Assembly (NCBI GenBank): GCA_026415675.1 | Contig: JAOAGQ010000058.1 | Span: 1 to 64,000, forward strand | Source of the DNA: Syntrophorhabdaceae bacterium | Lineage (GTDB): Bacteria > Desulfobacterota > Syntrophorhabdia > Syntrophorhabdales > Syntrophorhabdaceae | Reading direction: 5' to 3' | DNA: 64,000 nt | Shown here: in pieces, positions 1 through 64,000 of the stretch | Numbering within the stretch: the first letter of the stretch is position 1 | How the letters are laid out: every line of letters starts with the position of its first letter | Program-made: the position numbers and the translations under genes | Notes under the pieces: model-generated | Databases searched by the model: none | Told to the model about the DNA's origin: nothing | The model's input: only the letters and a program-made list of their open reading frames with translations

Positions 1-3
1 CCG

Positions 4-684
4 TCAAACATCTCGTTTATAAAAAAAGACATGCCATAAATCTGATGGAGCACCCAGAATACCTACATGATGGTCAAGACTCCTCAAACCCTCTGCCACA
101 GTTTTCCAGCCATAGTAAGAATATGTCATCTTCCAACCAACCACATTTTTAACCTCCTGGCATATTTTGAGCGTCGGCCCAACGGGGAGTCCAACCCCAT
201 AAACAGATAAACCTGAAGTAGGGTGGGCGATGATCGGCATATCCACCGCCTTATCAATGGCCTTAAAAACATCGAGCCACACCTCTGGGTATCTATCTGG
301 ATTCCAGGCATACGTGATATCCCCTGAGCCAGTTGGAGGGATGAAAAATATACCGTCAACTCCCAATTCTTTAGCGGTAACCGCATCCCGTACAATCTCT
401 TCTGTTGTCATACCAAACGCACCAGCAAAAAGGGGTATCTTCCCGTTGACCTCCTGAACTGCGATCTCGACAATCTTTTTCTTTTCTTCATATGAGAGGT
501 AAAAAATTTCCCCTGCCTCAGGGTTTACTATAATACCTCCACCGGCATCAACAAATTTCGGCTGAAGAAAATACCTGAGAAACCTTCTGTAACATTCATA
601 GTCGATCTCAAAGGTGCCTGCCTTATAAGGAACAACTACGGCCACATAAATCCTATCCCATTTTGTACCATTATCTTTTGGCAT
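4..684 (-). CDS. DapA-family (dihydrodipicolinate synthase-like) aldolase, 3' end probably frameshifted or cut
   Basis: Class I aldolase of the DHDPS/N-acetylneuraminate lyase superfamily, cytoplasmic. The frame reads 226 residues from an ATG at 684 to a stop at 4-6, while the family is usually about 290-310 residues. Seen: the strand following the TIM-barrel start, a GGGIIVNPEAGE segment near residues 48-59 where DHDPS has its GTTGE motif, and the Schiff-base lysine in VVGWK (K185). The usual catalytic tyrosine region (YNxP) reads AHPT at 153-156, so a true lysine-pathway DHDPS is unlikely. It is the last gene of the TRAP operon, so it probably acts on the imported acid. Oddity: the frame ends just after a run of seven A on the plus strand (21-27). 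Dropping one base restores an open frame (FFINEMFDG) running off the window, suggesting a frameshift or sequencing error. Confidence 0.75.
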   Translation of the reverse strand: MPKDNGTKWDRIYVAVVVPYKAGTFEIDYECYRRFLRYFLQPKFVDAGGGIIVNPEAGEIFYLSYEEKKKIVEIAVQEVNGKIPLFAGAFGMTTEEIVRDAVTAKELGVDGIFFIPPTGSGDITYAWNPDRYPEVWLDVFKAIDKAVDMPIIAHPTSGLSVYGVGLPVGPTLKICQEVKNVVGWKMTYSYYGWKTVAEGLRSLDHHVGILGAPSDLWHVFFYKRDV

Positions 685-746
685 GTCTCCTCCTTCAAAA
701 GATTATTTTTTATAAATGAACATTAATAGCCAATTAATATAAAATA

Positions 747-2057
747 TCATTTGATTCTTGGTAACCACATCACAATCGTCGGAAATATCATACATAAGAT
801 GATTGCTAGCAACTGAAGGAGAACAAAAGGCATTGCAGATGAAATTATATCCCCCATTGTGTACTTTGGCGGAGCCACTGCTTTCATAGTATATAATGCG
901 ACACCAAAGGGTGGGGTGATCAACCCAATCTCGATATTGAGTACAGCTATTGCCCCGAACCAGACAGGGTCAAAGCCGAGAGAAATTATGGCTGGCACAA
1001 ATATTGGCATGGTCAAAAGGATAATCGCAGCAGAATCCATGAAACAACCAAGTAACAGTATTACGGCCTGCATAATCCCGACTATAATAATAGGATGGAC
1101 TGGCAACTGTAGCACAAATTGTGCCATAGCCTGCGTGGCACCAACATATGCAAGAATCTGGCTGAATCCTCTTGCCCCAGCAATAATGAGGAATATCATG
1201 CCTGTTACTTTTATTGTTCCAATAATAGTTTTTTTTATGACATCCCATGACATACGTCTCTGGATCATAGCAACAAAAAATGTAGCAATAGCACCGCTTG
1301 CCGCCGCCTCTTCGGGTGTAGCTATACCGAATACCATAAACCCAATAACTGAGAATATGATTACTACTACAGGTAAAATATTGTAAAAAATATTTGATAT
1401 CTTCTCTTTAAAAGGCACTTTTGGTGCTTCATAGGCTGGTGCTAAAGATGGGTTTATGATACACCTTCCAATTATATATACTGAATAGAGAATAGCAAGT
1501 AAAAGACCTGGTCCTATTATAGCCAACAAAATTTTTCCAACCGATATTTCACCTATAGCTGCAAGCAAAACCGCGAGTCCACTTGGAGGAATAAGAACGG
1601 CAAGACCTCCTGCACCTAGAATAGGGCCGAATATCATGGATTTCTTATAACCTTGCTTCTCCATCTGCGGTAAAAGCATAGACCCCAGAATGGATACGCT
1701 CGCTATACTTACTCCTGTCAAGGCAGCAAGTATCACCCCTGATATTACTGCAATCAAACTTCCCCTACCAGGGAGGCGTCCAAGCCACTGGTCAACAATC
1801 TTTACAACGTCACCCCCAAGACCACAATGAAACATAAGCTCACCCATTATGACAAAAAGAGGAATAGGGGCAATAGTAAATGTGGCAAGGGAACTCCACA
1901 TACTTTGAATCGAAAACTCTAATCCTCCAGGATATCCTAGAATAAGAAGACCACCGATGACATTTATGAAAATAAAGCAGAGGGCAATAGGCATTCCAGA
2001 GAGCATAAGCAAAATAAGACTGCTAAATACAACAATGACTGCGGTATACCATTCCAT
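747..2057 (-). CDS. dctM: TRAP transporter large permease DctM
   Basis: Large membrane subunit of a tripartite ATP-independent periplasmic transporter, which drives uptake of a carboxylate with an ion gradient. The 436-residue length and nearly continuous hydrophobic segments fit the DctM family (about 425-440 residues, roughly twelve helices). Typical features include the N-terminal SGMPIA stretch, a GSMLLP motif near the middle and repeated glycine- and proline-rich re-entrant loops. It lies 46 bases downstream of dctQ and 62 bases upstream of the DapA-like gene, all on the minus strand, so a dctPQM-aldolase operon is likely. The ribosome-binding site is weak. The substrate cannot be read from the sequence. 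Confidence 0.95.
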   Translation of the reverse strand: MEWYTAVIVVFSSLILLMLSGMPIALCFIFINVIGGLLILGYPGGLEFSIQSMWSSLATFTIAPIPLFVIMGELMFHCGLGGDVVKIVDQWLGRLPGRGSLIAVISGVILAALTGVSIASVSILGSMLLPQMEKQGYKKSMIFGPILGAGGLAVLIPPSGLAVLLAAIGEISVGKILLAIIGPGLLLAILYSVYIIGRCIINPSLAPAYEAPKVPFKEKISNIFYNILPVVVIIFSVIGFMVFGIATPEEAAASGAIATFFVAMIQRRMSWDVIKKTIIGTIKVTGMIFLIIAGARGFSQILAYVGATQAMAQFVLQLPVHPIIIVGIMQAVILLLGCFMDSAAIILLTMPIFVPAIISLGFDPVWFGAIAVLNIEIGLITPPFGVALYTMKAVAPPKYTMGDIISSAMPFVLLQLLAIILCMIFPTIVMWLPRIK

Positions 2058-2103
2058 AAAAATGTCCGTTATAAAGATTAAAAGATAATTACTGGAAATA
2101 TCT

Positions 2104-2607
2104 TTATTTCATCTTTTTCCATCTTTCGATATATCCGTAAATCCTCATTACGAACTGGATCGTAAGAAGAAAAAAACCCAATATAATTGGGGTCATCAAT
2201 ATCCACTTCGGTGGTTCAAGCACAGTTGGTGTTACAACACCACTCTTATATAAGTCAAATGTAACTCTGAAGCTAAAAAAAGTAACAAGGATAAGCACTA
2301 ATGTGCATATAACAGAAGTAGCAATGTTTAATATCGTCTGTGTTCTAATCGAAACCTTTGTGAGTAATAAATCCATTTTCACATGGGCTTCATTTTTCAA
2401 TATCCATGCCGCAGCAAGAAAACCAAGACCAACAAGGATATATTCACTGACCTCTTTTACCCAACCAAGAGGCCTGTTGAACAGGTATCTAAGGGCAATG
2501 TCAGTACCAACGATAAATGCAAGACCTACGGCAAGAATACCACAGACAATAACCATAGCGTTATTAATATGTTCAATGAATTTTCCTATTTTTTCAAAAA
2601 AAGTCAT
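2104..2607 (-). CDS. dctQ: TRAP transporter small permease DctQ
   Basis: Small membrane subunit of the TRAP transporter, which forms the permease with DctM. The protein has 167 residues and four predicted hydrophobic helices, with the conserved RYLFNRPLGWVKEVSEY segment near residues 37-53 that marks the DctQ family. The C-terminus is basic (RWKKMK). It lies 57 bases downstream of dctP and 46 bases upstream of dctM in the same direction, the standard PQM order. Confidence 0.93.
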   Translation of the reverse strand: MTFFEKIGKFIEHINNAMVIVCGILAVGLAFIVGTDIALRYLFNRPLGWVKEVSEYILVGLGFLAAAWILKNEAHVKMDLLLTKVSIRTQTILNIATSVICTLVLILVTFFSFRVTFDLYKSGVVTPTVLEPPKWILMTPIILGFFLLTIQFVMRIYGYIERWKKMK

Positions 2608-2664
2608 TTTTACGAGCCTTTTCTCTTGATATGAGTTTTACTTTGAATAGACCCTAAAGTAAAG

Positions 2665-3708
2665 CTATTTGCCTCCAGACAGAAGTACCTTCATTTTAGG
2701 TGTTACATCGGGGAATCTCTTCTGTTGGTACTCCCAGGTTGCGTTATATGCGGTCTCAACAAGCCATTTAGCGGTATTCGGAGGAAGATTATATATTTCT
2801 ACCTTTGCCTCTTTTAGTTTTTGCATTCCTTTGATCTTATCTTCTGCCCATATCTCCCCACTTATTTTTTCATTGTAAATCATAGCCTCATTAATCACCT
2901 GTTTTAAATCTTGCGGAAGTTTTTTCCAAGTATTTAGATTCATCATAACAACAACAGAACTCTGTAAATAGCCCGGCAATGCCAGATACTTTGTTACTGT
3001 CTGGCAACCTGAACTGACCCAGTTTGATAGTGTTGAACCGGAAACTCCATCCACGGTATTTCTTTCCATAGCAGTATAATAGTCTGTTAGCTGCAAATTA
3101 ACAGGGGCAGCACCCCATGCTTCGGTAAGTGCACGGGCCGCTGTAGCCGTTCCTATGCGTAATTTTTTAAAATCTTCAGGCCTTTCTACCTTTTTGTTCA
3201 GAAAAAGATTAAAAAACTGAAGATCATTGGCTGGGGAATGTCTTCCCATATAATGAAGACCTCCTTTATTGAGAAGCTGTTCCATAAAATCATAAGTACC
3301 GTTTTGCCTTTCTTCTGCCACAGATATTCTGCTCAGGATAGTTGCTCCTACACCAGGGGCTACTGTTTCTGCAACACCAGCAAGGCATATAGAAAAGTCA
3401 ACGATCCCGCTCTGGGTCGACTTTGGGAGATCTACAAGGGCAATTGTTTCAGGGCCACCCCTGAATCTGAAAGCGAGCCTTCCTTTTGATAGCTCAACGG
3501 CCTTAGATATGAAACCTTTGTTGAAGGCTGCCCATTCAGGGTGAGAACTAGGGAAAAAAGAGGCATAATTTAGAGTAAACTGCTCCTGTTTTTGTGTTGT
3601 TTGCTGGGCATATACTGGTTCAGTGGAATTTATTAAAAAGAATAAACTAAAAGATAATGAAAAAAACATAAGAAAAGGTATGTACCTCCCTAAAAAAGAA
3701 TGCTTCAT
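2665..3708 (-). CDS. dctP: TRAP transporter solute-binding protein DctP
   Basis: Periplasmic substrate receptor of the TRAP system. It begins with a signal peptide (basic MKHSFLGRY, then a Phe/Leu-rich core, probable cleavage after VYA). The mature part shows DctP-family features, including the arginine segment LRIGTATAARAL that in characterised members contacts the ligand carboxylate, and the later DGVSGS segment. An upstream in-frame ATG at 3723 exists, but its second to fourth codons are the ribosome-binding site itself (AGGAGGAG, four bases before the ATG at 3708), so 3708 is taken as the start, giving 347 residues. It is first in the operon, downstream of a good promoter at 3781-3810. 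Confidence 0.94.
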   Translation of the reverse strand: MKHSFLGRYIPFLMFFSLSFSLFFLINSTEPVYAQQTTQKQEQFTLNYASFFPSSHPEWAAFNKGFISKAVELSKGRLAFRFRGGPETIALVDLPKSTQSGIVDFSICLAGVAETVAPGVGATILSRISVAEERQNGTYDFMEQLLNKGGLHYMGRHSPANDLQFFNLFLNKKVERPEDFKKLRIGTATAARALTEAWGAAPVNLQLTDYYTAMERNTVDGVSGSTLSNWVSSGCQTVTKYLALPGYLQSSVVVMMNLNTWKKLPQDLKQVINEAMIYNEKISGEIWAEDKIKGMQKLKEAKVEIYNLPPNTAKWLVETAYNATWEYQQKRFPDVTPKMKVLLSGGK

Positions 3709-3712
3709 TGTT

Positions 3713-3720
3713 CTCCTCCT
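3713..3720 (-). promoter_or_regulatory. ribosome-binding site fixing the dctP start
   Basis: AGGAGGAG on the minus strand, four bases before the ATG at 3708. A longer in-frame start at 3723 would place this site inside the coding sequence, so the shorter start is preferred. Confidence 0.8.
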
Positions 3721-3744
3721 CAATATAAAGATGAATAGATTTAC

Positions 3745-3780
3745 ATATCCGTATATTTAAAAAAAATCGATTTCGGATAT
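3745..3780. repeat. 7-bp inverted repeat between TRAP promoter and dctP
   Basis: ATATCCG at 3745-3751 and CGGATAT at 3774-3780 are perfect inverted copies 22 bases apart. They lie between the -10 box of the TRAP promoter and the dctP start, one arm at the expected transcription start. This is a plausible two-arm operator for a local regulator, but no regulator gene is visible beside it. Confidence 0.35.
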
Positions 3781-3810
3781 TTTATAAATTAGAGTTCCAA
3801 TACTCGTCAA
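3781..3810 (-). promoter_or_regulatory. sigma-70-type promoter for the dctPQM operon
   Basis: On the minus strand TTGACG (3810-3805) is followed by an 18-base spacer and TATAAA (3786-3781). Each hexamer matches five of six consensus bases. The predicted start near 3774 gives a leader of about 65 bases before dctP. Confidence 0.6.
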
Positions 3811-3941
3811 GAGATTTTTCAACCCGAGTTGCCTGCCATAATCTTTCGCCAATGGCATGTTAAGACTCATCAAATAAGGCGTTCTCGGTGTCATAAGTTA
3901 TATCGAAAAGACTCTGCCGGCTGTAATTAATCTGGGATAGC

Positions 3942-3965
3942 CCTTAACAAAACCATTTGTTAAGG
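3942..3965. promoter_or_regulatory. perfect 10-bp palindrome, probable operator of the AOR operon
   Basis: CCTTAACAAA (3942-3951) and TTTGTTAAGG (3956-3965) are perfect inverted arms around ACCA. The centre is about 55 bases before the expected transcription start of the promoter at 3993-4001, a common position for an activator. No U-tract follows, so a terminator is unlikely. The regulator is unknown; the half-site is not a standard FNR box (TTGAT). Confidence 0.5.
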
Positions 3966-3992
3966 CAAAAATTAGATTCTCACAAAAAAAGG

Positions 3993-4001
3993 TGATATAA
4001 T
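3993..4001 (+). promoter_or_regulatory. extended -10 promoter of the ferredoxin/AOR operon
   Basis: TGATATAAT is a perfect extended -10 element (TGn plus TATAAT at 3996-4001). The -35 region (TAGATT near 3973-3978) is weak, as expected for an extended -10 or activator-dependent promoter. The predicted start near 4008 gives a leader of about 100 bases before the ATG at 4106. Confidence 0.6.
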
Positions 4002-4105
4002 TTGACCCACATATATACTTCCAAGGTCCGACATGTTTTTTATTAACGGTGATCTCGATACATTCATTTACTTTACAGACAAATTTTATTTAGGAGGCAT
4101 TAGCT

Positions 4106-4846
4106 ATGGATACTCAAAAAGATGGGTATGAGACGACAGAAAAAGGGTTAGGCTCTCTTCTTGAGGCTCGTTTTATGTCTCGACGGGATTTTTTAAAGCT
4201 AAGCGGAATTTCTGTTATTGCCTTAACCGCCCTTAACCCCTTTATTGCCAGGGGAGGGGCAGGTCCCCTTATCATAATGGAACAGGCAAAGGGGCTTGTA
4301 ATTTCAGAACCAACGAGGTGTGTGGGTTGTCGCCGTTGTGAGCTTGCATGCACCGAATACAATGATGGAAAAGCCAAGCCATCGATTGCGAGAATCAAAG
4401 TGGGGCGCAATATGAATTTTGGGCCGAAGGGTCTCTATGCCAGTCAAAACGGCCAGGGCAACTGGGGGAACGGTCTAATCATCCAGGACCTCTGCAAGCA
4501 ATGTCCCCATCCAGTACCATGTGCCGATGCCTGCCCCAACGATGCGATCGTGGTAAGTCCTCCGACCAATGCCAGGGTAGTAGATAAGGAGAAATGTATC
4601 GGCTGTAAGATGTGTCAGAAAGCGTGCCCATGGGAGATGATGGTCTTTGATTCAGATAACAATAAGGCTACAAAATGCTTTCTCTGCAAAGGAAGCCCGA
4701 AATGTGTGGAGGCCTGTCCTGCTGGAGCATTAAGCTATGTCAACTGGGTAGATCTCACAAGAGAGGTTCCACCCCGTATCGCTCAAGTTGTAGTAACATC
4801 CCCGGAGAAGGGATCCTCTTGCAATACTTGTCATAAAAAAAGATAA
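4106..4846 (+). CDS. Tat-exported four-cluster ferredoxin, YdhY-like
   Basis: Electron-transfer subunit expected to partner the AOR-family enzyme next door. The 246 residues carry a twin-arginine signal (SRRDFLKLSG, residues 25-34, after an atypically long N-terminal extension) and sixteen cysteines in four [4Fe-4S] sets: 72/75/78/82, 130/133/139/143, 164/167/170/174 and 191/194/200/204. Architecture and order resemble E. coli YdhY, encoded beside the AOR homologue YdhV. A strong ribosome-binding site (TAGGAGG, eight bases upstream) supports the start. The short Cys-containing tail (SCNTCHKK) holds one CxxCH motif, which could be chance or a single c-type haem site. Electron acceptor unknown. 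Confidence 0.85.
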   Translation: MDTQKDGYETTEKGLGSLLEARFMSRRDFLKLSGISVIALTALNPFIARGGAGPLIIMEQAKGLVISEPTRCVGCRRCELACTEYNDGKAKPSIARIKVGRNMNFGPKGLYASQNGQGNWGNGLIIQDLCKQCPHPVPCADACPNDAIVVSPPTNARVVDKEKCIGCKMCQKACPWEMMVFDSDNNKATKCFLCKGSPKCVEACPAGALSYVNWVDLTREVPPRIAQVVVTSPEKGSSCNTCHKKR

Positions 4847-4917
4847 CACCTTATTTCTCTATCCTGACAGATAAGGATGGGAAGGGTTAGATAAAAAAAA
4901 GTTATAGGAGGAGAACG

Positions 4918-7023
4918 ATGAAAAAATACGGAGGTTGGGCAGGAAAAGTTCTTCGGGTGAACCTATCGGATAGAAAAATTTCGATAGAGGATACCATTGA
5001 AAAATATAGAGATTTTCTTGGGGGGACGGGGATTGGATATAAGGTCTTCTGGGATGAAGTGTTACCAGGAACGAAACCCTTTGACCCTGAAAATAAGATA
5101 GTATTCGCCGTAGGACCTCTCGCAGGTACAGGCGCGCCTTGCAATGGCCGTACCGCCATTACGACGCTCTGGCCTACATGCTGGCCCAAAGCCCTTATAG
5201 GAACAGGCCACATGGGGGGCAATTTTGCTGCTGAACTAAAATATGCAGGTTACGACGCCATAATTATAGAAGGGAAGGCTAATAAACCTGTTTGGATATC
5301 GATTGTCGATGAAAAAGTTACGATAAACGATGCAGGCCATATATGGGGGCAAGGTATTAGACGGACAACGATCGAGCTCTCCCGTATTCTCGGTTCTGAA
5401 GCCTCTGTCGCCGCAATCGGACAGGCAGGGGAAAACCTCGTCCCCATGTCGGTTGTAATGAATTCTTACTCCCATTCGGCAGGAGGGGTTGGAGCGGTAA
5501 TGGGTTCGAAAAACTTAAAGGCCATTGCCGTTCGAGGCACAGGGGGGATATCAATAGCAGGTAACAGGGAAGAGTGGGAAAGGTTAATCAAATACCACCT
5601 ATCCCTGCTGGGCGCCAATAATCAACATGTGGTTCCCAACTCACCCCAACCATGGGCAGAATTCTATGATCCTGCATCCCGTTGGCTCGCCTCAAAAGGC
5701 CGGGCATGGGGCGCATCCTCTCCAGTAATTGAAACAGGCCCATGTGACCCTCGGGACCTAAACCGGATAGCCTATCGTACCAACAACGCCGCCTTTTATC
5801 TCGGTGAAATAGCATGGAAGTATACAGTGAGGGGAAGTGGCTGTACCGGCTGCCCTATCCGTTGCCATACAATGATAAAGATTCCTTCCGCTGCGGCTAA
5901 ATACGGTATCCCCGAAATAGGGATGAACACATGTGGAGGTCTGAACTTTGGTAGGTCCTTCTTCAGGAACTTCCCCGATGGCATGAGAGGGCTCACCAAT
6001 GTGGAAGCCTGTATGGTCGGTATGCACATGGCCGATGATTATGGTATCTGGTGTAACTACGGTCAGTTACAAAGAGATTTCCAGAAACTCTACTATGAAG
6101 GGATCATAAAAAATAAACTCGGTGAAAAGGAATTTAAAAGCTATTCCTGGGACAAATATGAAAAGGGAGACCCCTCATTCCTCTTTGAACTGCTCCCGAG
6201 AATCGCCTTTAAAGAAGGGGAGCTGGGGACTGCCCTCGGTCTTGGGACAGGGGCTCATCTCGAGAGATGGGGACTTTCAGAGAGCGAATGGAAGAAGGAT
6301 CCAAAATTGAACTACTGGAAGATGGGACACCCAAAACACCACTCAAACGAAGAGGTTGGGCAGTGTGGTGTGATCATCAACACCCAGTATAATAGAGATG
6401 CCCAATGCCACTCCCATACCAATTTCGTCCGTAACGGTCTCCCCCTGGAGGTACAGAAACGTCTCGCTGAAGAGATATGGGGAACCCCTGACGCTGTGGA
6501 CGGGGTGGGTGCCTATACCCCAATGAATGTAGGCAAGGCCCGTATGGCCAAATGGTCCCTCTTAAGAAAAGAGCTCCACGATTCCCTCTCCCTCTGTAAC
6601 TGGATGGGACCATGGGTTGCCTCACCTCTTAAGAACCGTAACTATAGAGGAGACGATACCATAGAATCCATGCTCTACACCCTCGCCACAGGGGACAGAA
6701 AAAGCCGTGAAGAATTGGATTTAATTGCAGAAAGGATTTTCCTCCTCCACCGTGCCATAACCATCAGGGATATGAATACAAAGGAAATGCGCAAGGAACA
6801 CGACACGATCCCCGATTGGGTATTTTATGATCCCCAAAAAAGGCCTGTATATACAAAAGGCACCATTCACCTTGATCCAAAAGATATGGAGCTGGCCATG
6901 GATATGTTTTATCAGGAGATGGGCTGGGACAGAACAACCGGTGCCCCGACATATGAGACTTACAGAAAGGTGGGGCTGGAAGAAGTGGCAAAGGAATTAA
7001 AGAAGAGAGGTCTTTTGCCTTGA
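4918..7023 (+). CDS. aldehyde ferredoxin oxidoreductase family protein, YdhV-like
   Basis: Tungsten- or molybdenum-bis-pterin oxidoreductase of the AOR family. The 701 residues start with the AOR N-domain (GWAGKVLRVNLS, then GGTGIGYKVFWDEV) and continue with AIGQAGENLVP and the GAVMGSKNLKAIAV motif. The [4Fe-4S] cluster ligands are CTGCPIRC (309, 312, 316) and the late cysteine in SLCNW (560). Overall it closely recalls E. coli YdhV, whose physiological substrate is unresolved, more than the archaeal AOR or FOR enzymes. It lies 71 bases after the ferredoxin gene with a strong AGGAGGAG site. Because the partner ferredoxin has a Tat signal while AORs lack one, either hitchhiker export or a membrane-edge complex is possible. 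Confidence 0.93.
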   Translation: MKKYGGWAGKVLRVNLSDRKISIEDTIEKYRDFLGGTGIGYKVFWDEVLPGTKPFDPENKIVFAVGPLAGTGAPCNGRTAITTLWPTCWPKALIGTGHMGGNFAAELKYAGYDAIIIEGKANKPVWISIVDEKVTINDAGHIWGQGIRRTTIELSRILGSEASVAAIGQAGENLVPMSVVMNSYSHSAGGVGAVMGSKNLKAIAVRGTGGISIAGNREEWERLIKYHLSLLGANNQHVVPNSPQPWAEFYDPASRWLASKGRAWGASSPVIETGPCDPRDLNRIAYRTNNAAFYLGEIAWKYTVRGSGCTGCPIRCHTMIKIPSAAAKYGIPEIGMNTCGGLNFGRSFFRNFPDGMRGLTNVEACMVGMHMADDYGIWCNYGQLQRDFQKLYYEGIIKNKLGEKEFKSYSWDKYEKGDPSFLFELLPRIAFKEGELGTALGLGTGAHLERWGLSESEWKKDPKLNYWKMGHPKHHSNEEVGQCGVIINTQYNRDAQCHSHTNFVRNGLPLEVQKRLAEEIWGTPDAVDGVGAYTPMNVGKARMAKWSLLRKELHDSLSLCNWMGPWVASPLKNRNYRGDDTIESMLYTLATGDRKSREELDLIAERIFLLHRAITIRDMNTKEMRKEHDTIPDWVFYDPQKRPVYTKGTIHLDPKDMELAMDMFYQEMGWDRTTGAPTYETYRKVGLEEVAKELKKRGLLP

Positions 7024-7622
7024 TAAAATACGACGAAAATCCTGCGAATCTCTCCGAAACGCGTCAATATGAAGATTTGTCCATGGCTATCGTTTATAAA
7101 ATCAGGGAGGGGAGTAAGGCAGGGAGGTTATACCAAAAAGATGAGATATACCTGGAGTTGATGGGGGAGGATATACAGGAAGGGGATGATGAGCGGAGAA
7201 AGGCCTTTGAGGAGGCTCTCAAAAGGGCCATAGAAGAGCATAGCGATATCAAGGAGGTCCCTGGGGCAGGGGGTGCCCTCTTTTATTATTCCGAAGAATA
7301 CATGGGCGAACCCTATGTCAGGTTATTATTGCAGAAACAAGGGGACCCCCTTTTGCTTATAGCAGAAACGGTACGGGATAATTCCGCTTCCTATCCCCGT
7401 CCTATTCCTCTCAACATGTTTAAAAATCCCCCTTTCGATTTTTCCGAAGAGGAGATCATCGAATGTCTTCGCCAGATGGAAACGAAAGACCTATTCAGAG
7501 ATATCGCCCGGACTGTAACATCGGCAGGAACGGTTTTTCTTTACTCAACATCCCATCTCACGCCCGATTACGCTTCAATGCTCGCAGAATGGTTCGATGT
7601 GGGACAATTTGAAAATCCTTAA
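7020..7622 (+). CDS. hypothetical protein, possible YdhW-like third subunit
   Basis: A 200-residue, soluble, acidic protein with no motif I recognise. It starts at TTG (7020), overlapping the AOR stop by four bases, which implies translational coupling; the first ATG is at codon 22 (7083) and is an alternative start. It contains a charged helical stretch (EGDDERRKAFEEALKRAIEE) around residues 58-77. In E. coli the gene after ydhV is ydhW, also of unknown function, so by position this may be its counterpart; I cannot confirm that by sequence. It has no signal peptide or cysteine motif. Confidence 0.7.
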   Translation: MIKYDENPANLSETRQYEDLSMAIVYKIREGSKAGRLYQKDEIYLELMGEDIQEGDDERRKAFEEALKRAIEEHSDIKEVPGAGGALFYYSEEYMGEPYVRLLLQKQGDPLLLIAETVRDNSASYPRPIPLNMFKNPPFDFSEEEIIECLRQMETKDLFRDIARTVTSAGTVFLYSTSHLTPDYASMLAEWFDVGQFENP

Positions 7623-7655
7623 AAGAATTGCCAATTGAAAAGAACGTCCCATCCT

Positions 7656-7693
7656 GCCCCCTCCCCTTTGGGTCTCAAAAAGGGTGAGGGGGC
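7656..7693. terminator. 14-bp GC-rich hairpin after the AOR operon
   Basis: GCCCCCTC-CCC-TTT (7656-7669) pairs with AAA-GGG-T-GAGGGGGC (7679-7693), with one bulged T and a nine-base loop. It follows the last gene of the operon by 33 bases. The downstream tract (TACATTTTAC) is only partly U-rich, so it may be an imperfect terminator, an mRNA-stabilising hairpin or a dispersed palindromic repeat. Confidence 0.45.
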
Positions 7694-7807
7694 TACATTT
7701 TACAGAAACATGGACTTGACTTTATCAGAATTTTTTTCTTCGTTGTGTAACTATACCAATAGCCCTGTCAAAACTATAACCATTATGGTAGAATGGGGTT
7801 TAATCTT

Positions 7808-8158
7808 ATGGATACCGATGATAGGGATGAAAAAAGGGATGAATTGGCAGATCAATTTAAAAGATTGACCCATGAGGCCCTGGGAAAGGATGATACAGAT
7901 TCGTTTATCGAGGTCCTTTTACAGAGAAACGCTATTATAGAGCGGATAATGGAAGAAAACGTTGAGGTGGTACTGAAGGAGGAGGAGAGACTTCTCTTTA
8001 TTGAGATGGAAGATAAGATTTTGAAAAGACTCGAAGGGTTAAAAGAGGACGTTTTTGAAGAATTAACGAAAATCAGTGATAAAAGAAGGGCAATAAGGAC
8101 CTATTCCCCTAAATTCCCCTTTCCCTCGATGCCTGCATTTTTCGATAAGGAAGGCTGA
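7808..8158 (+). CDS. small coiled-coil protein, FliT-like in character
   Basis: A 116-residue, highly charged, helical protein (121 residues if the ATG at 7793 is used). Residues 30-90 are dense in Glu, Leu and Lys with heptad-like spacing, ending in DKRRAIRTYSP, a pattern that recalls FliT-type flagellar chaperones or other short coiled-coil proteins. No flagellar gene is nearby, so no function is assigned. Its last 58 bases overlap the convergent NrfD-type gene on the other strand, so the exact C-terminus of one of the two may differ. Ribosome-binding sites for both candidate starts are weak. Confidence 0.55.
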   Translation: MDTDDRDEKRDELADQFKRLTHEALGKDDTDSFIEVLLQRNAIIERIMEENVEVVLKEEERLLFIEMEDKILKRLEGLKEDVFEELTKISDKRRAIRTYSPKFPFPSMPAFFDKEG

Positions 8159-9381
8159 AGGGTTTTCTTTTCGTGCCTTGAATGGACAAAATCCCCCCGA
8201 ACAATCGGTATGGCCACCTTCATAAAAAGGGTGAAGATCAAAAGCCCAAGGGCCCATATACCTAAGGATATGGCAAATTCGGTAAGGTTAGGGATATACT
8301 CGTATATCTCTCCCAGGGGATCGGGGGTAAATCCCGGCAAAACAAAGCCTATACCTTTTTCAATCCAGATCCCAACGATTGTAAAAAGACAGGCGATATT
8401 GAGGGTGATAATCCTTCTACGGGTTGCGGGGAGCAAGAACATCAAAAATGCAGCCACATTCAGAAAAAAAGAGGACCATATCCAAGGCACAAGGGCCCTA
8501 TGATCCCCTATACCCTTATAAAGGTACGTGATCGGTGCGAGATGGATGGTATCAGAGTAGAACTCCTTGAAGATTTCGGCGCCCATGAGAAAGAGGTTGA
8601 GAAACATCGCGTATGCGATGAGTTCCGCTATCTTGAAGAGGGCTTCATCCTTAATCTTTATATTTGATATGGCCCTTATCGCCTGAAAGATGATGATGAT
8701 GATCGCAGGGCCTGAACAGAAGGCGCTTGCGAGGAATCGGGGGGCCAAAATAGAGGCATTCCAGAAGGGTCTTGCGGGAAGACCGTTATATAGGAAGGCC
8801 GTAACCGTGTGGATACCCACTGCCATCGGTATGGAAAAGAGGATGAGGGGTATAATAAACCTCTTGTTAGGCTCCTGCCTGTAATATGATTTTACAAGGA
8901 TATACACAGGGATAAAGATGTTCAAGAAGAGGTAGCCGTTTAGGACAAGTACATCCCAGGCGAGGAGGGACTGGGGAAAGGCGAGTTTGCCGATAAAAGG
9001 TATCAGATGCCAGAACCTTTCAGGTCTTCCGAGGTCCATAAAGACAAGCATCAATGCCATGATCATCGAAGATGCGGCGAAGAGTTCGCCCAAGACGACG
9101 ATCTCTTTTATGGGCTCAAAATGGTATATATAAGCCGGTATAACAAGAAGTACCGCTGCCGCTGCAACACCGACAAGATAAGTAAAATTGGCGATGTACA
9201 ACCCCCAGGAGACCTGATCCCTCATATTTGTCACTATAAGACCTTCGTTTACCTGATTGAAGTAAAATTTAAGACCAATTGAGAATACCGCAATCAGCAA
9301 AAAACACCAGATATAATAGGCCGGTCTACCTTTCAATACCAGCACCAGGGTCCTTTTGAAGAATCTCCACGCTTCCATCAT
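8101..9381 (-). CDS. NrfD/PsrC-type quinone-interacting membrane subunit
   Basis: Integral membrane protein that exchanges electrons with menaquinone on behalf of a periplasmic iron-sulfur partner. It has 426 residues and about nine to ten hydrophobic helices. Family-typical features are the early WGLYIANFTYLVG helix, the LGRPERFWHL loop near residue 120 and the later VHTVTAFLYNGLPARPFWN-type segment. It begins six bases after the ferredoxin gene ends, in the minus-strand order cytochrome-ferredoxin-NrfD, similar to DsrJOP, NrfCD and related modules. The charged C-terminal tail (HSRHEKK) overlaps the convergent small gene by 58 bases. Confidence 0.9.
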   Translation of the reverse strand: MMEAWRFFKRTLVLVLKGRPAYYIWCFLLIAVFSIGLKFYFNQVNEGLIVTNMRDQVSWGLYIANFTYLVGVAAAAVLLVIPAYIYHFEPIKEIVVLGELFAASSMIMALMLVFMDLGRPERFWHLIPFIGKLAFPQSLLAWDVLVLNGYLFLNIFIPVYILVKSYYRQEPNKRFIIPLILFSIPMAVGIHTVTAFLYNGLPARPFWNASILAPRFLASAFCSGPAIIIIIFQAIRAISNIKIKDEALFKIAELIAYAMFLNLFLMGAEIFKEFYSDTIHLAPITYLYKGIGDHRALVPWIWSSFFLNVAAFLMFLLPATRRRIITLNIACLFTIVGIWIEKGIGFVLPGFTPDPLGEIYEYIPNLTEFAISLGIWALGLLIFTLFMKVAIPIVRGDFVHSRHEKKTLQPSLSKNAGIEGKGNLGE

Positions 9382-9387
9382 ATCCCC

Positions 9388-10293
9388 TTAAAGTGAAAAG
9401 AAGTAGTAAAATTTCGGTTCCGTATTCAGATCCTCCTTTAGTCTGAAAACCCTTTTATTTTCAATAAGGTAACGTATTTCGCTTTCCTGGTCGAGGAGGT
9501 TCCCGAATTTCCTCGTTCCAGTAGGACAGGCCTCAACACAGGCAGGGTATCTCCCTGACCTCACCCTCTGGATGCAAAAAGTACATTTCTCAACGACATT
9601 CTTCATCCTCGGCCTGTTACCGAGATAATGGACCTCTCCGTTTATTTCTTCCTTCGGAATCTTAGGCTCGGCCCAGTTGAAGACCCTGCCCTTATAGGGA
9701 CATGCGGCCATACAGTATCTACAGCCGATACACCAGTTATAATCGACAACGACAAGACCATCCGGTTCCTTCCATGTGGCCTTAACAGGGCATACCTTTA
9801 CGCAGGGGGGATTTTCACAGTGCTGGCATTGAACGGGCATGTATATGAAACCTTCCTCGGGTACATGCTCGGGATTATAGTAGTGCTCCGAGTGCTCAAG
9901 GTTTATCAGGTTTCCCTTTTTCAGTCGGAGTACCCTGATCAGGTGTACCTGGGGATCATGGCGAGAGTTGTTGTTCTCTCTGACGCAGGCATACACACAT
10001 CTCCTGCAACCGATACACCTTGAAAGGTCAAGGCCGTATCCCCATAATGTCCCTTTTTTTGCTGCCTCTGTGCTTATATTGAATTTTACGCCATAATCCT
10101 TTCTATATCTTTCTTCAAGCCTCTTTACCACCCTCTTTTTTTCATCTTCCGTCATCTCAAGGTAGTGCCTCTGGAGAAACTCCTCGGTGGCCTCCTTATT
10201 GACACAGGATGAACCTAATAGGCCTGACCCTGCAAGGAGAGAAAAAGAAATCACCTTTACAACATCCCTTCTCGTATAGAGCTTATCTGCCAT
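9388..10293 (-). CDS. Tat-exported four-cluster ferredoxin (DsrO/NrfC/HybA-like)
   Basis: Periplasmic electron-transfer subunit between the tetrahaem cytochrome and the NrfD-type membrane protein. The 301 residues begin with a twin-arginine signal (TRRDVVKVISFSLLAG). Four cysteine sets are visible: 93/96/99/103, 156/159/164/168, 188/191/194/198 and 237/240/252/256, enough for four [4Fe-4S] clusters as in DsrO, NrfC and HybA. The ATG at 10293 has a good site (GAAGGAA) and overlaps the end of the cytochrome gene by 11 bases, indicating coupling. Cys30 at the end of the signal could be lipidated, but the lipobox (GSSC) is poor. Confidence 0.92.
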   Translation of the reverse strand: MADKLYTRRDVVKVISFSLLAGSGLLGSSCVNKEATEEFLQRHYLEMTEDEKKRVVKRLEERYRKDYGVKFNISTEAAKKGTLWGYGLDLSRCIGCRRCVYACVRENNNSRHDPQVHLIRVLRLKKGNLINLEHSEHYYNPEHVPEEGFIYMPVQCQHCENPPCVKVCPVKATWKEPDGLVVVDYNWCIGCRYCMAACPYKGRVFNWAEPKIPKEEINGEVHYLGNRPRMKNVVEKCTFCIQRVRSGRYPACVEACPTGTRKFGNLLDQESEIRYLIENKRVFRLKEDLNTEPKFYYFFSL

Positions 10294-10774
10294 GTTTTGT
10301 TTCCTTCGGTTTCATAGGGGGTGGCTCAGGTCTTAACGGTTTAAACTTTGGATTGTGGGGATCATGGCAGTGGACGCAGAGAAAATACATCTTTTTCCCC
10401 GAGAAATAGCCCGTCCTTTTCCCGTGTATCCCTGCCTTCCAGTCCCTGTAAGTCGTCCCGTGACATTGACCGCAGAGCATGTATGATTCAGTAAAATCTA
10501 TAAGTTCTCCGCTTACAAGTTTTAATTTATCCCTGTTTTGACCGTCGTGACAGTCGAGGCACCACCTGAAATTCTCCCCGTGGCGGAGTTTTATGCTCCT
10601 GTGTTCCTCTTTTAGTTCTCTCTTTTTTGGGTTCACCTCCATCCCTTCATGACAGCTACTGCATGGAAAAATCCCTTCTGTAAAGGGTGGTCGGGGAACA
10701 GGAAATTCCTCCTTCGTTTTCCCATACCCGTAAGCACACAGGAAAAGTAAGGAAAGAATAAAGGTCGTCCTCAT
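10283..10774 (-). CDS. periplasmic tetrahaem cytochrome c
   Basis: A small secreted multihaem cytochrome. Four CxxCH motifs are visible (CSSCH, CLDCH, CGQCH, CVHCH), followed by a Pro/Lys-rich tail. I start it at the ATG at 10774, because TAAGGA lies five bases upstream and this begins directly with the signal peptide (MRTTFILSLLFLCAYGYG); an in-frame ATG at 10807 sits at the predicted transcription start and lacks a ribosome-binding site. It is the first gene of the cytochrome-ferredoxin-NrfD module. DsrJ in the analogous Dsr module has three haems, so this is a relative in role rather than a DsrJ. Confidence 0.88.
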   Translation of the reverse strand: MRTTFILSLLFLCAYGYGKTKEEFPVPRPPFTEGIFPCSSCHEGMEVNPKKRELKEEHRSIKLRHGENFRWCLDCHDGQNRDKLKLVSGELIDFTESYMLCGQCHGTTYRDWKAGIHGKRTGYFSGKKMYFLCVHCHDPHNPKFKPLRPEPPPMKPKETKHGR

Positions 10775-10779
10775 TATAA

Positions 10780-10785
10780 TCCTTA
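10780..10785 (-). promoter_or_regulatory. ribosome-binding site fixing the tetrahaem cytochrome start
   Basis: TAAGGA on the minus strand, five bases before the ATG at 10774. It favours this start over the in-frame ATG at 10807. Confidence 0.65.
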
Positions 10786-10810
10786 CCGTTATGAATCTTC
10801 CCATCATTTT

Positions 10811-10840
10811 TTTATAATACTATTGTCATATAAATAGCAA
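10811..10840 (-). promoter_or_regulatory. candidate promoter of the cytochrome/ferredoxin/NrfD module
   Basis: On the minus strand TTGCTA (10840-10835), an 18-base spacer and TATAAA (10816-10811). It would start transcription near 10804 with a 30-base leader, letting the quinone module be expressed apart from the upstream haem gene and UPF0761 gene. Confidence 0.45.
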
Positions 10841-10870
10841 GCATAATAGTAAAGAAAAAATGTTTTGGGC

Positions 10871-12202
10871 TTATAAATCCATGATTCTCACATTGCCCGG
10901 GGAGGTATCGATGCTTCCCGATATCTCAAGGAGGGAAACCTTTAATTTTAGATAATCTTCGGAGGTTGAATCGGGTATATCGTTTCCTTTATCTTCATAT
11001 GAATCAAGGAAAGTCTTTATTCTTATCCCTTCTACGGGCTTTGCCGGCTGGAATAGGCTTCTATGCCCCTCACCCTCAACCACCTCACAGATAAGTCCTG
11101 TCTTTGTGAGTTCGTTGAGTATGGTCTTCACAAAAGAAACGGGTATCTGTAAATTTACGGCAATCTCTTTGACACCAATAGGCTTCTCTCCATTTATAAA
11201 ACGCACGATGAGGAGTCTTAACACCCTGAGCATTAGAAATCTCCTTTGATTGAAACCTATCCTCGAATAGTCGGGGTGAAAACCGAAAGTCTCATGATGC
11301 TCATAGGCATACGAGAGTTCAGAGCCAAAGATCAAAATCATCCAGCTTATCTGTAACCAGCCAAGAAAAAGGGGGAGTGCCGCAAAACTCCCGTATATGG
11401 CGCTGTAACTTGCCACCCCTATCTGAAACTTTATATATAACCATTGTATGATCTGGTATATCGTCCCTGCGGCGATACCAGCGAAAATCGCTGATCTTAA
11501 GGGTATCTTGGTGTTGGGCATCACCATGTAAAGACCTGTCATCAGTACCCATACGGCGAGGTAGGGAAGAAAATTGAGAAAAAAGATTATCGAAACGCTC
11601 AGCGCCTTAAATAAGACGATTTTCTCGATCATCATCTTTAGCTGACTCGATATCAACAGGGTTGCACTGCTTGCAAGGGCAAATAACACAGGGGCCAAGA
11701 CCATTACAGAGATATAATCTGTAAACTTTCGGATCAAAGTTCTTTCCTGTTTAACCTTCCATACCGTATTGAACGTCTCCTCCACCTTCCCCAATATGGA
11801 GATAACGGTCCAGAAAAGGAGAATCACCCCTATTCCGGCGATCACACCTCCTTTTGCCTGGATAAGAACTTTATTGGCAAACCCTATGATCTGATTCGTC
11901 ATCTCGGGCTGGAGGTGTACCTTTTCGGAAAGCTCATATATATACCCTTCAACGATCCTTTTTAGGCCAAACCCTTTTGCAATAGCAAAAAATACGGCAA
12001 GGAGGGGAACGATATTGAGAAGGGAGTAATAGGTTAATACCGTAGCCCTTGAGATACAGTTGTTCGCCCTGAACTCAAATATGGCGAGGAGAAAGATCCG
12101 CAAGGTTTTTATCAAAAGACCCCTGGGATAGGAAAGGTCTTTTGATGAGATCCTCCATATATCTTCTTCCAGGAATCTTTTCAGCCTTGAAATGTGATCC
12201 AT
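10871..12202 (-). CDS. UPF0761/YihY (BrkB)-family membrane protein with C-terminal winged helix
   Basis: Inner-membrane protein of the YihY/BrkB family, whose biochemical role is unsettled. It has 443 residues. About six hydrophobic helices lie between residues 35 and 290, including the family hallmark near residue 50 (RATVLTYYSLLNIVPLLAVF) and the central TIYQIIQWLYIKFQ helix. Residues roughly 320-410 form a soluble domain with a winged-helix look (GVKEIAVNLQIPVSFVKTIL), also found in the longer members. It lies 22 bases after the octahaem gene with no clear ribosome-binding site, so it probably shares that transcript. A functional link to haem proteins is not established. Confidence 0.88.
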   Translation of the reverse strand: MDHISRLKRFLEEDIWRISSKDLSYPRGLLIKTLRIFLLAIFEFRANNCISRATVLTYYSLLNIVPLLAVFFAIAKGFGLKRIVEGYIYELSEKVHLQPEMTNQIIGFANKVLIQAKGGVIAGIGVILLFWTVISILGKVEETFNTVWKVKQERTLIRKFTDYISVMVLAPVLFALASSATLLISSQLKMMIEKIVLFKALSVSIIFFLNFLPYLAVWVLMTGLYMVMPNTKIPLRSAIFAGIAAGTIYQIIQWLYIKFQIGVASYSAIYGSFAALPLFLGWLQISWMILIFGSELSYAYEHHETFGFHPDYSRIGFNQRRFLMLRVLRLLIVRFINGEKPIGVKEIAVNLQIPVSFVKTILNELTKTGLICEVVEGEGHRSLFQPAKPVEGIRIKTFLDSYEDKGNDIPDSTSEDYLKLKVSLLEISGSIDTSPGNVRIMDL

Positions 12203-12224
12203 ATGTATTTTTTATGGTTAAGAC

Positions 12225-13460
12225 TCAGTTATGCCTGTTCTGTTTTATCAACCTCTCCACATCCTCTTTTATCTTTTTCTCGGCCTCTTTCATCTTGGCC
12301 CATCCGTACCAGTGCATATAGTCGGGGTTTGAATGGAAAGCACCCTGGAATGCCCTCATCCTGTATTCAAGGAACATAAGGTAAAGCTCCTGTTCCGCAA
12401 CTGTCTTTGCCTCATAGAACTGCAATAGATCCGGTGCATACTTCCATCCATCCGGTTTCTTTATGATACCTCTATCGTAGAGCCTTTTTACTTCCCTTAT
12501 GGATTCGGCGAGAATCTTATCGACTTCCCTTATAATCTCCTCTGATGAGGCGTAGTTATCCTTTGCAAACCTCTTTGAATGACATTTTGCACAAACATTT
12601 ATTTTTGCCTCTTTCTCTTTCTCGAATTCTTCTTTGGTCAGACGTAGAATTTTTGCCTCCCTGAATGCGTCAAACCTTTCCGTTTTGTTACCCTTTTCAT
12701 CGAGGGCCCCTAAGGCCTGTAATATCGTTACCCTGTCCTTCAACCACTCTTTATCATCTTCCGGCAGTCTAACCGCAAAAAATCCCCATGCCGTCATCAC
12801 CCTGTGGCTTCCATTTCGCATATGACAGGTCTGACATGTTGGGGCCCTGTCCCCACCTTCGATCTCCCATATCGTCCCGTGTTTCGATGTCTGCCACATC
12901 TCCCACTGGGGATGGTCAAACCCCATATGGCACGTTCTGCACGCCCTCGGATCCTTTGCCTCTTTTACAGAAAATGCATGTCTTGTATGGCAGGAATTAC
13001 ATGCCCCGCTTCCGTATCGCTTTATATCCTTTAAATCCTTATCCCCAATCTTATGACACCCCGAACACCCTTTAAGCCCTCCTCCTGCCACCGCAACGGG
13101 CTGATGGGTAACCATGGGGAGCATCTTCATGGCATGCCAGCCAAGGGCATGCTTTCCATCCCTGAATTCCTTCAGTTTTTCCGAATGGCATCTACCACAG
13201 GTGTCGGGGGTAGGAAGGGATGCCTTCTCCACATCCTTCTCAGAGCTATGGGCAGACCCGTGACAACCGGAGCAGTCCATTATTTCGTTCATCGGACTCT
13301 CTGAGAACTGTTTAACGATGCCTGGCGTTACCTTCTCATGACAGGCTATACAGGGGGAACCCTTTTTTTCTGCCTTTAGATTAAAGGAGAACAAAATAAA
13401 TAAAGAAAGTACAAAAATTGTTGAGAAAAGTATAGCCTTTATTTTCTGAAAACCCCTCAT
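12225..13460 (-). CDS. octahaem cytochrome c of the hydroxylamine oxidoreductase (HAO) family
   Basis: Periplasmic multihaem enzyme. After a signal peptide (hydrophobic core about residues 10-27, cleavage near LKA) there are eight CxxCH motifs: CIACH, CSGCH, CGRCH, CSGCH, CNSCH, CRTCH, CQTCH and CAKCH. The eighth is followed by a long helical C-terminal domain, as in HAO. There is no CxxCK, so it is not NrfA. The 411-residue length is shorter than nitrifier HAO and fits the HAO-like proteins of anaerobes, several of which are thought to reduce nitrite or hydroxylamine to ammonium. Direction of catalysis depends on whether a haem-crosslinking tyrosine is present; residues in HSNPDYMHWYGW are the place to check by alignment. 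Start supported by GAGGGG four bases upstream. Confidence 0.85.
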   Translation of the reverse strand: MRGFQKIKAILFSTIFVLSLFILFSFNLKAEKKGSPCIACHEKVTPGIVKQFSESPMNEIMDCSGCHGSAHSSEKDVEKASLPTPDTCGRCHSEKLKEFRDGKHALGWHAMKMLPMVTHQPVAVAGGGLKGCSGCHKIGDKDLKDIKRYGSGACNSCHTRHAFSVKEAKDPRACRTCHMGFDHPQWEMWQTSKHGTIWEIEGGDRAPTCQTCHMRNGSHRVMTAWGFFAVRLPEDDKEWLKDRVTILQALGALDEKGNKTERFDAFREAKILRLTKEEFEKEKEAKINVCAKCHSKRFAKDNYASSEEIIREVDKILAESIREVKRLYDRGIIKKPDGWKYAPDLLQFYEAKTVAEQELYLMFLEYRMRAFQGAFHSNPDYMHWYGWAKMKEAEKKIKEDVERLIKQNRHN

Positions 13461-13481
13461 CTTACCCCTCCAGTAGACCCA

Positions 13482-13493
13482 CCCCTTAAGGGG
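13482..13493. repeat. 12-bp palindrome in the HAO leader
   Basis: CCCCTTAAGGGG is perfectly palindromic and lies about 20 bases upstream of the HAO start codon, within the predicted leader. No U-tract follows on either strand. It may be an operator or a leader hairpin near the ribosome-binding site. Confidence 0.35.
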
Positions 13494-13515
13494 AGGGAAA
13501 GTTTCTCACATAAAC

Positions 13516-13544
13516 ATAATATCATCGCGGAATGAGGTATGCAA
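13516..13544 (-). promoter_or_regulatory. candidate extended -10 promoter of the HAO gene
   Basis: On the minus strand TTGCAT (13544-13539), a 17-base spacer and TATTAT (13521-13516) directly preceded by TGA, making an extended -10. The -35 is weak (three of six). The predicted start is near 13509, about 50 bases before the ATG. Confidence 0.45.
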
Positions 13545-13605
13545 CAAAGATAAATCAAACTATACATCCAGCCTCCTGGATTGACCGGCACGCCCTAAAA
13601 ACTTC

Positions 13606-13634
13606 TTGACAACCAGCTGCAAACTTTTTACAAA
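13606..13634 (+). promoter_or_regulatory. candidate sigma-70 promoter of the AprA-like operon
   Basis: A perfect -35 (TTGACA, 13606-13611), a 17-base spacer and a partial -10 (TACAAA, 13629-13634). The predicted start near 13641 gives a short leader to the ATG at 13667. Confidence 0.45.
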
Positions 13635-13666
13635 TTTAAACGAGATTGAACGAAAAGGGGTGAACC

Positions 13667-15364
13667 ATGGGCAAAGGGATTGAACAGTTTGGAGAGGTTT
13701 TAAAGACCGATGTCCTTATCGTAGGAGGTGGTCTTGCAGGAAACAACGCTGCCATAGCAGCCTGTGAAGTAGGGGCAAAGGTACTGATAGCGGATAAGAG
13801 TTCAATTGAGAGGTGCGGCGCCATCGCCGGCGGGGTTGACCACTTTATGGCCTATCTGAATACGGATACATGGGATACAAGGGAGGCCTATCTTGAGTGG
13901 GCAGGAAGGATAGCGAGAGGGGCGGTAAATTTAAAGATCCAGAACGCCGTTTTCTGCAGGGAGCTGGAGGCGGCAATAGAGAGGATGGACAGGATTGGCT
14001 GCTCTTTAAGACAACCTTCCGGAGAGTTCTACAGGACAACATCCTTCGGGTTGCCCGGTCCTTATATGATCAACTTCAACGGGAAGAACTTGAAACCCCT
14101 TCTGGCAAAAGAGGCGAGAAGACTCGGGGCAATGACCCTTGAAAAGTGTTCGATCACAAACCTCCTTACAAACGGAAACGGTAAGGTGATCGGCGCGGTG
14201 GGATTCAATATAAGAAAGGGGAATTTTTACATCATCCTTGCGAAGACGACGATACTCGCAACGGGGAATACGAACAGGATTTTCCAGAATCCAACAGGTC
14301 TCCCCTTTAATACATGGCAGTGTCCTGCAAATACCGGTGCCGCCCAGACCATGGCCTTCGAGGTGGGGGCCCATCTTGCCAACATGGAGATAGTGAGAAT
14401 AACCGTTGTGCCGAGGGGTTTCAGTGCAGCAGGTCTTAACGCCCTAACCGGTATGGGTGGTAAAATCGTAAATGCCAAGGGTGAAGAATTTATGTTTAAA
14501 TACCATCCGATGGGAAACAAGGCACCGAGGTATAAACTCGTAGAAGGGGTAATGAGGGAGATAGAAGAGGGTAGAGGACCCGTCTACATAGACTGTCGCC
14601 ACCTATCGGAAGGGGATATGAAACACCTAAAAACCACCCTCGGTTACGATAAGGACACCCTCCCTGATTTTATAGAGCAGAAGGGGATAGACTTAAGAAA
14701 GGACCTCCTTGAGATTATGGCCTCCGAGGGTATGCAGGCAGGGCCATCCGAGATCTGTTCAAGCGGCATCATGATCGATGAGGAGACAAAATCGACTGTG
14801 GAAGGCCTTTTTGGGGCCGGGGACTGTACAGACCAGATGCGTTGTTCCCATGTCTGCACAACAGGGGGGTATCTCGCAGGCAAGATGGCAGCCAAATATG
14901 CCCTGACCTTCACCCAGGAGGAGCCGAGTGTAAACCAGGTGAAGGAGTTAAAGAGAAAGGTATATGCCCCGATGAGGGCATCGGGGAAGGTGTCACAGAA
15001 GTCATTTGAAGATACCATGAGAAGGATGCTCTGGGTTTACGCAGGGGCATCGAGAAACGAATATAGCCTAAATACCGCCCTTGAGAAACTCGACGGTCTT
15101 GAAAAATATTTTAATGAGATCAAGGCGGGTAACTACCACGAACTTATGCGTACCCACGAGACGAGGCAGATTTTGAGTGTTGCAAAGATGATGTGCCATG
15201 CATCCCTTGCCAGAAAAGAGACGAGGTTTGGTGTATTCCACAGGAGGACAGATTATCCCGAGACAAACCCCGAATTTGACGGCCAGATTGTGGTTGTGAA
15301 TACAGATCAGGGGATTAAGACATTTTTTAACAAGCTCGATTACTCAACCATACCTGAACCTTAA
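13667..15364 (+). CDS. AprA-like FAD-dependent oxidoreductase (fumarate reductase/APS reductase superfamily)
   Basis: FAD enzyme of the SdhA/FrdA/AprA superfamily, cytoplasmic, 565 residues. Seen: the N-terminal dinucleotide fold (DVLIVGGGLAGNNAA, residues about 15-29), an AprA-like GAIAGGVDHFMAYLN segment, and the C-terminal FAD contact (TVEGLFGAGDC) followed by a GGYLAGK helix. The fumarate reductase HPT motif is absent, and residues flanking the active site more resemble AprA, but genuine sulfate-reduction AprA is longer (about 620-660 residues) and its partners (sat, qmo) are not here. It is followed 22 bases later by a two-cluster ferredoxin and then by a TAXI-TRAP importer, so it most likely oxidises or reduces the imported organic acid. 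Substrate unknown. Confidence 0.82.
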   Translation: MGKGIEQFGEVLKTDVLIVGGGLAGNNAAIAACEVGAKVLIADKSSIERCGAIAGGVDHFMAYLNTDTWDTREAYLEWAGRIARGAVNLKIQNAVFCRELEAAIERMDRIGCSLRQPSGEFYRTTSFGLPGPYMINFNGKNLKPLLAKEARRLGAMTLEKCSITNLLTNGNGKVIGAVGFNIRKGNFYIILAKTTILATGNTNRIFQNPTGLPFNTWQCPANTGAAQTMAFEVGAHLANMEIVRITVVPRGFSAAGLNALTGMGGKIVNAKGEEFMFKYHPMGNKAPRYKLVEGVMREIEEGRGPVYIDCRHLSEGDMKHLKTTLGYDKDTLPDFIEQKGIDLRKDLLEIMASEGMQAGPSEICSSGIMIDEETKSTVEGLFGAGDCTDQMRCSHVCTTGGYLAGKMAAKYALTFTQEEPSVNQVKELKRKVYAPMRASGKVSQKSFEDTMRRMLWVYAGASRNEYSLNTALEKLDGLEKYFNEIKAGNYHELMRTHETRQILSVAKMMCHASLARKETRFGVFHRRTDYPETNPEFDGQIVVVNTDQGIKTFFNKLDYSTIPEP

Positions 15365-15386
15365 AAAGAAAGGAGGAGAACGGTCT

Positions 15387-15593
15387 ATGCCCCCGGTTAT
15401 TGATCTTGATAAATGTACGGGATGTGGGACCTGTGATGCCCATTGCCCCCTTGATGTTATCCATTATAACGAGAAGAAGAACATACCTGTTGTAAAGTAC
15501 CCCGATGAATGCTGGCACTGTGGCTCTTGCCGCCTTGACTGCCCGGTGGGGGCCATCACGATAAAATTCGGACCGGAGATGCTCTACGTGTAG
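15387..15593 (+). CDS. two-cluster ferredoxin, electron partner of the AprA-like protein
   Basis: A 68-residue soluble ferredoxin with CTGCGTCDAHCP and CWHCGSCRLDCP, the ligands for two [4Fe-4S] clusters. The first part resembles AprB, but the roughly 80-residue AprB tail that wraps AprA is missing. A strong AGGAGGAG site precedes the ATG. Position directly after the flavoprotein indicates an AprAB-like two-subunit enzyme. Confidence 0.9.
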   Translation: MPPVIDLDKCTGCGTCDAHCPLDVIHYNEKKNIPVVKYPDECWHCGSCRLDCPVGAITIKFGPEMLYV

Positions 15594-15651
15594 CAGATAA
15601 TCGCCGATGCGGCTTTATAAGTAAGTTTTTTCTAAAAAGGGGAGGTCTATT

Positions 15652-16632
15652 ATGAAGAGGATTATAAAACGTATAACCATCGTCGGTTTTCTATTTCTGG
15701 TTAGCGTATCTCTCTATCCCTTTCCTGTTGAAGGTGCATCAGAACTCATCCCCCTTTACACCCCTCCTGTTGGTGGCACTGCCTATACCCTCGGCACAGG
15801 TATAGTAAGTGTAACAAATAAATACATAACCGATGCAAAACTCGTCCATGAAGCCACAAGCGGAACCCTCGATATGGTGAAAAGGATGATGCAGAGGGAT
15901 GGGGCAAACAAACCTGCCTTTGCCATATTCGGTTCCCCCGATGCGTGGCGGGCTTATAAGGGTCAGGATGAATATAGCAAAAAACCGTTTACAAACCTAA
16001 GGGCCATAGTATTCGTAAATGCATCAGATCAGTACCTTGTGGTGCCTGCCAACTCACCTATTAAAACATACGGGGATGTTAAGGGAAAAAGGATAGGTAT
16101 AGGGGGCCCAGGGAGTACCGTTGCAAACAGTGCCTTTACATTTCTGAAATACCACGGTGTTGATAAGAATGATTTTAAACCGTACTACTATAACTACAGG
16201 GAGACCGCGGAAGGTATACAGAATGGGAGCCTTGACGGTGGTTTCATAGGAGGGGGGTATCCAATAGCCATATATACTGAACTTACCCTTCAACACAACG
16301 TCCGCATAGTGCCTGTTGATGAAAAGGTGATCAAAAAGGTGATAGAGGAGCATCCTTACTATTACAGGGGTGTTGTTAAGGCAAAATCTTACAAAGGCCT
16401 CGAGAGCGACACCACGATATACGGTTTCACCACCGTCCTCTGGACCCTGGCCAATGTGAGTAACGACTTTATTTACAGGGTATTGAAAAACCTCTTCGAC
16501 CATAAAGAAGAGTATTACGCCATACACAAATCTGCCAGGGACATGACAAAAGAGGATGCAGCGAAAGGTGTTCCTCTTCCGTTTCACCCCGGGGCAGAGA
16601 GATACCTGAAGGAGATAGGTGCCATAAAATAA
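15652..16632 (+). CDS. TAXI-family TRAP solute-binding protein
   Basis: Periplasmic receptor of the TAXI branch of TRAP transporters, 326 residues. It has a signal peptide (MKRIIKRI, hydrophobic core, likely cleavage at VEGAS). The mature N-terminus has the family signature GGTAYTLGTGIVSVTNKY and, in the middle, the VKGKRIGIGGPGSTVAN segment. GGGGAGGT-type site (GGGGAGG) precedes the ATG. It is followed seven bases later by the fused permease. TAXI systems import organic acids such as glutamate or oxoacids; the ligand here cannot be read. Confidence 0.92.
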   Translation: MKRIIKRITIVGFLFLVSVSLYPFPVEGASELIPLYTPPVGGTAYTLGTGIVSVTNKYITDAKLVHEATSGTLDMVKRMMQRDGANKPAFAIFGSPDAWRAYKGQDEYSKKPFTNLRAIVFVNASDQYLVVPANSPIKTYGDVKGKRIGIGGPGSTVANSAFTFLKYHGVDKNDFKPYYYNYRETAEGIQNGSLDGGFIGGGYPIAIYTELTLQHNVRIVPVDEKVIKKVIEEHPYYYRGVVKAKSYKGLESDTTIYGFTTVLWTLANVSNDFIYRVLKNLFDHKEEYYAIHKSARDMTKEDAAKGVPLPFHPGAERYLKEIGAIK

Positions 16633-16639
16633 ATCTAAA

Positions 16640-18574
16640 ATGACCGAAACAAAACCCTCTGCCCCTTTTAAACCTAAAAAATTTCCGGGTTTTAGAAGGT
16701 TACTGATATCCGTCATCGCCGTCTCAATGGCTCTGTTCCATCTATATACCGCCGGGGGCAGAATGCTTCCCGGGGTTCAACAGAGGACGGTACATCTCTC
16801 TTTTGTGCTTGCCCTGGTATACCTTATCTATCCCTTAAAAACAAAATCCGATGAATCAAAGGAAGATAAGGTTTCCGATGAAGAAAGACCCTTTTCTATA
16901 GTAGACGGTATATTTCTCATCCTCTCTTTTTCGATAGGTCTTTATGTCTTTTTAGAGTATGAGGCGTTGAGTTTTCGCATGGGGGAACCGAATATCCCCG
17001 ACAACATCTGTGGTACCGTTGCCATACTTTTGATACTTGAGGCTACAAGGCGGGTCCTCGGCTGGTCCGTTGTTATAATATGCGGGGTATGTTTTTTATA
17101 CCTCATATTCGGTACACATCTCCCCCTTTCCTTCTCCCATACCGGTTTTTCTTTAGAGCAGATAGTAAATTTTATTTCTTTCAGTACAGACGGTGTGTTG
17201 GGTCCTGCCCTTGCCGTATCCTCAACGGTGATTGCCGTTTTTATCATTTTTGGGGCGTTTTTACAGGTCTCAGGGGCAGGGCAGATGTTTATCGATATAG
17301 GGATGTCCCTCTTTGGAAAGTTCAGGGGTGGTCCTGCCAAAGCAAGCGTCCTCGCCGATACCCTCTTCGGTATGATTACAGGGAGTCAGGTGGCCAATGT
17401 GGCTGCCGTTGGGACGTTCACAATACCCCTTATGAAGAAGGTAGGGTATAAAGGAGAGATAGCGGCAGTGATTGAGGCTGTCGGTGCAACAGGGGCCATG
17501 ATCATGCCTCCGGTGATGGGGGCTGCGGCATTTATCATACCTGAAATCATAGGTGGTACCTATCTCGATGTCTGTAAGGCAGCGATCATCCCTGCTCTAC
17601 TCTGGTATGCCACCCTCTATATGATAGTCGAATTGCAGGCTGCGAAGATGGGTTTAAAAAAGATCCCAAAGGAAGAGTTGCCCCGGATAAGGGATGTCTT
17701 AAAAGATAAGGGCCATATGGTGTTGCCCATCGCCGTTCTTATATTTTCCCTCGTTTTTATGGGCGCGACCGCCTCAAGGGCAGCATTCTGGGGAACCCTC
17801 TTTTGTTTTTTGATAAGCCAGATAAAGGGTGATACGAGGATGGGTCTTAAAAAACTGTTGGCCGGCCTCGAGGCAGGGGCAAAGGGGACAGTCCTTGTAG
17901 CTATATGCTGCGCCTCGGCAGGAATAATCACCGGTACGGTGGGTATGGCTGCCCTCGGGGAACGCTTCTCCGATATCCTGATCACCATCGCAGGGGGAAA
18001 TCTCCTCTTCCTTCTTGTTCTAACCATGCTTGCTTCCCTCGTCCTGGGATTACCATTACCCCCTGTTACCTGCTATCTTATCTTGGCAGTACTCGCGGCC
18101 CCTGCAATGATAAAGGCAGGGGTACACCCTATGGCTGCCCATCTCTTCGTCTTTTTTTTCGGTACACTGGGTAACATTAGTCCTCCCGTTGCCCCCACAT
18201 CGTTTACCGCAGCCGGCATAGCAAAATCGGATCCGATCCGCACGACAAACCTTGCCTTTATCTATTCGTTGCCAGGGTGGCTTGTGCCCTTTCTCTTTGT
18301 TTACAGTCCTGAGGTGATACTGAAGGGTTCAACGGGGATGATAATCCTCAGGGTCTTTACCTCCTTTATTGCGATATGTACAATGGCAACGGCATTTCAG
18401 GGATATCTTTTGCATGCCCTTAGCTGGCCCATGAGGTTATCGATACTGGTTGCCGGCCTCATCCTCATATACCCCCACTGGATGACAGATGTCATAGGGT
18501 ACTCTTTTTTACTATTTTTATTATCCCTCCATGTGATTGCCCATAAAAAAACCTATATCGAGGTGAATCAATGA
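16640..18574 (+). CDS. fused TRAP permease (4TM/12TM) of the TAXI type
   Basis: Membrane component in which the DctQ-like four-helix part (residues about 15-165) is fused to the DctM-like part (about 180-640), the normal arrangement for TAXI transporters; 644 residues. Recognisable features are AFLQVSGAGQMFIDIGMSLF, the GSQVANVAAVGTFTIP and AVGATGAMIMPPVMGAAAF stretches and the LGLPLPPVTCYLILAVLAAPA region. Expected sodium-driven uptake. Its stop overlaps the next gene by four bases (ATGA). Confidence 0.94.
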   Translation: MTETKPSAPFKPKKFPGFRRLLISVIAVSMALFHLYTAGGRMLPGVQQRTVHLSFVLALVYLIYPLKTKSDESKEDKVSDEERPFSIVDGIFLILSFSIGLYVFLEYEALSFRMGEPNIPDNICGTVAILLILEATRRVLGWSVVIICGVCFLYLIFGTHLPLSFSHTGFSLEQIVNFISFSTDGVLGPALAVSSTVIAVFIIFGAFLQVSGAGQMFIDIGMSLFGKFRGGPAKASVLADTLFGMITGSQVANVAAVGTFTIPLMKKVGYKGEIAAVIEAVGATGAMIMPPVMGAAAFIIPEIIGGTYLDVCKAAIIPALLWYATLYMIVELQAAKMGLKKIPKEELPRIRDVLKDKGHMVLPIAVLIFSLVFMGATASRAAFWGTLFCFLISQIKGDTRMGLKKLLAGLEAGAKGTVLVAICCASAGIITGTVGMAALGERFSDILITIAGGNLLFLLVLTMLASLVLGLPLPPVTCYLILAVLAAPAMIKAGVHPMAAHLFVFFFGTLGNISPPVAPTSFTAAGIAKSDPIRTTNLAFIYSLPGWLVPFLFVYSPEVILKGSTGMIILRVFTSFIAICTMATAFQGYLLHALSWPMRLSILVAGLILIYPHWMTDVIGYSFLLFLLSLHVIAHKKTYIEVNQ

Positions 18575-19575
18575 AAGTTATAGACGTCCACAACCATCTA
18601 TACCCGGTAAAATGGCTTGATTTTTTAAAAGACAGGGAAGGTACTCTCAAGCTCATCAAAAAAGACAGAACAAACATGGCCTTCTACTACAGAGGGACGA
18701 GACTTGCGACCATTAATACGGCCGGTCATTTTGACCCCATCGAGAGGATAAAGGATATGGATGCATATGGAATCGATATACAGATTATGAGTCTCACCAC
18801 CCCGGGGGTTGAGCTTATATCCCCTTCAGAGGGTGTCTACTGGGCAAAAGAGATAAACGACTACTTTGCCTTACTTTGCGAAACATACAAGGGGCGTCTT
18901 TTTTTCAACGCCGTCATCCCCTGTAAGGACGTAAAGGAGACGGTTAAGGAGATGGAAAGGGCGAAGAAGGATCTATCTGCAAAGGGGATCACCATGTTTT
19001 CAAACATAGACGGTGAGCCCATATACTCAGAGGCATACCTTCCCATCTTTGAGGCGGCCGAAGGATACGACCTTCCCATATTCATCCACCCGGCACCCCC
19101 TGTCACAACGGAGGTGATGAGCCGCATGAGAATGCCCCTACCCCTTTTTGGGTTTATCATCGATACAACAATGGCCGTCACAGGTCTTATATTCAACGGG
19201 ATTACCGAGAGGTTTCCCGGTCTTAAGATAGTCCATGCCCATCTTGGAGGGGTCTTTCCTTATCTCGTCGGTAGGATAGATGACTGTTACAATACATATA
19301 AAGATGATTTTGGTTTTTCCCTAAAGGAAAAGCCCTCGGAATATTACAGAAGGAATGTCTATGACGATATAATCTCTTTCCATACCCCTGCCCTGAGGTG
19401 CGCCATTGAATTTATGGGGACCGATAGACTTATGGTAGGAACGGATTATGCCCATCCCATCGGTGGACCCGAGAGGGCTTTAAATTCGATAAAGTCATTA
19501 GGGTTAGACCCCGATGATATAGATAAGATCATGGGGGGAAATGCAGCTCGGCTCTATAATATACCCTTAGAATGA
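18571..19575 (+). CDS. amidohydrolase-family 2 (ACMSD-like) metal-dependent hydrolase or decarboxylase
   Basis: Cytoplasmic TIM-barrel metalloenzyme of the ACMSD/amidohydrolase_2 family, whose members decarboxylate or hydrate aromatic and related acids. The 334 residues show the metal ligands HNH (7 and 9), a histidine at 173 (FIHP), HAH (222 and 224) and the catalytic aspartate near 292 in GTDYAHP. The ATG overlaps the permease stop (ATGA), placing it in the same operon as the flavoprotein and importer. This supports an aromatic or unsaturated carboxylic acid as substrate, which is inference only. Confidence 0.88.
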   Translation: MKVIDVHNHLYPVKWLDFLKDREGTLKLIKKDRTNMAFYYRGTRLATINTAGHFDPIERIKDMDAYGIDIQIMSLTTPGVELISPSEGVYWAKEINDYFALLCETYKGRLFFNAVIPCKDVKETVKEMERAKKDLSAKGITMFSNIDGEPIYSEAYLPIFEAAEGYDLPIFIHPAPPVTTEVMSRMRMPLPLFGFIIDTTMAVTGLIFNGITERFPGLKIVHAHLGGVFPYLVGRIDDCYNTYKDDFGFSLKEKPSEYYRRNVYDDIISFHTPALRCAIEFMGTDRLMVGTDYAHPIGGPERALNSIKSLGLDPDDIDKIMGGNAARLYNIPLE

Positions 19576-19604
19576 TTTCATTGACCTTATGAACTATAAA
19601 CCGT

Positions 19605-19633
19605 TTGACTTTTTCCGATAATACTGCTATATA
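19605..19633 (+). promoter_or_regulatory. candidate tRNA promoter
   Basis: TTGACT (19605-19610), a 17-base spacer and TATATA (19628-19633) place a start within a few bases of the mature tRNA 5' end at 19644. Confidence 0.45.
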
Positions 19634-19643
19634 AAACAAAAGT

Positions 19644-19719
19644 GGGGCTGTAGCTCAGATGGGAGAGTACTTGACTGGCAGTCAAGGGGTCGAGGGTTCA
19701 ATCCCCTTCAGCTCCACCA
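19644..19719 (+). tRNA. tRNA-Ala(GGC)
   Basis: A 76-base cloverleaf with encoded CCA. The acceptor stem is GGGGCTG paired with CAGCTCC, the D arm contains TAGCTCAGATGGGAGAG, the anticodon stem CTTGA/TCAAG encloses the loop CTGGCAG with anticodon GGC, and the T arm carries GGTTCAATCC. It closely matches bacterial tRNA-Ala(GGC). Confidence 0.97.
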
Positions 19720-19890
19720 TTTGAATAAAGATAGACAAATTTTAAACATCTTAAAAAATCCCTTTATTTTAGTTTATCCCATCATAATAGCGTTCATCTA
19801 TGGCCATACGTTATGCCTGTCTCCTTACAAAAGCCCTGTTTTTAAATTTAAGATGGGATATGTGCTTGAGAGGGTTGACTTTTTGAGGGC

Positions 19891-20190
19891 ATGGAAGTAA
19901 TATTAGATTCAGTGGTCGAGGAAATAGTAAAAAAATATGGTTTTATTATCTTCATTGCAGGGCTTGTCTTGTCTATCATCTTTGCCGAGGGCGGGCTTGC
20001 AGGTTATATAAAAACAAAGCTCGATACGAGAAGGGTGCTTGTCGAGAACATAGATTTAGAGAAGAAAAACGGGCTCTTGAAAGGAGAGCTTGAAAGGATA
20101 GAGAAGGACGATAGATATCTCGAAGAACTCGTCAGGTCAAAATACGGGTTCTTGAGAGAGGGAGAAAAACTATACAGGGTAGAAAAATGA
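19891..20190 (+). CDS. ftsB: FtsB/DivIC-family septum-formation protein
   Basis: A 99-residue bitopic membrane protein with one N-terminal helix (about residues 16-36), a coiled coil (about 45-75) and the family C-terminal signature RSKYGFLREGEKLYRV. FtsB-type proteins link division proteins FtsL and FtsQ at the septum. In many relatives it sits downstream of eno, which is absent here; instead a tRNA precedes it. Its stop overlaps the following radical SAM gene by four bases. Confidence 0.82.
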   Translation: MEVILDSVVEEIVKKYGFIIFIAGLVLSIIFAEGGLAGYIKTKLDTRRVLVENIDLEKKNGLLKGELERIEKDDRYLEELVRSKYGFLREGEKLYRVEK

Positions 20191-21062
20191 AGTACGAAGG
20201 TGCCATTTACAGACCTCCCAGTGAGGCCGATAGTTTGATATTGCAGGTGACCGTAGGCTGTTCCCACAATAAATGTACATTCTGCGGTTCCTTCAAGGAT
20301 AAAAAATTCAGGGTAAAAACGTATGAAGAGGTCAAAGAGGATATAGAAGAGGCAAAGAGGTATGCCCGTTTTATAAAAAAGGTCTTTATTGCCGACGGAG
20401 ACGCCCTTGTGATACCCCAGAGAATGTTGATACCTATTTTAGAATTAATAAAGGATGCCTTTCCCAGGCTTGAGAGGATTGGTATATACGGAAATACAAA
20501 ATCCATATTGAAAAAGTCTGTGGAAGATCTGAAAAGATTGAAGGAGCTGGGTCTCGGGATCGTCTACCTCGGTGTTGAATCGGGAGACCAGGTTACTCTC
20601 GACAGGGTATGCAAGGGGACAACCCTCGATAAGACCGAGGAGGCGGCAAGGAGGATCAAAGAGGCAGGCATCGTCCTCTCTGTCACCGTGCTTCTCGGCT
20701 TAGGAGGGGTAGAGAGGAGTAAAATCCATGCGGAAGAGACAGGCAAGTTTCTAAGTAGAATAGACCCTGAATATACAGGGGCCTTGAGTGTAATCATAGT
20801 TCCAGGCACACCCCTTGCGGAGGAGGTGAGAAAGGGTACATTCAAGGTGCCCGACCCATATCAACTCCTCGAAGAGCTTGCCATCATGATAGAAAATATA
20901 GACGCAACCCATATGTTCTTCGCATCGAATCATGCATCGAATTATCTCCCTGTAAAGGCATGGCTCCCTGAAGAGAAGGAGAAGATTTTAGCTGCCATTC
21001 ATCATGTACTAAACCAGAGGGATCCTTCCATGCTCAGGCCGGAGTTCATGAGGGCCCTGTAA
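20187..21062 (+). CDS. radical SAM protein with CX4CX2C cluster motif
   Basis: A 291-residue radical SAM enzyme. The cluster cysteines are C25, C30 and C33 in GCSHNKCTFCG, a CX4CX2C spacing known from an uncharacterised Elp3/MiaB-fold subgroup rather than the classical CX3CX2C. Downstream are VYLGVESGDQVTLDRVCKG-type SAM-barrel strands and a VTVLLGLGG segment. The reaction is unknown. ATGA overlap with the FtsB-like gene and direct abutment with the thioesterase gene suggest cotranscription. Confidence 0.85.
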   Translation: MKYEGAIYRPPSEADSLILQVTVGCSHNKCTFCGSFKDKKFRVKTYEEVKEDIEEAKRYARFIKKVFIADGDALVIPQRMLIPILELIKDAFPRLERIGIYGNTKSILKKSVEDLKRLKELGLGIVYLGVESGDQVTLDRVCKGTTLDKTEEAARRIKEAGIVLSVTVLLGLGGVERSKIHAEETGKFLSRIDPEYTGALSVIIVPGTPLAEEVRKGTFKVPDPYQLLEELAIMIENIDATHMFFASNHASNYLPVKAWLPEEKEKILAAIHHVLNQRDPSMLRPEFMRAL

Positions 21063-21488
21063 ATGGAAGGTAAGAAAATAGGGTCAAACAATAATTTCGT
21101 AGATGTACCCATCAGGGTGAGGTATGCGGACACGGACAGGATGGGGATTGTCTATTACGGAACATACCCTATCTATTTTGAGGTGGGAAGAAGCGAATAT
21201 ATGAGGAACAAGGGGTTCACATACAGGGAGTTCGAAGAGATGGGGTATAACCTCGTTGTCGTTGAACTGAGCATTAGGTATCATAACTCAGCCCTGTACG
21301 ACGACCTCCTCATGGTAAGGACATCGATAACAGATCTAAAATCAAGGGGTCTCACCTTCAATTACAGGATATTCAGGGATGAAACATTGATCGTAGAGGG
21401 TAAGACAAAGCATATCTGTGTCAACAGAGATAAAAAACCATCTCTGATTCCATCCGGTCTTCTCCAAGTATTGGTGAATGGAGAATAA
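21063..21488 (+). CDS. YbgC/FadM-like acyl-CoA thioesterase
   Basis: Hot-dog-fold thioesterase of 141 residues. The motif VRYADTDRMGIVYYGTY near residues 18-34 carries the family's catalytic aspartate, followed by FEVGRSEYMR. Proteins of this type hydrolyse short- to medium-chain or aromatic acyl-CoAs; YbgC associates with envelope phospholipid metabolism. It begins immediately after the radical SAM stop and overlaps the next gene by 11 bases. The exact substrate is not readable. Confidence 0.88.
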   Translation: MEGKKIGSNNNFVDVPIRVRYADTDRMGIVYYGTYPIYFEVGRSEYMRNKGFTYREFEEMGYNLVVVELSIRYHNSALYDDLLMVRTSITDLKSRGLTFNYRIFRDETLIVEGKTKHICVNRDKKPSLIPSGLLQVLVNGE

Positions 21489-22530
21489 AAAAAATATCCT
21501 TATAGTGAGGCTTAGTTCCTTAGGGGATGTTCTGATGAGCATCCCTGCCGTCTATTCTATAAAAGAGAGGGACAAAAAGACAGATATCACATGGCTCGTT
21601 GAGGGAACGGTCAGCCGGTTCCTTAGATATCAACCTTTTGTCGATAGCGTGATAGAGTTTCCGAGAAGACAGATAGTAAAAGGATTCAAAGAGAACCCCG
21701 TAGAGGGCCTAAAGGGTCTGATCCAGTTTATAAGGAGACTGAGAGAGACCGAATACGATATCATTACCGATTTTCATGGTATCATTAAGAGCGCTCTCCT
21801 TTCAAGATCTGCCAGGGGAAAAAGGAGGATAGGTTTCGGGGCACCCTACGCAAAAGAGATGAGCCATTTATTCTATGGAGAGGTTATAGAGGGGAACGAG
21901 AGGAGGATACATAAGGTCGAGAGAAATATGCTCATAGCACGATATTTAGGGGTTTCAGGGGATGCGCCCATCCCTCCCCTTTTAGCACCCCCTGAGGCAC
22001 AAACCTATATAGAATCTTTTCTTGAGAGAGAGGGGATCCCCTCCCCTTTTGTTGCGATAAACCCTTTTTCGAGCAGGGGGAATGAATATAAAAGATGGGA
22101 TATAGAGAATTATGGTAAGCTGATAAAGGTGCTCTCCGATAAACTCGGGTTATGCTCCCTAATTTTATGGGGACCGGGGGAAGAAGAAGAGGCCCTTTAC
22201 CTGAAAGAGATTTCAGGGGAGAAGGCCTATCTCTCATGCCCCACGGATATACCCCAGCTCTTTGCCCTATTAAAGAAGAGCAAGATGTATATCGGAGGGG
22301 ATACGGGTGTTATGCACCTCGCTGCTTTTGCCGGTGTACCTGTGTTAGCCCTCTTTGGACCTACGGATGTGGTGGTCAATGCCCCCTATACTCCCCATAG
22401 CATCATTATAAGAAGGGACTTGAGATGTAGTCCTTGCAAAAATAGGGGGTGCAATGATAGAAAGTGTATGGAAGGGATAACGGTGGAAGAGGTATTTAAG
22501 GCCGTTTTAGAAATGGGGCAATATCTATAA
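21478..22530 (+). CDS. waaC: ADP-heptose:LPS heptosyltransferase, WaaC-like (GT9)
   Basis: Glycosyltransferase family 9 enzyme that adds heptose to the LPS inner core at the cytoplasmic face. The 350 residues start with NILIVRLSSLGDVLMSIPA, typical of the GT9 N-domain, and contain the YIGGDTGVMHLAAFAGVPVLALFGPT nucleotide-sugar region, part of which is near residues 270-290, and a Cys-rich tail (CSPCKNRGC). The N-terminal TWLVEG and VDSVIEFPRRQ resemble heptosyltransferase I more than II. The neighbours include WaaF and both heptose-activating enzymes. Confidence 0.85.
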   Translation: MENKKNILIVRLSSLGDVLMSIPAVYSIKERDKKTDITWLVEGTVSRFLRYQPFVDSVIEFPRRQIVKGFKENPVEGLKGLIQFIRRLRETEYDIITDFHGIIKSALLSRSARGKRRIGFGAPYAKEMSHLFYGEVIEGNERRIHKVERNMLIARYLGVSGDAPIPPLLAPPEAQTYIESFLEREGIPSPFVAINPFSSRGNEYKRWDIENYGKLIKVLSDKLGLCSLILWGPGEEEEALYLKEISGEKAYLSCPTDIPQLFALLKKSKMYIGGDTGVMHLAAFAGVPVLALFGPTDVVVNAPYTPHSIIIRRDLRCSPCKNRGCNDRKCMEGITVEEVFKAVLEMGQYL

Positions 22531-22582
22531 AGATGGGTTGCTGAGAAAAAGATAAGACCCTTTTTAAAAAGGAAAGGCAGAT

Positions 22583-24085
22583 ATGAGAGTACTTTTTATC
22601 TATCCTAACATTAACGCCCAGATAGGCTTCAATTATGGTGTTTCATACATATCGGGGCTTCTTAAGTCAAAAAACATAGAAACGTACCTTTTGAACATAA
22701 ATGAAAAGCTCGACTATCCCCTGGACCTCGAAAGGATAAAAAGGGATGTTGAGACCATAAGACCTGACGTCATAGGATTTTCCGTCCTCACCAACCAGTA
22801 TAAATATGCCCTTCAGATCGCAAGGGATATAAAAAGGTACTGGGATGTCCCTGTAGTCTTCGGAGGGATCCACCCCACCATGGACCCATTTGGGGTCATG
22901 GAGGAAGATGTGGTAGATCTCCTCTGTATGGGGGAAGGAGAGGAGGCGTTTTTTGAGTACTTACAGAAGGGTAACCCAAAGGGTGTTATGAATATGGTTT
23001 ATAGAGATGAAGGGAGGGTAATCTTTGAGCCTTTGAGGCCATTTACGGATCTCAATAGCCTTCCCTTCAAGGATTATGATATCTTTGACTTCCAGCAGAT
23101 GATAGACAGAAAGGATGGCTGGGTTGGCCTTATGGCATCGAGGGGCTGTCCCTTTAGGTGCACATACTGCCTCAACCACAAGATTATAAAACTATACAGA
23201 GAAAACGGCCATCTCCCGAAGACCTACTTAAGAAGGCATACCGTAGACGAGATGATTGGGGAGATAGAGTATATCCTTTCGCGGTATAACAGGGTCAAGA
23301 TGTTTATCTTCGACGACGATGTATTTACCTTTGATAAAGAGTGGCTTAGAGACTTTTCAGAGAAATATAGGAGGATCACAAAGATAGGGTTTGTCTGCAA
23401 TGCCCATGCGCGGATCTTCGACGAGGATACGGCGAGATACCTGAAGGAGGCAGGGTGCAGGATAGTGAAATTTGGTCTTGAAAGCGGAAGTGACAGGATA
23501 AGAAGGAACGTTTTGAATAGATATATGACAAACAGGGACATAGAGAAGTCCTTTGAGATCGCCCACAAATATGGGTTACATACATCGGCATTTGTGATGG
23601 TAGGCCTCCCCCAAGAGAAGATAGAGGATATGGTTGCGACCGTTGAACTCCTCGCGAGGATAAAACCTGGCAGGGTGAGATGGTCCCTGTTTTTTCCTTT
23701 TATAGGGACTAAGGCCTACGATATAGCGAAAGAGGCTGGCCAGATAGACTTTAAAAAGATGGGCCTTCTCGACAATTTTACCGATGAAACGTGTATGGTT
23801 CTGGGGGATGGGGAAGACCTGTATGTGGACAAATTAAAGACCCTTTTCTGCCTTTTTCTAAACGGTTTTGCCGACATGGACCAGAAGGGGAGATATTTAA
23901 GACTTGTAAGAGAAGTGGAGTCTCTCTCGAAGGAGGAATGGGAGGGAAGGAAAGAGGAGATAAAAAATCTCGTAGAGAGGCTTGATGGAGAGATGGAAGG
24001 GGAAGGGAGATGTTACTACACGGTAAAATACAATCCTTTCATGGGGGTAAAAAGTGACTGGAAAGACGATCATATATCTGCCTAA
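22583..24085 (+). CDS. B12-binding-domain radical SAM protein
   Basis: A 500-residue cobalamin-dependent radical SAM enzyme. The N-terminal 130 residues form a B12-binding-like fold (FIYPNINAQIGFNYGVSYISG, then VIGFSVLTNQY and VPVVFGGIHPT). The cluster motif CPFRCTYC (CX3CX2C) lies near residue 190, followed by the SAM barrel (VKFGLESGSDRIR) and an unusual C-terminal helical part. Such proteins methylate unactivated carbons or rearrange skeletons in cofactors, lipids and glycans. Its location between two heptosyltransferase genes hints at a modification of LPS or a related glycolipid. The last 32 bases overlap waaF. Confidence 0.87.
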   Translation: MRVLFIYPNINAQIGFNYGVSYISGLLKSKNIETYLLNINEKLDYPLDLERIKRDVETIRPDVIGFSVLTNQYKYALQIARDIKRYWDVPVVFGGIHPTMDPFGVMEEDVVDLLCMGEGEEAFFEYLQKGNPKGVMNMVYRDEGRVIFEPLRPFTDLNSLPFKDYDIFDFQQMIDRKDGWVGLMASRGCPFRCTYCLNHKIIKLYRENGHLPKTYLRRHTVDEMIGEIEYILSRYNRVKMFIFDDDVFTFDKEWLRDFSEKYRRITKIGFVCNAHARIFDEDTARYLKEAGCRIVKFGLESGSDRIRRNVLNRYMTNRDIEKSFEIAHKYGLHTSAFVMVGLPQEKIEDMVATVELLARIKPGRVRWSLFFPFIGTKAYDIAKEAGQIDFKKMGLLDNFTDETCMVLGDGEDLYVDKLKTLFCLFLNGFADMDQKGRYLRLVREVESLSKEEWEGRKEEIKNLVERLDGEMEGEGRCYYTVKYNPFMGVKSDWKDDHISA

Positions 24086-25040
24086 TTGGATAGGCGATAT
24101 GGTTATGGCAATCCCTTTTTTAAAGTCTATCAGGGCATCCCTAAATGATGAGCTGTGGGCCCTCGGATGGGAAAAGGCGATTCACCTCTATAATAACCTC
24201 GGTCTATTCGACAGGTTCATTCCCCTTAAGAAAAATGGTTTGATAAATTTTTTCGATATGGTCTCAGAATTGAAAAGGCACCGATTCAAAAGAGGTGTTG
24301 CCCTGCCCCACTCCTTCCGTTCTGCCCTTACCCTCTATCTCGCAGGCATAGAAGAGAGGATAGGTTACAGTAGAAATAAAAGGGGATTGATTCTAACCCA
24401 CAGGGTTCCAGAGGTGAAGGGGATCGAATCTATGGTCGAGCACTATCTAAAAATCATAGACCTTATAGGGGGGTCGAGGATGGATAAAACCCCTGTCATG
24501 GCCACCTCTCCTGATGAGGAAGAGAGATTCTACAAAACTTTCAACGATATACATGAACCATACGGTATCTTTATAGTAGGTGCCCGTTACGGCCCTTCAA
24601 AATGCTGGCCCCAGGAACACTTTGCCCGACTTGCTGACATGATCGTAGAAATTTATGGTATAAAGATATACCTACTTCCCGGAAGGGAGGAGATGGCCCT
24701 TGCCGAAGGGGTCTTAAATAAGGTTTCGAGAAAGGATGCGGTTTTAATCAAAGAAATGGGGATCAGGGATATGAAGGTATGCCTTTCTAAGGCATCCTTT
24801 GTTGTGAGTAACGACACAGGGCCAAGACATATCTCCGCCGCCCTCTCCGTTCCGACTATAGTGCTTATGGGGCCTATGGATGAGAGGTATACGGATTATA
24901 AGAACGGGTATACATTTAAAATAGGAAGAGACCTTATGTGCAGGCCCTGCAATAAAAAGGTATGCGACAGAAACATGGAGTGCCTCTACAGCATTACCCC
25001 TGAAGAGGTCTTGCAAACCATAAAGCAGGTGAAGAGATAA
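24054..25040 (+). CDS. waaF: ADP-heptose:LPS heptosyltransferase II
   Basis: GT9 enzyme of 328 residues. Hallmarks of WaaF are the start TIIYLPNWIGDMVMAIPFL, the RYGPSKCWPQEHFA region and SNDTGPRHISAALSVPTIVLMGP. The tail has the usual cysteines (CRPCNKKVCDRNMEC). It starts with GTG at 24054, inside the preceding radical SAM gene by 32 bases, and is followed one base later by rfaE1, so the heptose genes are translationally linked. Confidence 0.92.
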   Translation: MTGKTIIYLPNWIGDMVMAIPFLKSIRASLNDELWALGWEKAIHLYNNLGLFDRFIPLKKNGLINFFDMVSELKRHRFKRGVALPHSFRSALTLYLAGIEERIGYSRNKRGLILTHRVPEVKGIESMVEHYLKIIDLIGGSRMDKTPVMATSPDEEERFYKTFNDIHEPYGIFIVGARYGPSKCWPQEHFARLADMIVEIYGIKIYLLPGREEMALAEGVLNKVSRKDAVLIKEMGIRDMKVCLSKASFVVSNDTGPRHISAALSVPTIVLMGPMDERYTDYKNGYTFKIGRDLMCRPCNKKVCDRNMECLYSITPEEVLQTIKQVKR

Positions 25041-25041
25041 G

Positions 25042-26064
25042 ATGAAAGGCACAGGATTGTCGACTGAGGAACGGATAATAGAAAATTTCAAGGATAAGAA
25101 GATCTGCGTGATCGGCGATATAATACTCGATATCTATATCCTCGGCAGACCCTACAGGCTATCAAGGGAGGCCCCTGTAGTTGTTATAAAGCACGAGGAG
25201 GAACGGGTGTACCCCGGCAGTGCCGGCAATACGATAAATAACCTCATTGCCCTTGGAGCCCAGGTCTTTCCCCTTGGTTTTATCGGGAGGGATGAGGCGG
25301 GAAACAGACTCATAGATTACTTTTCTTCCCATAAAAATGTTGATATTAAGGGCTTAATCAGATGTGACAACGAAACGGTGACAAAGACGAGGATACTGGC
25401 AGGGGATACCCACACCTCCAAACAGCAGGTGATAAGGATAGATAAGGACAGATGGAAACAGGTATCGGAAAAAGAGAGGGGGCTTTTTGAAAAAATTTTG
25501 AAGGAGTATATACCCCACATGGATGCCTTCATCGTTTCTGATTACGGTCACGGCACCGTGGATCAAAGGACCATAAAGTCCATGAGGGGGGTCGCAAAGG
25601 AAAAGATCGTTGTAGGCGATTCCCGTTACAACCTGAAGGCATTCAAAGGTTTTACCATCATCACCCCTAATGAATCAGAGGCATACCTTCTAAGTTCCAT
25701 GGAGGAAGGAAGGCCTGTGGAAGAGGTAGGGGAAAAGATCCTGGGATTCATGGACCTCACCGCCCTTTTAATCACAAGGGGTAATAAAGGTATGAGCCTT
25801 TTTACGGGAGATGGCAAAATCCATCATATACCGATATCGGGAACTGACGATGTGACGGATGTGACAGGGGCAGGGGATACCGTCTGTGCAGCCCTTGCCC
25901 TCTCCCTTGCCGCAGGGGCTGATTTTTTAACCGCCTCGAGGATCGCCAACTACGCCGCAGGGGTTGTAGTTATGAAGAGAGGAACCGCAACGGTAACCGT
26001 CGATGAATTGAGGGCGGCTATTACGAGTAATCATGGTGTAAAGAGAACAAAGAAACATGGGTAG
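25042..26064 (+). CDS. rfaE1: D-glycero-beta-D-manno-heptose-7-phosphate kinase
   Basis: PfkB-family kinase of 340 residues for the first phosphorylation at C1 in ADP-heptose synthesis. It shows VIGDIILDIYILG at the N-terminus, PGSAGNTINNL substrate loop, and the catalytic/ATP signature DVTGAGDTVCAALALS near residues 272-287. In enterobacteria this domain is fused to the adenylyltransferase (HldE); here the two are separate genes overlapping by eight bases. Confidence 0.93.
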   Translation: MKGTGLSTEERIIENFKDKKICVIGDIILDIYILGRPYRLSREAPVVVIKHEEERVYPGSAGNTINNLIALGAQVFPLGFIGRDEAGNRLIDYFSSHKNVDIKGLIRCDNETVTKTRILAGDTHTSKQQVIRIDKDRWKQVSEKERGLFEKILKEYIPHMDAFIVSDYGHGTVDQRTIKSMRGVAKEKIVVGDSRYNLKAFKGFTIITPNESEAYLLSSMEEGRPVEEVGEKILGFMDLTALLITRGNKGMSLFTGDGKIHHIPISGTDDVTDVTGAGDTVCAALALSLAAGADFLTASRIANYAAGVVVMKRGTATVTVDELRAAITSNHGVKRTKKHG

Positions 26065-26539
26065 GATTGTAGATAGTATAGATGAGCTTAAATCCATCGT
26101 GGATAATGAAAAAAACAGGGGGAAGACCATCGTCTTTGGAAACGGCTGCTTTGATATACTCCATGTGGGCCATATAAGGTATCTGAAGGGGGCAAAGGCC
26201 TTGGGCGATGTTCTTATTGTTGCCATAAACGATGACTCATCCCTTGTAGGTCTCGGAAAGAGAAAAGAGACGATCACCCCTGACAAAGAAAGGGCAGAGA
26301 TCGTAGCATCCCTTGAATGTGTCGATTATGTGATCCTGTTCGGTGAACCCGATGTAAGAAACATCCTCCTCGCTTTGAAACCCCATATCCATGCAAAGGG
26401 AACGGATTACACAGAAGAGACGGTGCCGGAGAGGGATGTGGTGTTATCGTTTGGGGGAAAGATCGCGATTGTCGGGGATCCTAAAAACCATTCGACGAGG
26501 GAGATCATCGCCTCTATCATGAGGAAAAAGGATGCTTAA
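26057..26539 (+). CDS. rfaE2: D-glycero-beta-D-manno-heptose 1-phosphate adenylyltransferase
   Basis: Nucleotidyltransferase of 160 residues that makes ADP-heptose. The cytidylyltransferase-type motif GNGCFDILHVGHIRYL includes the HxGH catalytic site near residues 38-41, and the ISSxxR-like end appears as HSTREIIASI. It is separate from, and overlaps, rfaE1 and overlaps the next gene by eight bases. Confidence 0.94.
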   Translation: MGRIVDSIDELKSIVDNEKNRGKTIVFGNGCFDILHVGHIRYLKGAKALGDVLIVAINDDSSLVGLGKRKETITPDKERAEIVASLECVDYVILFGEPDVRNILLALKPHIHAKGTDYTEETVPERDVVLSFGGKIAIVGDPKNHSTREIIASIMRKKDA

Positions 26540-27326
26540 GGCCATGGGGGAAAGGGTACCCATCTCCGTCTATATGATAACATTCAACAACGGAAAGACC
26601 ATAGAGAGGGCATTGAAGAGCGTCGTCGACTGGGCGGAAGAGGTGATTGTTGTAGATTCCCACAGCACGGACGGGACCACGGAGATTATAGAAAGATACA
26701 CAGGAAGGGTTTACCATCTCGATACGAAAAATCTGAAGGAGAAATACCAGTATGCCCAGGATCTATGCTCCCTCCCCTGGGTACTCTTCATCGATGCCGA
26801 TGAATGGTTAACAGATGATATTAAAGAAGAGATAAAAGAGGTGATCACCTCCGATACACCCTATGATGGCTTCGATGTGAAGAGGAGGAATGTATATCTC
26901 GGCAGGGAGATAAGATACGGGGGCTGGTATCCTGACCATGAGATAAGGCTTTATAAAAAGGATAAGGGGCGATGGGAAGGGGGGATCCACGCAAAGGTTT
27001 ATGTGGATGGAAAAATAGGGAAACTGAAAAACCATTACCTCCATACCCCTTACCTTGATACAGGTCATCAGATCAGGACGATAGACCGTTACTCCGGGGC
27101 GTATGCGGAGGATCTTTTAAAATCCGGGGAGAGATTCAGTCTCTTCCGTCTCCTCGGCCGTCCTCTTTTCAGGTTTTTCAGGGACTATATATTGAAAATT
27201 GGTTTTCTCGATGGCATACCAGGCCTCATTATAGCCGTATCCACCGTATACTACGTGTTTATGAAACAGGCAAGGCTCTGGGAACTCGAGAGGCTGGATA
27301 GAGAAAAAGTTATAAAAGATAAATGA
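26532..27326 (+). CDS. family 2 glycosyltransferase, WaaE/KdtX-like
   Basis: A 264-residue GT2 enzyme. N-terminal ISVYMITFNNGKTIERALKSV, followed by VIVVDSHSTDGT and the DxD-type motif in FIDADEWL near residue 92, match the GT-A fold. The sequence recalls WaaE, which adds glucose to core heptose I. A C-terminal amphipathic or hydrophobic segment (FLDGIPGLIIAVSTVYYVFM) suggests membrane attachment. The start at 26532 has GAGGAAAAAGG upstream; a second ATG at 26544 is possible. Overlaps rfaE2. Confidence 0.87.
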   Translation: MLKAMGERVPISVYMITFNNGKTIERALKSVVDWAEEVIVVDSHSTDGTTEIIERYTGRVYHLDTKNLKEKYQYAQDLCSLPWVLFIDADEWLTDDIKEEIKEVITSDTPYDGFDVKRRNVYLGREIRYGGWYPDHEIRLYKKDKGRWEGGIHAKVYVDGKIGKLKNHYLHTPYLDTGHQIRTIDRYSGAYAEDLLKSGERFSLFRLLGRPLFRFFRDYILKIGFLDGIPGLIIAVSTVYYVFMKQARLWELERLDREKVIKDK

Positions 27327-27342
27327 TGGAGAGGGAGATGGT

Positions 27343-28326
27343 ATGGGAGGACTGAAGGGAAAAGAGGTGCTTGTGACAGGGGGGCTGGGATTTATAGGGA
27401 GTAACCTTTCTATCGAGCTCGTCAAGGCAGGGGCAAAGGTTACCATTGTTGATAATATGCTTCCGAGACAGGGAGGGAATCTCTTCAACATCAAAGACAT
27501 AGAGGATCAGGTAAAGGTAAACTTCTCCGATGTGAGAAACCAGTTATCCATGAACCATCTTGTAAAGGGCAAAGACTTCATCTTCCACCTTGCCGGTCAG
27601 GTAAACCACGTGGATAGCATGAGAAATCCTATACAGGACCTCGATATAAACTGTAGAGGCACCCTTGTGCTCCTCGAGGCCCTAAGACAGTATAACAGAT
27701 CTGCAAAGGTGATCTTCGCCGGTACCAGAGGGGAGTACGGCGCCACCGTGAAACTTCCTGTGGACGAAGACCATCCGACAAACCCGAAAGGTATATATGC
27801 GGTGACAAACCTCACCGCGGAGAAGATGGTCCTCGTATATGACGACATTTACGGAATAAAAGGGGCATGCCTCAGGATAACAAACACTTACGGCCCGAGA
27901 CATCAGATGGCCCATGATGAATACGGGGTCTTCAACTGGTTTATAAGAAAGGCGATCGATGACGATGTGATCCCCGTCTTCGGCGATGGGAGGATTTTGA
28001 GGGATTTCCTGTACGTAGATGACCTCGTGGAATGTATGCTCATGATGACGGAGAACGAGGATGTGTACGGGAAGGTATTTAACGTGGGAACGGGAAGACC
28101 TGTGAGCTTTATAGAAATTGCGAGAAAGATAGTGGAGATCGCAGGGACAGGGAGGGTGGAGTTCACAGAGTTTACCCGAGAGAGGAAAGAGGTTGAACCG
28201 GGGGACTATTATGCGGATATAACCCGGATAAGGAACACCCTCGGATGGGAGCCAAAGACATCCCTTGAGGAGGGTATAAGAAAGACTGTGGATTACTACA
28301 GACGATACAAGAAGGAATACTGGTAG
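27343..28326 (+). CDS. NAD-dependent nucleotide-sugar epimerase/dehydratase with altered YxxxK motif
   Basis: Extended short-chain dehydrogenase of 327 residues. The NAD-binding TGGLGFIG lies at residues 12-19 and the C-terminal substrate domain has DFLYVDDLVECM and VGTGRPVSF. The usual catalytic pair YxxxK reads YAVTN (Y152, N156), so the lysine is replaced by asparagine, and the usual SS..VYG is GTRGEYG. This points to a subfamily with different chemistry or reduced activity. By neighbourhood it prepares a sugar for the LPS or O-glycan; it is followed by a sugar aminotransferase. Confidence 0.85.
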   Translation: MGGLKGKEVLVTGGLGFIGSNLSIELVKAGAKVTIVDNMLPRQGGNLFNIKDIEDQVKVNFSDVRNQLSMNHLVKGKDFIFHLAGQVNHVDSMRNPIQDLDINCRGTLVLLEALRQYNRSAKVIFAGTRGEYGATVKLPVDEDHPTNPKGIYAVTNLTAEKMVLVYDDIYGIKGACLRITNTYGPRHQMAHDEYGVFNWFIRKAIDDDVIPVFGDGRILRDFLYVDDLVECMLMMTENEDVYGKVFNVGTGRPVSFIEIARKIVEIAGTGRVEFTEFTRERKEVEPGDYYADITRIRNTLGWEPKTSLEEGIRKTVDYYRRYKKEYW

Positions 28327-28355
28327 GACTAAAATTAAGAAAACGGAGCAAGACT

Positions 28356-29465
28356 ATGAATGTAAAGATCTTTGACCTCGAAAGAGACCACGGGGAGATA
28401 AAGGAACAACTTGTCGAGACCTTTAAGGATCTGATATCCGCAGGGGAGTATGTACTGGGCAGTAAAACCGAAGCGTTTGAAAGGGACTTTGCCTCATATT
28501 TAGGGGTTAAATACGCCATAGGGGTCAACAGTGGAACGGATGCATTGAAGATAGCAGGTCTTTCCCTGGGGTTAAAACCGGGGGATAAAATAATCACCAC
28601 CCCCAATACGTACATCTCCACCGTTATGAGTCTCTCCGTCCACGGTATCAAACCGGTTTTTACAGATATCGAACTCGACACATACAACATGGATCCTGCA
28701 AAACTTGAAGAGACCCTTTCCGTTGAGCAGGGGGTAAAGCTCTGCATCCCGGTCCATCTATACGGCCATCCCTGCCCCATGGATGAGATTATCGGTATAT
28801 GCAGGAGATTCGGGGTAAAGATCATGGAGGATGCATGTCAGGCCCATGGGGCCATGTATAAAGATAGAAAGGTGGGGACCTTCGGGGATGCCTCTGCCTT
28901 TAGCTTTTATCCCACAAAAAATCTCGGATGCTATGGCGACGGAGGTATGGTCGTAACCGATTCTTCGGAGGTGGCAGAACATGCCCGTATGCTCAGGATA
29001 TACGGCCAGGAAGGAAAGCATATCCATGTCATCGAAGGGTTCAATTCGAGACTCGATGAAATGCAGGCAGCCCTTCTAAAAGTTAAGCTTCCCTTTCTCG
29101 ACAGGTGGAATAAGAAGAGAAGGCATATAGCGTGGCTTTACACAAGGGAGTTAATCGATACCCCCGTCGTCCTGCCGCAGGAGGAATCGTGGGCATACCA
29201 TGTGTACCACCTGTATGTTATAAGGACAGAAAAGAGGGATGGGCTTATGGAATTCTTACGCAAAAGAGGGGTCACAACCCTGATCCACTATCCCACCCCT
29301 ATACACCTCCAGAGGGTCTATGACCATTTAGGGTATAAGAGGGGCGCCTTCCCGAATGCAGAAAAGGCGGCAGAGGAGATCCTGTCTTTACCTATGTATC
29401 CATCCCTTACGGAAGATGAGGTGATGTATGTGGCCTCTTCCATAAGGGAGTTCTATGGGTTATAG
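28356..29465 (+). CDS. DegT/DnrJ/EryC1/StrS-family sugar aminotransferase
   Basis: PLP-dependent enzyme of 369 residues that aminates a nucleotide-linked keto-sugar. The PLP lysine is K188 in FYPTKNLGCYGDGG; other signatures are VNSGTDALKIAGLSLGLKPGDKI and MEDACQAHGA. It follows the epimerase by 29 bases, which suggests that the epimerase/dehydratase yields the keto-sugar used here. The 8-base gap to the next glycosyltransferase supports a common pathway. Confidence 0.93.
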   Translation: MNVKIFDLERDHGEIKEQLVETFKDLISAGEYVLGSKTEAFERDFASYLGVKYAIGVNSGTDALKIAGLSLGLKPGDKIITTPNTYISTVMSLSVHGIKPVFTDIELDTYNMDPAKLEETLSVEQGVKLCIPVHLYGHPCPMDEIIGICRRFGVKIMEDACQAHGAMYKDRKVGTFGDASAFSFYPTKNLGCYGDGGMVVTDSSEVAEHARMLRIYGQEGKHIHVIEGFNSRLDEMQAALLKVKLPFLDRWNKKRRHIAWLYTRELIDTPVVLPQEESWAYHVYHLYVIRTEKRDGLMEFLRKRGVTTLIHYPTPIHLQRVYDHLGYKRGAFPNAEKAAEEILSLPMYPSLTEDEVMYVASSIREFYGL

Positions 29466-29473
29466 GTCCTTCC

Positions 29474-30601
29474 GTGAAGGTATTGCAGCTTTTCAGTGAC
29501 TGGAAATGGACTGGCCCCGCTGAGCCTGTCGTATCCTTATGCGAACACCTCCTCATCGAAGGGGTCGATGTGGAACTCGCCATGAGGAGGGCCCCTCAAG
29601 ACTTCCCCGAGAGGACCGTGGAAAAGGAGGCAAAAAAAAGGGGAATAACACTCACATATAGGTTCAGGATGAATCGGTATTTCTCCCTCAGGGACTGGCT
29701 ATACGATCTCAGGGCGATAAGAAGGTACGTAGATGAGAAAAACATTGACATCATCCACACAAATCTGTCCCATGACCACTTTTTGGCCTTATTCTCCCTT
29801 TCTTTTTCAAAAAAAAGACCTCTCATTATAAGGACAGACCACAAAAGGGATGGGATGCCCATAAATACCTCTATGGCGTGGGCGATGAGAAGAACAGACG
29901 GTCTTGTCACCTATAGTACGGGTATCATGGAGCAGGACATAAAGGGGTTTTCTTTTCCTCGGGAGAGGACGTGCGTTATCTCCCCAGGGGTTAAGCCTTA
30001 TACAGGGGAGATAAAGGATATAAGACCTTCCCTGGGTATAAAAAGAGAAGATAAGGTGGTAGGGGTAATAGGAAGATTAAAGCCCGACAGGGGTTACGAC
30101 ACGATTTTAAAGGCCTTCAAGATACTCTCGGGGAGGGTGCAAGGGGTAAAGCTCCTCATCATGGGCAGGAGCTCCCAGATAGAGAAGAGCATATTAAAAC
30201 CTCTGGTTGAACTGGGTATTGAAGAGGATGTTATACTCGCAGGATACAGGATAGAAGACTATTTCTCCGTTATAGCTACCTTTGACATATATGTCATGAT
30301 GAGGGCAGGGAGTGATGGTACCGCAAGGGCATTAAGAGAGGTGATGGCTATGGGAAAACCTGCAATCGTCTCAAGGACTGGGATGCTCCCGGAACTCGTC
30401 CAGGATGGCATAACGGGCTATGTGGTAAACCAGGATGAGTCCTCCCTTGCATCGAAGATGGAGGAACTCTTAACGGATAATGAAAAGAGGGCCCTCTTCG
30501 GGGAGAGGGCAAGGATTTACGCAAAAGAGAGATGGAGTTACATCAGTCAGGCCAAAGAGATAAAGGCCTTTTATGAAAGGCTACTTTCAAGAAGAGGATA
30601 A
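29474..30601 (+). CDS. family 4 (GT-B) glycosyltransferase
   Basis: Glycosyltransferase of 375 residues with a GT-B fold. The N-domain begins LQLFSDWKWTGPAEPVVSL and the C-domain has VVGVIGRLKPDRGYDTILKAF and the sugar-nucleotide signature AREVMAMGKPAIVSRTGMLPELV-like segment around residues 275-300 (ALREVMAMGKP). The start is GTG at 29474. It is the last gene before the bidirectional terminator at 30601-30630. Donor and acceptor are unknown. Confidence 0.9.
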   Translation: MKVLQLFSDWKWTGPAEPVVSLCEHLLIEGVDVELAMRRAPQDFPERTVEKEAKKRGITLTYRFRMNRYFSLRDWLYDLRAIRRYVDEKNIDIIHTNLSHDHFLALFSLSFSKKRPLIIRTDHKRDGMPINTSMAWAMRRTDGLVTYSTGIMEQDIKGFSFPRERTCVISPGVKPYTGEIKDIRPSLGIKREDKVVGVIGRLKPDRGYDTILKAFKILSGRVQGVKLLIMGRSSQIEKSILKPLVELGIEEDVILAGYRIEDYFSVIATFDIYVMMRAGSDGTARALREVMAMGKPAIVSRTGMLPELVQDGITGYVVNQDESSLASKMEELLTDNEKRALFGERARIYAKERWSYISQAKEIKAFYERLLSRRG

Positions 30602-30630
30602 AAAAAGGCGAGGTCTCCCTCGCCTTTTTT
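30601..30630. terminator. bidirectional intrinsic terminator
   Basis: A perfect 13-base inverted repeat: six A plus GGCGAGG (30601-30613), loop TCTC, then CCTCGCC plus six T (30618-30630). The A-run and T-run make it work on both strands. It separates the convergent glycosyltransferase (ending 30601) and OB-fold gene (ending 30645). Confidence 0.92.
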
Positions 30631-30644
30631 AATAGAAAATCTTC

Positions 30645-31142
30645 TTACTTGTCGACAGGCTCAAAGGCAAAGAAGACCCTGTCACACATCACGGTTCCTG
30701 CCTTACCCTTTTCAATGGGCATAGGGGGGACTTCAAAGACAACGAGCTGAACCTCATCACCCCTCTTTAATTTTCCCGCAGGGCAGTTTATGATCCTGCT
30801 TATCATCCTCCTGAAGCCGTCTACACCTAAATCTATCACGGCGTGGATAAGGGGCGATTCGTATCCCAAGGGGACACCCTTTACCTCTTCTGAAAATACG
30901 ATGACCTTTCCCTTTTTCGGGAGGTCTATATATTCGAGGTTCTCGGAGTAACAGACAGGGCATATGACCCTGGGGGGGTATGCCACATGACCGCAATCCT
31001 TGCACTTCGTGGTGGTGAATCTGCCCTGTTTTAAGTTTTCATAGAAGGGCCAGACCCTGTTAAACTCTTTGGCCTCAACAGGCCAAAGGTCCATTGTCAC
31101 AGGATACAGGTTATCGAGTATTGGTATTCCTAATACAGACAT
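30645..31142 (-). CDS. Zn-ribbon/OB-fold (DUF35) partner of the thiolase
   Basis: A 165-residue acyl-CoA-associated protein with a rubredoxin-like zinc ribbon (CKDCGHVAYPPRVICPVC, near residues 47-64) followed by an OB-fold. Such proteins associate with SCP2-type thiolases and HMG-CoA synthases and are thought to position the acyl-CoA substrates. AGGAGG upstream supports the ATG at 31142. It lies 10 bases after the thiolase gene in the same direction. Confidence 0.92.
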   Translation of the reverse strand: MSVLGIPILDNLYPVTMDLWPVEAKEFNRVWPFYENLKQGRFTTTKCKDCGHVAYPPRVICPVCYSENLEYIDLPKKGKVIVFSEEVKGVPLGYESPLIHAVIDLGVDGFRRMISRIINCPAGKLKRGDEVQLVVFEVPPMPIEKGKAGTVMCDRVFFAFEPVDK

Positions 31143-31152
31143 ATTGACCTCC

Positions 31153-32337
31153 TTATTTTACTGGTTCTCTACCATAGATGACGATGGTATGCTCTGCATT
31201 TGCACCGCTTAGGTTGTGGGTGAGACCTATATCGGCATCCTTTACCTGATGGCGTGCCCTACCCTGGAGCTGCTTCATGATCTCGATGCCCTGTCTTATA
31301 CCGGTTGCTCCAAAGGGATGTCCCACTGCAAGAAGGCCACCGTCTGTGTTTACAGGCACCTTGCCCCCTATCAGGATCTGTCCTGAGCTGCAGAATGCAC
31401 CGCCTTCCCCTTTTTTACAGAAACCGAGTTCTTCCACCTCTATCACCTCTGAGATGGAGAAACAATCGTGGGTCTGGGCTACCTTAATATCGCTTGGAGA
31501 AACCTTTGCCCTCTTATAAGCCTTCTCCGCGGCAACCCTTGTGTGTTTCCAGTCCGCGAGGTGTTCACCACAGAAGTTGGAGGAGAGGCTCTGTAAGGAC
31601 ACCTGGGCGCATCCCCTCAAATAAACAAGGGGCCTGTCGGTGTATCTCTTTGCAATCTCGTCCGTTGTAATGATACATGCTGCGGCACCGTCTGTTATGG
31701 GGCAGCAGTCATAAAGTGTCAGAGGCGGAACAACAGGAGGGGCACTCATCGCCTCTTCAAGGGTAAGTCTTTTCTGCATCTGGGCATTGGGGTTGTCCGC
31801 AGCATAATTATAATTTGCCACGGAGACCGCCGCAAGGTCTTCTTTCTTTGTGCCGTAATGCATCATGTGTTCCTGGGCTGTTAGTGAAAAGAATGGCGGT
31901 GGTAATCCCATACCGTGGGTTGCCTCCCAGTCATGGTCAACGGAAGCGAGTTCGCTGTAAAAAACCTCCCATTTCTGGGGGGTGAATAGCTTCTCCCCTC
32001 CTGCCACCATCACGATGTCCGCATTTCCTGATTCCACAAGCCCTTTTGCAAGGATAATACCTGTACTACCTCCGGCACAGAGCACATCGACCCTTGTGCA
32101 GATGGATGTGGGTTTAAGACCCAACCTCTCCGCAACTACCGGGGCGGTGTTTACCTGAAAAGAACATCTGCCGGAGTAAGAGGTCGCCACGATGAGCCCA
32201 TCGATATCCAGGGGCTTGAGTCCCGGGATGTCATCGAGGCAGGCCTTACCTGCTTCCTGGAATAGATCCATGAGGTGGGCTTCTCTTACACCCCATTTGC
32301 ACTGGCCTCCTCCTAAAATCACTGCATGTCTTGCCAT
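31153..32337 (-). CDS. SCP2-type thiolase family protein
   Basis: Acyl-CoA C-acyltransferase-like enzyme of 394 residues. The nucleophilic cysteine is probably C87 in VLCAGGSTG, and the catalytic histidine lies in VGHPFGATG near residue 340. The second catalytic cysteine (CxGxG) of classical thiolases is absent; the C-terminal loop is NLSGANAEHT, as in the SCP2-type group that works with DUF35 proteins. Encoded with the OB-fold protein and enoyl-CoA hydratase, it probably completes a beta-oxidation-like route. Confidence 0.9.
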   Translation of the reverse strand: MARHAVILGGGQCKWGVREAHLMDLFQEAGKACLDDIPGLKPLDIDGLIVATSYSGRCSFQVNTAPVVAERLGLKPTSICTRVDVLCAGGSTGIILAKGLVESGNADIVMVAGGEKLFTPQKWEVFYSELASVDHDWEATHGMGLPPPFFSLTAQEHMMHYGTKKEDLAAVSVANYNYAADNPNAQMQKRLTLEEAMSAPPVVPPLTLYDCCPITDGAAACIITTDEIAKRYTDRPLVYLRGCAQVSLQSLSSNFCGEHLADWKHTRVAAEKAYKRAKVSPSDIKVAQTHDCFSISEVIEVEELGFCKKGEGGAFCSSGQILIGGKVPVNTDGGLLAVGHPFGATGIRQGIEIMKQLQGRARHQVKDADIGLTHNLSGANAEHTIVIYGREPVK

Positions 32338-32361
32338 ACAAACCTCCTTAAATATACGTTT

Positions 32362-33141
32362 TCATCTTCCCTTAAAGCTCGGTTTTCTTTTTTCTGCGAA
32401 GGCCTGAAAGCCTTCCCTGCCATCCTCTGAAAGGTACGTTACGACAAAACAGTTCCTTTCAAAGGAGATCGCTGTGGCGAGGTCTATGTTCATACCATTA
32501 TCCACCGCATTCTTAAGAAGGGATAAAGCAACCTTAGGCTTTGATGCGAGTTTCCTTGCCCATACCTTCGCCTCTTCTATCACCTCATCCTTTGCTACAA
32601 CTTTGTTTACAAGACCTATACGGTATGCCTCCTCTCCGTTTACCGTATCCCCCATGAAGAGGAGTTCTTTTGCCTTCGCAACACCCACGATCCTCGGGAG
32701 TCTCTGGGTGGCCCCTGCCCCGGGGATGATACCGAGATTAATCTCGGGGCATCCGATCGTCGCATCGGTAGCGGCAATCCTTAAGTCACAGGCAAGGGCG
32801 AGTTCGCAACCTCCCCCCAGGGCAAAACCGAAGACCGCGGCTATCGTGGGCTTCTGGATATTGGAAACCCTGTCCATCGCCATCCTTGCCGTCCTCATGA
32901 AGGCATAGCAATCAGGAATATTCTTCCCCGCCACATCCTTCACGTCGAGGCCTGCGGCAAAGGCCTTATCCCCTGCCCCTGTGAGTACTATTGCGCTGAC
33001 GTTTTCATCGTTTTCGAGTTCACCAAAGGCATCGTACAGATCCTTGTACACCTGCACGCTCAAGGAGTTTACCGGTGGTCTATTCAATTTTACTACGGCA
33101 AAGTTCTCTTCCTTCTCAATTATCAAAGTCTGGTATGACAT
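32362..33141 (-). CDS. enoyl-CoA hydratase/isomerase
   Basis: Crotonase-fold enzyme of 259 residues. Both catalytic glutamates are in place: E113 in GGGCELALACD and E133 in CPEINLGIIPGAG, with the oxyanion-hole GFALGGG. It probably hydrates an enoyl-CoA. An upstream in-frame ATG at 33156 overlaps the ribosome-binding site (GAAGGGGG), so 33141 is taken as start. First gene of the three-gene acyl-CoA operon, 24 bases before the thiolase. Confidence 0.93.
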   Translation of the reverse strand: MSYQTLIIEKEENFAVVKLNRPPVNSLSVQVYKDLYDAFGELENDENVSAIVLTGAGDKAFAAGLDVKDVAGKNIPDCYAFMRTARMAMDRVSNIQKPTIAAVFGFALGGGCELALACDLRIAATDATIGCPEINLGIIPGAGATQRLPRIVGVAKAKELLFMGDTVNGEEAYRIGLVNKVVAKDEVIEEAKVWARKLASKPKVALSLLKNAVDNGMNIDLATAISFERNCFVVTYLSEDGREGFQAFAEKRKPSFKGR

Positions 33142-33146
33142 ATATA

Positions 33147-33154
33147 CCCCCTTC
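33147..33154 (-). promoter_or_regulatory. ribosome-binding site fixing the enoyl-CoA hydratase start
   Basis: GAAGGGGG on the minus strand, five bases before the ATG at 33141, lies within the coding sequence of the alternative longer start. Confidence 0.7.
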
Positions 33155-33346
33155 AAATGTTAAATTAATTAATCTGCCTTCCCAAAGAACCCTTTAATCT
33201 CAAAAGGTTTAAGTATCGTTTAAGATACCATGAAGGCAATTGTGTATAATAAAAAAATTCACATGCAAAACAGTAAATATCATTTTTTTACCATTAGTTC
33301 AACAAAAAAGAATAGACAATAAAATTTACATTTGACGATAAATCAT

Positions 33347-33358
33347 GTAATGTATTAC
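33347..33358. repeat. 12-bp palindrome upstream of the efflux operon
   Basis: GTAAT-GT-ATTAC is a perfect 5+5 inverted repeat about 60 bases before the TolC-like start. A TTGACG box (33332-33337) precedes it. It could be a TetR/MarR-type operator, but it is short and no regulator gene is adjacent. Confidence 0.25.
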
Positions 33359-33417
33359 GGAAAAAATCTACAATTTAGGATTAAAATAAGGGTGAAGTCC
33401 TTAATCCATATAATAAT

Positions 33418-34749
33418 ATGATTAGATACATCTTGTTCCTTGTAATCACCTTATTTAGCGTCAATATTGCCTATGGAGAGGTCGAATATACCCTTGAGGA
33501 ACTATTAAGACTCGCCCTTGTCAGGTCTGAAAGGTTAAAGATATCTGCGGAAGATATAAATATCGCCGCTGCAGGAAAGAAAAAGGCGGAAGCCGCCTTA
33601 CTCCCCCAGTTATCCGCCATAGGGGGATATACAAGATATGGCACATCAAAGACATCGGAAACAGGTTCCCTCATTCAGCCGGAAGAGGCATTAAACTACG
33701 GTATAAGACTTGAACAGTCTATCTCTCTGAGCGGGAAGGAGATCACCGCTTTTAACACGGCAAAGGAGGGTATAGAGAAGAGTAAGCTCGATTTTTATGC
33801 GGTAAAAGAGGGTTATATGCTCCTTGTCTCCCAATCTTACTACGATGTACTTAAGGCAAAGAAGATACTCGATATATCAAAGGCAAATGTAGAGAGGCTC
33901 ACCAAACACAGGGATGCGGCCTTGATGAGGCTTAAGGTGGGGGAGGTAACAAAGACCGCCTTGCTGAGAGCCGAGGCGGAACTCTCTGGGGCCCAGTCAG
34001 AACTCGTCAGGAACTCCAATCTATTAAAATTGAAAAAGTCCGTACTCGCAAGGATCGTAGGTATAGAAGGGGAGTTTGATTTAAAAGAGGAGGTGGTACC
34101 CGAAAGGTCAGGTCTTGATCTTGATACCGCCATAGAAGGATGCAGGCCCCTGACCCTTGACTGCTTAAAGGAGATGGCCTATTCGGAAAGGGCAGAACTG
34201 AAATCATTAACCCTCCAGAAGAAGATCGCCTCGGAGGCGGTAAGGATAGCAAAGGGGGCATTTTGGCCTAATATATCGGTTGAAGGTATGTATCAGAGGA
34301 AGTTCGAAACCCCTGAGACCATGAGTATCATCAGGGATAATATATATGGGGGGATGAGGCTAAATTTTCTCTTTTTTGAGGGAGGATTGAGAGAGGCACA
34401 GGTTAGGGAGGCAGAGGTGAGAAAAAGACAGGTAGAACTCCAATACGAAGATGTGAAGAAAACGATCGGCATTGAGGTTGAAGGGGCCTATCTCGATTTT
34501 GTGACACAGGGCAATATGTTAAAATCCTTAAAAGACCAGTACACATTCGCAAGGGAGAATTACAACGCCACCGCGAGACAGTTCGAGTACGGCCTCGCAA
34601 ACAGTATAGATGTTATGGATGCCAATACCCTTCTCGTCACAGCGGAGAGACATCTGGCGGATGCCCAGTACAATTTTCTCTCCTCTCTCCTCTTGATAAG
34701 AAGGACAACGGGGACCCTGCTTAAAACCATCCCCCAAATCAATAATTGA
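33418..34749 (+). CDS. TolC-family outer-membrane efflux protein
   Basis: Outer-membrane channel of a tripartite pump, 443 residues. It has a signal peptide (MIRYILFLVITLFSVNIAYG) and two long alpha-helical repeats typical of TolC (segments around residues 120-220 and 320-425 rich in Ala, Glu and Leu). A YGGMRLNFLFFEGG segment near residue 302 resembles the conserved beta-barrel strand. First gene of the tolC-adaptor-RND operon; the adaptor starts 47 bases later. Confidence 0.92.
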   Translation: MIRYILFLVITLFSVNIAYGEVEYTLEELLRLALVRSERLKISAEDINIAAAGKKKAEAALLPQLSAIGGYTRYGTSKTSETGSLIQPEEALNYGIRLEQSISLSGKEITAFNTAKEGIEKSKLDFYAVKEGYMLLVSQSYYDVLKAKKILDISKANVERLTKHRDAALMRLKVGEVTKTALLRAEAELSGAQSELVRNSNLLKLKKSVLARIVGIEGEFDLKEEVVPERSGLDLDTAIEGCRPLTLDCLKEMAYSERAELKSLTLQKKIASEAVRIAKGAFWPNISVEGMYQRKFETPETMSIIRDNIYGGMRLNFLFFEGGLREAQVREAEVRKRQVELQYEDVKKTIGIEVEGAYLDFVTQGNMLKSLKDQYTFARENYNATARQFEYGLANSIDVMDANTLLVTAERHLADAQYNFLSSLLLIRRTTGTLLKTIPQINN

Positions 34750-34796
34750 ACCGATATTTTAGAGGTGAGAAGGGTGTATAAAGAAGTCAGGAGATT

Positions 34797-35918
34797 ATGG
34801 AAATGAAAAGAATCCCTTTTTCGTTCTGTTGTTGTGCTATTCTCATAGGTGTCTCTTTGCTTTTTTTGGTAAACGGCTGTAAAAAAAAGGAGGTCAAGGT
34901 TCAGGAGAGGACATTCAATGTGAATGCGGCTCTCGTTGAGACCCGACCCTTAAGACCATTCATAGAGGCGGTCGGTACCCTAAACCCCTTTGAAGAGGTA
35001 ACCGTAAGCGCAGAGATAGAGGGGATCCTGAAGGCGGTGAACGTAGAGGAAGGGACAATAGTAACAAAAGGGATGACCCTCGCCGAGATAAAGGAGACGG
35101 ATTATTTAAACGAGGTAAAAAGGGATGAAGCCTTATTGAGACAGGCAGAGGCGAACCTCTCCAATATAAAGCTCGAATTCCAGAGGAAGGAGGCCCTCTT
35201 TAAGGAAGGGCTCGTTACAAAACAACAGTATGACGATGTGACAACGAGACTCTCCCTTGCCGAGGCGGAAATAGACAGGGTAAATGCGATGCTCTCTATG
35301 GCAAGGCAAAAACTCTCAAAGACAAAGGTGATCTCCCCCATGGCAGGGGTTATAAAGGAGAAGAAGGTCTCTTCCGGAGATTTTGTTAAAAACGGTACGC
35401 CCCTCTTTGTGTTGATTCAGACTAACCCCTTAAAGCTCATATTTACGGTACCGGAGAGCGATGTGGCTAAACTAAAGGTGAACCAGGATGTGATCTTGAA
35501 GGTAAGTGCCTATCCTGACAGGGAGTTTCACGGTAAATCGAAGATTATATACCCAAGCCTTGAGGAAAAGACCCGTTCTCTCTCCATTGAGGCAATAGTC
35601 CCCAATCAGGACAGGCTCTTAAAACCGGGCCTTTTTGCAAAGGTAATACTCTTTACAGGAGAGGCAAGACAGACCGTCGTGGTTCCCGTGACATCCCTTC
35701 TGTACGAGGCGGAGAAGGTTAAAGTCTTCGTGATAGAGGGGGACAGGGCAAGGGAGAGGATGGTGAAAATAGGGAGTAAATACGGTGAAATGATGGAGAT
35801 CAAAGAGGGCCTAAAGCCTGGGGAAAAGATAGCGATAACAGGCCAGCAGAACTTATCAGAAGGGGCAAAGGTGGTTATAAGAAACGAAATCCCAAAGGAT
35901 GGGAAACAGGGGGGATAA
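34797..35918 (+). CDS. RND efflux periplasmic adaptor (membrane fusion lipoprotein)
   Basis: Adaptor subunit connecting pump and outer-membrane channel, 373 residues. The signal ends in LVNGC, a lipobox that would place Cys28 on a lipid anchor. Features are the barrel-sandwich hybrid (AVGTLNPFEEVTVSAEIEG), a hairpin coiled coil around residues 100-160 and the second lipoyl half with APMAG-like ISPMAGVIKEKKV. Two starts are possible, ATG at 34797 or 34803, since AGGAG lies three or nine bases away. The permease follows 32 bases later. Confidence 0.92.
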   Translation: MEMKRIPFSFCCCAILIGVSLLFLVNGCKKKEVKVQERTFNVNAALVETRPLRPFIEAVGTLNPFEEVTVSAEIEGILKAVNVEEGTIVTKGMTLAEIKETDYLNEVKRDEALLRQAEANLSNIKLEFQRKEALFKEGLVTKQQYDDVTTRLSLAEAEIDRVNAMLSMARQKLSKTKVISPMAGVIKEKKVSSGDFVKNGTPLFVLIQTNPLKLIFTVPESDVAKLKVNQDVILKVSAYPDREFHGKSKIIYPSLEEKTRSLSIEAIVPNQDRLLKPGLFAKVILFTGEARQTVVVPVTSLLYEAEKVKVFVIEGDRARERMVKIGSKYGEMMEIKEGLKPGEKIAITGQQNLSEGAKVVIRNEIPKDGKQGG

Positions 35919-35950
35919 CCTGAAAAAGGACGGAATGGGGAAGGTTTTAT

Positions 35951-38900
35951 ATGTGGCTCTCTGATACATCTATAAAAAGGCCTGTCTTCGCAACGATGAT
36001 GGTCCTCGTCCTTGTGGTTTTAGGGGTGGTGAGTTACCCCAACATCGGGGTTGACCTCTTCCCTAAAGTCGACCTCCCTATAGTCAATATCACCACGAGG
36101 TTAAAGGGTGCAAGCTCGGAGATCATGGACATAGATGTAACAGACAAGATAGAAGAAGCGATAAACACGATAAACGGGGTGAAGACGATAAGCTCTACCA
36201 GTACAGAGGGTTCCTCCGTTGTCACCGTAGAGTTTGTCCTTGAAAGGGATATAGACCTTGCCGTCCAGGATGTGAGGGAGAAGATTTCGATAATAAGACC
36301 GAAGTTACCAACGGATATAGATGAACCCATAATAGAAAAGGTAGACCCCGATGCCACCCCTGTGCTCTGGCTTTCCCTCCACGGCGAGAAATCTGTGAGG
36401 GAGTTATCCACCTATGGGGATGAGGTTCTAAAGGAACAGTTGCAGAAGATAAACGGCGTGGGGGCCCTCAGAATATACGGTTTGAGACTTCGCCAGGCAA
36501 GGATATGGCTCGATACGGATAAGATGATCGCCTACGGCATAACATCCCACGATGTTTTAAGGGCCCTCCAGAGGGAGAACATAGAGTTACCAGGGGGAAG
36601 GATAGAGAGTAGCACAAAGGAATATACCGTCAAGGTGAAGGGAGAGTTCTCCACAATCCAAGAATTCAACGAACTAATCGTGGGCTATTACAGGGGAACG
36701 CCTATCAAGATCAAAGACATAGGCAGGGCTGAAGATGGCATGGAGGAGAAGAGGACAATAGCCCGCTTCAACGGAACGAGTTCCATCATGATAGGCATCC
36801 AGAAACAGTCAGGAACGAATACGGTGGAGGTGGTGGATCGTGTAAAGAGTCACCTTGTAAATATAAGGAAATCCCTTCCTCAAGGGATGCGTCTCGACAT
36901 TGCATTCGACCAGTCCGAGTTTATCAAAATGTCTATAAGGGAGATCCAGCACCATCTGATATACGGTGGTTTCTTTGCGATCCTGGCGGTTCTTCTATTC
37001 TTGAGGAACATAAGGACAACCATCATAAGCGCCCTCGCCATCCCTGCCTCTGTGATCTCCACCTTTGCGATCATGAATGCCTTCGGTTTTACCTTCAACA
37101 ACATGAGCATGCTCGCCCTCTCCCTATCCATCGGCATACTCATCGATGATGCGATCATAGTGATTGAGAACATACACAGACACATGGAATCAGGTATGTC
37201 GGCCCGAGAGGCCGCCTCATTTGCCACAAACGAGATAGGCCTTGCGGTCTCCGCAACCACCCTTGCCGTCGTCGTGATCTTCATACCTGTTGCCTTTATG
37301 AAGGGTATCATTGGGAGGTTTTTCTTCCAGTTCGGCCTGACCGTTGTCTTTGCCGTCTCCGTATCCTGGTTTATCTCTTTTACACTAACCCCCATGCTCT
37401 CATCCCTCTACCTCACCCATAAAAAAAATCACGGGATAGTAGAGGATAATCGGAAGTCCTCCATATCACGCCTCTTAGGGAGAATCTCCTCCCTCCTCGA
37501 AGAAGGGTACGTTTACATAGAAAACGGGTACAGGAAAATACTCGAACCTGCCCTCAACCACAGAAAGATAGTACTATCCATAGCCCTTTTGATTTTCCTC
37601 TTCAGTCTTTTCATGACGAGGTTCATAGGGAAAGAGTTCATCCCCTCTGAAGACCAGAGCAGGTTTGTCATCCGTCTACAGGCCCCGGTGGATTACTCTG
37701 TAGATGAGGTAGACCGCATGTTCAGAAAGGCGGAAGATATCATAAGGAAAATTCCAGAGGTAAGGTCTTATTCCTGTTCCCAGGGGGGTGGCCTCACAAG
37801 GGAGGCGAACAAAGGGAACATGATGGTCAACCTCGTTCCAAAGTCGAAGAGGAAGAAGAGTCAGGAGGAGATAAAGGCAGAGGTGAGAAGGGCGTTGAGG
37901 TCTATCCCGGGGCTTAGGGCCTCTGTAGAGAATGCGGCCATGATAGGGGGCGGTCAGAGGCAGGTCTCGATACAGTACAGTATAAGGGGGATGGATCTCG
38001 GTATGCTTGAGACCTATACGCGGCAGATCATGGCTGAATACTCAAAGCTCCCCGGCATCGTGGATCTCGACAGTTCCCTTGAGACCGGTAAACCTGAGGT
38101 TAAGGTATACATAGATAGGGATAAGGCGGCGGATCTGGGGGTTGATACGGCTACCGTTGCGGAGGCGATCAATTTTCTAATAAGTGGTGAGGTGGATGTA
38201 ACGAAATTCAAGGATGAGGCGAGGGGGAGGAGATACGATGTAAGGGCAAGGCTCATCCCCGAGGACAGGGTAAACCCCCACGACTTAGGGAGGCTCTACG
38301 TGAGGTCAAAAAACGGAAGCCTCGTAAAACTCTCCAATATAGCTTCCTTTAGAGAAGGGGGTGGCTCAAGTATAATAAACAGGGTTGATAGGCAAAGGGC
38401 GATCACCATCTTTGCCAATCTTGAGGGTAAACCCCTCGGTCAGGCGATGGACGAACTGAACAGTATATCCGCAAAGACCCTGACCGCGGATTATTCGGGA
38501 AGATATAAAGGTCAGGCCGACACTATGGGAGAATCGTTCAGTTATCTCATGTTTGCCATGGTACTCGGGGTAATCATGGCGTATATGGTTCTTGCTGCCC
38601 AGTTTGAGAGCTTCATCCATCCCTTTACCGTCCTGCTCTCAATGCCCTTTTCTCTGATCGGGGCCTTTGGGGCACTCCTTCTCTTTAATAAAACCTTGAA
38701 TATCTTTAGCTTTATAGGTCTTATACTCCTTATGGGCCTTGTAAAGAAAAACGCTATCCTCCTCGTAGATTACACGAACATTTTAAGGGAGAGGGGTATG
38801 ACAAGGAGGGAGGCACTATTGACGGCAGGCCCTGTCAGGTTAAGACCCATCCTTATGACAACTTTTGCCATGATCTTCGGTATGCTACCTATAGCCCTCG

Positions 38901-39058
38901 GTTTCGGGGAAGGGGCAGAGACCCGCTCCCCGATGGCACTGGCAACAATAGGGGGTCTTTTGACATCCCTCTTGCTCACCCTTATCGTGGTCCCGGTAGC
39001 GTATGATCTATTCGATGAATATAAGGAAAGGTTTTTTAGGAAAAAAAAGAACCATTAA
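35951..39058 (+). CDS. RND multidrug-type efflux permease (AcrB/MdtB-like)
   Basis: Proton-driven pump of 1035 residues with the classic doubled architecture. Proton-relay residues are visible: the DD pair in ILIDDAIIVIENIH near residue 400 and the lysine in MGLVKKNAILLVDY near residue 930. The N-terminal SIKRPVFATMMVLVLVVLG and GVDLFPKVDLPIV are family signatures. It belongs to the HAE1 (hydrophobe/amphiphile) group, so export of toxic organics is likely, though the substrate is not identifiable. The stop overlaps that of the convergent next gene. Confidence 0.95.
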   Translation: MWLSDTSIKRPVFATMMVLVLVVLGVVSYPNIGVDLFPKVDLPIVNITTRLKGASSEIMDIDVTDKIEEAINTINGVKTISSTSTEGSSVVTVEFVLERDIDLAVQDVREKISIIRPKLPTDIDEPIIEKVDPDATPVLWLSLHGEKSVRELSTYGDEVLKEQLQKINGVGALRIYGLRLRQARIWLDTDKMIAYGITSHDVLRALQRENIELPGGRIESSTKEYTVKVKGEFSTIQEFNELIVGYYRGTPIKIKDIGRAEDGMEEKRTIARFNGTSSIMIGIQKQSGTNTVEVVDRVKSHLVNIRKSLPQGMRLDIAFDQSEFIKMSIREIQHHLIYGGFFAILAVLLFLRNIRTTIISALAIPASVISTFAIMNAFGFTFNNMSMLALSLSIGILIDDAIIVIENIHRHMESGMSAREAASFATNEIGLAVSATTLAVVVIFIPVAFMKGIIGRFFFQFGLTVVFAVSVSWFISFTLTPMLSSLYLTHKKNHGIVEDNRKSSISRLLGRISSLLEEGYVYIENGYRKILEPALNHRKIVLSIALLIFLFSLFMTRFIGKEFIPSEDQSRFVIRLQAPVDYSVDEVDRMFRKAEDIIRKIPEVRSYSCSQGGGLTREANKGNMMVNLVPKSKRKKSQEEIKAEVRRALRSIPGLRASVENAAMIGGGQRQVSIQYSIRGMDLGMLETYTRQIMAEYSKLPGIVDLDSSLETGKPEVKVYIDRDKAADLGVDTATVAEAINFLISGEVDVTKFKDEARGRRYDVRARLIPEDRVNPHDLGRLYVRSKNGSLVKLSNIASFREGGGSSIINRVDRQRAITIFANLEGKPLGQAMDELNSISAKTLTADYSGRYKGQADTMGESFSYLMFAMVLGVIMAYMVLAAQFESFIHPFTVLLSMPFSLIGAFGALLLFNKTLNIFSFIGLILLMGLVKKNAILLVDYTNILRERGMTRREALLTAGPVRLRPILMTTFAMIFGMLPIALGFGEGAETRSPMALATIGGLLTSLLLTLIVVPVAYDLFDEYKERFFRKKKNH

Positions 39059-40179
39059 CCCCCTGATACTACCCTGCCCCTCAGTTCATCCATCAGATGT
39101 TTCACAGATACTATCCTGTCTATCCTGTGGCCATTTGCACCGACAGTATAGAGGGGCTCTCCATCTTCCATGTATCCTGCCGAACTTAAAAGACCGTTAC
39201 AAATACAGAAGGAGTTTTTCTTTCCGTCCCTCGCCTGACATCTGGTTAAATTACCCTCATCGTCCCTTACAAGGAGATACCCCTTATCACAGTTTGGTTT
39301 TCTTTTACCGTTGACCGCGGAGAGATACATAGGGGAACTCTTTATCACAACAAAGGGCATGCCGCAGGGCGAGCCGGGATCCATAGCGATGAGGATATCC
39401 TCTCTCTTCGCTTCAACCACCGCCTTTTTGTACGCTTCACTGGCACTGCACTCTTCTGTGGCAAGAAACCTCGTGCCCATCTGAACGCCATCGGCCCCCA
39501 TCCGAAGGAATCTTAAAATATCCCCGTGATCGAATATACCCCCTGCAACGATGACAGGAAATGAACCGTGTTTGATCGATACCTCTTTTACAAGGGGCAA
39601 TAAATTTTCCAGTCGATTCGATTCTTTATGGATCTCCTCATATTTAAACCCGAGATGGCCCCCGGCCAGGGGTCCTTCTAAGACAACGGCATCGGGTCTA
39701 TACCCTGCCCTCTCCCACTTTTTGCAGATCAACTCGAGAGCCCTCGGAGATGATACAATCGGTATCAAGGCAGTATCAACGGGGTCCTTTATCGCGGGCA
39801 ACCTCAAAGGAAGACCCCCTCCTGATATAATCACATCGGCCTTGCTGTCGATTGCGGCATGGACCGAGGCGTCGTAATCCCTATCTATTGCCACCATAAT
39901 GTTTATGCCTGCAACTCCCCCTTTCGATTTAGCGAGAGAGACCTCCTCGTAGACCGCCTCATATGTGTCGTATCTTTTACCGTTTCTTTTTGTGAGGAGC
40001 CTATCGAGACAGGCGCTCGATACTATCCCTATACCTCCTTCCCGGGCAACGGCACTGGCCAATGGATGGAGGGACACCCCTACCCCCATGCCTCCCTGAA
40101 TGATGGGTAGTTTTGCCGTCTTACCTTTGATCGTTAGAGAGGGAAGTATCACATCCTCTGTTAAACCGTTATGTTGCAT
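39055..40179 (-). CDS. nitronate monooxygenase-like FMN oxidoreductase with Cys-rich C-terminus
   Basis: FMN-dependent TIM-barrel enzyme of the NMO/2-nitropropane dioxygenase family, 374 residues. It shows LPIIQGGMGVGVS at the N-terminus, the phosphate-binding VIVAGGIFDHGDILRFLRMGADGVQMGTRF region in the middle (GADGVQMGT) and a C-terminal section with cysteines (CDKGYL, RCQARDG, FCICNGLL). Members of this long subfamily are usually annotated as flavin-dependent enoyl reductases or NMOs; a further metal or cluster site is possible. Start chosen at 40179 by AAGGAG four bases upstream. Stop overlaps that of the RND gene. Confidence 0.85.
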   Translation of the reverse strand: MQHNGLTEDVILPSLTIKGKTAKLPIIQGGMGVGVSLHPLASAVAREGGIGIVSSACLDRLLTKRNGKRYDTYEAVYEEVSLAKSKGGVAGINIMVAIDRDYDASVHAAIDSKADVIISGGGLPLRLPAIKDPVDTALIPIVSSPRALELICKKWERAGYRPDAVVLEGPLAGGHLGFKYEEIHKESNRLENLLPLVKEVSIKHGSFPVIVAGGIFDHGDILRFLRMGADGVQMGTRFLATEECSASEAYKKAVVEAKREDILIAMDPGSPCGMPFVVIKSSPMYLSAVNGKRKPNCDKGYLLVRDDEGNLTRCQARDGKKNSFCICNGLLSSAGYMEDGEPLYTVGANGHRIDRIVSVKHLMDELRGRVVSGG

Positions 40180-40183
40180 GATG

Positions 40184-40189
40184 CTCCTT
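40184..40189 (-). promoter_or_regulatory. ribosome-binding site fixing the flavin oxidoreductase start
   Basis: AAGGAG on the minus strand, four bases before the ATG at 40179; the longer in-frame start at 40221 has no comparable site. Confidence 0.75.
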
Positions 40190-40220
40190 TTTTTAGATAG
40201 AAATGTGCCCCATTTTACCA

Positions 40221-40250
40221 TATATACGGCAGGAAGTATCTATAAAACAA
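40221..40250 (-). promoter_or_regulatory. weak candidate promoter for the flavin oxidoreductase
   Basis: On the minus strand TTGTTT (40250-40245), an 18-base spacer and TATATA (40226-40221). Only moderate consensus matches. Confidence 0.3.
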
Positions 40251-40280
40251 CGATAAAAACCTTCTATAACCACAAATTCT

Positions 40281-40310
40281 TTGACAGAAAAAAATCAAAA
40301 AAGATATCAT
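40281..40310 (+). promoter_or_regulatory. sigma-70 promoter of the FrdA/NadB-like gene
   Basis: A perfect TTGACA (40281-40286), an 18-base spacer and TATCAT (40305-40310, five of six). The predicted start is near 40317, about 20 bases before the ATG at 40339. Confidence 0.6.
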
Positions 40311-40338
40311 CTTATTCGTAATTTATTAGAGGGTATAG

Positions 40339-41910
40339 ATGGAAAGTAGGGTCATAGTGATAGGGGGAGGTTTGGCAGGGGCAATAGCCGCCCTTGCCGC
40401 AGCTAAGGATGGACAGGATGTCCTCCTTGTGGATAGAGGTTCTATCTGCCTCGGCACAAATAGTGGCCTCTCAGGGGGTGTATTTACCGCACCAACGGCA
40501 ACTTACCCTGTGGATAAATACATAGAGGATACCATCGAGATCGGCCGTATGATAAATCACAGAGAAAAGGTCGAACTAATTGGCAGTGAGGCCTCGAGGG
40601 CCTTTGGTTTTCTCTCTTCTTTCGGGATTACATTAGCGGAGATGAAGGATTCTTATCAATTCAGACCCTATGGCCTAAATTCCATTCCTGGGGCGGTTTT
40701 GATGAGAAATCTCTCAAAAATATTGCAAAACGTGGATAGAATAAAAAAGATGACAGGTTTTTACGTTACGGACATCGTTAAAGAGGGAAATACCGCCATA
40801 GGTATAAAGGGGTTTGACAGAGAAGGAAAGGAGACAGTCTTTTATGCCCCTTCGATTATACTCGCCTCAGGAGGGGCAGGGGCAATCTACCGTATAAACG
40901 ACAACCAGAGAAACACCATGGGACAGGGTTATTACCTAGCGGCAAAGGCGGGTCTTTCCCTCTGGGATATGGAGTTTGTCCAGTTCTACCCCCTTGTCAT
41001 CACAGGGTCCCAGCTCCCGATGACCCTTCTATTCCCCCCCTTCGATAGGCACATAAGGCTAATAGACAGTTCAAAAAGGGATATCCTTGAGGCATACAAT
41101 ATAAAGGATATAAACGAGGCGATACTGAAAAAAAGGGATGAGTTTTCGACTCTCCTCATGCTGGAGATGGAAAAAGGGCCTGTTTTTCTCGATTGTAGCC
41201 TCGTTGAGCCCTCCAAATGGGGTACATTTCCCCTTAACCTATTGAGGAGAATAGTGCCCGATGCCCCCTCAAGATATATCCCCATATCCCCCGCTGCCCA
41301 TTTTTTTATGGGGGGCGTGAAAACGGACAGGAGGATGGAGACCTCAATCGAAGGACTCTTTGCCTGCGGGGAGGTCACCTTCGGTCTCCACGGGGCAAAC
41401 AGAAGGGGAGGAAACGCATTGACGGAATGTATCGTTGGGGGGATGGTGGCAGGAGAATCGGCCGCAAGGCGTGCCTCAAAGAGAGTACTTAGATCGCTAT
41501 CCCCTTCGATAAAGGGTATATCCAAAATCAAGGGCAGGAAAAACCGCCTGGGGGAACTAAAGGAAATTAAAAGCCTTATAAAAACAAAGGCATGGGATAT
41601 ATGCGGTATAATAAGGGATGGTAAAGATATGGAGGAAGGGAAAGGGGAAATAGACAGGATAGGGGAGTCGTTGACATCGATCGTCCCTTCCACTTTTTTC
41701 GAGTTGGCTTTAAGGGAGGACTTGCTCTCAGGGGTCGTAACCCTTAAGGCCGTCTTAAAGGCAAGTATGGGCAGAGAAGAGAGTAGGGGTAGTTTCAAAA
41801 GAAGGGAATTCCCCCGGGAAGATAATGGAAAATGGCTTAAAAATTCTTGCCTTATCTACAATCAGGAGAAAGGGGATTTCTCCCTTAAATACTATGACAT
41901 TAATCTTTAA
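40339..41910 (+). CDS. FAD-dependent fumarate reductase/aspartate oxidase-like flavoprotein
   Basis: Flavoprotein of the SdhA/FrdA/NadB superfamily, 523 residues, cytoplasmic. It has VIVIGGGLAGAIAAL at the N-terminus, ILASGGAGAIYR near 180, the ISPAAHFFMGGV motif near 318-329 (substrate-proximal histidine), EGLFACGEV and the C-terminal ESRGSFKRREFP that matches the RSxxRE-like end of the family. No iron-sulfur subunit is adjacent. NadB (L-aspartate oxidase, NAD biosynthesis) is one option, but no nadA or nadC is beside it, so the exact role is open. It stands alone behind a good promoter. Confidence 0.82.
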   Translation: MESRVIVIGGGLAGAIAALAAAKDGQDVLLVDRGSICLGTNSGLSGGVFTAPTATYPVDKYIEDTIEIGRMINHREKVELIGSEASRAFGFLSSFGITLAEMKDSYQFRPYGLNSIPGAVLMRNLSKILQNVDRIKKMTGFYVTDIVKEGNTAIGIKGFDREGKETVFYAPSIILASGGAGAIYRINDNQRNTMGQGYYLAAKAGLSLWDMEFVQFYPLVITGSQLPMTLLFPPFDRHIRLIDSSKRDILEAYNIKDINEAILKKRDEFSTLLMLEMEKGPVFLDCSLVEPSKWGTFPLNLLRRIVPDAPSRYIPISPAAHFFMGGVKTDRRMETSIEGLFACGEVTFGLHGANRRGGNALTECIVGGMVAGESAARRASKRVLRSLSPSIKGISKIKGRKNRLGELKEIKSLIKTKAWDICGIIRDGKDMEEGKGEIDRIGESLTSIVPSTFFELALREDLLSGVVTLKAVLKASMGREESRGSFKRREFPREDNGKWLKNSCLIYNQEKGDFSLKYYDINL

Positions 41911-41940
41911 CACCTAATTGTGAATTTTTTCATGAGCCCA

Positions 41941-41970
41941 TTGACATTGAGGAAAAAATAGTTTTAGAAT
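41941..41970 (+). promoter_or_regulatory. sigma-70 promoter of hppA
   Basis: A perfect TTGACA (41941-41946), an 18-base spacer and TAGAAT (41965-41970). The predicted start near 41977 gives a leader of about 65 bases. Confidence 0.6.
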
Positions 41971-42041
41971 AGATATGTTTATTTATAGGTTTCTTTATAG
42001 TTACATGCAGTGTACCACAAATCCATAGCAGGAGGTCTTAA

Positions 42042-44483
42042 ATGGTTATAAAAGCCAAAAGGAGTCTCTTTACTATCCTCTCTCTGTTTACCTTTTTGTG
42101 TTTACTTGGTGTTCCGTATGTGAGTGCAGGGGAGGCGGATATCATACTGCCGGACCTTACAAAGATTTCATTTCCCATCTTCGGCGGTATAAGTGGCCTT
42201 TCCATCATGTATTTCGGTCTCTTGATCTGTATCATAGGCCTCATCTTTGCCATCTTCCAGTATAATCAGACAAAAAACTTACCCGCCCATAAATCGATGC
42301 TCGATGTATCTGAAATCATATGGGAAACGTGTAAATCCTACCTCACCCAGCAGGGCAAATTTCTGATCATCCTCTGGATACTCATAGCGATCTGTATGGT
42401 CTACTATTTTATGGGTCTCTCCCACGCCCCGTTCGGCAACATGCTTATTATTCTTGTCTGTTCAATCCTCGGTATCCTCGGTTCATACGGTGTGGCCTGG
42501 TTTGGTATGAGGATAAACACGATGGCCAATTCAAGGGCAGCATTTGCCTCGTTGATGAGAAAACCTGTTGATGTGGTGAATATACCCCTTACATCAGGTA
42601 TGAGTGTGGGACTCCTCCTTGTGAGTGTAGAACTCTTCTTTATGATTTGTATCCTCGTCTTTATCCCGAAGGAGCTTGTAGGTCCCTGTTTTATAGGTTT
42701 TGCGATCGGTGAATCCTTAGGGGCAAGTGCACTGAGGATTGCCGGTGGTATCTTCACCAAGATTGCCGACATCGGTTCAGACCTTATGAAGATCGTCTTC
42801 AAACTCCCTGAGGATGATCCGAAAAACCCCGGTGTTATAGCGGACTGTACAGGGGACAACGCAGGGGACAGTGTTGGACCAACCGCTGACGGTTTTGAGA
42901 CATACGGTGTAACCGGTGTTGCCTTGATCGCCTTCCTTGCCCTTGCCCTTGCCGCAAATCCTGAAATGTCAGCAACCCTCATCATCTGGATCTTCGCCAT
43001 GCGTATCCTCATGATCCTCACATCCCTCGTCTCATATTACATAAACAAAGGGATCACCACTTCCCTCTATGGTACCAAGATGAAGTTCAACTTTGAGCAA
43101 CCCTTAACAAACCTCGTCTGGATCACCTCCGCCGTTTCAATAATAGTTACGTTCTGGGCAAGCTACATGCTCCTCGGGGACATGACAAAATATCCCGACC
43201 TCTGGTGGGCGCTGGCTATCATCATATCGTGCGGTACGGTAGCAGGGGCGCTGATTCCGGAGTTCACTAAGATCTTCACCAGTACAAAGTCGAGACACGT
43301 TCAGGAGGTCGTTGGTGCCGCCCGTCACGGTGGCGCTTCCCTCGACATCCTCTCCGGTTTTGTTGCAGGGAACTTCTCTGCATTCTGGGAAGGGCTCGTG
43401 ATACTCTTTTTGATGTTCATCGCCTACGTGGTCTCCCAGAACCCATCCATCATCGCCGTAATGCCGAAGGAGTTTGCCTTTGCCGCTCCGGTCTTTGCCT
43501 TTGGCCTTGTCGCCTTCGGTTTTCTCGGTATGGGACCTGTCACGATTGCGGTCGATTCATACGGCCCTGTCTCCGACAATGCCCAGTCTGTCTATGAATT
43601 GTCGAGGATAGAAGACCGCCCGAACATAAAGGAAGAGATCAAAAAAGAGTTCGGCTTTGAACCCGATTTTGAAAACGGCAAAGACTACCTTGAAGAGGCG
43701 GACGGTGCAGGTAACACCTTCAAGGCAACGGCAAAGCCTGTGCTCATAGGTACTGCGGTGGTCGGTGCCACAACAATGGTCTTCGGTATCATCATCCTCC
43801 TCGAGAATATGTACAAGAACGTGATCGCCAAACTAAGTCTCGTCCAGCCTGAGATCATCCTCGGGCTTCTGATGGGGGGCGCGGTTATTTACTGGTTCAC
43901 CGGGGCCGCAACACAGGCCGTCACAACCGGTGCATACAGGGCGGTTGTCTTCATCAAGAAAAACATCCGCCTCGATAAAGAAGAGGCCTCCATCGAGGAT
44001 AGTAAAGAAGTCGTCAAGATCTGTACCCAGTATGCCCAGAAAGGGATGATAAACATATTCATCGTGATCTTCTTCCTCGCCCTGGCCTTATCCTTCTTCA
44101 ACCCATACTTTTTCATCGGTTACCTTGTGGCCATTGCCTTCTTCGGTCTATTCCAGGCTATCTTTATGGCAAACGCCGGTGGTGCCTGGGACAACGGAAA
44201 GAAGATAGTGGAGGTTGACCTGAAGGAAAAGGGGACAGAGCTCCATGCAGCCACCGTTGTGGGGGATACGGTAGGAGACCCCTTCAAGGATACATCCTCC
44301 GTCTCCATGAACCCTGTGATCAAATTTACCACCCTCTTTGGACTTCTCGCCACCGAGATCGCCGTTACAATGCAGTCCCAGGCGTTGAAGACCACGATCG
44401 GCATTATCTTCCTGATCGTTGCCCTTATCTTCGTCTACAGGTCCTTCTACAACATGAGGGTCGGGGAAGAGAAACTCGACTAA
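42042..44483 (+). CDS. hppA: membrane-bound ion-translocating pyrophosphatase
   Basis: Couples pyrophosphate hydrolysis to proton or sodium pumping; 813 residues, longer than the usual 670-720 because of an N-terminal segment with a signal-like helix (SLFTILSLFTFLCLLGVPYVSAG). PPi- and Mg-binding acidic motifs are present: GDNAGDSVGPTADGFETYG from about residue 271, then DNAQS and the C-terminal DTVGDPFKDTSSVS. The potassium-dependence position reads GNTFKA with lysine at 561, which in the family indicates potassium independence and usually proton pumping. The acidic motif (GDSVGPTADGFETYG instead of GDCAGMAADLFESY) marks a divergent subfamily. Good for an energy-limited anaerobe. Confidence 0.93.
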   Translation: MVIKAKRSLFTILSLFTFLCLLGVPYVSAGEADIILPDLTKISFPIFGGISGLSIMYFGLLICIIGLIFAIFQYNQTKNLPAHKSMLDVSEIIWETCKSYLTQQGKFLIILWILIAICMVYYFMGLSHAPFGNMLIILVCSILGILGSYGVAWFGMRINTMANSRAAFASLMRKPVDVVNIPLTSGMSVGLLLVSVELFFMICILVFIPKELVGPCFIGFAIGESLGASALRIAGGIFTKIADIGSDLMKIVFKLPEDDPKNPGVIADCTGDNAGDSVGPTADGFETYGVTGVALIAFLALALAANPEMSATLIIWIFAMRILMILTSLVSYYINKGITTSLYGTKMKFNFEQPLTNLVWITSAVSIIVTFWASYMLLGDMTKYPDLWWALAIIISCGTVAGALIPEFTKIFTSTKSRHVQEVVGAARHGGASLDILSGFVAGNFSAFWEGLVILFLMFIAYVVSQNPSIIAVMPKEFAFAAPVFAFGLVAFGFLGMGPVTIAVDSYGPVSDNAQSVYELSRIEDRPNIKEEIKKEFGFEPDFENGKDYLEEADGAGNTFKATAKPVLIGTAVVGATTMVFGIIILLENMYKNVIAKLSLVQPEIILGLLMGGAVIYWFTGAATQAVTTGAYRAVVFIKKNIRLDKEEASIEDSKEVVKICTQYAQKGMINIFIVIFFLALALSFFNPYFFIGYLVAIAFFGLFQAIFMANAGGAWDNGKKIVEVDLKEKGTELHAATVVGDTVGDPFKDTSSVSMNPVIKFTTLFGLLATEIAVTMQSQALKTTIGIIFLIVALIFVYRSFYNMRVGEEKLD

Positions 44484-44502
44484 ACAGTAATGTTGCAAAA
44501 AT

Positions 44503-44532
44503 AAAAATGCCCCTCATAAGAGGGGCATTTTT
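44503..44532. terminator. bidirectional intrinsic terminator between hppA and csp
   Basis: AAAAATGCCCCTC (44503-44515) and GAGGGGCATTTTT (44520-44532) are perfect inverted arms around ATAA, with extra T beyond. It serves both convergent genes. Confidence 0.92.
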
Positions 44533-44561
44533 TTTAAACCCTTTAGGGTCTTTTTTCTGGT

Positions 44562-44765
44562 TTAGCTCCTTACAACATTCGCTGCTGCAAGGCCTTTAGG
44601 GCCCTTAACGATATCGAAGGTTACCTGCTGACCTTCTGAGAGAGACTTGAAGCCTCCACCCTGAATTGCGGTGTAATGGACAAATACATCGTTGCCATCC
44701 TCGCAGGTGATAAAACCGAAACCCTTTGACTCGTTAAACCACTTAACCGTTCCTTTTGTTGCCAT
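44562..44765 (-). CDS. cold-shock domain protein
   Basis: A 67-residue CspA-family nucleic-acid-binding protein consisting of one cold-shock domain. RNP1 (KGFGFITCE, about residues 14-22) and RNP2 (VFVHYTAI) are intact. These proteins act as RNA chaperones. The gene has a strong ribosome-binding site (AGGAGG) and a long predicted leader (about 110 bases), as is usual for cold-shock mRNAs. Confidence 0.97.
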
Positions 44766-44881
44766 AAAAAAAGCCTCCTGATTTGTTTTTTTGAAGATTA
44801 CGGAACTGTGTTAAGGGGAACTTCAGAAAATGGTGTACATTTTTGACCAAAACAACAGATGCTTCCGAAACTTCTTGTTCT

Positions 44882-44910
44882 ATTATCCCATAAACCCATC
44901 AAAAAAACAA
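44882..44910 (-). promoter_or_regulatory. candidate promoter of the cold-shock gene with long leader
   Basis: On the minus strand TTGTTT (44910-44905), a 17-base spacer and GATAAT (44887-44882). The predicted start near 44875 gives a leader of about 110 bases, a length in which cold-shock transcripts often carry thermo-responsive structure. Confidence 0.45.
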
Positions 44911-45021
44911 CTTTTATTTTGAGAAAATATGTCCGATTCAAATTTATTTTGCTTTTGAAAGAAAAAATATATACCATAATTTAATAAAAGGCTGAAAAAC
45001 TTTGTATAAGGAGGTGGCATC

Positions 45022-46023
45022 ATGGATTTAACGAAGGGACGGGTTATATTAACATCTCTAATCCTCTTTGCCTTTTTTGCATGTTTTTTACCGACCAATC
45101 ACACTTTCGGCCAGGTAAACTACCCTACAAAGCCCATAAACCTCTTAATCGGATATGCCCCAGGAGGGGTGGTCGATATCTCCGAGAGGTTTATGGCGAG
45201 TAAGGCGGAGAAATTTTTAGGGCAGCCCATTGTGGTTACAAATAACGGTGGGGGAGGGAGTTCCGTTGCCTTCGGTATCGTGGCTAAAAAGCCTGCAGAT
45301 GGCTACAATCTTGTAGGGGGGGCAAGTACAGGTCTTGTAAGAATCCCCCAGTTTAGAAGTGTACCCTACACGATGGATGACTTTGTTCCCATCATGCACT
45401 TTGCCACCCCTGTTTTGACCCCCATAGTGGTAAAATCTACATCCCCCTGGAAGACATTCAAGGAACTCGTGGAATATGCGAAGAAAAACCCTGGAAAAAT
45501 CACATACAGTACGACCGGGGTGGGCTCGCCAATGCATATAGCGATGGAGTTTGTGGCAAAACAGGAGGGGATATCATGGACCCATATCCCTTACCCTGGG
45601 GCAGTACCAGCCTTTACCGCCCTTCTCGGAGGCCACGTAATGGTAAACGCCGGTGCCGGGGAGAGCATCCCCTATATAAAGGACGGCACCGTCCGTATCC
45701 TTGCAAATTTAAGTGAAAACAGGGTGAAGAGCTGGCCAAATGTACCGACCTTGAGGGAACTGGGATACGATATCTATAATGAATCCGTATTCCTCTTCGC
45801 CGCGCCGAAGGGGACTCCAAAGCCCATCATAGACAAACTGGACAACGCCTTCAGGAAGGCAATGGATGACCCCGAATTCTTATCCGTTATGGCGAAGGTA
45901 GAGTTTGAGCCTTCATACAGAAATTCAGAGGATACGAGAAAATACCTCGAAGACGCCTATAAAAGGATAGGCCGTCTTATAAAGGAACTAAAGATACCCA
46001 TGGAGGAAACCCAGAAAAAATGA
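45022..46023 (+). CDS. tctC: tripartite tricarboxylate transporter receptor TctC (Bug family)
   Basis: Periplasmic binding protein of 333 residues. A signal peptide (ILTSLILFAFFACFLPTNHTFG) precedes the mature part with the TctC pattern: YPTKPINLLIGYAPGGVVD, then NNGGGGSSVAFG and the domain-two DGTVRILANLSENR and PVTPTLxE-like WPNVPTLRELG. The ribosome-binding site AGGAGGTG is strong. First gene of a complete tctCBA operon. Binds a carboxylate, not further identifiable; tctB overlaps by four bases. Confidence 0.94.
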   Translation: MDLTKGRVILTSLILFAFFACFLPTNHTFGQVNYPTKPINLLIGYAPGGVVDISERFMASKAEKFLGQPIVVTNNGGGGSSVAFGIVAKKPADGYNLVGGASTGLVRIPQFRSVPYTMDDFVPIMHFATPVLTPIVVKSTSPWKTFKELVEYAKKNPGKITYSTTGVGSPMHIAMEFVAKQEGISWTHIPYPGAVPAFTALLGGHVMVNAGAGESIPYIKDGTVRILANLSENRVKSWPNVPTLRELGYDIYNESVFLFAAPKGTPKPIIDKLDNAFRKAMDDPEFLSVMAKVEFEPSYRNSEDTRKYLEDAYKRIGRLIKELKIPMEETQKK

Positions 46024-46472
46024 ACGCTGATAAGGCAGGGGGTCTTTTCTGGTTATCTGTTGCGGTCGTTGTTTCTTATGCCTCCTACCGCCTCGGTATC
46101 GGGAGTTTTAGTTCCCCCGGTGCAGGTTTTATGCCTTTCTATGCCGCTATCTTTCTCGGGGTTTTATCGCTCATATCCATATTAGGTAAGGCAGGAGGGG
46201 TAAAAAAAGAGAAAGGAGCCCCTCCTATTATTGGCATAAAGGGGATAAAAGGGGCCTTCATCTTCGTTGTACTTATGGCCTATGGATTTTTTATCCCGTT
46301 CCTGGGGTATAACATCACCACCTTTCTCCTCATGGTGATTCTCTTTTTCATCGTCGAGAAGCAAAAGGTCTGGAAGGCGGCACTCTATGCGTTTATCGCA
46401 ACGGCAACCACCTATTATGTGTTCTCAAAGTGGCTTAACTGTCAGTTCCCTTTAGGCCCTTTAGGCTTCTGA
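46020..46472 (+). CDS. tctB: tripartite tricarboxylate transporter small permease TctB
   Basis: Small membrane subunit of 150 residues with four hydrophobic helices and the family-typical GSFSSPGAGFMPFYAAIFLG near residues 27-46. It overlaps tctC by four bases (ATGA) and is followed eight bases later by tctA. Confidence 0.93.
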   Translation: MNADKAGGLFWLSVAVVVSYASYRLGIGSFSSPGAGFMPFYAAIFLGVLSLISILGKAGGVKKEKGAPPIIGIKGIKGAFIFVVLMAYGFFIPFLGYNITTFLLMVILFFIVEKQKVWKAALYAFIATATTYYVFSKWLNCQFPLGPLGF

Positions 46473-46480
46473 GGCACGGT

Positions 46481-47992
46481 ATGGGTATCATTGACAACCT
46501 TCTCCTCGGTTTTCAGATAGCACTGATGCCTGTAAACCTTCTCTTCTGTTTTGTAGGCGTTGTCATAGGGACCCTTGTGGGTGTCCTCCCAGGCATAGGG
46601 CCTGTAGGGGCTATGGCCCTACTGCTCCCCACTACATTCGGTATCTCCCTCCATTCAAGTCTTATCATGCTTGCCGGTATATACTACGGCGCCATGTACG
46701 GAGGGTCTACAACATCCATTCTCGTCAATATTCCCGGGGAGGCGGCCTCAGTTATCACCTGCATAGACGGCTACCAGATGGCACGACAGGGTCGGGCAGG
46801 CCCTGCCCTTGGGATATCCGCAATCGGTTCTTTTATCGGGGGGAGTCTATCCCTCATTGGTCTTATGCTTATCGCGAGACCCCTTGCCAATGTGGCCCTT
46901 GAATTCGGACCGCCCGAGTACTTTGCCCTTATGTGCGCAGGGCTCATTATCCTCACATATCTAACCCAGGGCTCGATCGTAAAGTCCCTGATGATGGCCC
47001 TTGTGGGCATCCTTCTGGGTTCCATAGGTCTCGATGTGGTGATGGGTTTGCCCCGTTTTACCTTTGGGATCAACGAACTGACGGACGGGGTCGGTATAAT
47101 ACCCCTTGTCATGGGGCTCTTTGGGATCTCAGAGGTCCTCACAAATATTGAGACGGAGATTAAAAGGGAGATCTTTTACACGAAGATAAAGAATATATGG
47201 CCCTCGATAAAGGATTATGCCCAGTCAAAGGGGGCGATCATAAGAGGTTCTCTAATCGGTTTTTTTCTGGGGATTCTACCAGGGGGAGGGGCGATACTCG
47301 CATCGTTTCTCTCCTATGCCGTTGAGAAGAAGATAAGTAGAGAACCTGAAAGATTCGGGAAAGGGGCTATAGAAGGGGTCGCAGGCCCTGAAACCGCGAA
47401 CAACGCTGCGGCAGGAGGGGCAATGATACCTCTTTTATCCCTCGGCATACCCCCCAATGTGGTGATGGCGATGCTCTTCTCCGCCTTTATCATCCACGGG
47501 GTACAACCGGGTCCCATGCTGATGAAGAATAGCCCCGATGTCTTCTGGGGGCTTGTCGTGAGCATGTATGTGGGAAATGCAATGCTTCTCTTTTTGAATC
47601 TCCCATTAATCGGCCTATGGGTGCAGTTGTTGAAGATACCGTACAGGATACTCATGCCCATGATCCTCCTCTTCTGTCTCATAGGGGCATACAGCGTGAA
47701 CAATTCTGCCTTCGATGTAATGCTGATGGTCTTTTTCGGTGGTGTAGGTTATCTTATGAGGAAGTTCGGTTACGAGGCTACCCCCCTTGTCCTTGCCTTT
47801 GTGATGGGACCCCTCCTAGAACAGAATCTGCGCCAGTCCCTGTTGATATCAAAGGGGAGTTTCTCTATTTTCATATCACGACCTATCTCCGCCGTTATGC
47901 TCTCCGTTGCCTTTCTCCTTCTCCTTACGAATATTCTACCGTTCATGAAGGGGAAAAGAAGAAAAGTGGATGAGATTTTAAAGGAAGAATGA
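46481..47992 (+). CDS. tctA: tripartite tricarboxylate transporter large permease TctA
   Basis: Large permease of 503 residues with about twelve helices. Conserved segments include VGVLPGIGPVGAMALLLP (residues about 34-51), the GAMYGGSTTSILVNIPGEAASV motif (near 70-91, given here in parts) and LGIPPNVVMAMLFSAFI. No catabolic gene lies directly beside the operon, which is followed by the DUF748 gene. Confidence 0.95.
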   Translation: MGIIDNLLLGFQIALMPVNLLFCFVGVVIGTLVGVLPGIGPVGAMALLLPTTFGISLHSSLIMLAGIYYGAMYGGSTTSILVNIPGEAASVITCIDGYQMARQGRAGPALGISAIGSFIGGSLSLIGLMLIARPLANVALEFGPPEYFALMCAGLIILTYLTQGSIVKSLMMALVGILLGSIGLDVVMGLPRFTFGINELTDGVGIIPLVMGLFGISEVLTNIETEIKREIFYTKIKNIWPSIKDYAQSKGAIIRGSLIGFFLGILPGGGAILASFLSYAVEKKISREPERFGKGAIEGVAGPETANNAAAGGAMIPLLSLGIPPNVVMAMLFSAFIIHGVQPGPMLMKNSPDVFWGLVVSMYVGNAMLLFLNLPLIGLWVQLLKIPYRILMPMILLFCLIGAYSVNNSAFDVMLMVFFGGVGYLMRKFGYEATPLVLAFVMGPLLEQNLRQSLLISKGSFSIFISRPISAVMLSVAFLLLLTNILPFMKGKRRKVDEILKEE

Positions 47993-48026
47993 GGGATTTT
48001 TTTAACTTGAGCGAGAGGTATGGACT

Positions 48027-51000
48027 ATGAAAAACATATGGTATTCAATAAACCATTACAAAAAAAGCATTCTTATAAGCCTCCTAGTCCTTATTTTCCT
48101 TTTCTCAGTTACGGGTTTCTTTGTCCTTCCCCCTCTATTGAAATCCATCATTACAGGCAAGATAAAAGAGCATATAGGCAGGGATGTATCGATAGGTCAG
48201 ATCCGTTTTAACCCTTATACCCTCACCGCAAAAGTCCGGGGCCTTTCCATAACGGATAGGGGCAGCCCTGAGGTATTCCTCTCCTGCGATGAGATACTTG
48301 TAAACCTTGAAGGGCTCTCCATCTTTAAAATGGCCCTTGTTATGAAGGAACTGAAACTTACAAAACCTTACATTAAAGTGGTAAGAAAAAAAGATTTTAC
48401 CTACAATTTTTCGGATCTTCTTGAAACGAAGAAAGAGGATGGAGAAAAGAAGAAGGGAACCCCAACCACCCCTTTAAGATTCTCTCTCAACAATATCACC
48501 GTTGAAAATGGGTCAATAGATTTTATCGATGAGCCGAAGGGGACAAAACATACGGTGCGGGATATGAGGATAGGCATACCCTTTATATCGAACATACCCT
48601 CCGATGTTGAAAAGTACGTACAACCATTTTTTTCTGCAACCATCAACGATGCCCCCTATGTGTTAAAAGGAAAGACAAAGCCTTTTTCCGATTCCCTCGA
48701 GACAACCTTTGATGTGAAGATCAAAGACCTCGATATGGTCGATTACTTCCCATACCTTCCCTTCAAGACAAAATTTGTGCTCCCTTCGGGAAGCCTCGAC
48801 GTAGAGGGGAGGATAAGCTATATACAGTCTAAAAAGGCAAAGCCTTCCCTGACTGTAGAAGGCAATGTATCCATAAAAGACTTAATGATTGGAGGCGATA
48901 AAAAACAGAACCTCCTCGGTATAGCCCTTCTTAATATACAGATGCTTCCCTCAGAGGTATTTTCAAAGACATTCCACATATCAAAGGTATACCTAGAATC
49001 TCCATACGTACTCGTTGAAAGGGAAAAAGACGGGGGGATGAATCTAAAGGCGTTGATCCCTGAGGGAGATATTGAAAAAAATGTAGAAAAAGAAAAATCG
49101 GATAAACCTTCTGATATCAAACTCCAAGTAGACGATGTAACATTAAGCAAAGGGAGAATCGAGTTTTCCGACAGATCTCTCCCCGAACATTTCAAGACCG
49201 TCCTTGCTCCCCTTGACCTCTCGGTAAAGGGGTTCAGTAACAAAAAAGAGGCAAAGGCTACCTATAAAATAGAGATAACGACAGAATCAAAAGAGAAGAT
49301 AGGCATGGAAGGACTCTTTTCCATCGACCCCATTCAATCGGAAGGGAATATAAAGCTGGCCTCTATATCCATTAAAAAATATAGTCCATTTTATAACGAC
49401 CTCTTCCCCTTCATAGTAGAGAGTGGATACGGGGACATCGCCACATCTTACAGATTCAAAAAAGGGGTGAAAGATGCGGAAATAGATTTATCAGACCTCG
49501 CCTTATCTATAAAGGATATAAAGCTTAAACTAAACAAAACCGAACAGGAATTTTTAAAATTACAGGAGTTTTCTATCAAAAACGGGATCCTGGATCTAAA
49601 CAAGAAGGAGGTTCACCTCGGAAGCATCGTAACAAAAAGAGGATGGATCATGGCAAAAAGGTTAGAGGGGGGTGATCTGGACATCGTAAAATCCCTGTCA
49701 AAGACGAAAAAAGAAGAGGATAAGTCGCCCATCCCAAAAGAAGAAAATAAACCAAAAGAGGATAAAGGGTCATGGAAATTTTTGTTGCACCACCTCTTTC
49801 TTGACGACTATAGCCTCACCCTTACAGATGCGTCTACACCAATACCTGCCAGGATGGAGATCCAAAAGATAAAAATTACCGGGGAGAATATAGGAAACGA
49901 AAGGGACAAAAAAGGAAAGATAAGCTCCTCCTGTCTCATAAACAAAAAGGGACGGGTCTTTTTTGAAGGGAGGGTGTCTCCCATACCCCTCTCGGCAGAA
50001 CTTAAAGTCGATGTCGATAATGTAGAGGTGATACCATTTCAACCCTATTTCATGGACAAGGTAAATATAATGGTAACAGGTGGCTCGGTATCCACAAAAG
50101 GTCAGGTTTCATTACTCCAAAAGGATGAGGATCTGAACTTTTCATTCAAGGGAGATGGGATTCTCTCGAGATTCTCTTCCATAGACAGGCTCGATGGTAA
50201 GGAGATGGTCAACCTTGATTCCCTTTCTCTAAACGATGTCAATGTCCATTATAAACCCCTGTCGTTGCACATAAAGGGTGTCTCTTTGTCGGACTTCTAT
50301 GCCTTCGTATATATAAACCGGGAAGGGAGGTTAAACCTCATCGAGGCATTTAAAAAAGAGGCCCCCCAGGAGGATAAAGAGAAGACAACAAAGGCCAAGG
50401 ATGGGCAAATAAAAATCGGAGAGGATATTAAGACCCCATCCGGAGAGGACAAAAAGGCGGAGATAAGGATAGACGATGTTTCCCTGGTCAGGGGGAGTAT
50501 CACCTTTCACGACAGCTATATAAAGCCCGAATTCTCAGCTACTCTATCGGAGATGACAGGAAGGGTCACCGGTTTATCATCCAAGACAGGTTCAACAGGG
50601 GATGTGGAATTCCTCGCAAAACTGAACAACTTTGCCCCGATAGAGATAAAGGGCAGGATAAACCCCTTCCAGAAAGACCTCTTTGTCGATATAAGCGCAA
50701 AGATAAAGGATCTCGACTTAAGCCCCGCAACACCTTACTCGGGAAAATATGTGGGGTATACCATAGAGAAGGGTAAACTCTCCTATGAGGCTAAATACTC
50801 CATAGTTGAACGTAAGATAGATGCGGAAAACAGGGTATTTATAGACCAGTTTACATTTGGGGACAGGGTCGACAGTCCCCATGCAACAAACCTCCCCGTA
50901 AGGCTCGCCATAGCCCTTCTGAAAGACAGAAATGGCCGAATTAACCTCGAACTCCCCGTAACGGGAAGTCTCGATGACCCAAAATTCAGTATCGGGAAGA

Positions 51001-51650
51001 TCATCCTCCAGATCATAATAAATATCATAGTAAAGGCCGTTACATCCCCCTTTGCCTTACTCGGTGCGATATTCGGCGGGGGCGAGGAACTAAGTTATAT
51101 CGAGTTTGATTACGGTAGTGCTTCCATTACTGAATCGGCGATGAAAAAGATCACGAGCATAAGAAAGGCCCTCTCAGACAGGCCTTCCCTTAATCTTGAG
51201 ATTGAGGGCCATGTAGACGGCGAAAGGGACAGGGATGGCCTTAAGGTGATGCTCCTTAAAAGAAAGGTTAAGCTCCAGAAACTAAACGAGATGATGAAGA
51301 GAAATATGGCAAAGGTTCCTGTTGACGATGTCCCGATAGAGGAAGGGGAATACCAAAGGTATCTGAGGATGGCATACAGGGCCGAGAAGTTCCCTAAACC
51401 GAGGAACATAATAGGTATGGTGAAGGACATACCTGTCGCCGAGATGGAGAAGCTGATGTTGACCCATATTGAAGTTACAGAGGGGGACTTAAGGAACCTC
51501 GCATCAAACAGGGCCATGCGTGTAAAAGAGGAAATCTTGAAAACAGAAGGGATAGGTTCCGAGAGGATTTTTATTGTTGAGCCCAAATCCCTGGTGCCTG
51601 ATAGAAAACCAAAAATAAAAGAGAGCAGGGTTGATCTAAAACTCAAATAA
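48027..51650 (+). CDS. DUF748 (AsmA-like) giant envelope protein with OmpA-like C-terminus
   Basis: A 1207-residue protein with one N-terminal membrane helix (about residues 12-34), then a long periplasmic part made of beta-rich AsmA/DUF748 domains. The repeated pattern G-x-[IL]-x-[FL]-x-D recurs near residues 162, 376, 595 and 823, a period of roughly 215-230 residues. The last 150 residues include FDYGSASITESAMKKI and IEGHVDG, which resemble an OmpA-type domain. AsmA-like proteins are candidates for moving phospholipid between membranes. Position between tctA and the dehalogenase homologue seems incidental. Confidence 0.88.
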   Translation: MKNIWYSINHYKKSILISLLVLIFLFSVTGFFVLPPLLKSIITGKIKEHIGRDVSIGQIRFNPYTLTAKVRGLSITDRGSPEVFLSCDEILVNLEGLSIFKMALVMKELKLTKPYIKVVRKKDFTYNFSDLLETKKEDGEKKKGTPTTPLRFSLNNITVENGSIDFIDEPKGTKHTVRDMRIGIPFISNIPSDVEKYVQPFFSATINDAPYVLKGKTKPFSDSLETTFDVKIKDLDMVDYFPYLPFKTKFVLPSGSLDVEGRISYIQSKKAKPSLTVEGNVSIKDLMIGGDKKQNLLGIALLNIQMLPSEVFSKTFHISKVYLESPYVLVEREKDGGMNLKALIPEGDIEKNVEKEKSDKPSDIKLQVDDVTLSKGRIEFSDRSLPEHFKTVLAPLDLSVKGFSNKKEAKATYKIEITTESKEKIGMEGLFSIDPIQSEGNIKLASISIKKYSPFYNDLFPFIVESGYGDIATSYRFKKGVKDAEIDLSDLALSIKDIKLKLNKTEQEFLKLQEFSIKNGILDLNKKEVHLGSIVTKRGWIMAKRLEGGDLDIVKSLSKTKKEEDKSPIPKEENKPKEDKGSWKFLLHHLFLDDYSLTLTDASTPIPARMEIQKIKITGENIGNERDKKGKISSSCLINKKGRVFFEGRVSPIPLSAELKVDVDNVEVIPFQPYFMDKVNIMVTGGSVSTKGQVSLLQKDEDLNFSFKGDGILSRFSSIDRLDGKEMVNLDSLSLNDVNVHYKPLSLHIKGVSLSDFYAFVYINREGRLNLIEAFKKEAPQEDKEKTTKAKDGQIKIGEDIKTPSGEDKKAEIRIDDVSLVRGSITFHDSYIKPEFSATLSEMTGRVTGLSSKTGSTGDVEFLAKLNNFAPIEIKGRINPFQKDLFVDISAKIKDLDLSPATPYSGKYVGYTIEKGKLSYEAKYSIVERKIDAENRVFIDQFTFGDRVDSPHATNLPVRLAIALLKDRNGRINLELPVTGSLDDPKFSIGKIILQIIINIIVKAVTSPFALLGAIFGGGEELSYIEFDYGSASITESAMKKITSIRKALSDRPSLNLEIEGHVDGERDRDGLKVMLLKRKVKLQKLNEMMKRNMAKVPVDDVPIEEGEYQRYLRMAYRAEKFPKPRNIIGMVKDIPVAEMEKLMLTHIEVTEGDLRNLASNRAMRVKEEILKTEGIGSERIFIVEPKSLVPDRKPKIKESRVDLKLK

Positions 51651-51674
51651 CTATTAACAATCACAGGAGATTTA

Positions 51675-52811
51675 ATGAGCGGATACCACAGAAGGGTTTT
51701 TGAAAATTTTCCCATGGACAGGATCAAAAGGGTGGACAAACCGACAACACAGGTGGAAGAAGAAAAAATAAAGAGGGTAGACGAACGGGAGAGCGGCTTT
51801 AACAGGGCCGCAAGGGGGGATTTCGGTGCATATCTCAAAGAGCAGAGGCCCCGCTTTGTTATGAAACACCCCATCTCCGGCGCTTTAGGACAGATGCAGG
51901 TATTTTTACGGGATATTGTGGATGGTATTGTTGCAAAACATAAGGCCCCCATCCCCGATGACCCCGAGATACTGTCAAAACATATCAAGGAACTCGCCTA
52001 TTTTTTAAGGGCCGATGGGGTAGGTATCTGTAAACTCCCCCGTTATGCGGTATACACTAACAGCTTTCCTGACGGTGAACCGGTGGAGTGCAACCACAAG
52101 TTTGCCATAGCCATACTCATCGACCAGGATTGGCGCACATCTATTGCCACAACGGGCCATGACTGGATCAGCAATTCGATGAGCTTTATGGCCTATTCCG
52201 CATCGGGTTTTATCGCCTGTATAATTGCAGACTACATAAGGAGACTTGGATACCCCGCAAGGGCACACCATGCGAGGAATTACCAAGTGGTCGTTCCCCC
52301 TATCCTCCTCTGGGCGGGGCTTGGTGAAATGTGCCGCATAGGCGATTGCGTGCTCCACCCTTTCCTGGGGCCGAGATTCAAGGCAGCGGTTGTCACTACG
52401 GATCTACCTCTACTTCCAGACAAGCCCATTGACTTTGGTCTTCAGGATTTCTGCTCAAAATGCAAAAAATGTGCCCGGGCATGTCCATCAGGGGCCTTAA
52501 GCGAGGGCGACAAAATTATGTACAACGGATATGAACGTTGGCCGACGGATGTGGAAAAATGTACGGCCCTGCGGGTAGGAAACAAAAGAGGTTCAGGTTG
52601 TGGTACATGTATAAAGGTCTGCCCTTGGAACAAACCGTATACTCCGTTTCACAGGACGGTCAACTGGATGATAAGACACTCTGGTTTGGCGAGAACAATC
52701 GCTATCTGGGCAGACGACCTTATAGGCTATGGAAAACCAGAGCCAGAAAAAAAGTGGTGGTTTGATCTCGAAGAGGTCGGGGAAAGACTCATAATCCCGA
52801 AGTCCTCATGA
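51675..52811 (+). CDS. cytoplasmic reductive dehalogenase (RdhA)-like corrinoid iron-sulfur protein
   Basis: RdhA/QueG-superfamily protein of 378 residues. The segment AGLGEMCRIGD, then GPRFKAAVVTTDLPL and PIDFGLQDFC is the RdhA core. Two [4Fe-4S] sets are visible: C260/263/266/270 (CSKCKKCARACP) and C296 with C309/312/316 (CGTCIKVCP), the RdhA CX12CX2CX3C spacing. There is no Tat signal or membrane helix and no rdhB anchor, unlike respiratory dehalogenases. It may therefore be a cytosolic corrinoid reductase in dehalogenation or another reductive chemistry. MAYSASG near residue 180 holds a candidate catalytic tyrosine, which needs alignment. Confidence 0.83.
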   Translation: MSGYHRRVFENFPMDRIKRVDKPTTQVEEEKIKRVDERESGFNRAARGDFGAYLKEQRPRFVMKHPISGALGQMQVFLRDIVDGIVAKHKAPIPDDPEILSKHIKELAYFLRADGVGICKLPRYAVYTNSFPDGEPVECNHKFAIAILIDQDWRTSIATTGHDWISNSMSFMAYSASGFIACIIADYIRRLGYPARAHHARNYQVVVPPILLWAGLGEMCRIGDCVLHPFLGPRFKAAVVTTDLPLLPDKPIDFGLQDFCSKCKKCARACPSGALSEGDKIMYNGYERWPTDVEKCTALRVGNKRGSGCGTCIKVCPWNKPYTPFHRTVNWMIRHSGLARTIAIWADDLIGYGKPEPEKKWWFDLEEVGERLIIPKSS

Positions 52812-52823
52812 ATAGGGTAACTA

Positions 52824-52976
52824 CTACTTTATATCCTTTATCTTCCGCTTTACTATCTTCCCTTTATCTTTCGGGAAATCCGCCTTGATATATACGGTTT
52901 TCTGAAATACCCGATCCACATACCCTTCCATTTCCTTGCCTGCGAATGTGAATTTTACTTTATCGCCCTTATTCAT
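52824..52976 (-). CDS. 50-residue basic beta-type protein
   Basis: An unannotated-type small gene read on the minus strand from ATG at 52976 to TAG at 52824-52826. It has a good site (GGAG, five bases upstream). The protein is very basic (about fifteen lysines and arginines) and begins MNKGDKVKFTFAGKEMEGYV, resembling a KOW/SH3-like beta-barrel RNA- or protein-binding module, then ends KIVKRKIKDIK. It follows the FmdB-type gene by 25 bases. No function assigned; it may be a ribosome- or RNA-associated protein. Confidence 0.7.
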   Translation of the reverse strand: MNKGDKVKFTFAGKEMEGYVDRVFQKTVYIKADFPKDKGKIVKRKIKDIK

Positions 52977-53001
52977 CTATTCTCCTTTTCGTATTAAAAT
53001 C

Positions 53002-53328
53002 CTATGCGCTTGTCGTTGGAGTACTTTCTGTTTTGCCCTCTGTCTTTGTTTCTGACGTCTTTGTCTCCCCTGCCTTTTGTGGGGCCGTTTCCTTTGGGGC
53101 ATGATCCCCGTTTCCATTTGAGGGGCTACTCTTACCCACCGAGTCTATAGGTCTTTTGTAATCCGTCATATACCAGCCCGTTCCCTTGAGTTGAAAGGAA
53201 CAGCTTGAGATAAGCTTTGTCAGAGTACCGCTACACACCTTACATTCTGTGAGGGGGGCATCGGTGATCTTTTGAAAGATTTCAAAATGCTTACCGCAAT
53301 TTGAACATCGATACTCGTAGATAGGCAT
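53002..53328 (-). CDS. FmdB-family zinc-ribbon protein
   Basis: A 108-residue protein with the FmdB N-terminal zinc ribbon (MPIYEYRCSNCGKHFEIFQK and CKVCSG), giving four cysteines C8, C11, C33 and C36, followed by GTGWYMTDY and a low-complexity Thr/Pro/Glu/Lys tail (residues about 65-108). FmdB proteins are small putative regulatory or ribosome-linked proteins. Upstream of the 50-residue gene on the same strand. Confidence 0.9.
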   Translation of the reverse strand: MPIYEYRCSNCGKHFEIFQKITDAPLTECKVCSGTLTKLISSCSFQLKGTGWYMTDYKRPIDSVGKSSPSNGNGDHAPKETAPQKAGETKTSETKTEGKTESTPTTSA

Positions 53329-53424
53329 AAAAAACCTCCGAAAAAGCCAATTTTTTATTTCAATATAAGTACAAAAACCGAGGACGTCAAGACTCCCATC
53401 CCTACTTGCCCCTTTTCTTAAAAC

Positions 53425-53886
53425 CTATGTCTCATCCCTTGAATTCTTGGAGAGTATCGCATACTCAAACCCGTCTATCAGGGCGAGAAAGGATGCCATA
53501 TTTATGTTGTCCGATACTGCAGCCACATGCCAAATGTTCACCCCATCGGTGAAGATGATGGATACCTCAACCTTTGCCGACGTGCCTGATCTCGTGTCGG
53601 AAATCCTCGATGAGAAATCTACGAGCTTTACCCCCTTGATCTCAGGAAATATGGACATAAGGGATTTTTTCAACACATTCGCCAGGGCATCTACAGGGCC
53701 TACCCCTGTCGATGCCTCGTGCATCTCCCCTTTCTCCGTCTTTATAATTACGGTCGCCTCAGGCCTTATGCCATCGTCTATTAGGCGGTATGTTCCCACA
53801 ATCTGAAAGGGGTTTTTGTATGTATTTAGAGCCCTCAGAATGTTCAATTCCTTTGTGGCATCCCGCATTTCAAGGAGTCTCTTCAT
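53425..53886 (-). CDS. stand-alone LeuA/CimA-type allosteric domain
   Basis: A 153-residue protein that corresponds only to the LeuA C-terminal (dimerisation and feedback-inhibition) domain: [32 protein letters not shown]-type start around residues 44-75, LVDFSSRIS and a C-terminal GFEYAILSK. No catalytic barrel. It is clearly paralogous to the domain at the end of CimA encoded directly upstream ([40 protein letters not shown]). It overlaps cimA by 17 bases. Possibly it forms a heteromer that adjusts the isoleucine feedback. Confidence 0.85.
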
Positions 53887-55453
53887 TCCTCTTCTCCTCT
53901 TCTATGAGCAACTTGTAATCAATGCTGTCCACAAGGGCCTGCCAGCTCGCCTCGATGATGTTCTCCGAGACCCCTACAGTCCCCCAGGCCCTTTTTCCGT
54001 CGCTACTCTCTATCAACACCCTCGTTACGGCCTCGGTACCTTCCTTTGCGGTAAACACCCTGACCTTGTAATCTACGAGTTCCACCTCTCTCAGTACAGG
54101 ATAGAACTTGTAGAGGGCCTTCCGCAATGCCATATCAAGGGCATTTACAGGGCCTTTACCGAGTGCCGCCGTATGTTCTACTCTATCACCGACCCTTATC
54201 ATGATCGTCGCCTCAGATACAGGGTTATTCCTCTCCTTCTTGTCGACGATCACCTTGAATCCCACCAGGTCAAAATACTTCTTATGGAGACCGAGGGCCT
54301 TTTTTATGAGAAGTTCAAGGGAACCTTCAGCGCCTTCAAACTGATAGCCGTACATCTCAAGGTCTTTTACCTGTCTTACCACTTCTCTTACGAGCTTTTT
54401 GTCCTTCTCTATGTCTATATTGAACTCCTTGGCCTTGTAAAGGATACTACTCTCCCCTGAAAGATCCGATATGAGCACCCTCTGGGTGTTGCCAATTAGT
54501 TCAGGTTTTATATGTTCGTACGTCTCGGGGTTTCTCCTGATGGCACTTACGTGGATCCCCCCTTTGTGGGCAAAGGCGCTCTCCCCAACGTATGGTCTAT
54601 GCTTATCCGGTATAAAGTTCGCCATCTCATCGACAAAGAGGCTCAAACTCCTCAAATGGACAAGCCTTTCCTTCTCTATCCCTGTATGACCCATCTTCAA
54701 AATCACATTCGGGATGATGGAACAGAGGTTTGCATTACCGCATCTCTCGCCGTAACCGTTTATCGTCCCCTGAATATGACTTGCGCCGGCCTTGACCGCC
54801 ATAAGGGTATTTGCCACCGCCAGTTCCGAATCGTTGTGGGTGTGTATGCCGAGTTTTACATGGAAATTCTGTCTTACCCCATCTGTGATCGAGTAGACTT
54901 CGTAGGGCATACTCCCTCCGTTTGTGTCACAGAGGACAACCACATCGGCCCCTGCATCGATGGCCACCTTTATCACCTTTTTTGCATAAGCCTCGTTTCT
55001 TTTGTATCCATCGTAGAAATGTTCCGCATCGAAAAAGACTTTTCTATCCTTTTTCTTTAGGAATGCTATGGTCCTCTCTATCATCCGTAAATTTGAATCG
55101 AGGCTTACCTTAAGGGCATCCCTTACATGGAGGTCCCAGCTTTTACCTACAATGGTCACGTATTCTGTATCCGCATCGAGCACCGCCTTCATGTTTTCGT
55201 CTTCTTCAGGGGAGGTCTGGTGTTTTATCGTACTGCTGAAGGCCGTCACCTTCGATGTCTTCAAATTAAGCCTCTTCACCTCTTTGAAGTACTGTAGGTC
55301 CTTAGGGTTTGACCCCGGCCATCCCCCCTCGATAAAATGGATACCGAATTCGTCTAACTTCTCCGTTATCCTCAGCTTGTCGGTGAGGGAAAAGGAGATA
55401 TCCTCCGATTGGGCCCCGTCCCTGAGTGTGGTATCGTAGAATTCAACGTTCAC
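53870..55453 (-). CDS. cimA: (R)-citramalate synthase
   Basis: Claisen-type enzyme of 527 residues that condenses pyruvate and acetyl-CoA to (R)-citramalate, the threonine-independent first step to isoleucine. The catalytic domain starts [16 protein letters not shown] and carries the metal-binding HTHNDSE motif, and [15 protein letters not shown] near residue 225. The 527-residue length, N-terminal [13 protein letters not shown] and lack of IPMS-like specificity residues match CimA rather than LeuA. The C-terminal third is the allosteric domain. The ATG overlaps the lysC stop by four bases. Confidence 0.93.
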
Positions 55454-56688
55454 GTCTCTTCCTTCACATCTTCCTGATCAAGGCCAAATGCCTTGTGGAG
55501 GGCCTGTACCGCAAGCTCTCCGTATTTCCTCTTTATCACACAGGAGATCTTGATCTCGGAAGTGGTTATTGCCTCTATGTTTATGCCCTCTTCCGCGAGT
55601 ACGGAGAACATCTTTGAGGCAATACCTGCATGGGAGATCATCCCGAGGCCAACTATGGATACCTTTGCAATATCATCATCCATGGTCACATCTTTGACCC
55701 CGATCTCCTTTGCGAGGTCTTCCATGATTTTGTATGCCTTTTTGGCATCCGCCTTTGCCACCGTAAATGTGATATCCGTTGTGTTCGCATGGCTCACGTT
55801 CTGGACTATGATGTCCACAACGATATTCGCATCCGACAGGGCCGTAAAGATCTTCGCCGCCATACCGGGTCTATCCGGTACATTATTCACCGTGATTTTT
55901 GCCTCATTTTTACTGTATGTGACCCCGGAAATAACTACTTTCTCCATTGACATAATCTCCTCCTCCTTACACACAAGCGTTCCTTTTCCCTCAACGAGAG
56001 AAGATTTTACATAGATCGGGACGTTATATTTCTTTGCAAACTCAACGGACCTGATCTGCAACACTTTTGCCCCGAGGCTTGCCATCTCGAGCATCTCATC
56101 GTAGGAAATCCTGTCCAGTCTCCTTGCCTTCTCACAGATGTTCGGGTCTGTTGTGTAGACCCCGTCCACATCGGTATATATCTCACAGAGATCCGCCTTA
56201 AGACCTGCCGCCAATGCCACTGCCGTTGTATCGGAGCCTCCCCTGCCCAGGGTTGTGATATTCCCCTCCTCATCAACACCCTGAAAACCAGGCACTACGA
56301 CTATCTTTCCCTTTTTCAACTCTGAAAGTATCCTCTCCCTTTCGATTTCATTGATCCTTGCCTTTCCAAAGCTTGAATCCGTTATGATCCTTACCTGACT
56401 GCCAAGGAGAGAGATGGCGTCGTAACCCATGGATTTTAACGTTATGGCAAGAAGGGCGGATGTTACCTGTTCCCCCGTGGATATTAGGACGTCCACCTCC
56501 CTCTCATCGGGAAAGGGCGTGACAGAGCCCGCAAGGTTTAGTAACCTGTCCGTCTCTCCTGCCATAGCGGAGACCACGACGATAAGGTCATCCCCCCTCT
56601 TCTTGTACTCTATCACCTTCTGGGCAACATTTCTTATCCTCTCCGTATCCTTTACGGAAGTACCACCGTATTTCTGAACGACAAGCAT
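55450..56688 (-). CDS. lysC: aspartate kinase, feedback-type with ACT domains
   Basis: First enzyme of the aspartate family amino acids; 412 residues. The kinase domain starts [16 protein letters not shown] and has [23 protein letters not shown] (residues about 144-166, here cited in part) and TTDPNI. Two ACT domains follow from about residue 265 ([18 protein letters not shown]). GGAGGTAAGGT precedes the ATG. It lies in one operon with cimA, so threonine/lysine/isoleucine precursors are co-produced. Confidence 0.95.
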
Positions 56689-56703
56689 ACCTTACCTCCC
56701 ATT

Positions 56704-57120
56704 TTATAATCTCGTTACCGTTATCTTCCTCTCCTCTTCTCCTGTCACCTCTATATCCACCCTGATCATGTCTCCTTCCCAGTCAGTTCTCTCCGCCCAC
56801 TCGATAACGACAATACCATCTTTGAGAAACGCCTCCAGATCAAGGTCTTCCACCTCCTGGGATTGGACCCTGTATAGGTCTACATGGCAGAGCCCCATCT
56901 TACCTTCATAGACGTTCATAATCGCAAAGGTCGGACTTGTTACATAAAACCAGTCTTTAACACCTATACCCTTTGCCATCCCCTTTACAAGCTGTGTCTT
57001 TCCTGAGCCCAACTCTCCATAGAGGCCGTACATTTCTCCTGGTTTTGCCTTCTTCCCGATGAGTTCCCCTATCTCCCATGTCTCAGAGGGACCTTTCGAT
57101 ATAAACTCTCTCTTTTCCAT
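56704..57120 (-). CDS. tsaE: tRNA threonylcarbamoyladenosine biosynthesis ATPase TsaE
   Basis: P-loop ATPase of 138 residues that supports the TsaBD complex in making t6A37 in tRNA. Walker A is GELGSGKTQLVKG near residues 36-48 and the conserved HVDLYR and VVIEWAER are present. Its start overlaps the end of nnr by 38 bases. Confidence 0.94.
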   Translation of the reverse strand: MEKREFISKGPSETWEIGELIGKKAKPGEMYGLYGELGSGKTQLVKGMAKGIGVKDWFYVTSPTFAIMNVYEGKMGLCHVDLYRVQSQEVEDLDLEAFLKDGIVVIEWAERTDWEGDMIRVDIEVTGEEERKITVTRL

Positions 57121-58657
57121 CCCTTAATTCCTTTACGGCAATCCCGATATCCGAAAGAAGCTCACAGGCGATTAGGTCCATATCCGAGTGGTGCTCTACC
57201 CACCTATCGGCTATATAGCCATGGAGATATACCCCTGCTATCGAGGCTTCAAGGGGTGAATAACCCTGGGAGATCAGACCCCCTATAAAACCTGTTAAGA
57301 CATCACCGCTTCCCCCCTTAGCCAGGGCAGGGTTCCCTGTAGGGTTTATGTAGACCTCACCTTCGGGATTAAACACAAGGGTCTTCGCCCCCTTCAGGAC
57401 GAGATGGATCCCCGACTTCTTTGCAAAGATCCTGCCCACATGGATCCTGTCCTCGTTTATCTCCTTTGGGGTAAGCCCTATGAGGCGGCCCAGTTCCCCA
57501 GGATGAGGGGTAAAGACGGCCTTACCCTTTGCCTTATTAATCTCATCGAGGTGGCCCTGAAAGGCGTTTATCCCATCGGCATCTATAACAAAGGGCTTTT
57601 CTGTGTTTAAAAAAAGCTTCCTCACAAGCTCCATGGTACCTGAATTCTGGGAGAGACCGGGTCCGATTATAACCACATCCTTATCCTTTATAAACTCGCT
57701 TATCTGCCCGTAGGAGGAAAGGATGAAATGGCCTGTCCCTCCGTCCATCACAGGGTAGGTCATCACCTCTGTTAATTTCATCTCCATAATGGGGTTTAGT
57801 GTCTCCGGTATCAAAAGGGTAACGAGTCCTGCCCCTATCTTAAGTGCAGAGAGGGCAGCCATATGGGCAGCCCCTGTCTTTCCCGTTGAACCGGCTATTA
57901 CGGCAACATGACCAAAACTTCCCTTATGAGACCAGGGTAGCCTCTCTTTTATGATCCCCCTCATCAACTCTCCGTCGATGATGTAACCGTCAAAGCCGAG
58001 CCTGTTCTCGATGAAATCGGGGATGGATATATCGATTACCGTCAACCTCCCCGCATAATAGGCTCCGGGGTATAAAAGATGGCCTAACTTCGGGTATGCA
58101 AAGGTGAATGTGTGGTCTGCTTTTATCGCACACCCCATTACAAGACCTCTTTTTCCGTCAATCCCTGAAGGTATATCCACGGCTATGACCTTTTTTTGAG
58201 ACCTGTTGATCTCCTCAATAACCATCGCCTCGAGGCCTTCTATGGGTTTCGAAAGGCCTGTCCCGAAGATCGCATCGACCACAATATCCCCTCTATTGAT
58301 CTCTTCTTTTACATCCGCCTCTTTCCCTCCCCCTTCTATGATCTCCCCTCCTATAGATTGAAAGAGTCTCATATTAAGGGCGGCATCCCCTTTTAACTCC
58401 TCTTTTTTGCCGAGGAGCAAGACCTTTACGGGGAATCCGTCTCGTATAGCATATCGGGCAACGACAAAGCCATCCCCACCGTTATTTCCCTTCCCGCATA
58501 CGACAAGGATCCTCTTTCTCTCCTTCAGATAATATTCTCTCAGTAGCCTGTACAGACCCCTCCCTGCATTCTCCATAAGTACAGCGGAGGGTATGCCCCA
58601 TGTCTTTATGGCGTATTCATCGTATTTTGCCATCCTCTCCGGAGATAAGACCTTCAT
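57083..58657 (-). CDS. nnr: bifunctional NAD(P)H-hydrate epimerase and ADP-dependent dehydratase
   Basis: Repairs hydrated NAD(P)H. The N-terminal half (about 1-215) is the YjeF_N epimerase with GNGGDGFVVARY and VDAIFGTGLS. The C-terminal half (about 225-525) is the dehydratase with VIAGSTGKTGAAHMAALSAL and NPTGNPALAKGGSGDVLTGFI. The start is taken at the ATG at 58657 (TGATG junction with acpS), although GTG at 58660 is possible. Final 38 bases overlap tsaE. Confidence 0.94.
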   Translation of the reverse strand: MKVLSPERMAKYDEYAIKTWGIPSAVLMENAGRGLYRLLREYYLKERKRILVVCGKGNNGGDGFVVARYAIRDGFPVKVLLLGKKEELKGDAALNMRLFQSIGGEIIEGGGKEADVKEEINRGDIVVDAIFGTGLSKPIEGLEAMVIEEINRSQKKVIAVDIPSGIDGKRGLVMGCAIKADHTFTFAYPKLGHLLYPGAYYAGRLTVIDISIPDFIENRLGFDGYIIDGELMRGIIKERLPWSHKGSFGHVAVIAGSTGKTGAAHMAALSALKIGAGLVTLLIPETLNPIMEMKLTEVMTYPVMDGGTGHFILSSYGQISEFIKDKDVVIIGPGLSQNSGTMELVRKLFLNTEKPFVIDADGINAFQGHLDEINKAKGKAVFTPHPGELGRLIGLTPKEINEDRIHVGRIFAKKSGIHLVLKGAKTLVFNPEGEVYINPTGNPALAKGGSGDVLTGFIGGLISQGYSPLEASIAGVYLHGYIADRWVEHHSDMDLIACELLSDIGIAVKELRDGKERVYIERSL

Positions 58658-58986
58658 CACCCTTCCTCCCCTATGACAACCACGGAAACAGCGTAGGACC
58701 TTTCATGGGAGATGCTCACCCCGCCGTATCTCTTTCCTTTATACTCTATAGATGGCCTCTCCATAATGTTCACCACTTTAATCTCCCTCCACGGAAGCCT
58801 TCTGCCAAAGGCCTTCATAAACGCCTCCTTTGCGGCAAATCTCCCCGCGAGGGATTCTATAGACCTTTTTCGTCCCATAGAGTAATCTATCTCCTCATCG
58901 GTAAAGACCTTTTTTAAGAATCTCTCCCCGTATCTATAGAGGGCATCACCAATGCGGGAGACCTCGACAATATCTATACCGACCAT
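58657..58986 (-). CDS. acpS: holo-[acyl-carrier-protein] synthase
   Basis: Transfers phosphopantetheine to acyl carrier protein. The 109 residues show GIDIVEVSRI at the N-terminus with the Mg-binding aspartate, RFAAKEAFMKAFG with the second acidic ligand and KVVNIMERPS near the middle. First gene of the minus-strand housekeeping operon, abutting nnr. Confidence 0.94.
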   Translation of the reverse strand: MVGIDIVEVSRIGDALYRYGERFLKKVFTDEEIDYSMGRKRSIESLAGRFAAKEAFMKAFGRRLPWREIKVVNIMERPSIEYKGKRYGGVSISHERSYAVSVVVIGEEG

Positions 58987-59139
58987 ACCTCTTTTTCCTT
59001 CATGCGCTTCTCTTTGAAAACAGACATCCCGAAGATATAACTTAATTCCCCAGGGCCCTTCAACGGTTCCGGTTCAAAAAAATATGAGATAATATACGTG
59101 AGAATCCCTTCCGTGTCAAGGAAAGGTATCAATAACTCA

Positions 59140-59168
59140 TTGAAAAAACGTCTGATTTTTGCTATAAT
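59140..59168 (+). promoter_or_regulatory. strong sigma-70 promoter of mnmG
   Basis: TTGAAA (59140-59145), a 17-base spacer and a perfect TATAAT (59163-59168). The predicted start near 59175 leaves about 23 bases before the ATG. Confidence 0.75.
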
Positions 59169-59197
59169 CGTTAGCTTTTCGAATCAGGGGAAGAGAT

Positions 59198-61063
59198 ATG
59201 GTGGATCATTTCGATATCATTGTAGTTGGAGCAGGCCATGCGGGGTGTGAGGCGGCCCTTGCCTCGGCGAGGATGGGCTTCAAAACCCTCCTTCTCACCA
59301 CGAATATAGACCACATTGCCTTTATGTCCTGTAACCCCGCGGTAGGAGGCCTCGGCAAAGGCCACCTCGTAAAGGAAATCGATGCCTTAGGGGGTGAGAT
59401 GGGGATCAACACCGATGCCACCGGCATTCAGTTCAGGGTGTTGAACATGAAAAAGGGGCCTGCGGTGAGGGCAACGCGGATACAGACGGATAAGATGAGA
59501 TATGCCTTAAGGATGAGGGGTGTTCTCGAGCATCAGGAAAACTTAAACATCCATCAGTCTTCTGTTGAAAGTTTACTCATCGAGGGCGACACCGTATATG
59601 GTGTAGAGACGAAGTGGGGGCAGAGGTTCTTCGGGAAATCGGTGATCCTCACAACAGGAACATTCCTAAACGGTTTGATCCATATCGGGCTTACCCATTT
59701 TGACGGGGGCAGGATGGGGGATATGGCCTCCCATGGGCTCTCCGATAACTTAAAATCCCTGGGTTTCCGCATAGGTAGACTCAAGACAGGAACATGTCCC
59801 CGCCTCGACGGAAGAACCATAGACTTTACAAAACTCGAACCCCAGCATAGTGATGATCCCCCCCATCCCTTCTCGTTCATGACAGAACGGATCGATAACC
59901 GTCTTATACCCTGTTATCTCACATACACGAATCAAGAGACCCATGAAGTGATAAGGGGGGGTCTCGATCGGTCTCCCCTTTATACAGGCAAAATAAAAGG
60001 TACAGGGGTACGCTACTGCCCTTCCATCGAGGATAAGATATTCCGGTTTGCGGAGAAAGAGAGGCACAGGGTCTTCATCGAGCCTGAGGGGCTCGATACG
60101 GTCGAGTTTTATCCAAACGGGCTCTCGACGAGTCTCCCCCTCGACATACAGATAAAGATGTTAAGGAGTATTAGAGGCCTCGAATCCGTAACATTTACAA
60201 GGCCTGGATACGCAATAGAGTATGATTTTGTTTATCCTGACCAGCTCTACCCCACCCTTGAGACAAAGATCATAAAGGGGCTCTACCTTGCAGGTCAGAT
60301 AAACGGCACCACCGGATACGAAGAGGCGGCGGCCCAGGGTATTATGGCAGGGATAAACGCATGCCTCTCTTTAAAAGGGGAGGAACCGTTCGTGTTAAGA
60401 AGGGATGAGGCGTACATAGGGGTCTTGATAGATGACCTGGTGACCAAAGGGGTGGATGAACCTTACCGGATGTTTACCTCAAGGGCAGAGATGAGGCTCC
60501 TCTTAAGGGAGGATAACGCAGACTTGAGACTCACCGAAAAGGGATATGCTATAGGTCTTGCCGGTATTAAAAGATACGAAAAGATGGTGGAAAAGAGGAG
60601 GAAGATAGAGGAGATCCACGGTATGCTAAGATCCATTAGGCTAAAACCGACACAACAGCTAAAGGATATGCTCTTTACCTTTGGCATAGAGGGGATTAAA
60701 AACCCCTTTACCCTCGAAGACTTATTAAAAAAACCGGATGTGGGGTTTTCTGAGTTGAAAAAGTTAGATTCGAGGCTTATAAATGTAGAGGACGATATTG
60801 CCTATCAGGTGGAATTAAATGTAAAATACCGTGGTTATATCGAAAGGCAACTCGACATGGTGGAAAGGACAAAAAGGCTCGAGGATATGAGGATACCTTT
60901 GGACTTTACATACAAAGATGTGCCAGGCCTATCAAGGGAGGTAATCGAAAGGCTAACGAAGATAAGACCCCTGACCTTGGGTCAGGCATCGCGGATCCCC
61001 GGGGTAACCCCTGCTGCGGTTACAGCCCTTATGATCGACTTTAAGAAAAGAGGGTTGATATGA
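59198..61063 (+). CDS. mnmG: tRNA uridine-5-carboxymethylaminomethyl modification enzyme MnmG
   Basis: FAD- and NADH-dependent enzyme that with MnmE installs cmnm5 or similar groups on U34 of certain tRNAs. The 621-residue length is standard. It contains [17 protein letters not shown] at the N-terminus, [24 protein letters not shown], the [10 protein letters not shown]-type [12 protein letters not shown] and the C-terminal YRGYIERQ. Overlaps the following gene by four bases. Confidence 0.96.
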
Positions 61064-61734
61064 AAACGGGGTATATGAACGACCTTGTGAAGGGGTTACT
61101 CGATGGTTACGGGGTCGATGTCTACGGTTTCGGACATATAACCCAATACGATAGACACCTCCTGGGATTACCCGTTGCGACGGGGTCTCAATTACCCTAT
61201 CTAATCACCTTCGGCCTTCTACTATCGAGGGCCGTAATGGAGACTACAAAGGATGGTCCAAACCTCTTATACCTCCACCATTACAGGCAACTAAACTACA
61301 GACTCGATATGATAGGCTATCTCCTTGCAGGGGAGATCGAGAAGAAAGGGTACAGGGCAATGGCCTTCCCTGCCTCCCAGTTGATCGACTGGCGGAACCA
61401 GAAAGGGCATATCTCCCATAAACATACGGGGGTTGCATCAGGACTCGGATGGATAGGGAGGAATAACCTCCTCATCCACCCGAAATACGGGGCTTATGTG
61501 AGATATAATACGGTTTTAACGGAGATGCCCCTCGATGCGGATACCCCCCTTGAAAGAGGCTGTGGGGCCTGCAGGGCATGTATCGATGTATGCCCTGCAG
61601 GGGCGATTAAAGAGTCCCCTGTTGATTTTGACCATAAGGGATGTTATGAGATGATAACCCAGCTTAAAAATAAGAGGAATATTGGCCACCATATATGCGG
61701 TATATGTGTCGAGCCATGTAGAGGTGAGAGATGA
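61060..61734 (+). CDS. short QueG-like [4Fe-4S] protein (epoxyqueuosine reductase homologue)
   Basis: A 224-residue member of the QueG/RdhA-related family. The first part ([10 protein letters not shown]...) resembles the QueG cobalamin-binding core, [25 protein letters not shown] is a conserved signature and the clusters are [16 protein letters not shown] and CYEMITQLK with CGICVEPC. The 350-380 residue QueG has a C-terminal HEAT-like extension that is missing here, so this is a smaller branch whose substrate is uncertain. Overlaps both mnmG and carA by four bases. Confidence 0.82.
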
Positions 61735-62864
61735 AGAAAAAAAGGGCTATGATCGCCCTCGAAGACGGCCGTGTTTTCGAGGGTCTAAGTTGCGGTGTAG
61801 AGGGGGAACGGGAAGGGGAGATCGTCTTCAATACAAGCATGATGGGCTACCAGGAGATCATAACAGACCCCTCATATAAAGGACAGATAGTTACCATGAC
61901 GTATCCCCTTATAGGGAATTACGGGGTAAATAGCACCGATGTAGAATCATCATCCCCTAAAGTTGAAGGGTTCATACTGAGAGAGATGAGTACAATCACT
62001 AGTAACCACCGGGCAGAGGCCCATCTCGTCGATTACTTCAGGGAATACGGGATCGTTGCGGTGGAAGGTGTGGATACAAGGGCCCTCACAAAACATATCC
62101 GTTTAAGGGGGGCGATGAAAGGGGTAATATCCACTATAGATCTTGACCCGAAAAGTCTTGTGGAGAAGGCGAAAAACTCTCCAGGTATCGTTGGAAGGGA
62201 CCTGGTAAGGGAGGTTACATGCAAAGAAGGTTATCTTTTCGAGGTCGAAGGGGAGAGGGTGGCCCCCGAAAGAAACTCTGACAGGCTTAATGTGGTTGTC
62301 ATGGACTACGGGGTAAAACTAAATATTCTCAGGATACTCCACAACATAGGGTGCAGGGTTCATGTGGTTCCTGCCCATACAAAGGCAGATACGGTTCTGT
62401 CCATGAAACCGGATGGGGTACTTCTATCGAATGGCCCCGGGGATCCCGAAGGGTTGCCCTATGCGGTTAGTGAGATAAGGCATCTCCTCGGAAAGGTGCC
62501 CCTATTCGGGATTTGTCTCGGTCAGCAACTCTTGGGTCTTGCTTACGGGGGAAAGACATACAAACTCAAATTCGGTCACAGAGGTGCTAATCAGCCGATA
62601 AAAGAACTCTCTACAGGGAATGTCTACATCGCCTCGGAAAACCACGGTTTTGCCGTGGATTTGGCATCTATAAAGGAAGAGCCTGTTGTACCGACCCACA
62701 TAAACTTAAACGACAATACCGTAGAAGGCATAGAACATAAAAAATTCCCTGCCTTCTCCGTTCAGTATCACCCGGAGGCATCCCCGGGCCCCCACGATTC
62801 TTACGGGCTCTTCACGAAATTTAAAAAAATGATGGAGGATTTTAAAAAGAGGACATATGCCTAA
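61731..62864 (+). CDS. carA: carbamoyl-phosphate synthase small subunit
   Basis: Glutaminase subunit, 377 residues, that supplies ammonia for arginine and pyrimidine synthesis. The class I glutaminase triad is visible: cysteine in [16 protein letters not shown], with histidine and glutamate in [12 protein letters not shown] near the C-terminus. The N-terminal domain has [17 protein letters not shown]. Overlaps carB by eight bases. Confidence 0.96.
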
Positions 62865-64000
62865 AAGGACGGATATTAAGAGCGTTTTGATAATAGGTTC
62901 AGGCCCTATCGTCATCGGTCAGGCCTGTGAATTCGACTATTCAGGGAGCCAGGCCTGTAAGGCCTTAAGGGAAGAGGGTTATAAGGTGATCCTCGTGAAC
63001 AGTAACCCTGCGACCATTATGACAGACCCGGAGATGGCGGACAGGGTCTACGTAGAACCCCTGACACCGGAGATACTCGAGGAGGTTATAAGGGTAGAAA
63101 GACCCGACACGGTACTCCCTACTATAGGGGGTCAGACAGGCCTCAACATTGCGACCATACTCTATGAGAGGGGCGTCCTCGATAAATATAACGTCGAACT
63201 CATAGGGGCGGACTATAGGGCTATCAAAAGGGCGGAAGACAGAGAAGAGTTTAAAGCCGCCATAGAGTCAATAGGTCTTGAAGTACCGAGAAGCGGGCTC
63301 GCCTACAACATGAATGATGCAAGAAGGGTCGCAAAAGAGATAGGCTTTCCCTTGATAATAAGGCCGAGCTATACCCTTGGAGGGACAGGGGCCTCTGTGG
63401 CTTACAATATAGAGGAGTTTGAACTCCTCGCCCAGCAGGGGATAGAGAGCAGTATGATCAACGAGATACTCATAGAGGAATCCGTCATCGGGTGGAAGGA
63501 GTATGAACTCGAGGTGATGAGGGATAAGAAGGACAATGTTGTCATCATATGCTCCATCGAAAACCTCGACCCCATGGGTATCCATACAGGGGATTCCATC
63601 ACCGTTGCCCCTGCCCAGACACTGACGGACAAGGAATATCAGGCCATGAGGGATGCGGCGATCAAGATTATTAGGGTCATAGGGGTTGAGACAGGGGGAT
63701 CGAACATACAGTTCGCGGTTGATCCGAAAACGGGAAGGATGGTGGTGATAGAGATGAACCCCAGGGTATCGAGGAGTTCAGCCCTTGCCTCGAAGGCAAC
63801 AGGTTTCCCCATAGCGAAGATCGCAGCGAAACTCGCGGTGGGATATACCCTCGATGAAATACCGAACGACATCACGAAAAAGACCCCTGCATCTTTCGAG
63901 CCCACCATCGACTACTGCGTTGTAAAAATCCCGAGGTTCACCTTTGAAAAGTTCAGGGGAGCCGATGATACCCTGACGGTCCAGATGAAATCCGTGGGAG
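62857..64000 (+). CDS. carB: carbamoyl-phosphate synthase large subunit, N-terminal part (cut by window end)
   Basis: ATG at 62857, overlapping carA by eight bases, and open to the last base, giving about 381 codons of a protein usually near 1070. The visible part is the first ATP-grasp domain, with [19 protein letters not shown] at the start, [18 protein letters not shown], then [10 protein letters not shown] and [19 protein letters not shown] near the end. The gene must continue downstream. Confidence 0.95.

Follow-up and report, generated by a model that had tools for sequence, protein, structure and literature searches.

The rdhA homologue P0001, encoded on the forward strand at positions 51675-52811 of the analysed window (the whole stretch of 64,000 nucleotides), was found to be an intact ORF with an ATG start, whose single-domain product of 378 aa is best explained as a cytosolic dehalogenase dependent on a corrinoid and two [4Fe-4S] clusters. 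This enzyme would remove a halogen placed ortho to a phenolic hydroxyl, for carbon use (or detoxification) and not for respiration, a reading to which a probability of roughly 0.7 was assigned. We infer that the substrate is most likely a halogenated hydroxy-aromatic acid, from which bromine, chlorine or iodine would be released. The description of P0001 as a catabolic-type dehalogenase in minimal form is well supported, its function being predicted from the sequence. It was not counted among the catabolic RdhAs as these are defined in PMC10463259, because it lacks their defining vestigial duplication.

The match of P0001 to the reductive dehalogenase (RDH) model TIGR02486 reached 200.3 bits and exceeded the curated cut-off of 160.35, which places it far from chance. 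The cysteines C260/263/266/270 and C309/312/316 plus C296 supply the [4Fe-4S] ligands with RdhA spacing, and neither motif varied across the 62 alignment rows that were tallied. With the GLGE/GPR/VVTTDLPL core also present, the original prediction of an RdhA homologue carrying both iron-sulfur motifs and this core was borne out. A search with PF13486 (Dehalogenase) gave no match to P0001, a result that is uninformative since the same model, in the Pfam copy used, also missed a Sulfurospirillum RdhA and BhbA. A Shine-Dalgarno-like stretch containing AGGAG was read from the sequence at positions 51661-51668 of the forward strand, 7 nt 5′ of the rdhA ATG, and the orthologues shared the identical start residue (MSGYHKR...). 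A promoter and terminator scan returned fewer promoter-like sites than shuffled sequences and nothing usable near rdhA.

It had also been claimed that the protein lacked an export signal, a membrane anchor and an rdhB partner, and each of these points agreed with the analysis. Near the start, the highest Kyte-Doolittle mean over 19 residues was -0.56, and neither a hydrophobic segment nor transmembrane helices were found at the N-terminus. No Tat signal was detected in P0001, in which RRVFE (residues 6-10) is Tat-like but lacks both an h-region and conservation. Moreover, the 190 bp 3′ of rdhA contained no rdhB-like ORF, the 5′ neighbour being a DUF748 gene, and profile searches revealed no C-terminal PDOR reductase domain. 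The core idea of a cytosolic RdhA homologue dependent on an external electron donor was upheld, whereas the accompanying argument that cytoplasmic RdhAs are longer through a reductase domain stood only in part. In the published description, the cobalamin domain of catabolic RdhAs has a vestigial second copy, some of these enzymes also having a reductase at the C-terminus, and this second copy adds to their length as well, as in NpRdhA, which reaches ~700 aa without a reductase (PMC10463259).

The closest structural counterpart of P0001 was NpRdhA of Nitratireductor pacificus (PDB 4RAS, 6ZXU, 6ZY1), the crystallised cytosolic bromo-4-hydroxybenzoate dehalogenase of the aerobic type. In a phmmer search of the PDB, NpRdhA was by far the best match, its catalytic half aligning over P0001 residues 11-368 with 343 bits (44% identity on realignment), whereas its vestigial N-terminal half scored 63 bits. 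P0001 holds one copy of the cobalamin domain and lacks the N-terminal vestigial duplicate. An AlphaFold2 model built from an alignment of 63 rows reached a pLDDT of 92.6 and a pTM of 0.92, by which the fold is confidently predicted; a single-sequence model (pLDDT 32) was discarded. The top Foldseek matches of the model were all NpRdhA, with TMq of 0.91-0.95 and rmsd of 1.4-2.4 Å, and PceA followed at TMq 0.63-0.67. The predicted fold agrees with that of NpRdhA in its cobalamin-bound state. Besides the predicted fold, both proteins share the Y/K/R/S site, the cysteine pattern and the absence of a Tat signal and of a reductase domain. The catalytic domain of BhbA (Comamonas sp. 7D-2, plasmid pBHB) was 40% identical to P0001, and JtRdhA is reported with the same Y/K/R residues; however, these self-sufficient catabolic enzymes combine the vestigial domain with a reductase at the C-terminus, neither of which is present in P0001.

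In the active site, Y174, K236, R300 and S170 of P0001 correspond to Y426, K488, R552 and S422 of NpRdhA, and the tyrosine expected near residue 180 was located at Y174. Y174, K236 and R300 were invariant in 56/56 single-domain proteins of clade A and group B, and S170 was kept in 54 of them. In six other RdhAs of the alignment, arginine occupied the K236 position and a gap faced R300. For NpRdhA, the Y426/K488 pair has been proposed to donate the proton; K488, R552 and S422 hold the phenolic hydroxyl, and K307 forms a salt bridge with the carboxylate of 3-bromo-4-hydroxybenzoate (PMC7565698). The K307 position is taken by R58 in P0001, an arginine present in just 15/43 members of clade A. Up to 2023, every catabolic RdhA that had been characterised was active on ortho-halogenated phenols (PMC10463259).

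The mechanism of P0001 is probably that derived from NpRdhA biochemistry. A halogenated acid would enter the cell, plausibly via the TctABC-type transporter encoded upstream, and its phenolic hydroxyl would be held by S170/K236/R300 with the halogen at the cobalt. A low-potential ferredoxin may then deliver electrons through the two clusters to the cobalt, and the Y174/K236 dyad would transfer a proton in step with cleavage of the carbon-halogen bond. The freed ring could serve as a carbon source, or the substrate would thus be detoxified.

A non-dehalogenating relative, in which the same fold and cofactors would cleave a hydroxyl, methoxyl or sulfonate group ortho or para to the phenolic hydroxyl, or act on another electrophile, is the strongest competitor, although we consider it improbable at about one chance in six. 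The clade of P0001 has no known activity, and the literature yielded no assay of any of its members. The clade is also common in many anaerobes, at times in several copies, though halogenated phenolics are scarce in some habitats, and the surroundings of the second halogen site differ, with A419 and M423 of NpRdhA replaced by N167 and F171. Against this, P0001 retains the full S/Y/K/R set of NpRdhA, and its sister group holds NpRdhA and BhbA, both bromo-4-hydroxybenzoate dehalogenases. The suggestion of a halogenated or other electrophilic substrate, or of a relative without dehalogenating activity, could in this way be narrowed to a halogenated compound as the favoured option; an epoxide or other electrophile became a minority reading, because P0001 was placed as a single-domain sister of NpRdhA/BhbA with an ortho-halophenol active site.

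The genes upstream of rdhA bear on the use of such a substrate as a carbon source. Five genes, all on the forward strand, formed one co-directional run with gaps of no more than ~35 bp, of which rdhA is the last. The run starts with a TctC-type solute-binding protein of a tripartite tricarboxylate transporter (45022-46023; from the ORF list and similarity) and proceeds to a TctB-type small membrane subunit that overlaps the tctC end (46020-46472) and, 8 bp further, a TctA-type large permease (46481-47992), to which NCBIfam gave no family; the last two were assigned by position and sequence. A DUF748/AsmA-like envelope protein of 1207 aa (48027-51650) is encoded between tctA and rdhA, with flanking gaps of 34 and 24 bp. 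DUF748 was examined as a conserved neighbour in a relative (G039) and dropped, there being no real similarity. On pBHB, a TctC-type gene immediately precedes bhbA, and its product shares 31% identity with the TctC of the window. Since 7 TctC and 18 DctP genes scored over cut-off in the host genome, finding a transporter next to rdhA is a moderate surprise at most and suggestive only, and the link between tct genes and rdhA was seen in the window alone. NpRdhA is encoded with ferredoxin and ferredoxin-reductase genes (PMC10463259), but the P0001 gene is not so placed, and no ferredoxin gene adjoined rdhA in the window. The claim of nearby ferredoxins failed: the closest genes for Fe-S proteins are a QueG-like ORF ~8 kb downstream and ferredoxin-like ORFs >40 kb upstream.

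The neighbourhoods of relatives, with genes for organic-acid transport, ferredoxin or the cleavage of aromatic rings, point to phenolic-acid catabolism. TRAP transporter genes were found beside rdhA in five loci (L060, L067, L074, L080 and L113), in several of them accompanied by a GntR/FCD regulator, and also beside an Aminobacter fused homologue. In one group B locus (L124), genes for an HpaB-type monooxygenase, LigA and LigB lie directly upstream of rdhA, calls that were confirmed by Pfam and, for HpaB, also by an over-cut-off equivalog; the same HpaB-LigA-LigB-rdhA layout was found in two further loci (L130 and L133). In six close relatives (L057, L058, L060, L061, L062 and L064), and only in these, a 4Fe-4S ferredoxin gene was linked to rdhA, in a co-directional set with a D-2-hydroxyacid dehydrogenase gene. 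A search of the host genome for a homologue of this ferredoxin returned only general ferredoxin-domain matches.

This ferredoxin linkage also agrees with a less probable proposal, given about one chance in ten, in which organohalides act as a cytosolic electron sink that returns ferredoxin or other cofactors to the oxidised state in fermentation or syntrophy ("facilitated fermentation") and the carbon skeleton is left unused. Such a role is among the functions proposed for the DEH-C11 RdhA (PMC4959651). It would also be consistent with the host assembly (2.56 Mb, 99% complete), in which 4-hydroxybenzoyl-CoA reductase beta was represented only by sub-cut-off relatives and class I benzoyl-CoA reductase only by HGD-D pairs under cut-off. 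That no downstream ring-degradation route was recovered in these searches also counts against the main reading. However, the transporter and the aromatic-catabolism neighbours indicate that the substrate is used, and the gene is patchy, being present in 9/39 genomes of the family, some of them with several copies. Regarding the cofactor of the proposed dehalogenase, nine B12-binding domains scored over cut-off in the host genome and CobQ and CobS did not, so the corrinoid is probably salvaged, unless cob genes were missed.

Searching GTDB genomes gave 194 confirmed relatives, and the 80 best of them were carried forward. Among these best 80, the clade A and group B members whose ORF was recovered essentially whole had 353-466 aa and one domain. 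The taxa represented among them were Deltaproteobacteria/Thermodesulfobacteriota, Myxococcota, Acidobacteria, Aminicenantes, Chloroflexota, Fibrobacterota and two Asgard archaea; clade A includes Desulfobacula and Dehalococcoidia MAGs, and group B, which stands apart, is mostly alphaproteobacterial. In the tree, the clade of the window had a support of 99/99, and its neighbour group (99/95) took in group B together with both domains, catalytic and vestigial, of NpRdhA and BhbA. The clade of P0001 is hence a widespread single-domain sister of the group that holds NpRdhA/BhbA.

A cytoplasmic clade without Tat and RdhB, sister to BhbA/NpRdhA, was noticed in 2016 in DEH-C11, a Dehalococcoidia single cell, and in Desulfobacula toluolica Tol2, and catabolic dehalogenation, detoxification and facilitated fermentation were proposed for it without experiment (PMC4959651). 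The sister position is the one found for the P0001 clade, and P0001 likewise has neither Tat nor rdhB; the missing duplicate and the active-site residues are not described in the passages of that paper available to us. P0001 most likely belongs to this clade, as judged from the tree position and the shared taxa, the DEH-C11 and Tol2 sequences not being among those in the tree; what is new would then be this member, the clade itself being already known. Cytoplasmic rdhA genes were also reported in Desulfatiglans-related cells (PMC6129605), and Tat-less RDases in Asgard archaea (PMC6737245).

P0001 might also be a respiratory RdhA whose export signal has been lost, or else a degenerate copy. Transmembrane RdhAs (PMC6797604) and the respiratory PceA share with P0001 the superfamily, the two [4Fe-4S] clusters and the catalytic tyrosine, and relatives of the host genome do encode other RdhAs with N-terminal transmembrane helices. 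Yet those proteins are exported or membrane-bound and P0001 is not, and the transmembrane RdhAs, ~30-36% identical to P0001, have arginine in place of K236. Clade A and group B members are built alike, essentially all without Tat or a hydrophobic N-terminus and with cysteines and active site intact, and P0001 homologues remain 64-79% identical between families, another family of the phylum included, which points to selection; both possibilities are accordingly very unlikely. The least tenable identity, that of QueG or another tRNA-modifying enzyme, shares the class III cobalamin fold and gives a weak model match, and was refuted by a score of 29.1 bits against the TIGR00276 equivalog cut-off of 200 and a Foldseek TM of ~0.4; P0001 also retains the dehalogenase Y/K/R set. 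Of the outcomes named beforehand as refuting the dehalogenase idea, placement within QueG and loss of key residues were both looked for and not seen.

The tree favours an origin of the duplication after the split, inside the NpRdhA/BhbA side, with the reservation that branching of the vestigial copies outside that side was not rejected by the AU test (p 0.189). On the same topology, secondary loss of the vestigial domain in the P0001 clade is the less favoured order of events. In NpRdhA the vestigial domain imitates the dimer interface of PceA; as P0001 has no such domain, it may by analogy form a homodimer. As a tentative extension, held at somewhat below even odds, P0001 could represent the form, homodimeric and without duplication, from which catabolic dehalogenases descend: an enzyme of strict anaerobes that dehalogenates halophenolic acids with electrons from ferredoxin. 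The aerobic NpRdhA/BhbA would have derived from it by internal duplication, one copy decaying to a built-in dimer interface, and partly by reductase fusion.

If the preferred assignment of P0001 as a cytosolic dehalogenase holds, the intracellular dehalogenation of natural and man-made halophenolic acids would be a widespread catabolic trait of anaerobes, and not of aerobes alone, and would proceed without a membrane anchor or a respiratory chain. With 378 aa and no export signal, P0001 may be an easier model of B12-dependent dehalogenation than the respiratory RdhAs, and it makes the origin of the NpRdhA vestigial domain testable.

Other observations concern the window and the relatives. At 61060-61734 (forward strand), beside mnmG, a 224-aa QueG/RDH-like protein scored 74 bits with TIGR00276 and 63 bits with TIGR02486, both below cut-off; open frames of ~220-250 aa that match about as weakly turn up across many genomes of this family, which suggests a short, conserved relative of QueG. 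An aldehyde:ferredoxin oxidoreductase (NF007354, over cut-off) is encoded at 4918-7023 of the forward strand, and a ferredoxin-like gene at 4106-4846 lies just upstream of it. At 13667-19575 (forward strand), 32 kb from rdhA, a cassette encodes a flavoprotein, a TAXI-type binding protein, a fused TRAP permease and an amidohydrolase. In one relative (L113, 2-5964), whose RdhA was 77% identical to P0001, a cassette with the same gene order immediately precedes rdhA; its flavoprotein is 75% and the other three proteins are 27-39% identical to those of the window.

The relatives also encode RdhAs with N-terminal transmembrane helices and another cytosolic single-domain group, at ~30-36% identity (L018, L020, L067, L080, L105 and L115; L016, L017, L021, L034, L049, L073 and L102), and the six aligned proteins with arginine instead of lysine at position 236 come from among these. 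Three contigs (L096, L097 and L098) seemingly carried the same tandem rdhA pair and neighbours, although L096 and L098 are filed as Acidobacteria and L097 as Dehalococcoidia, so one of these MAGs may be misbinned.
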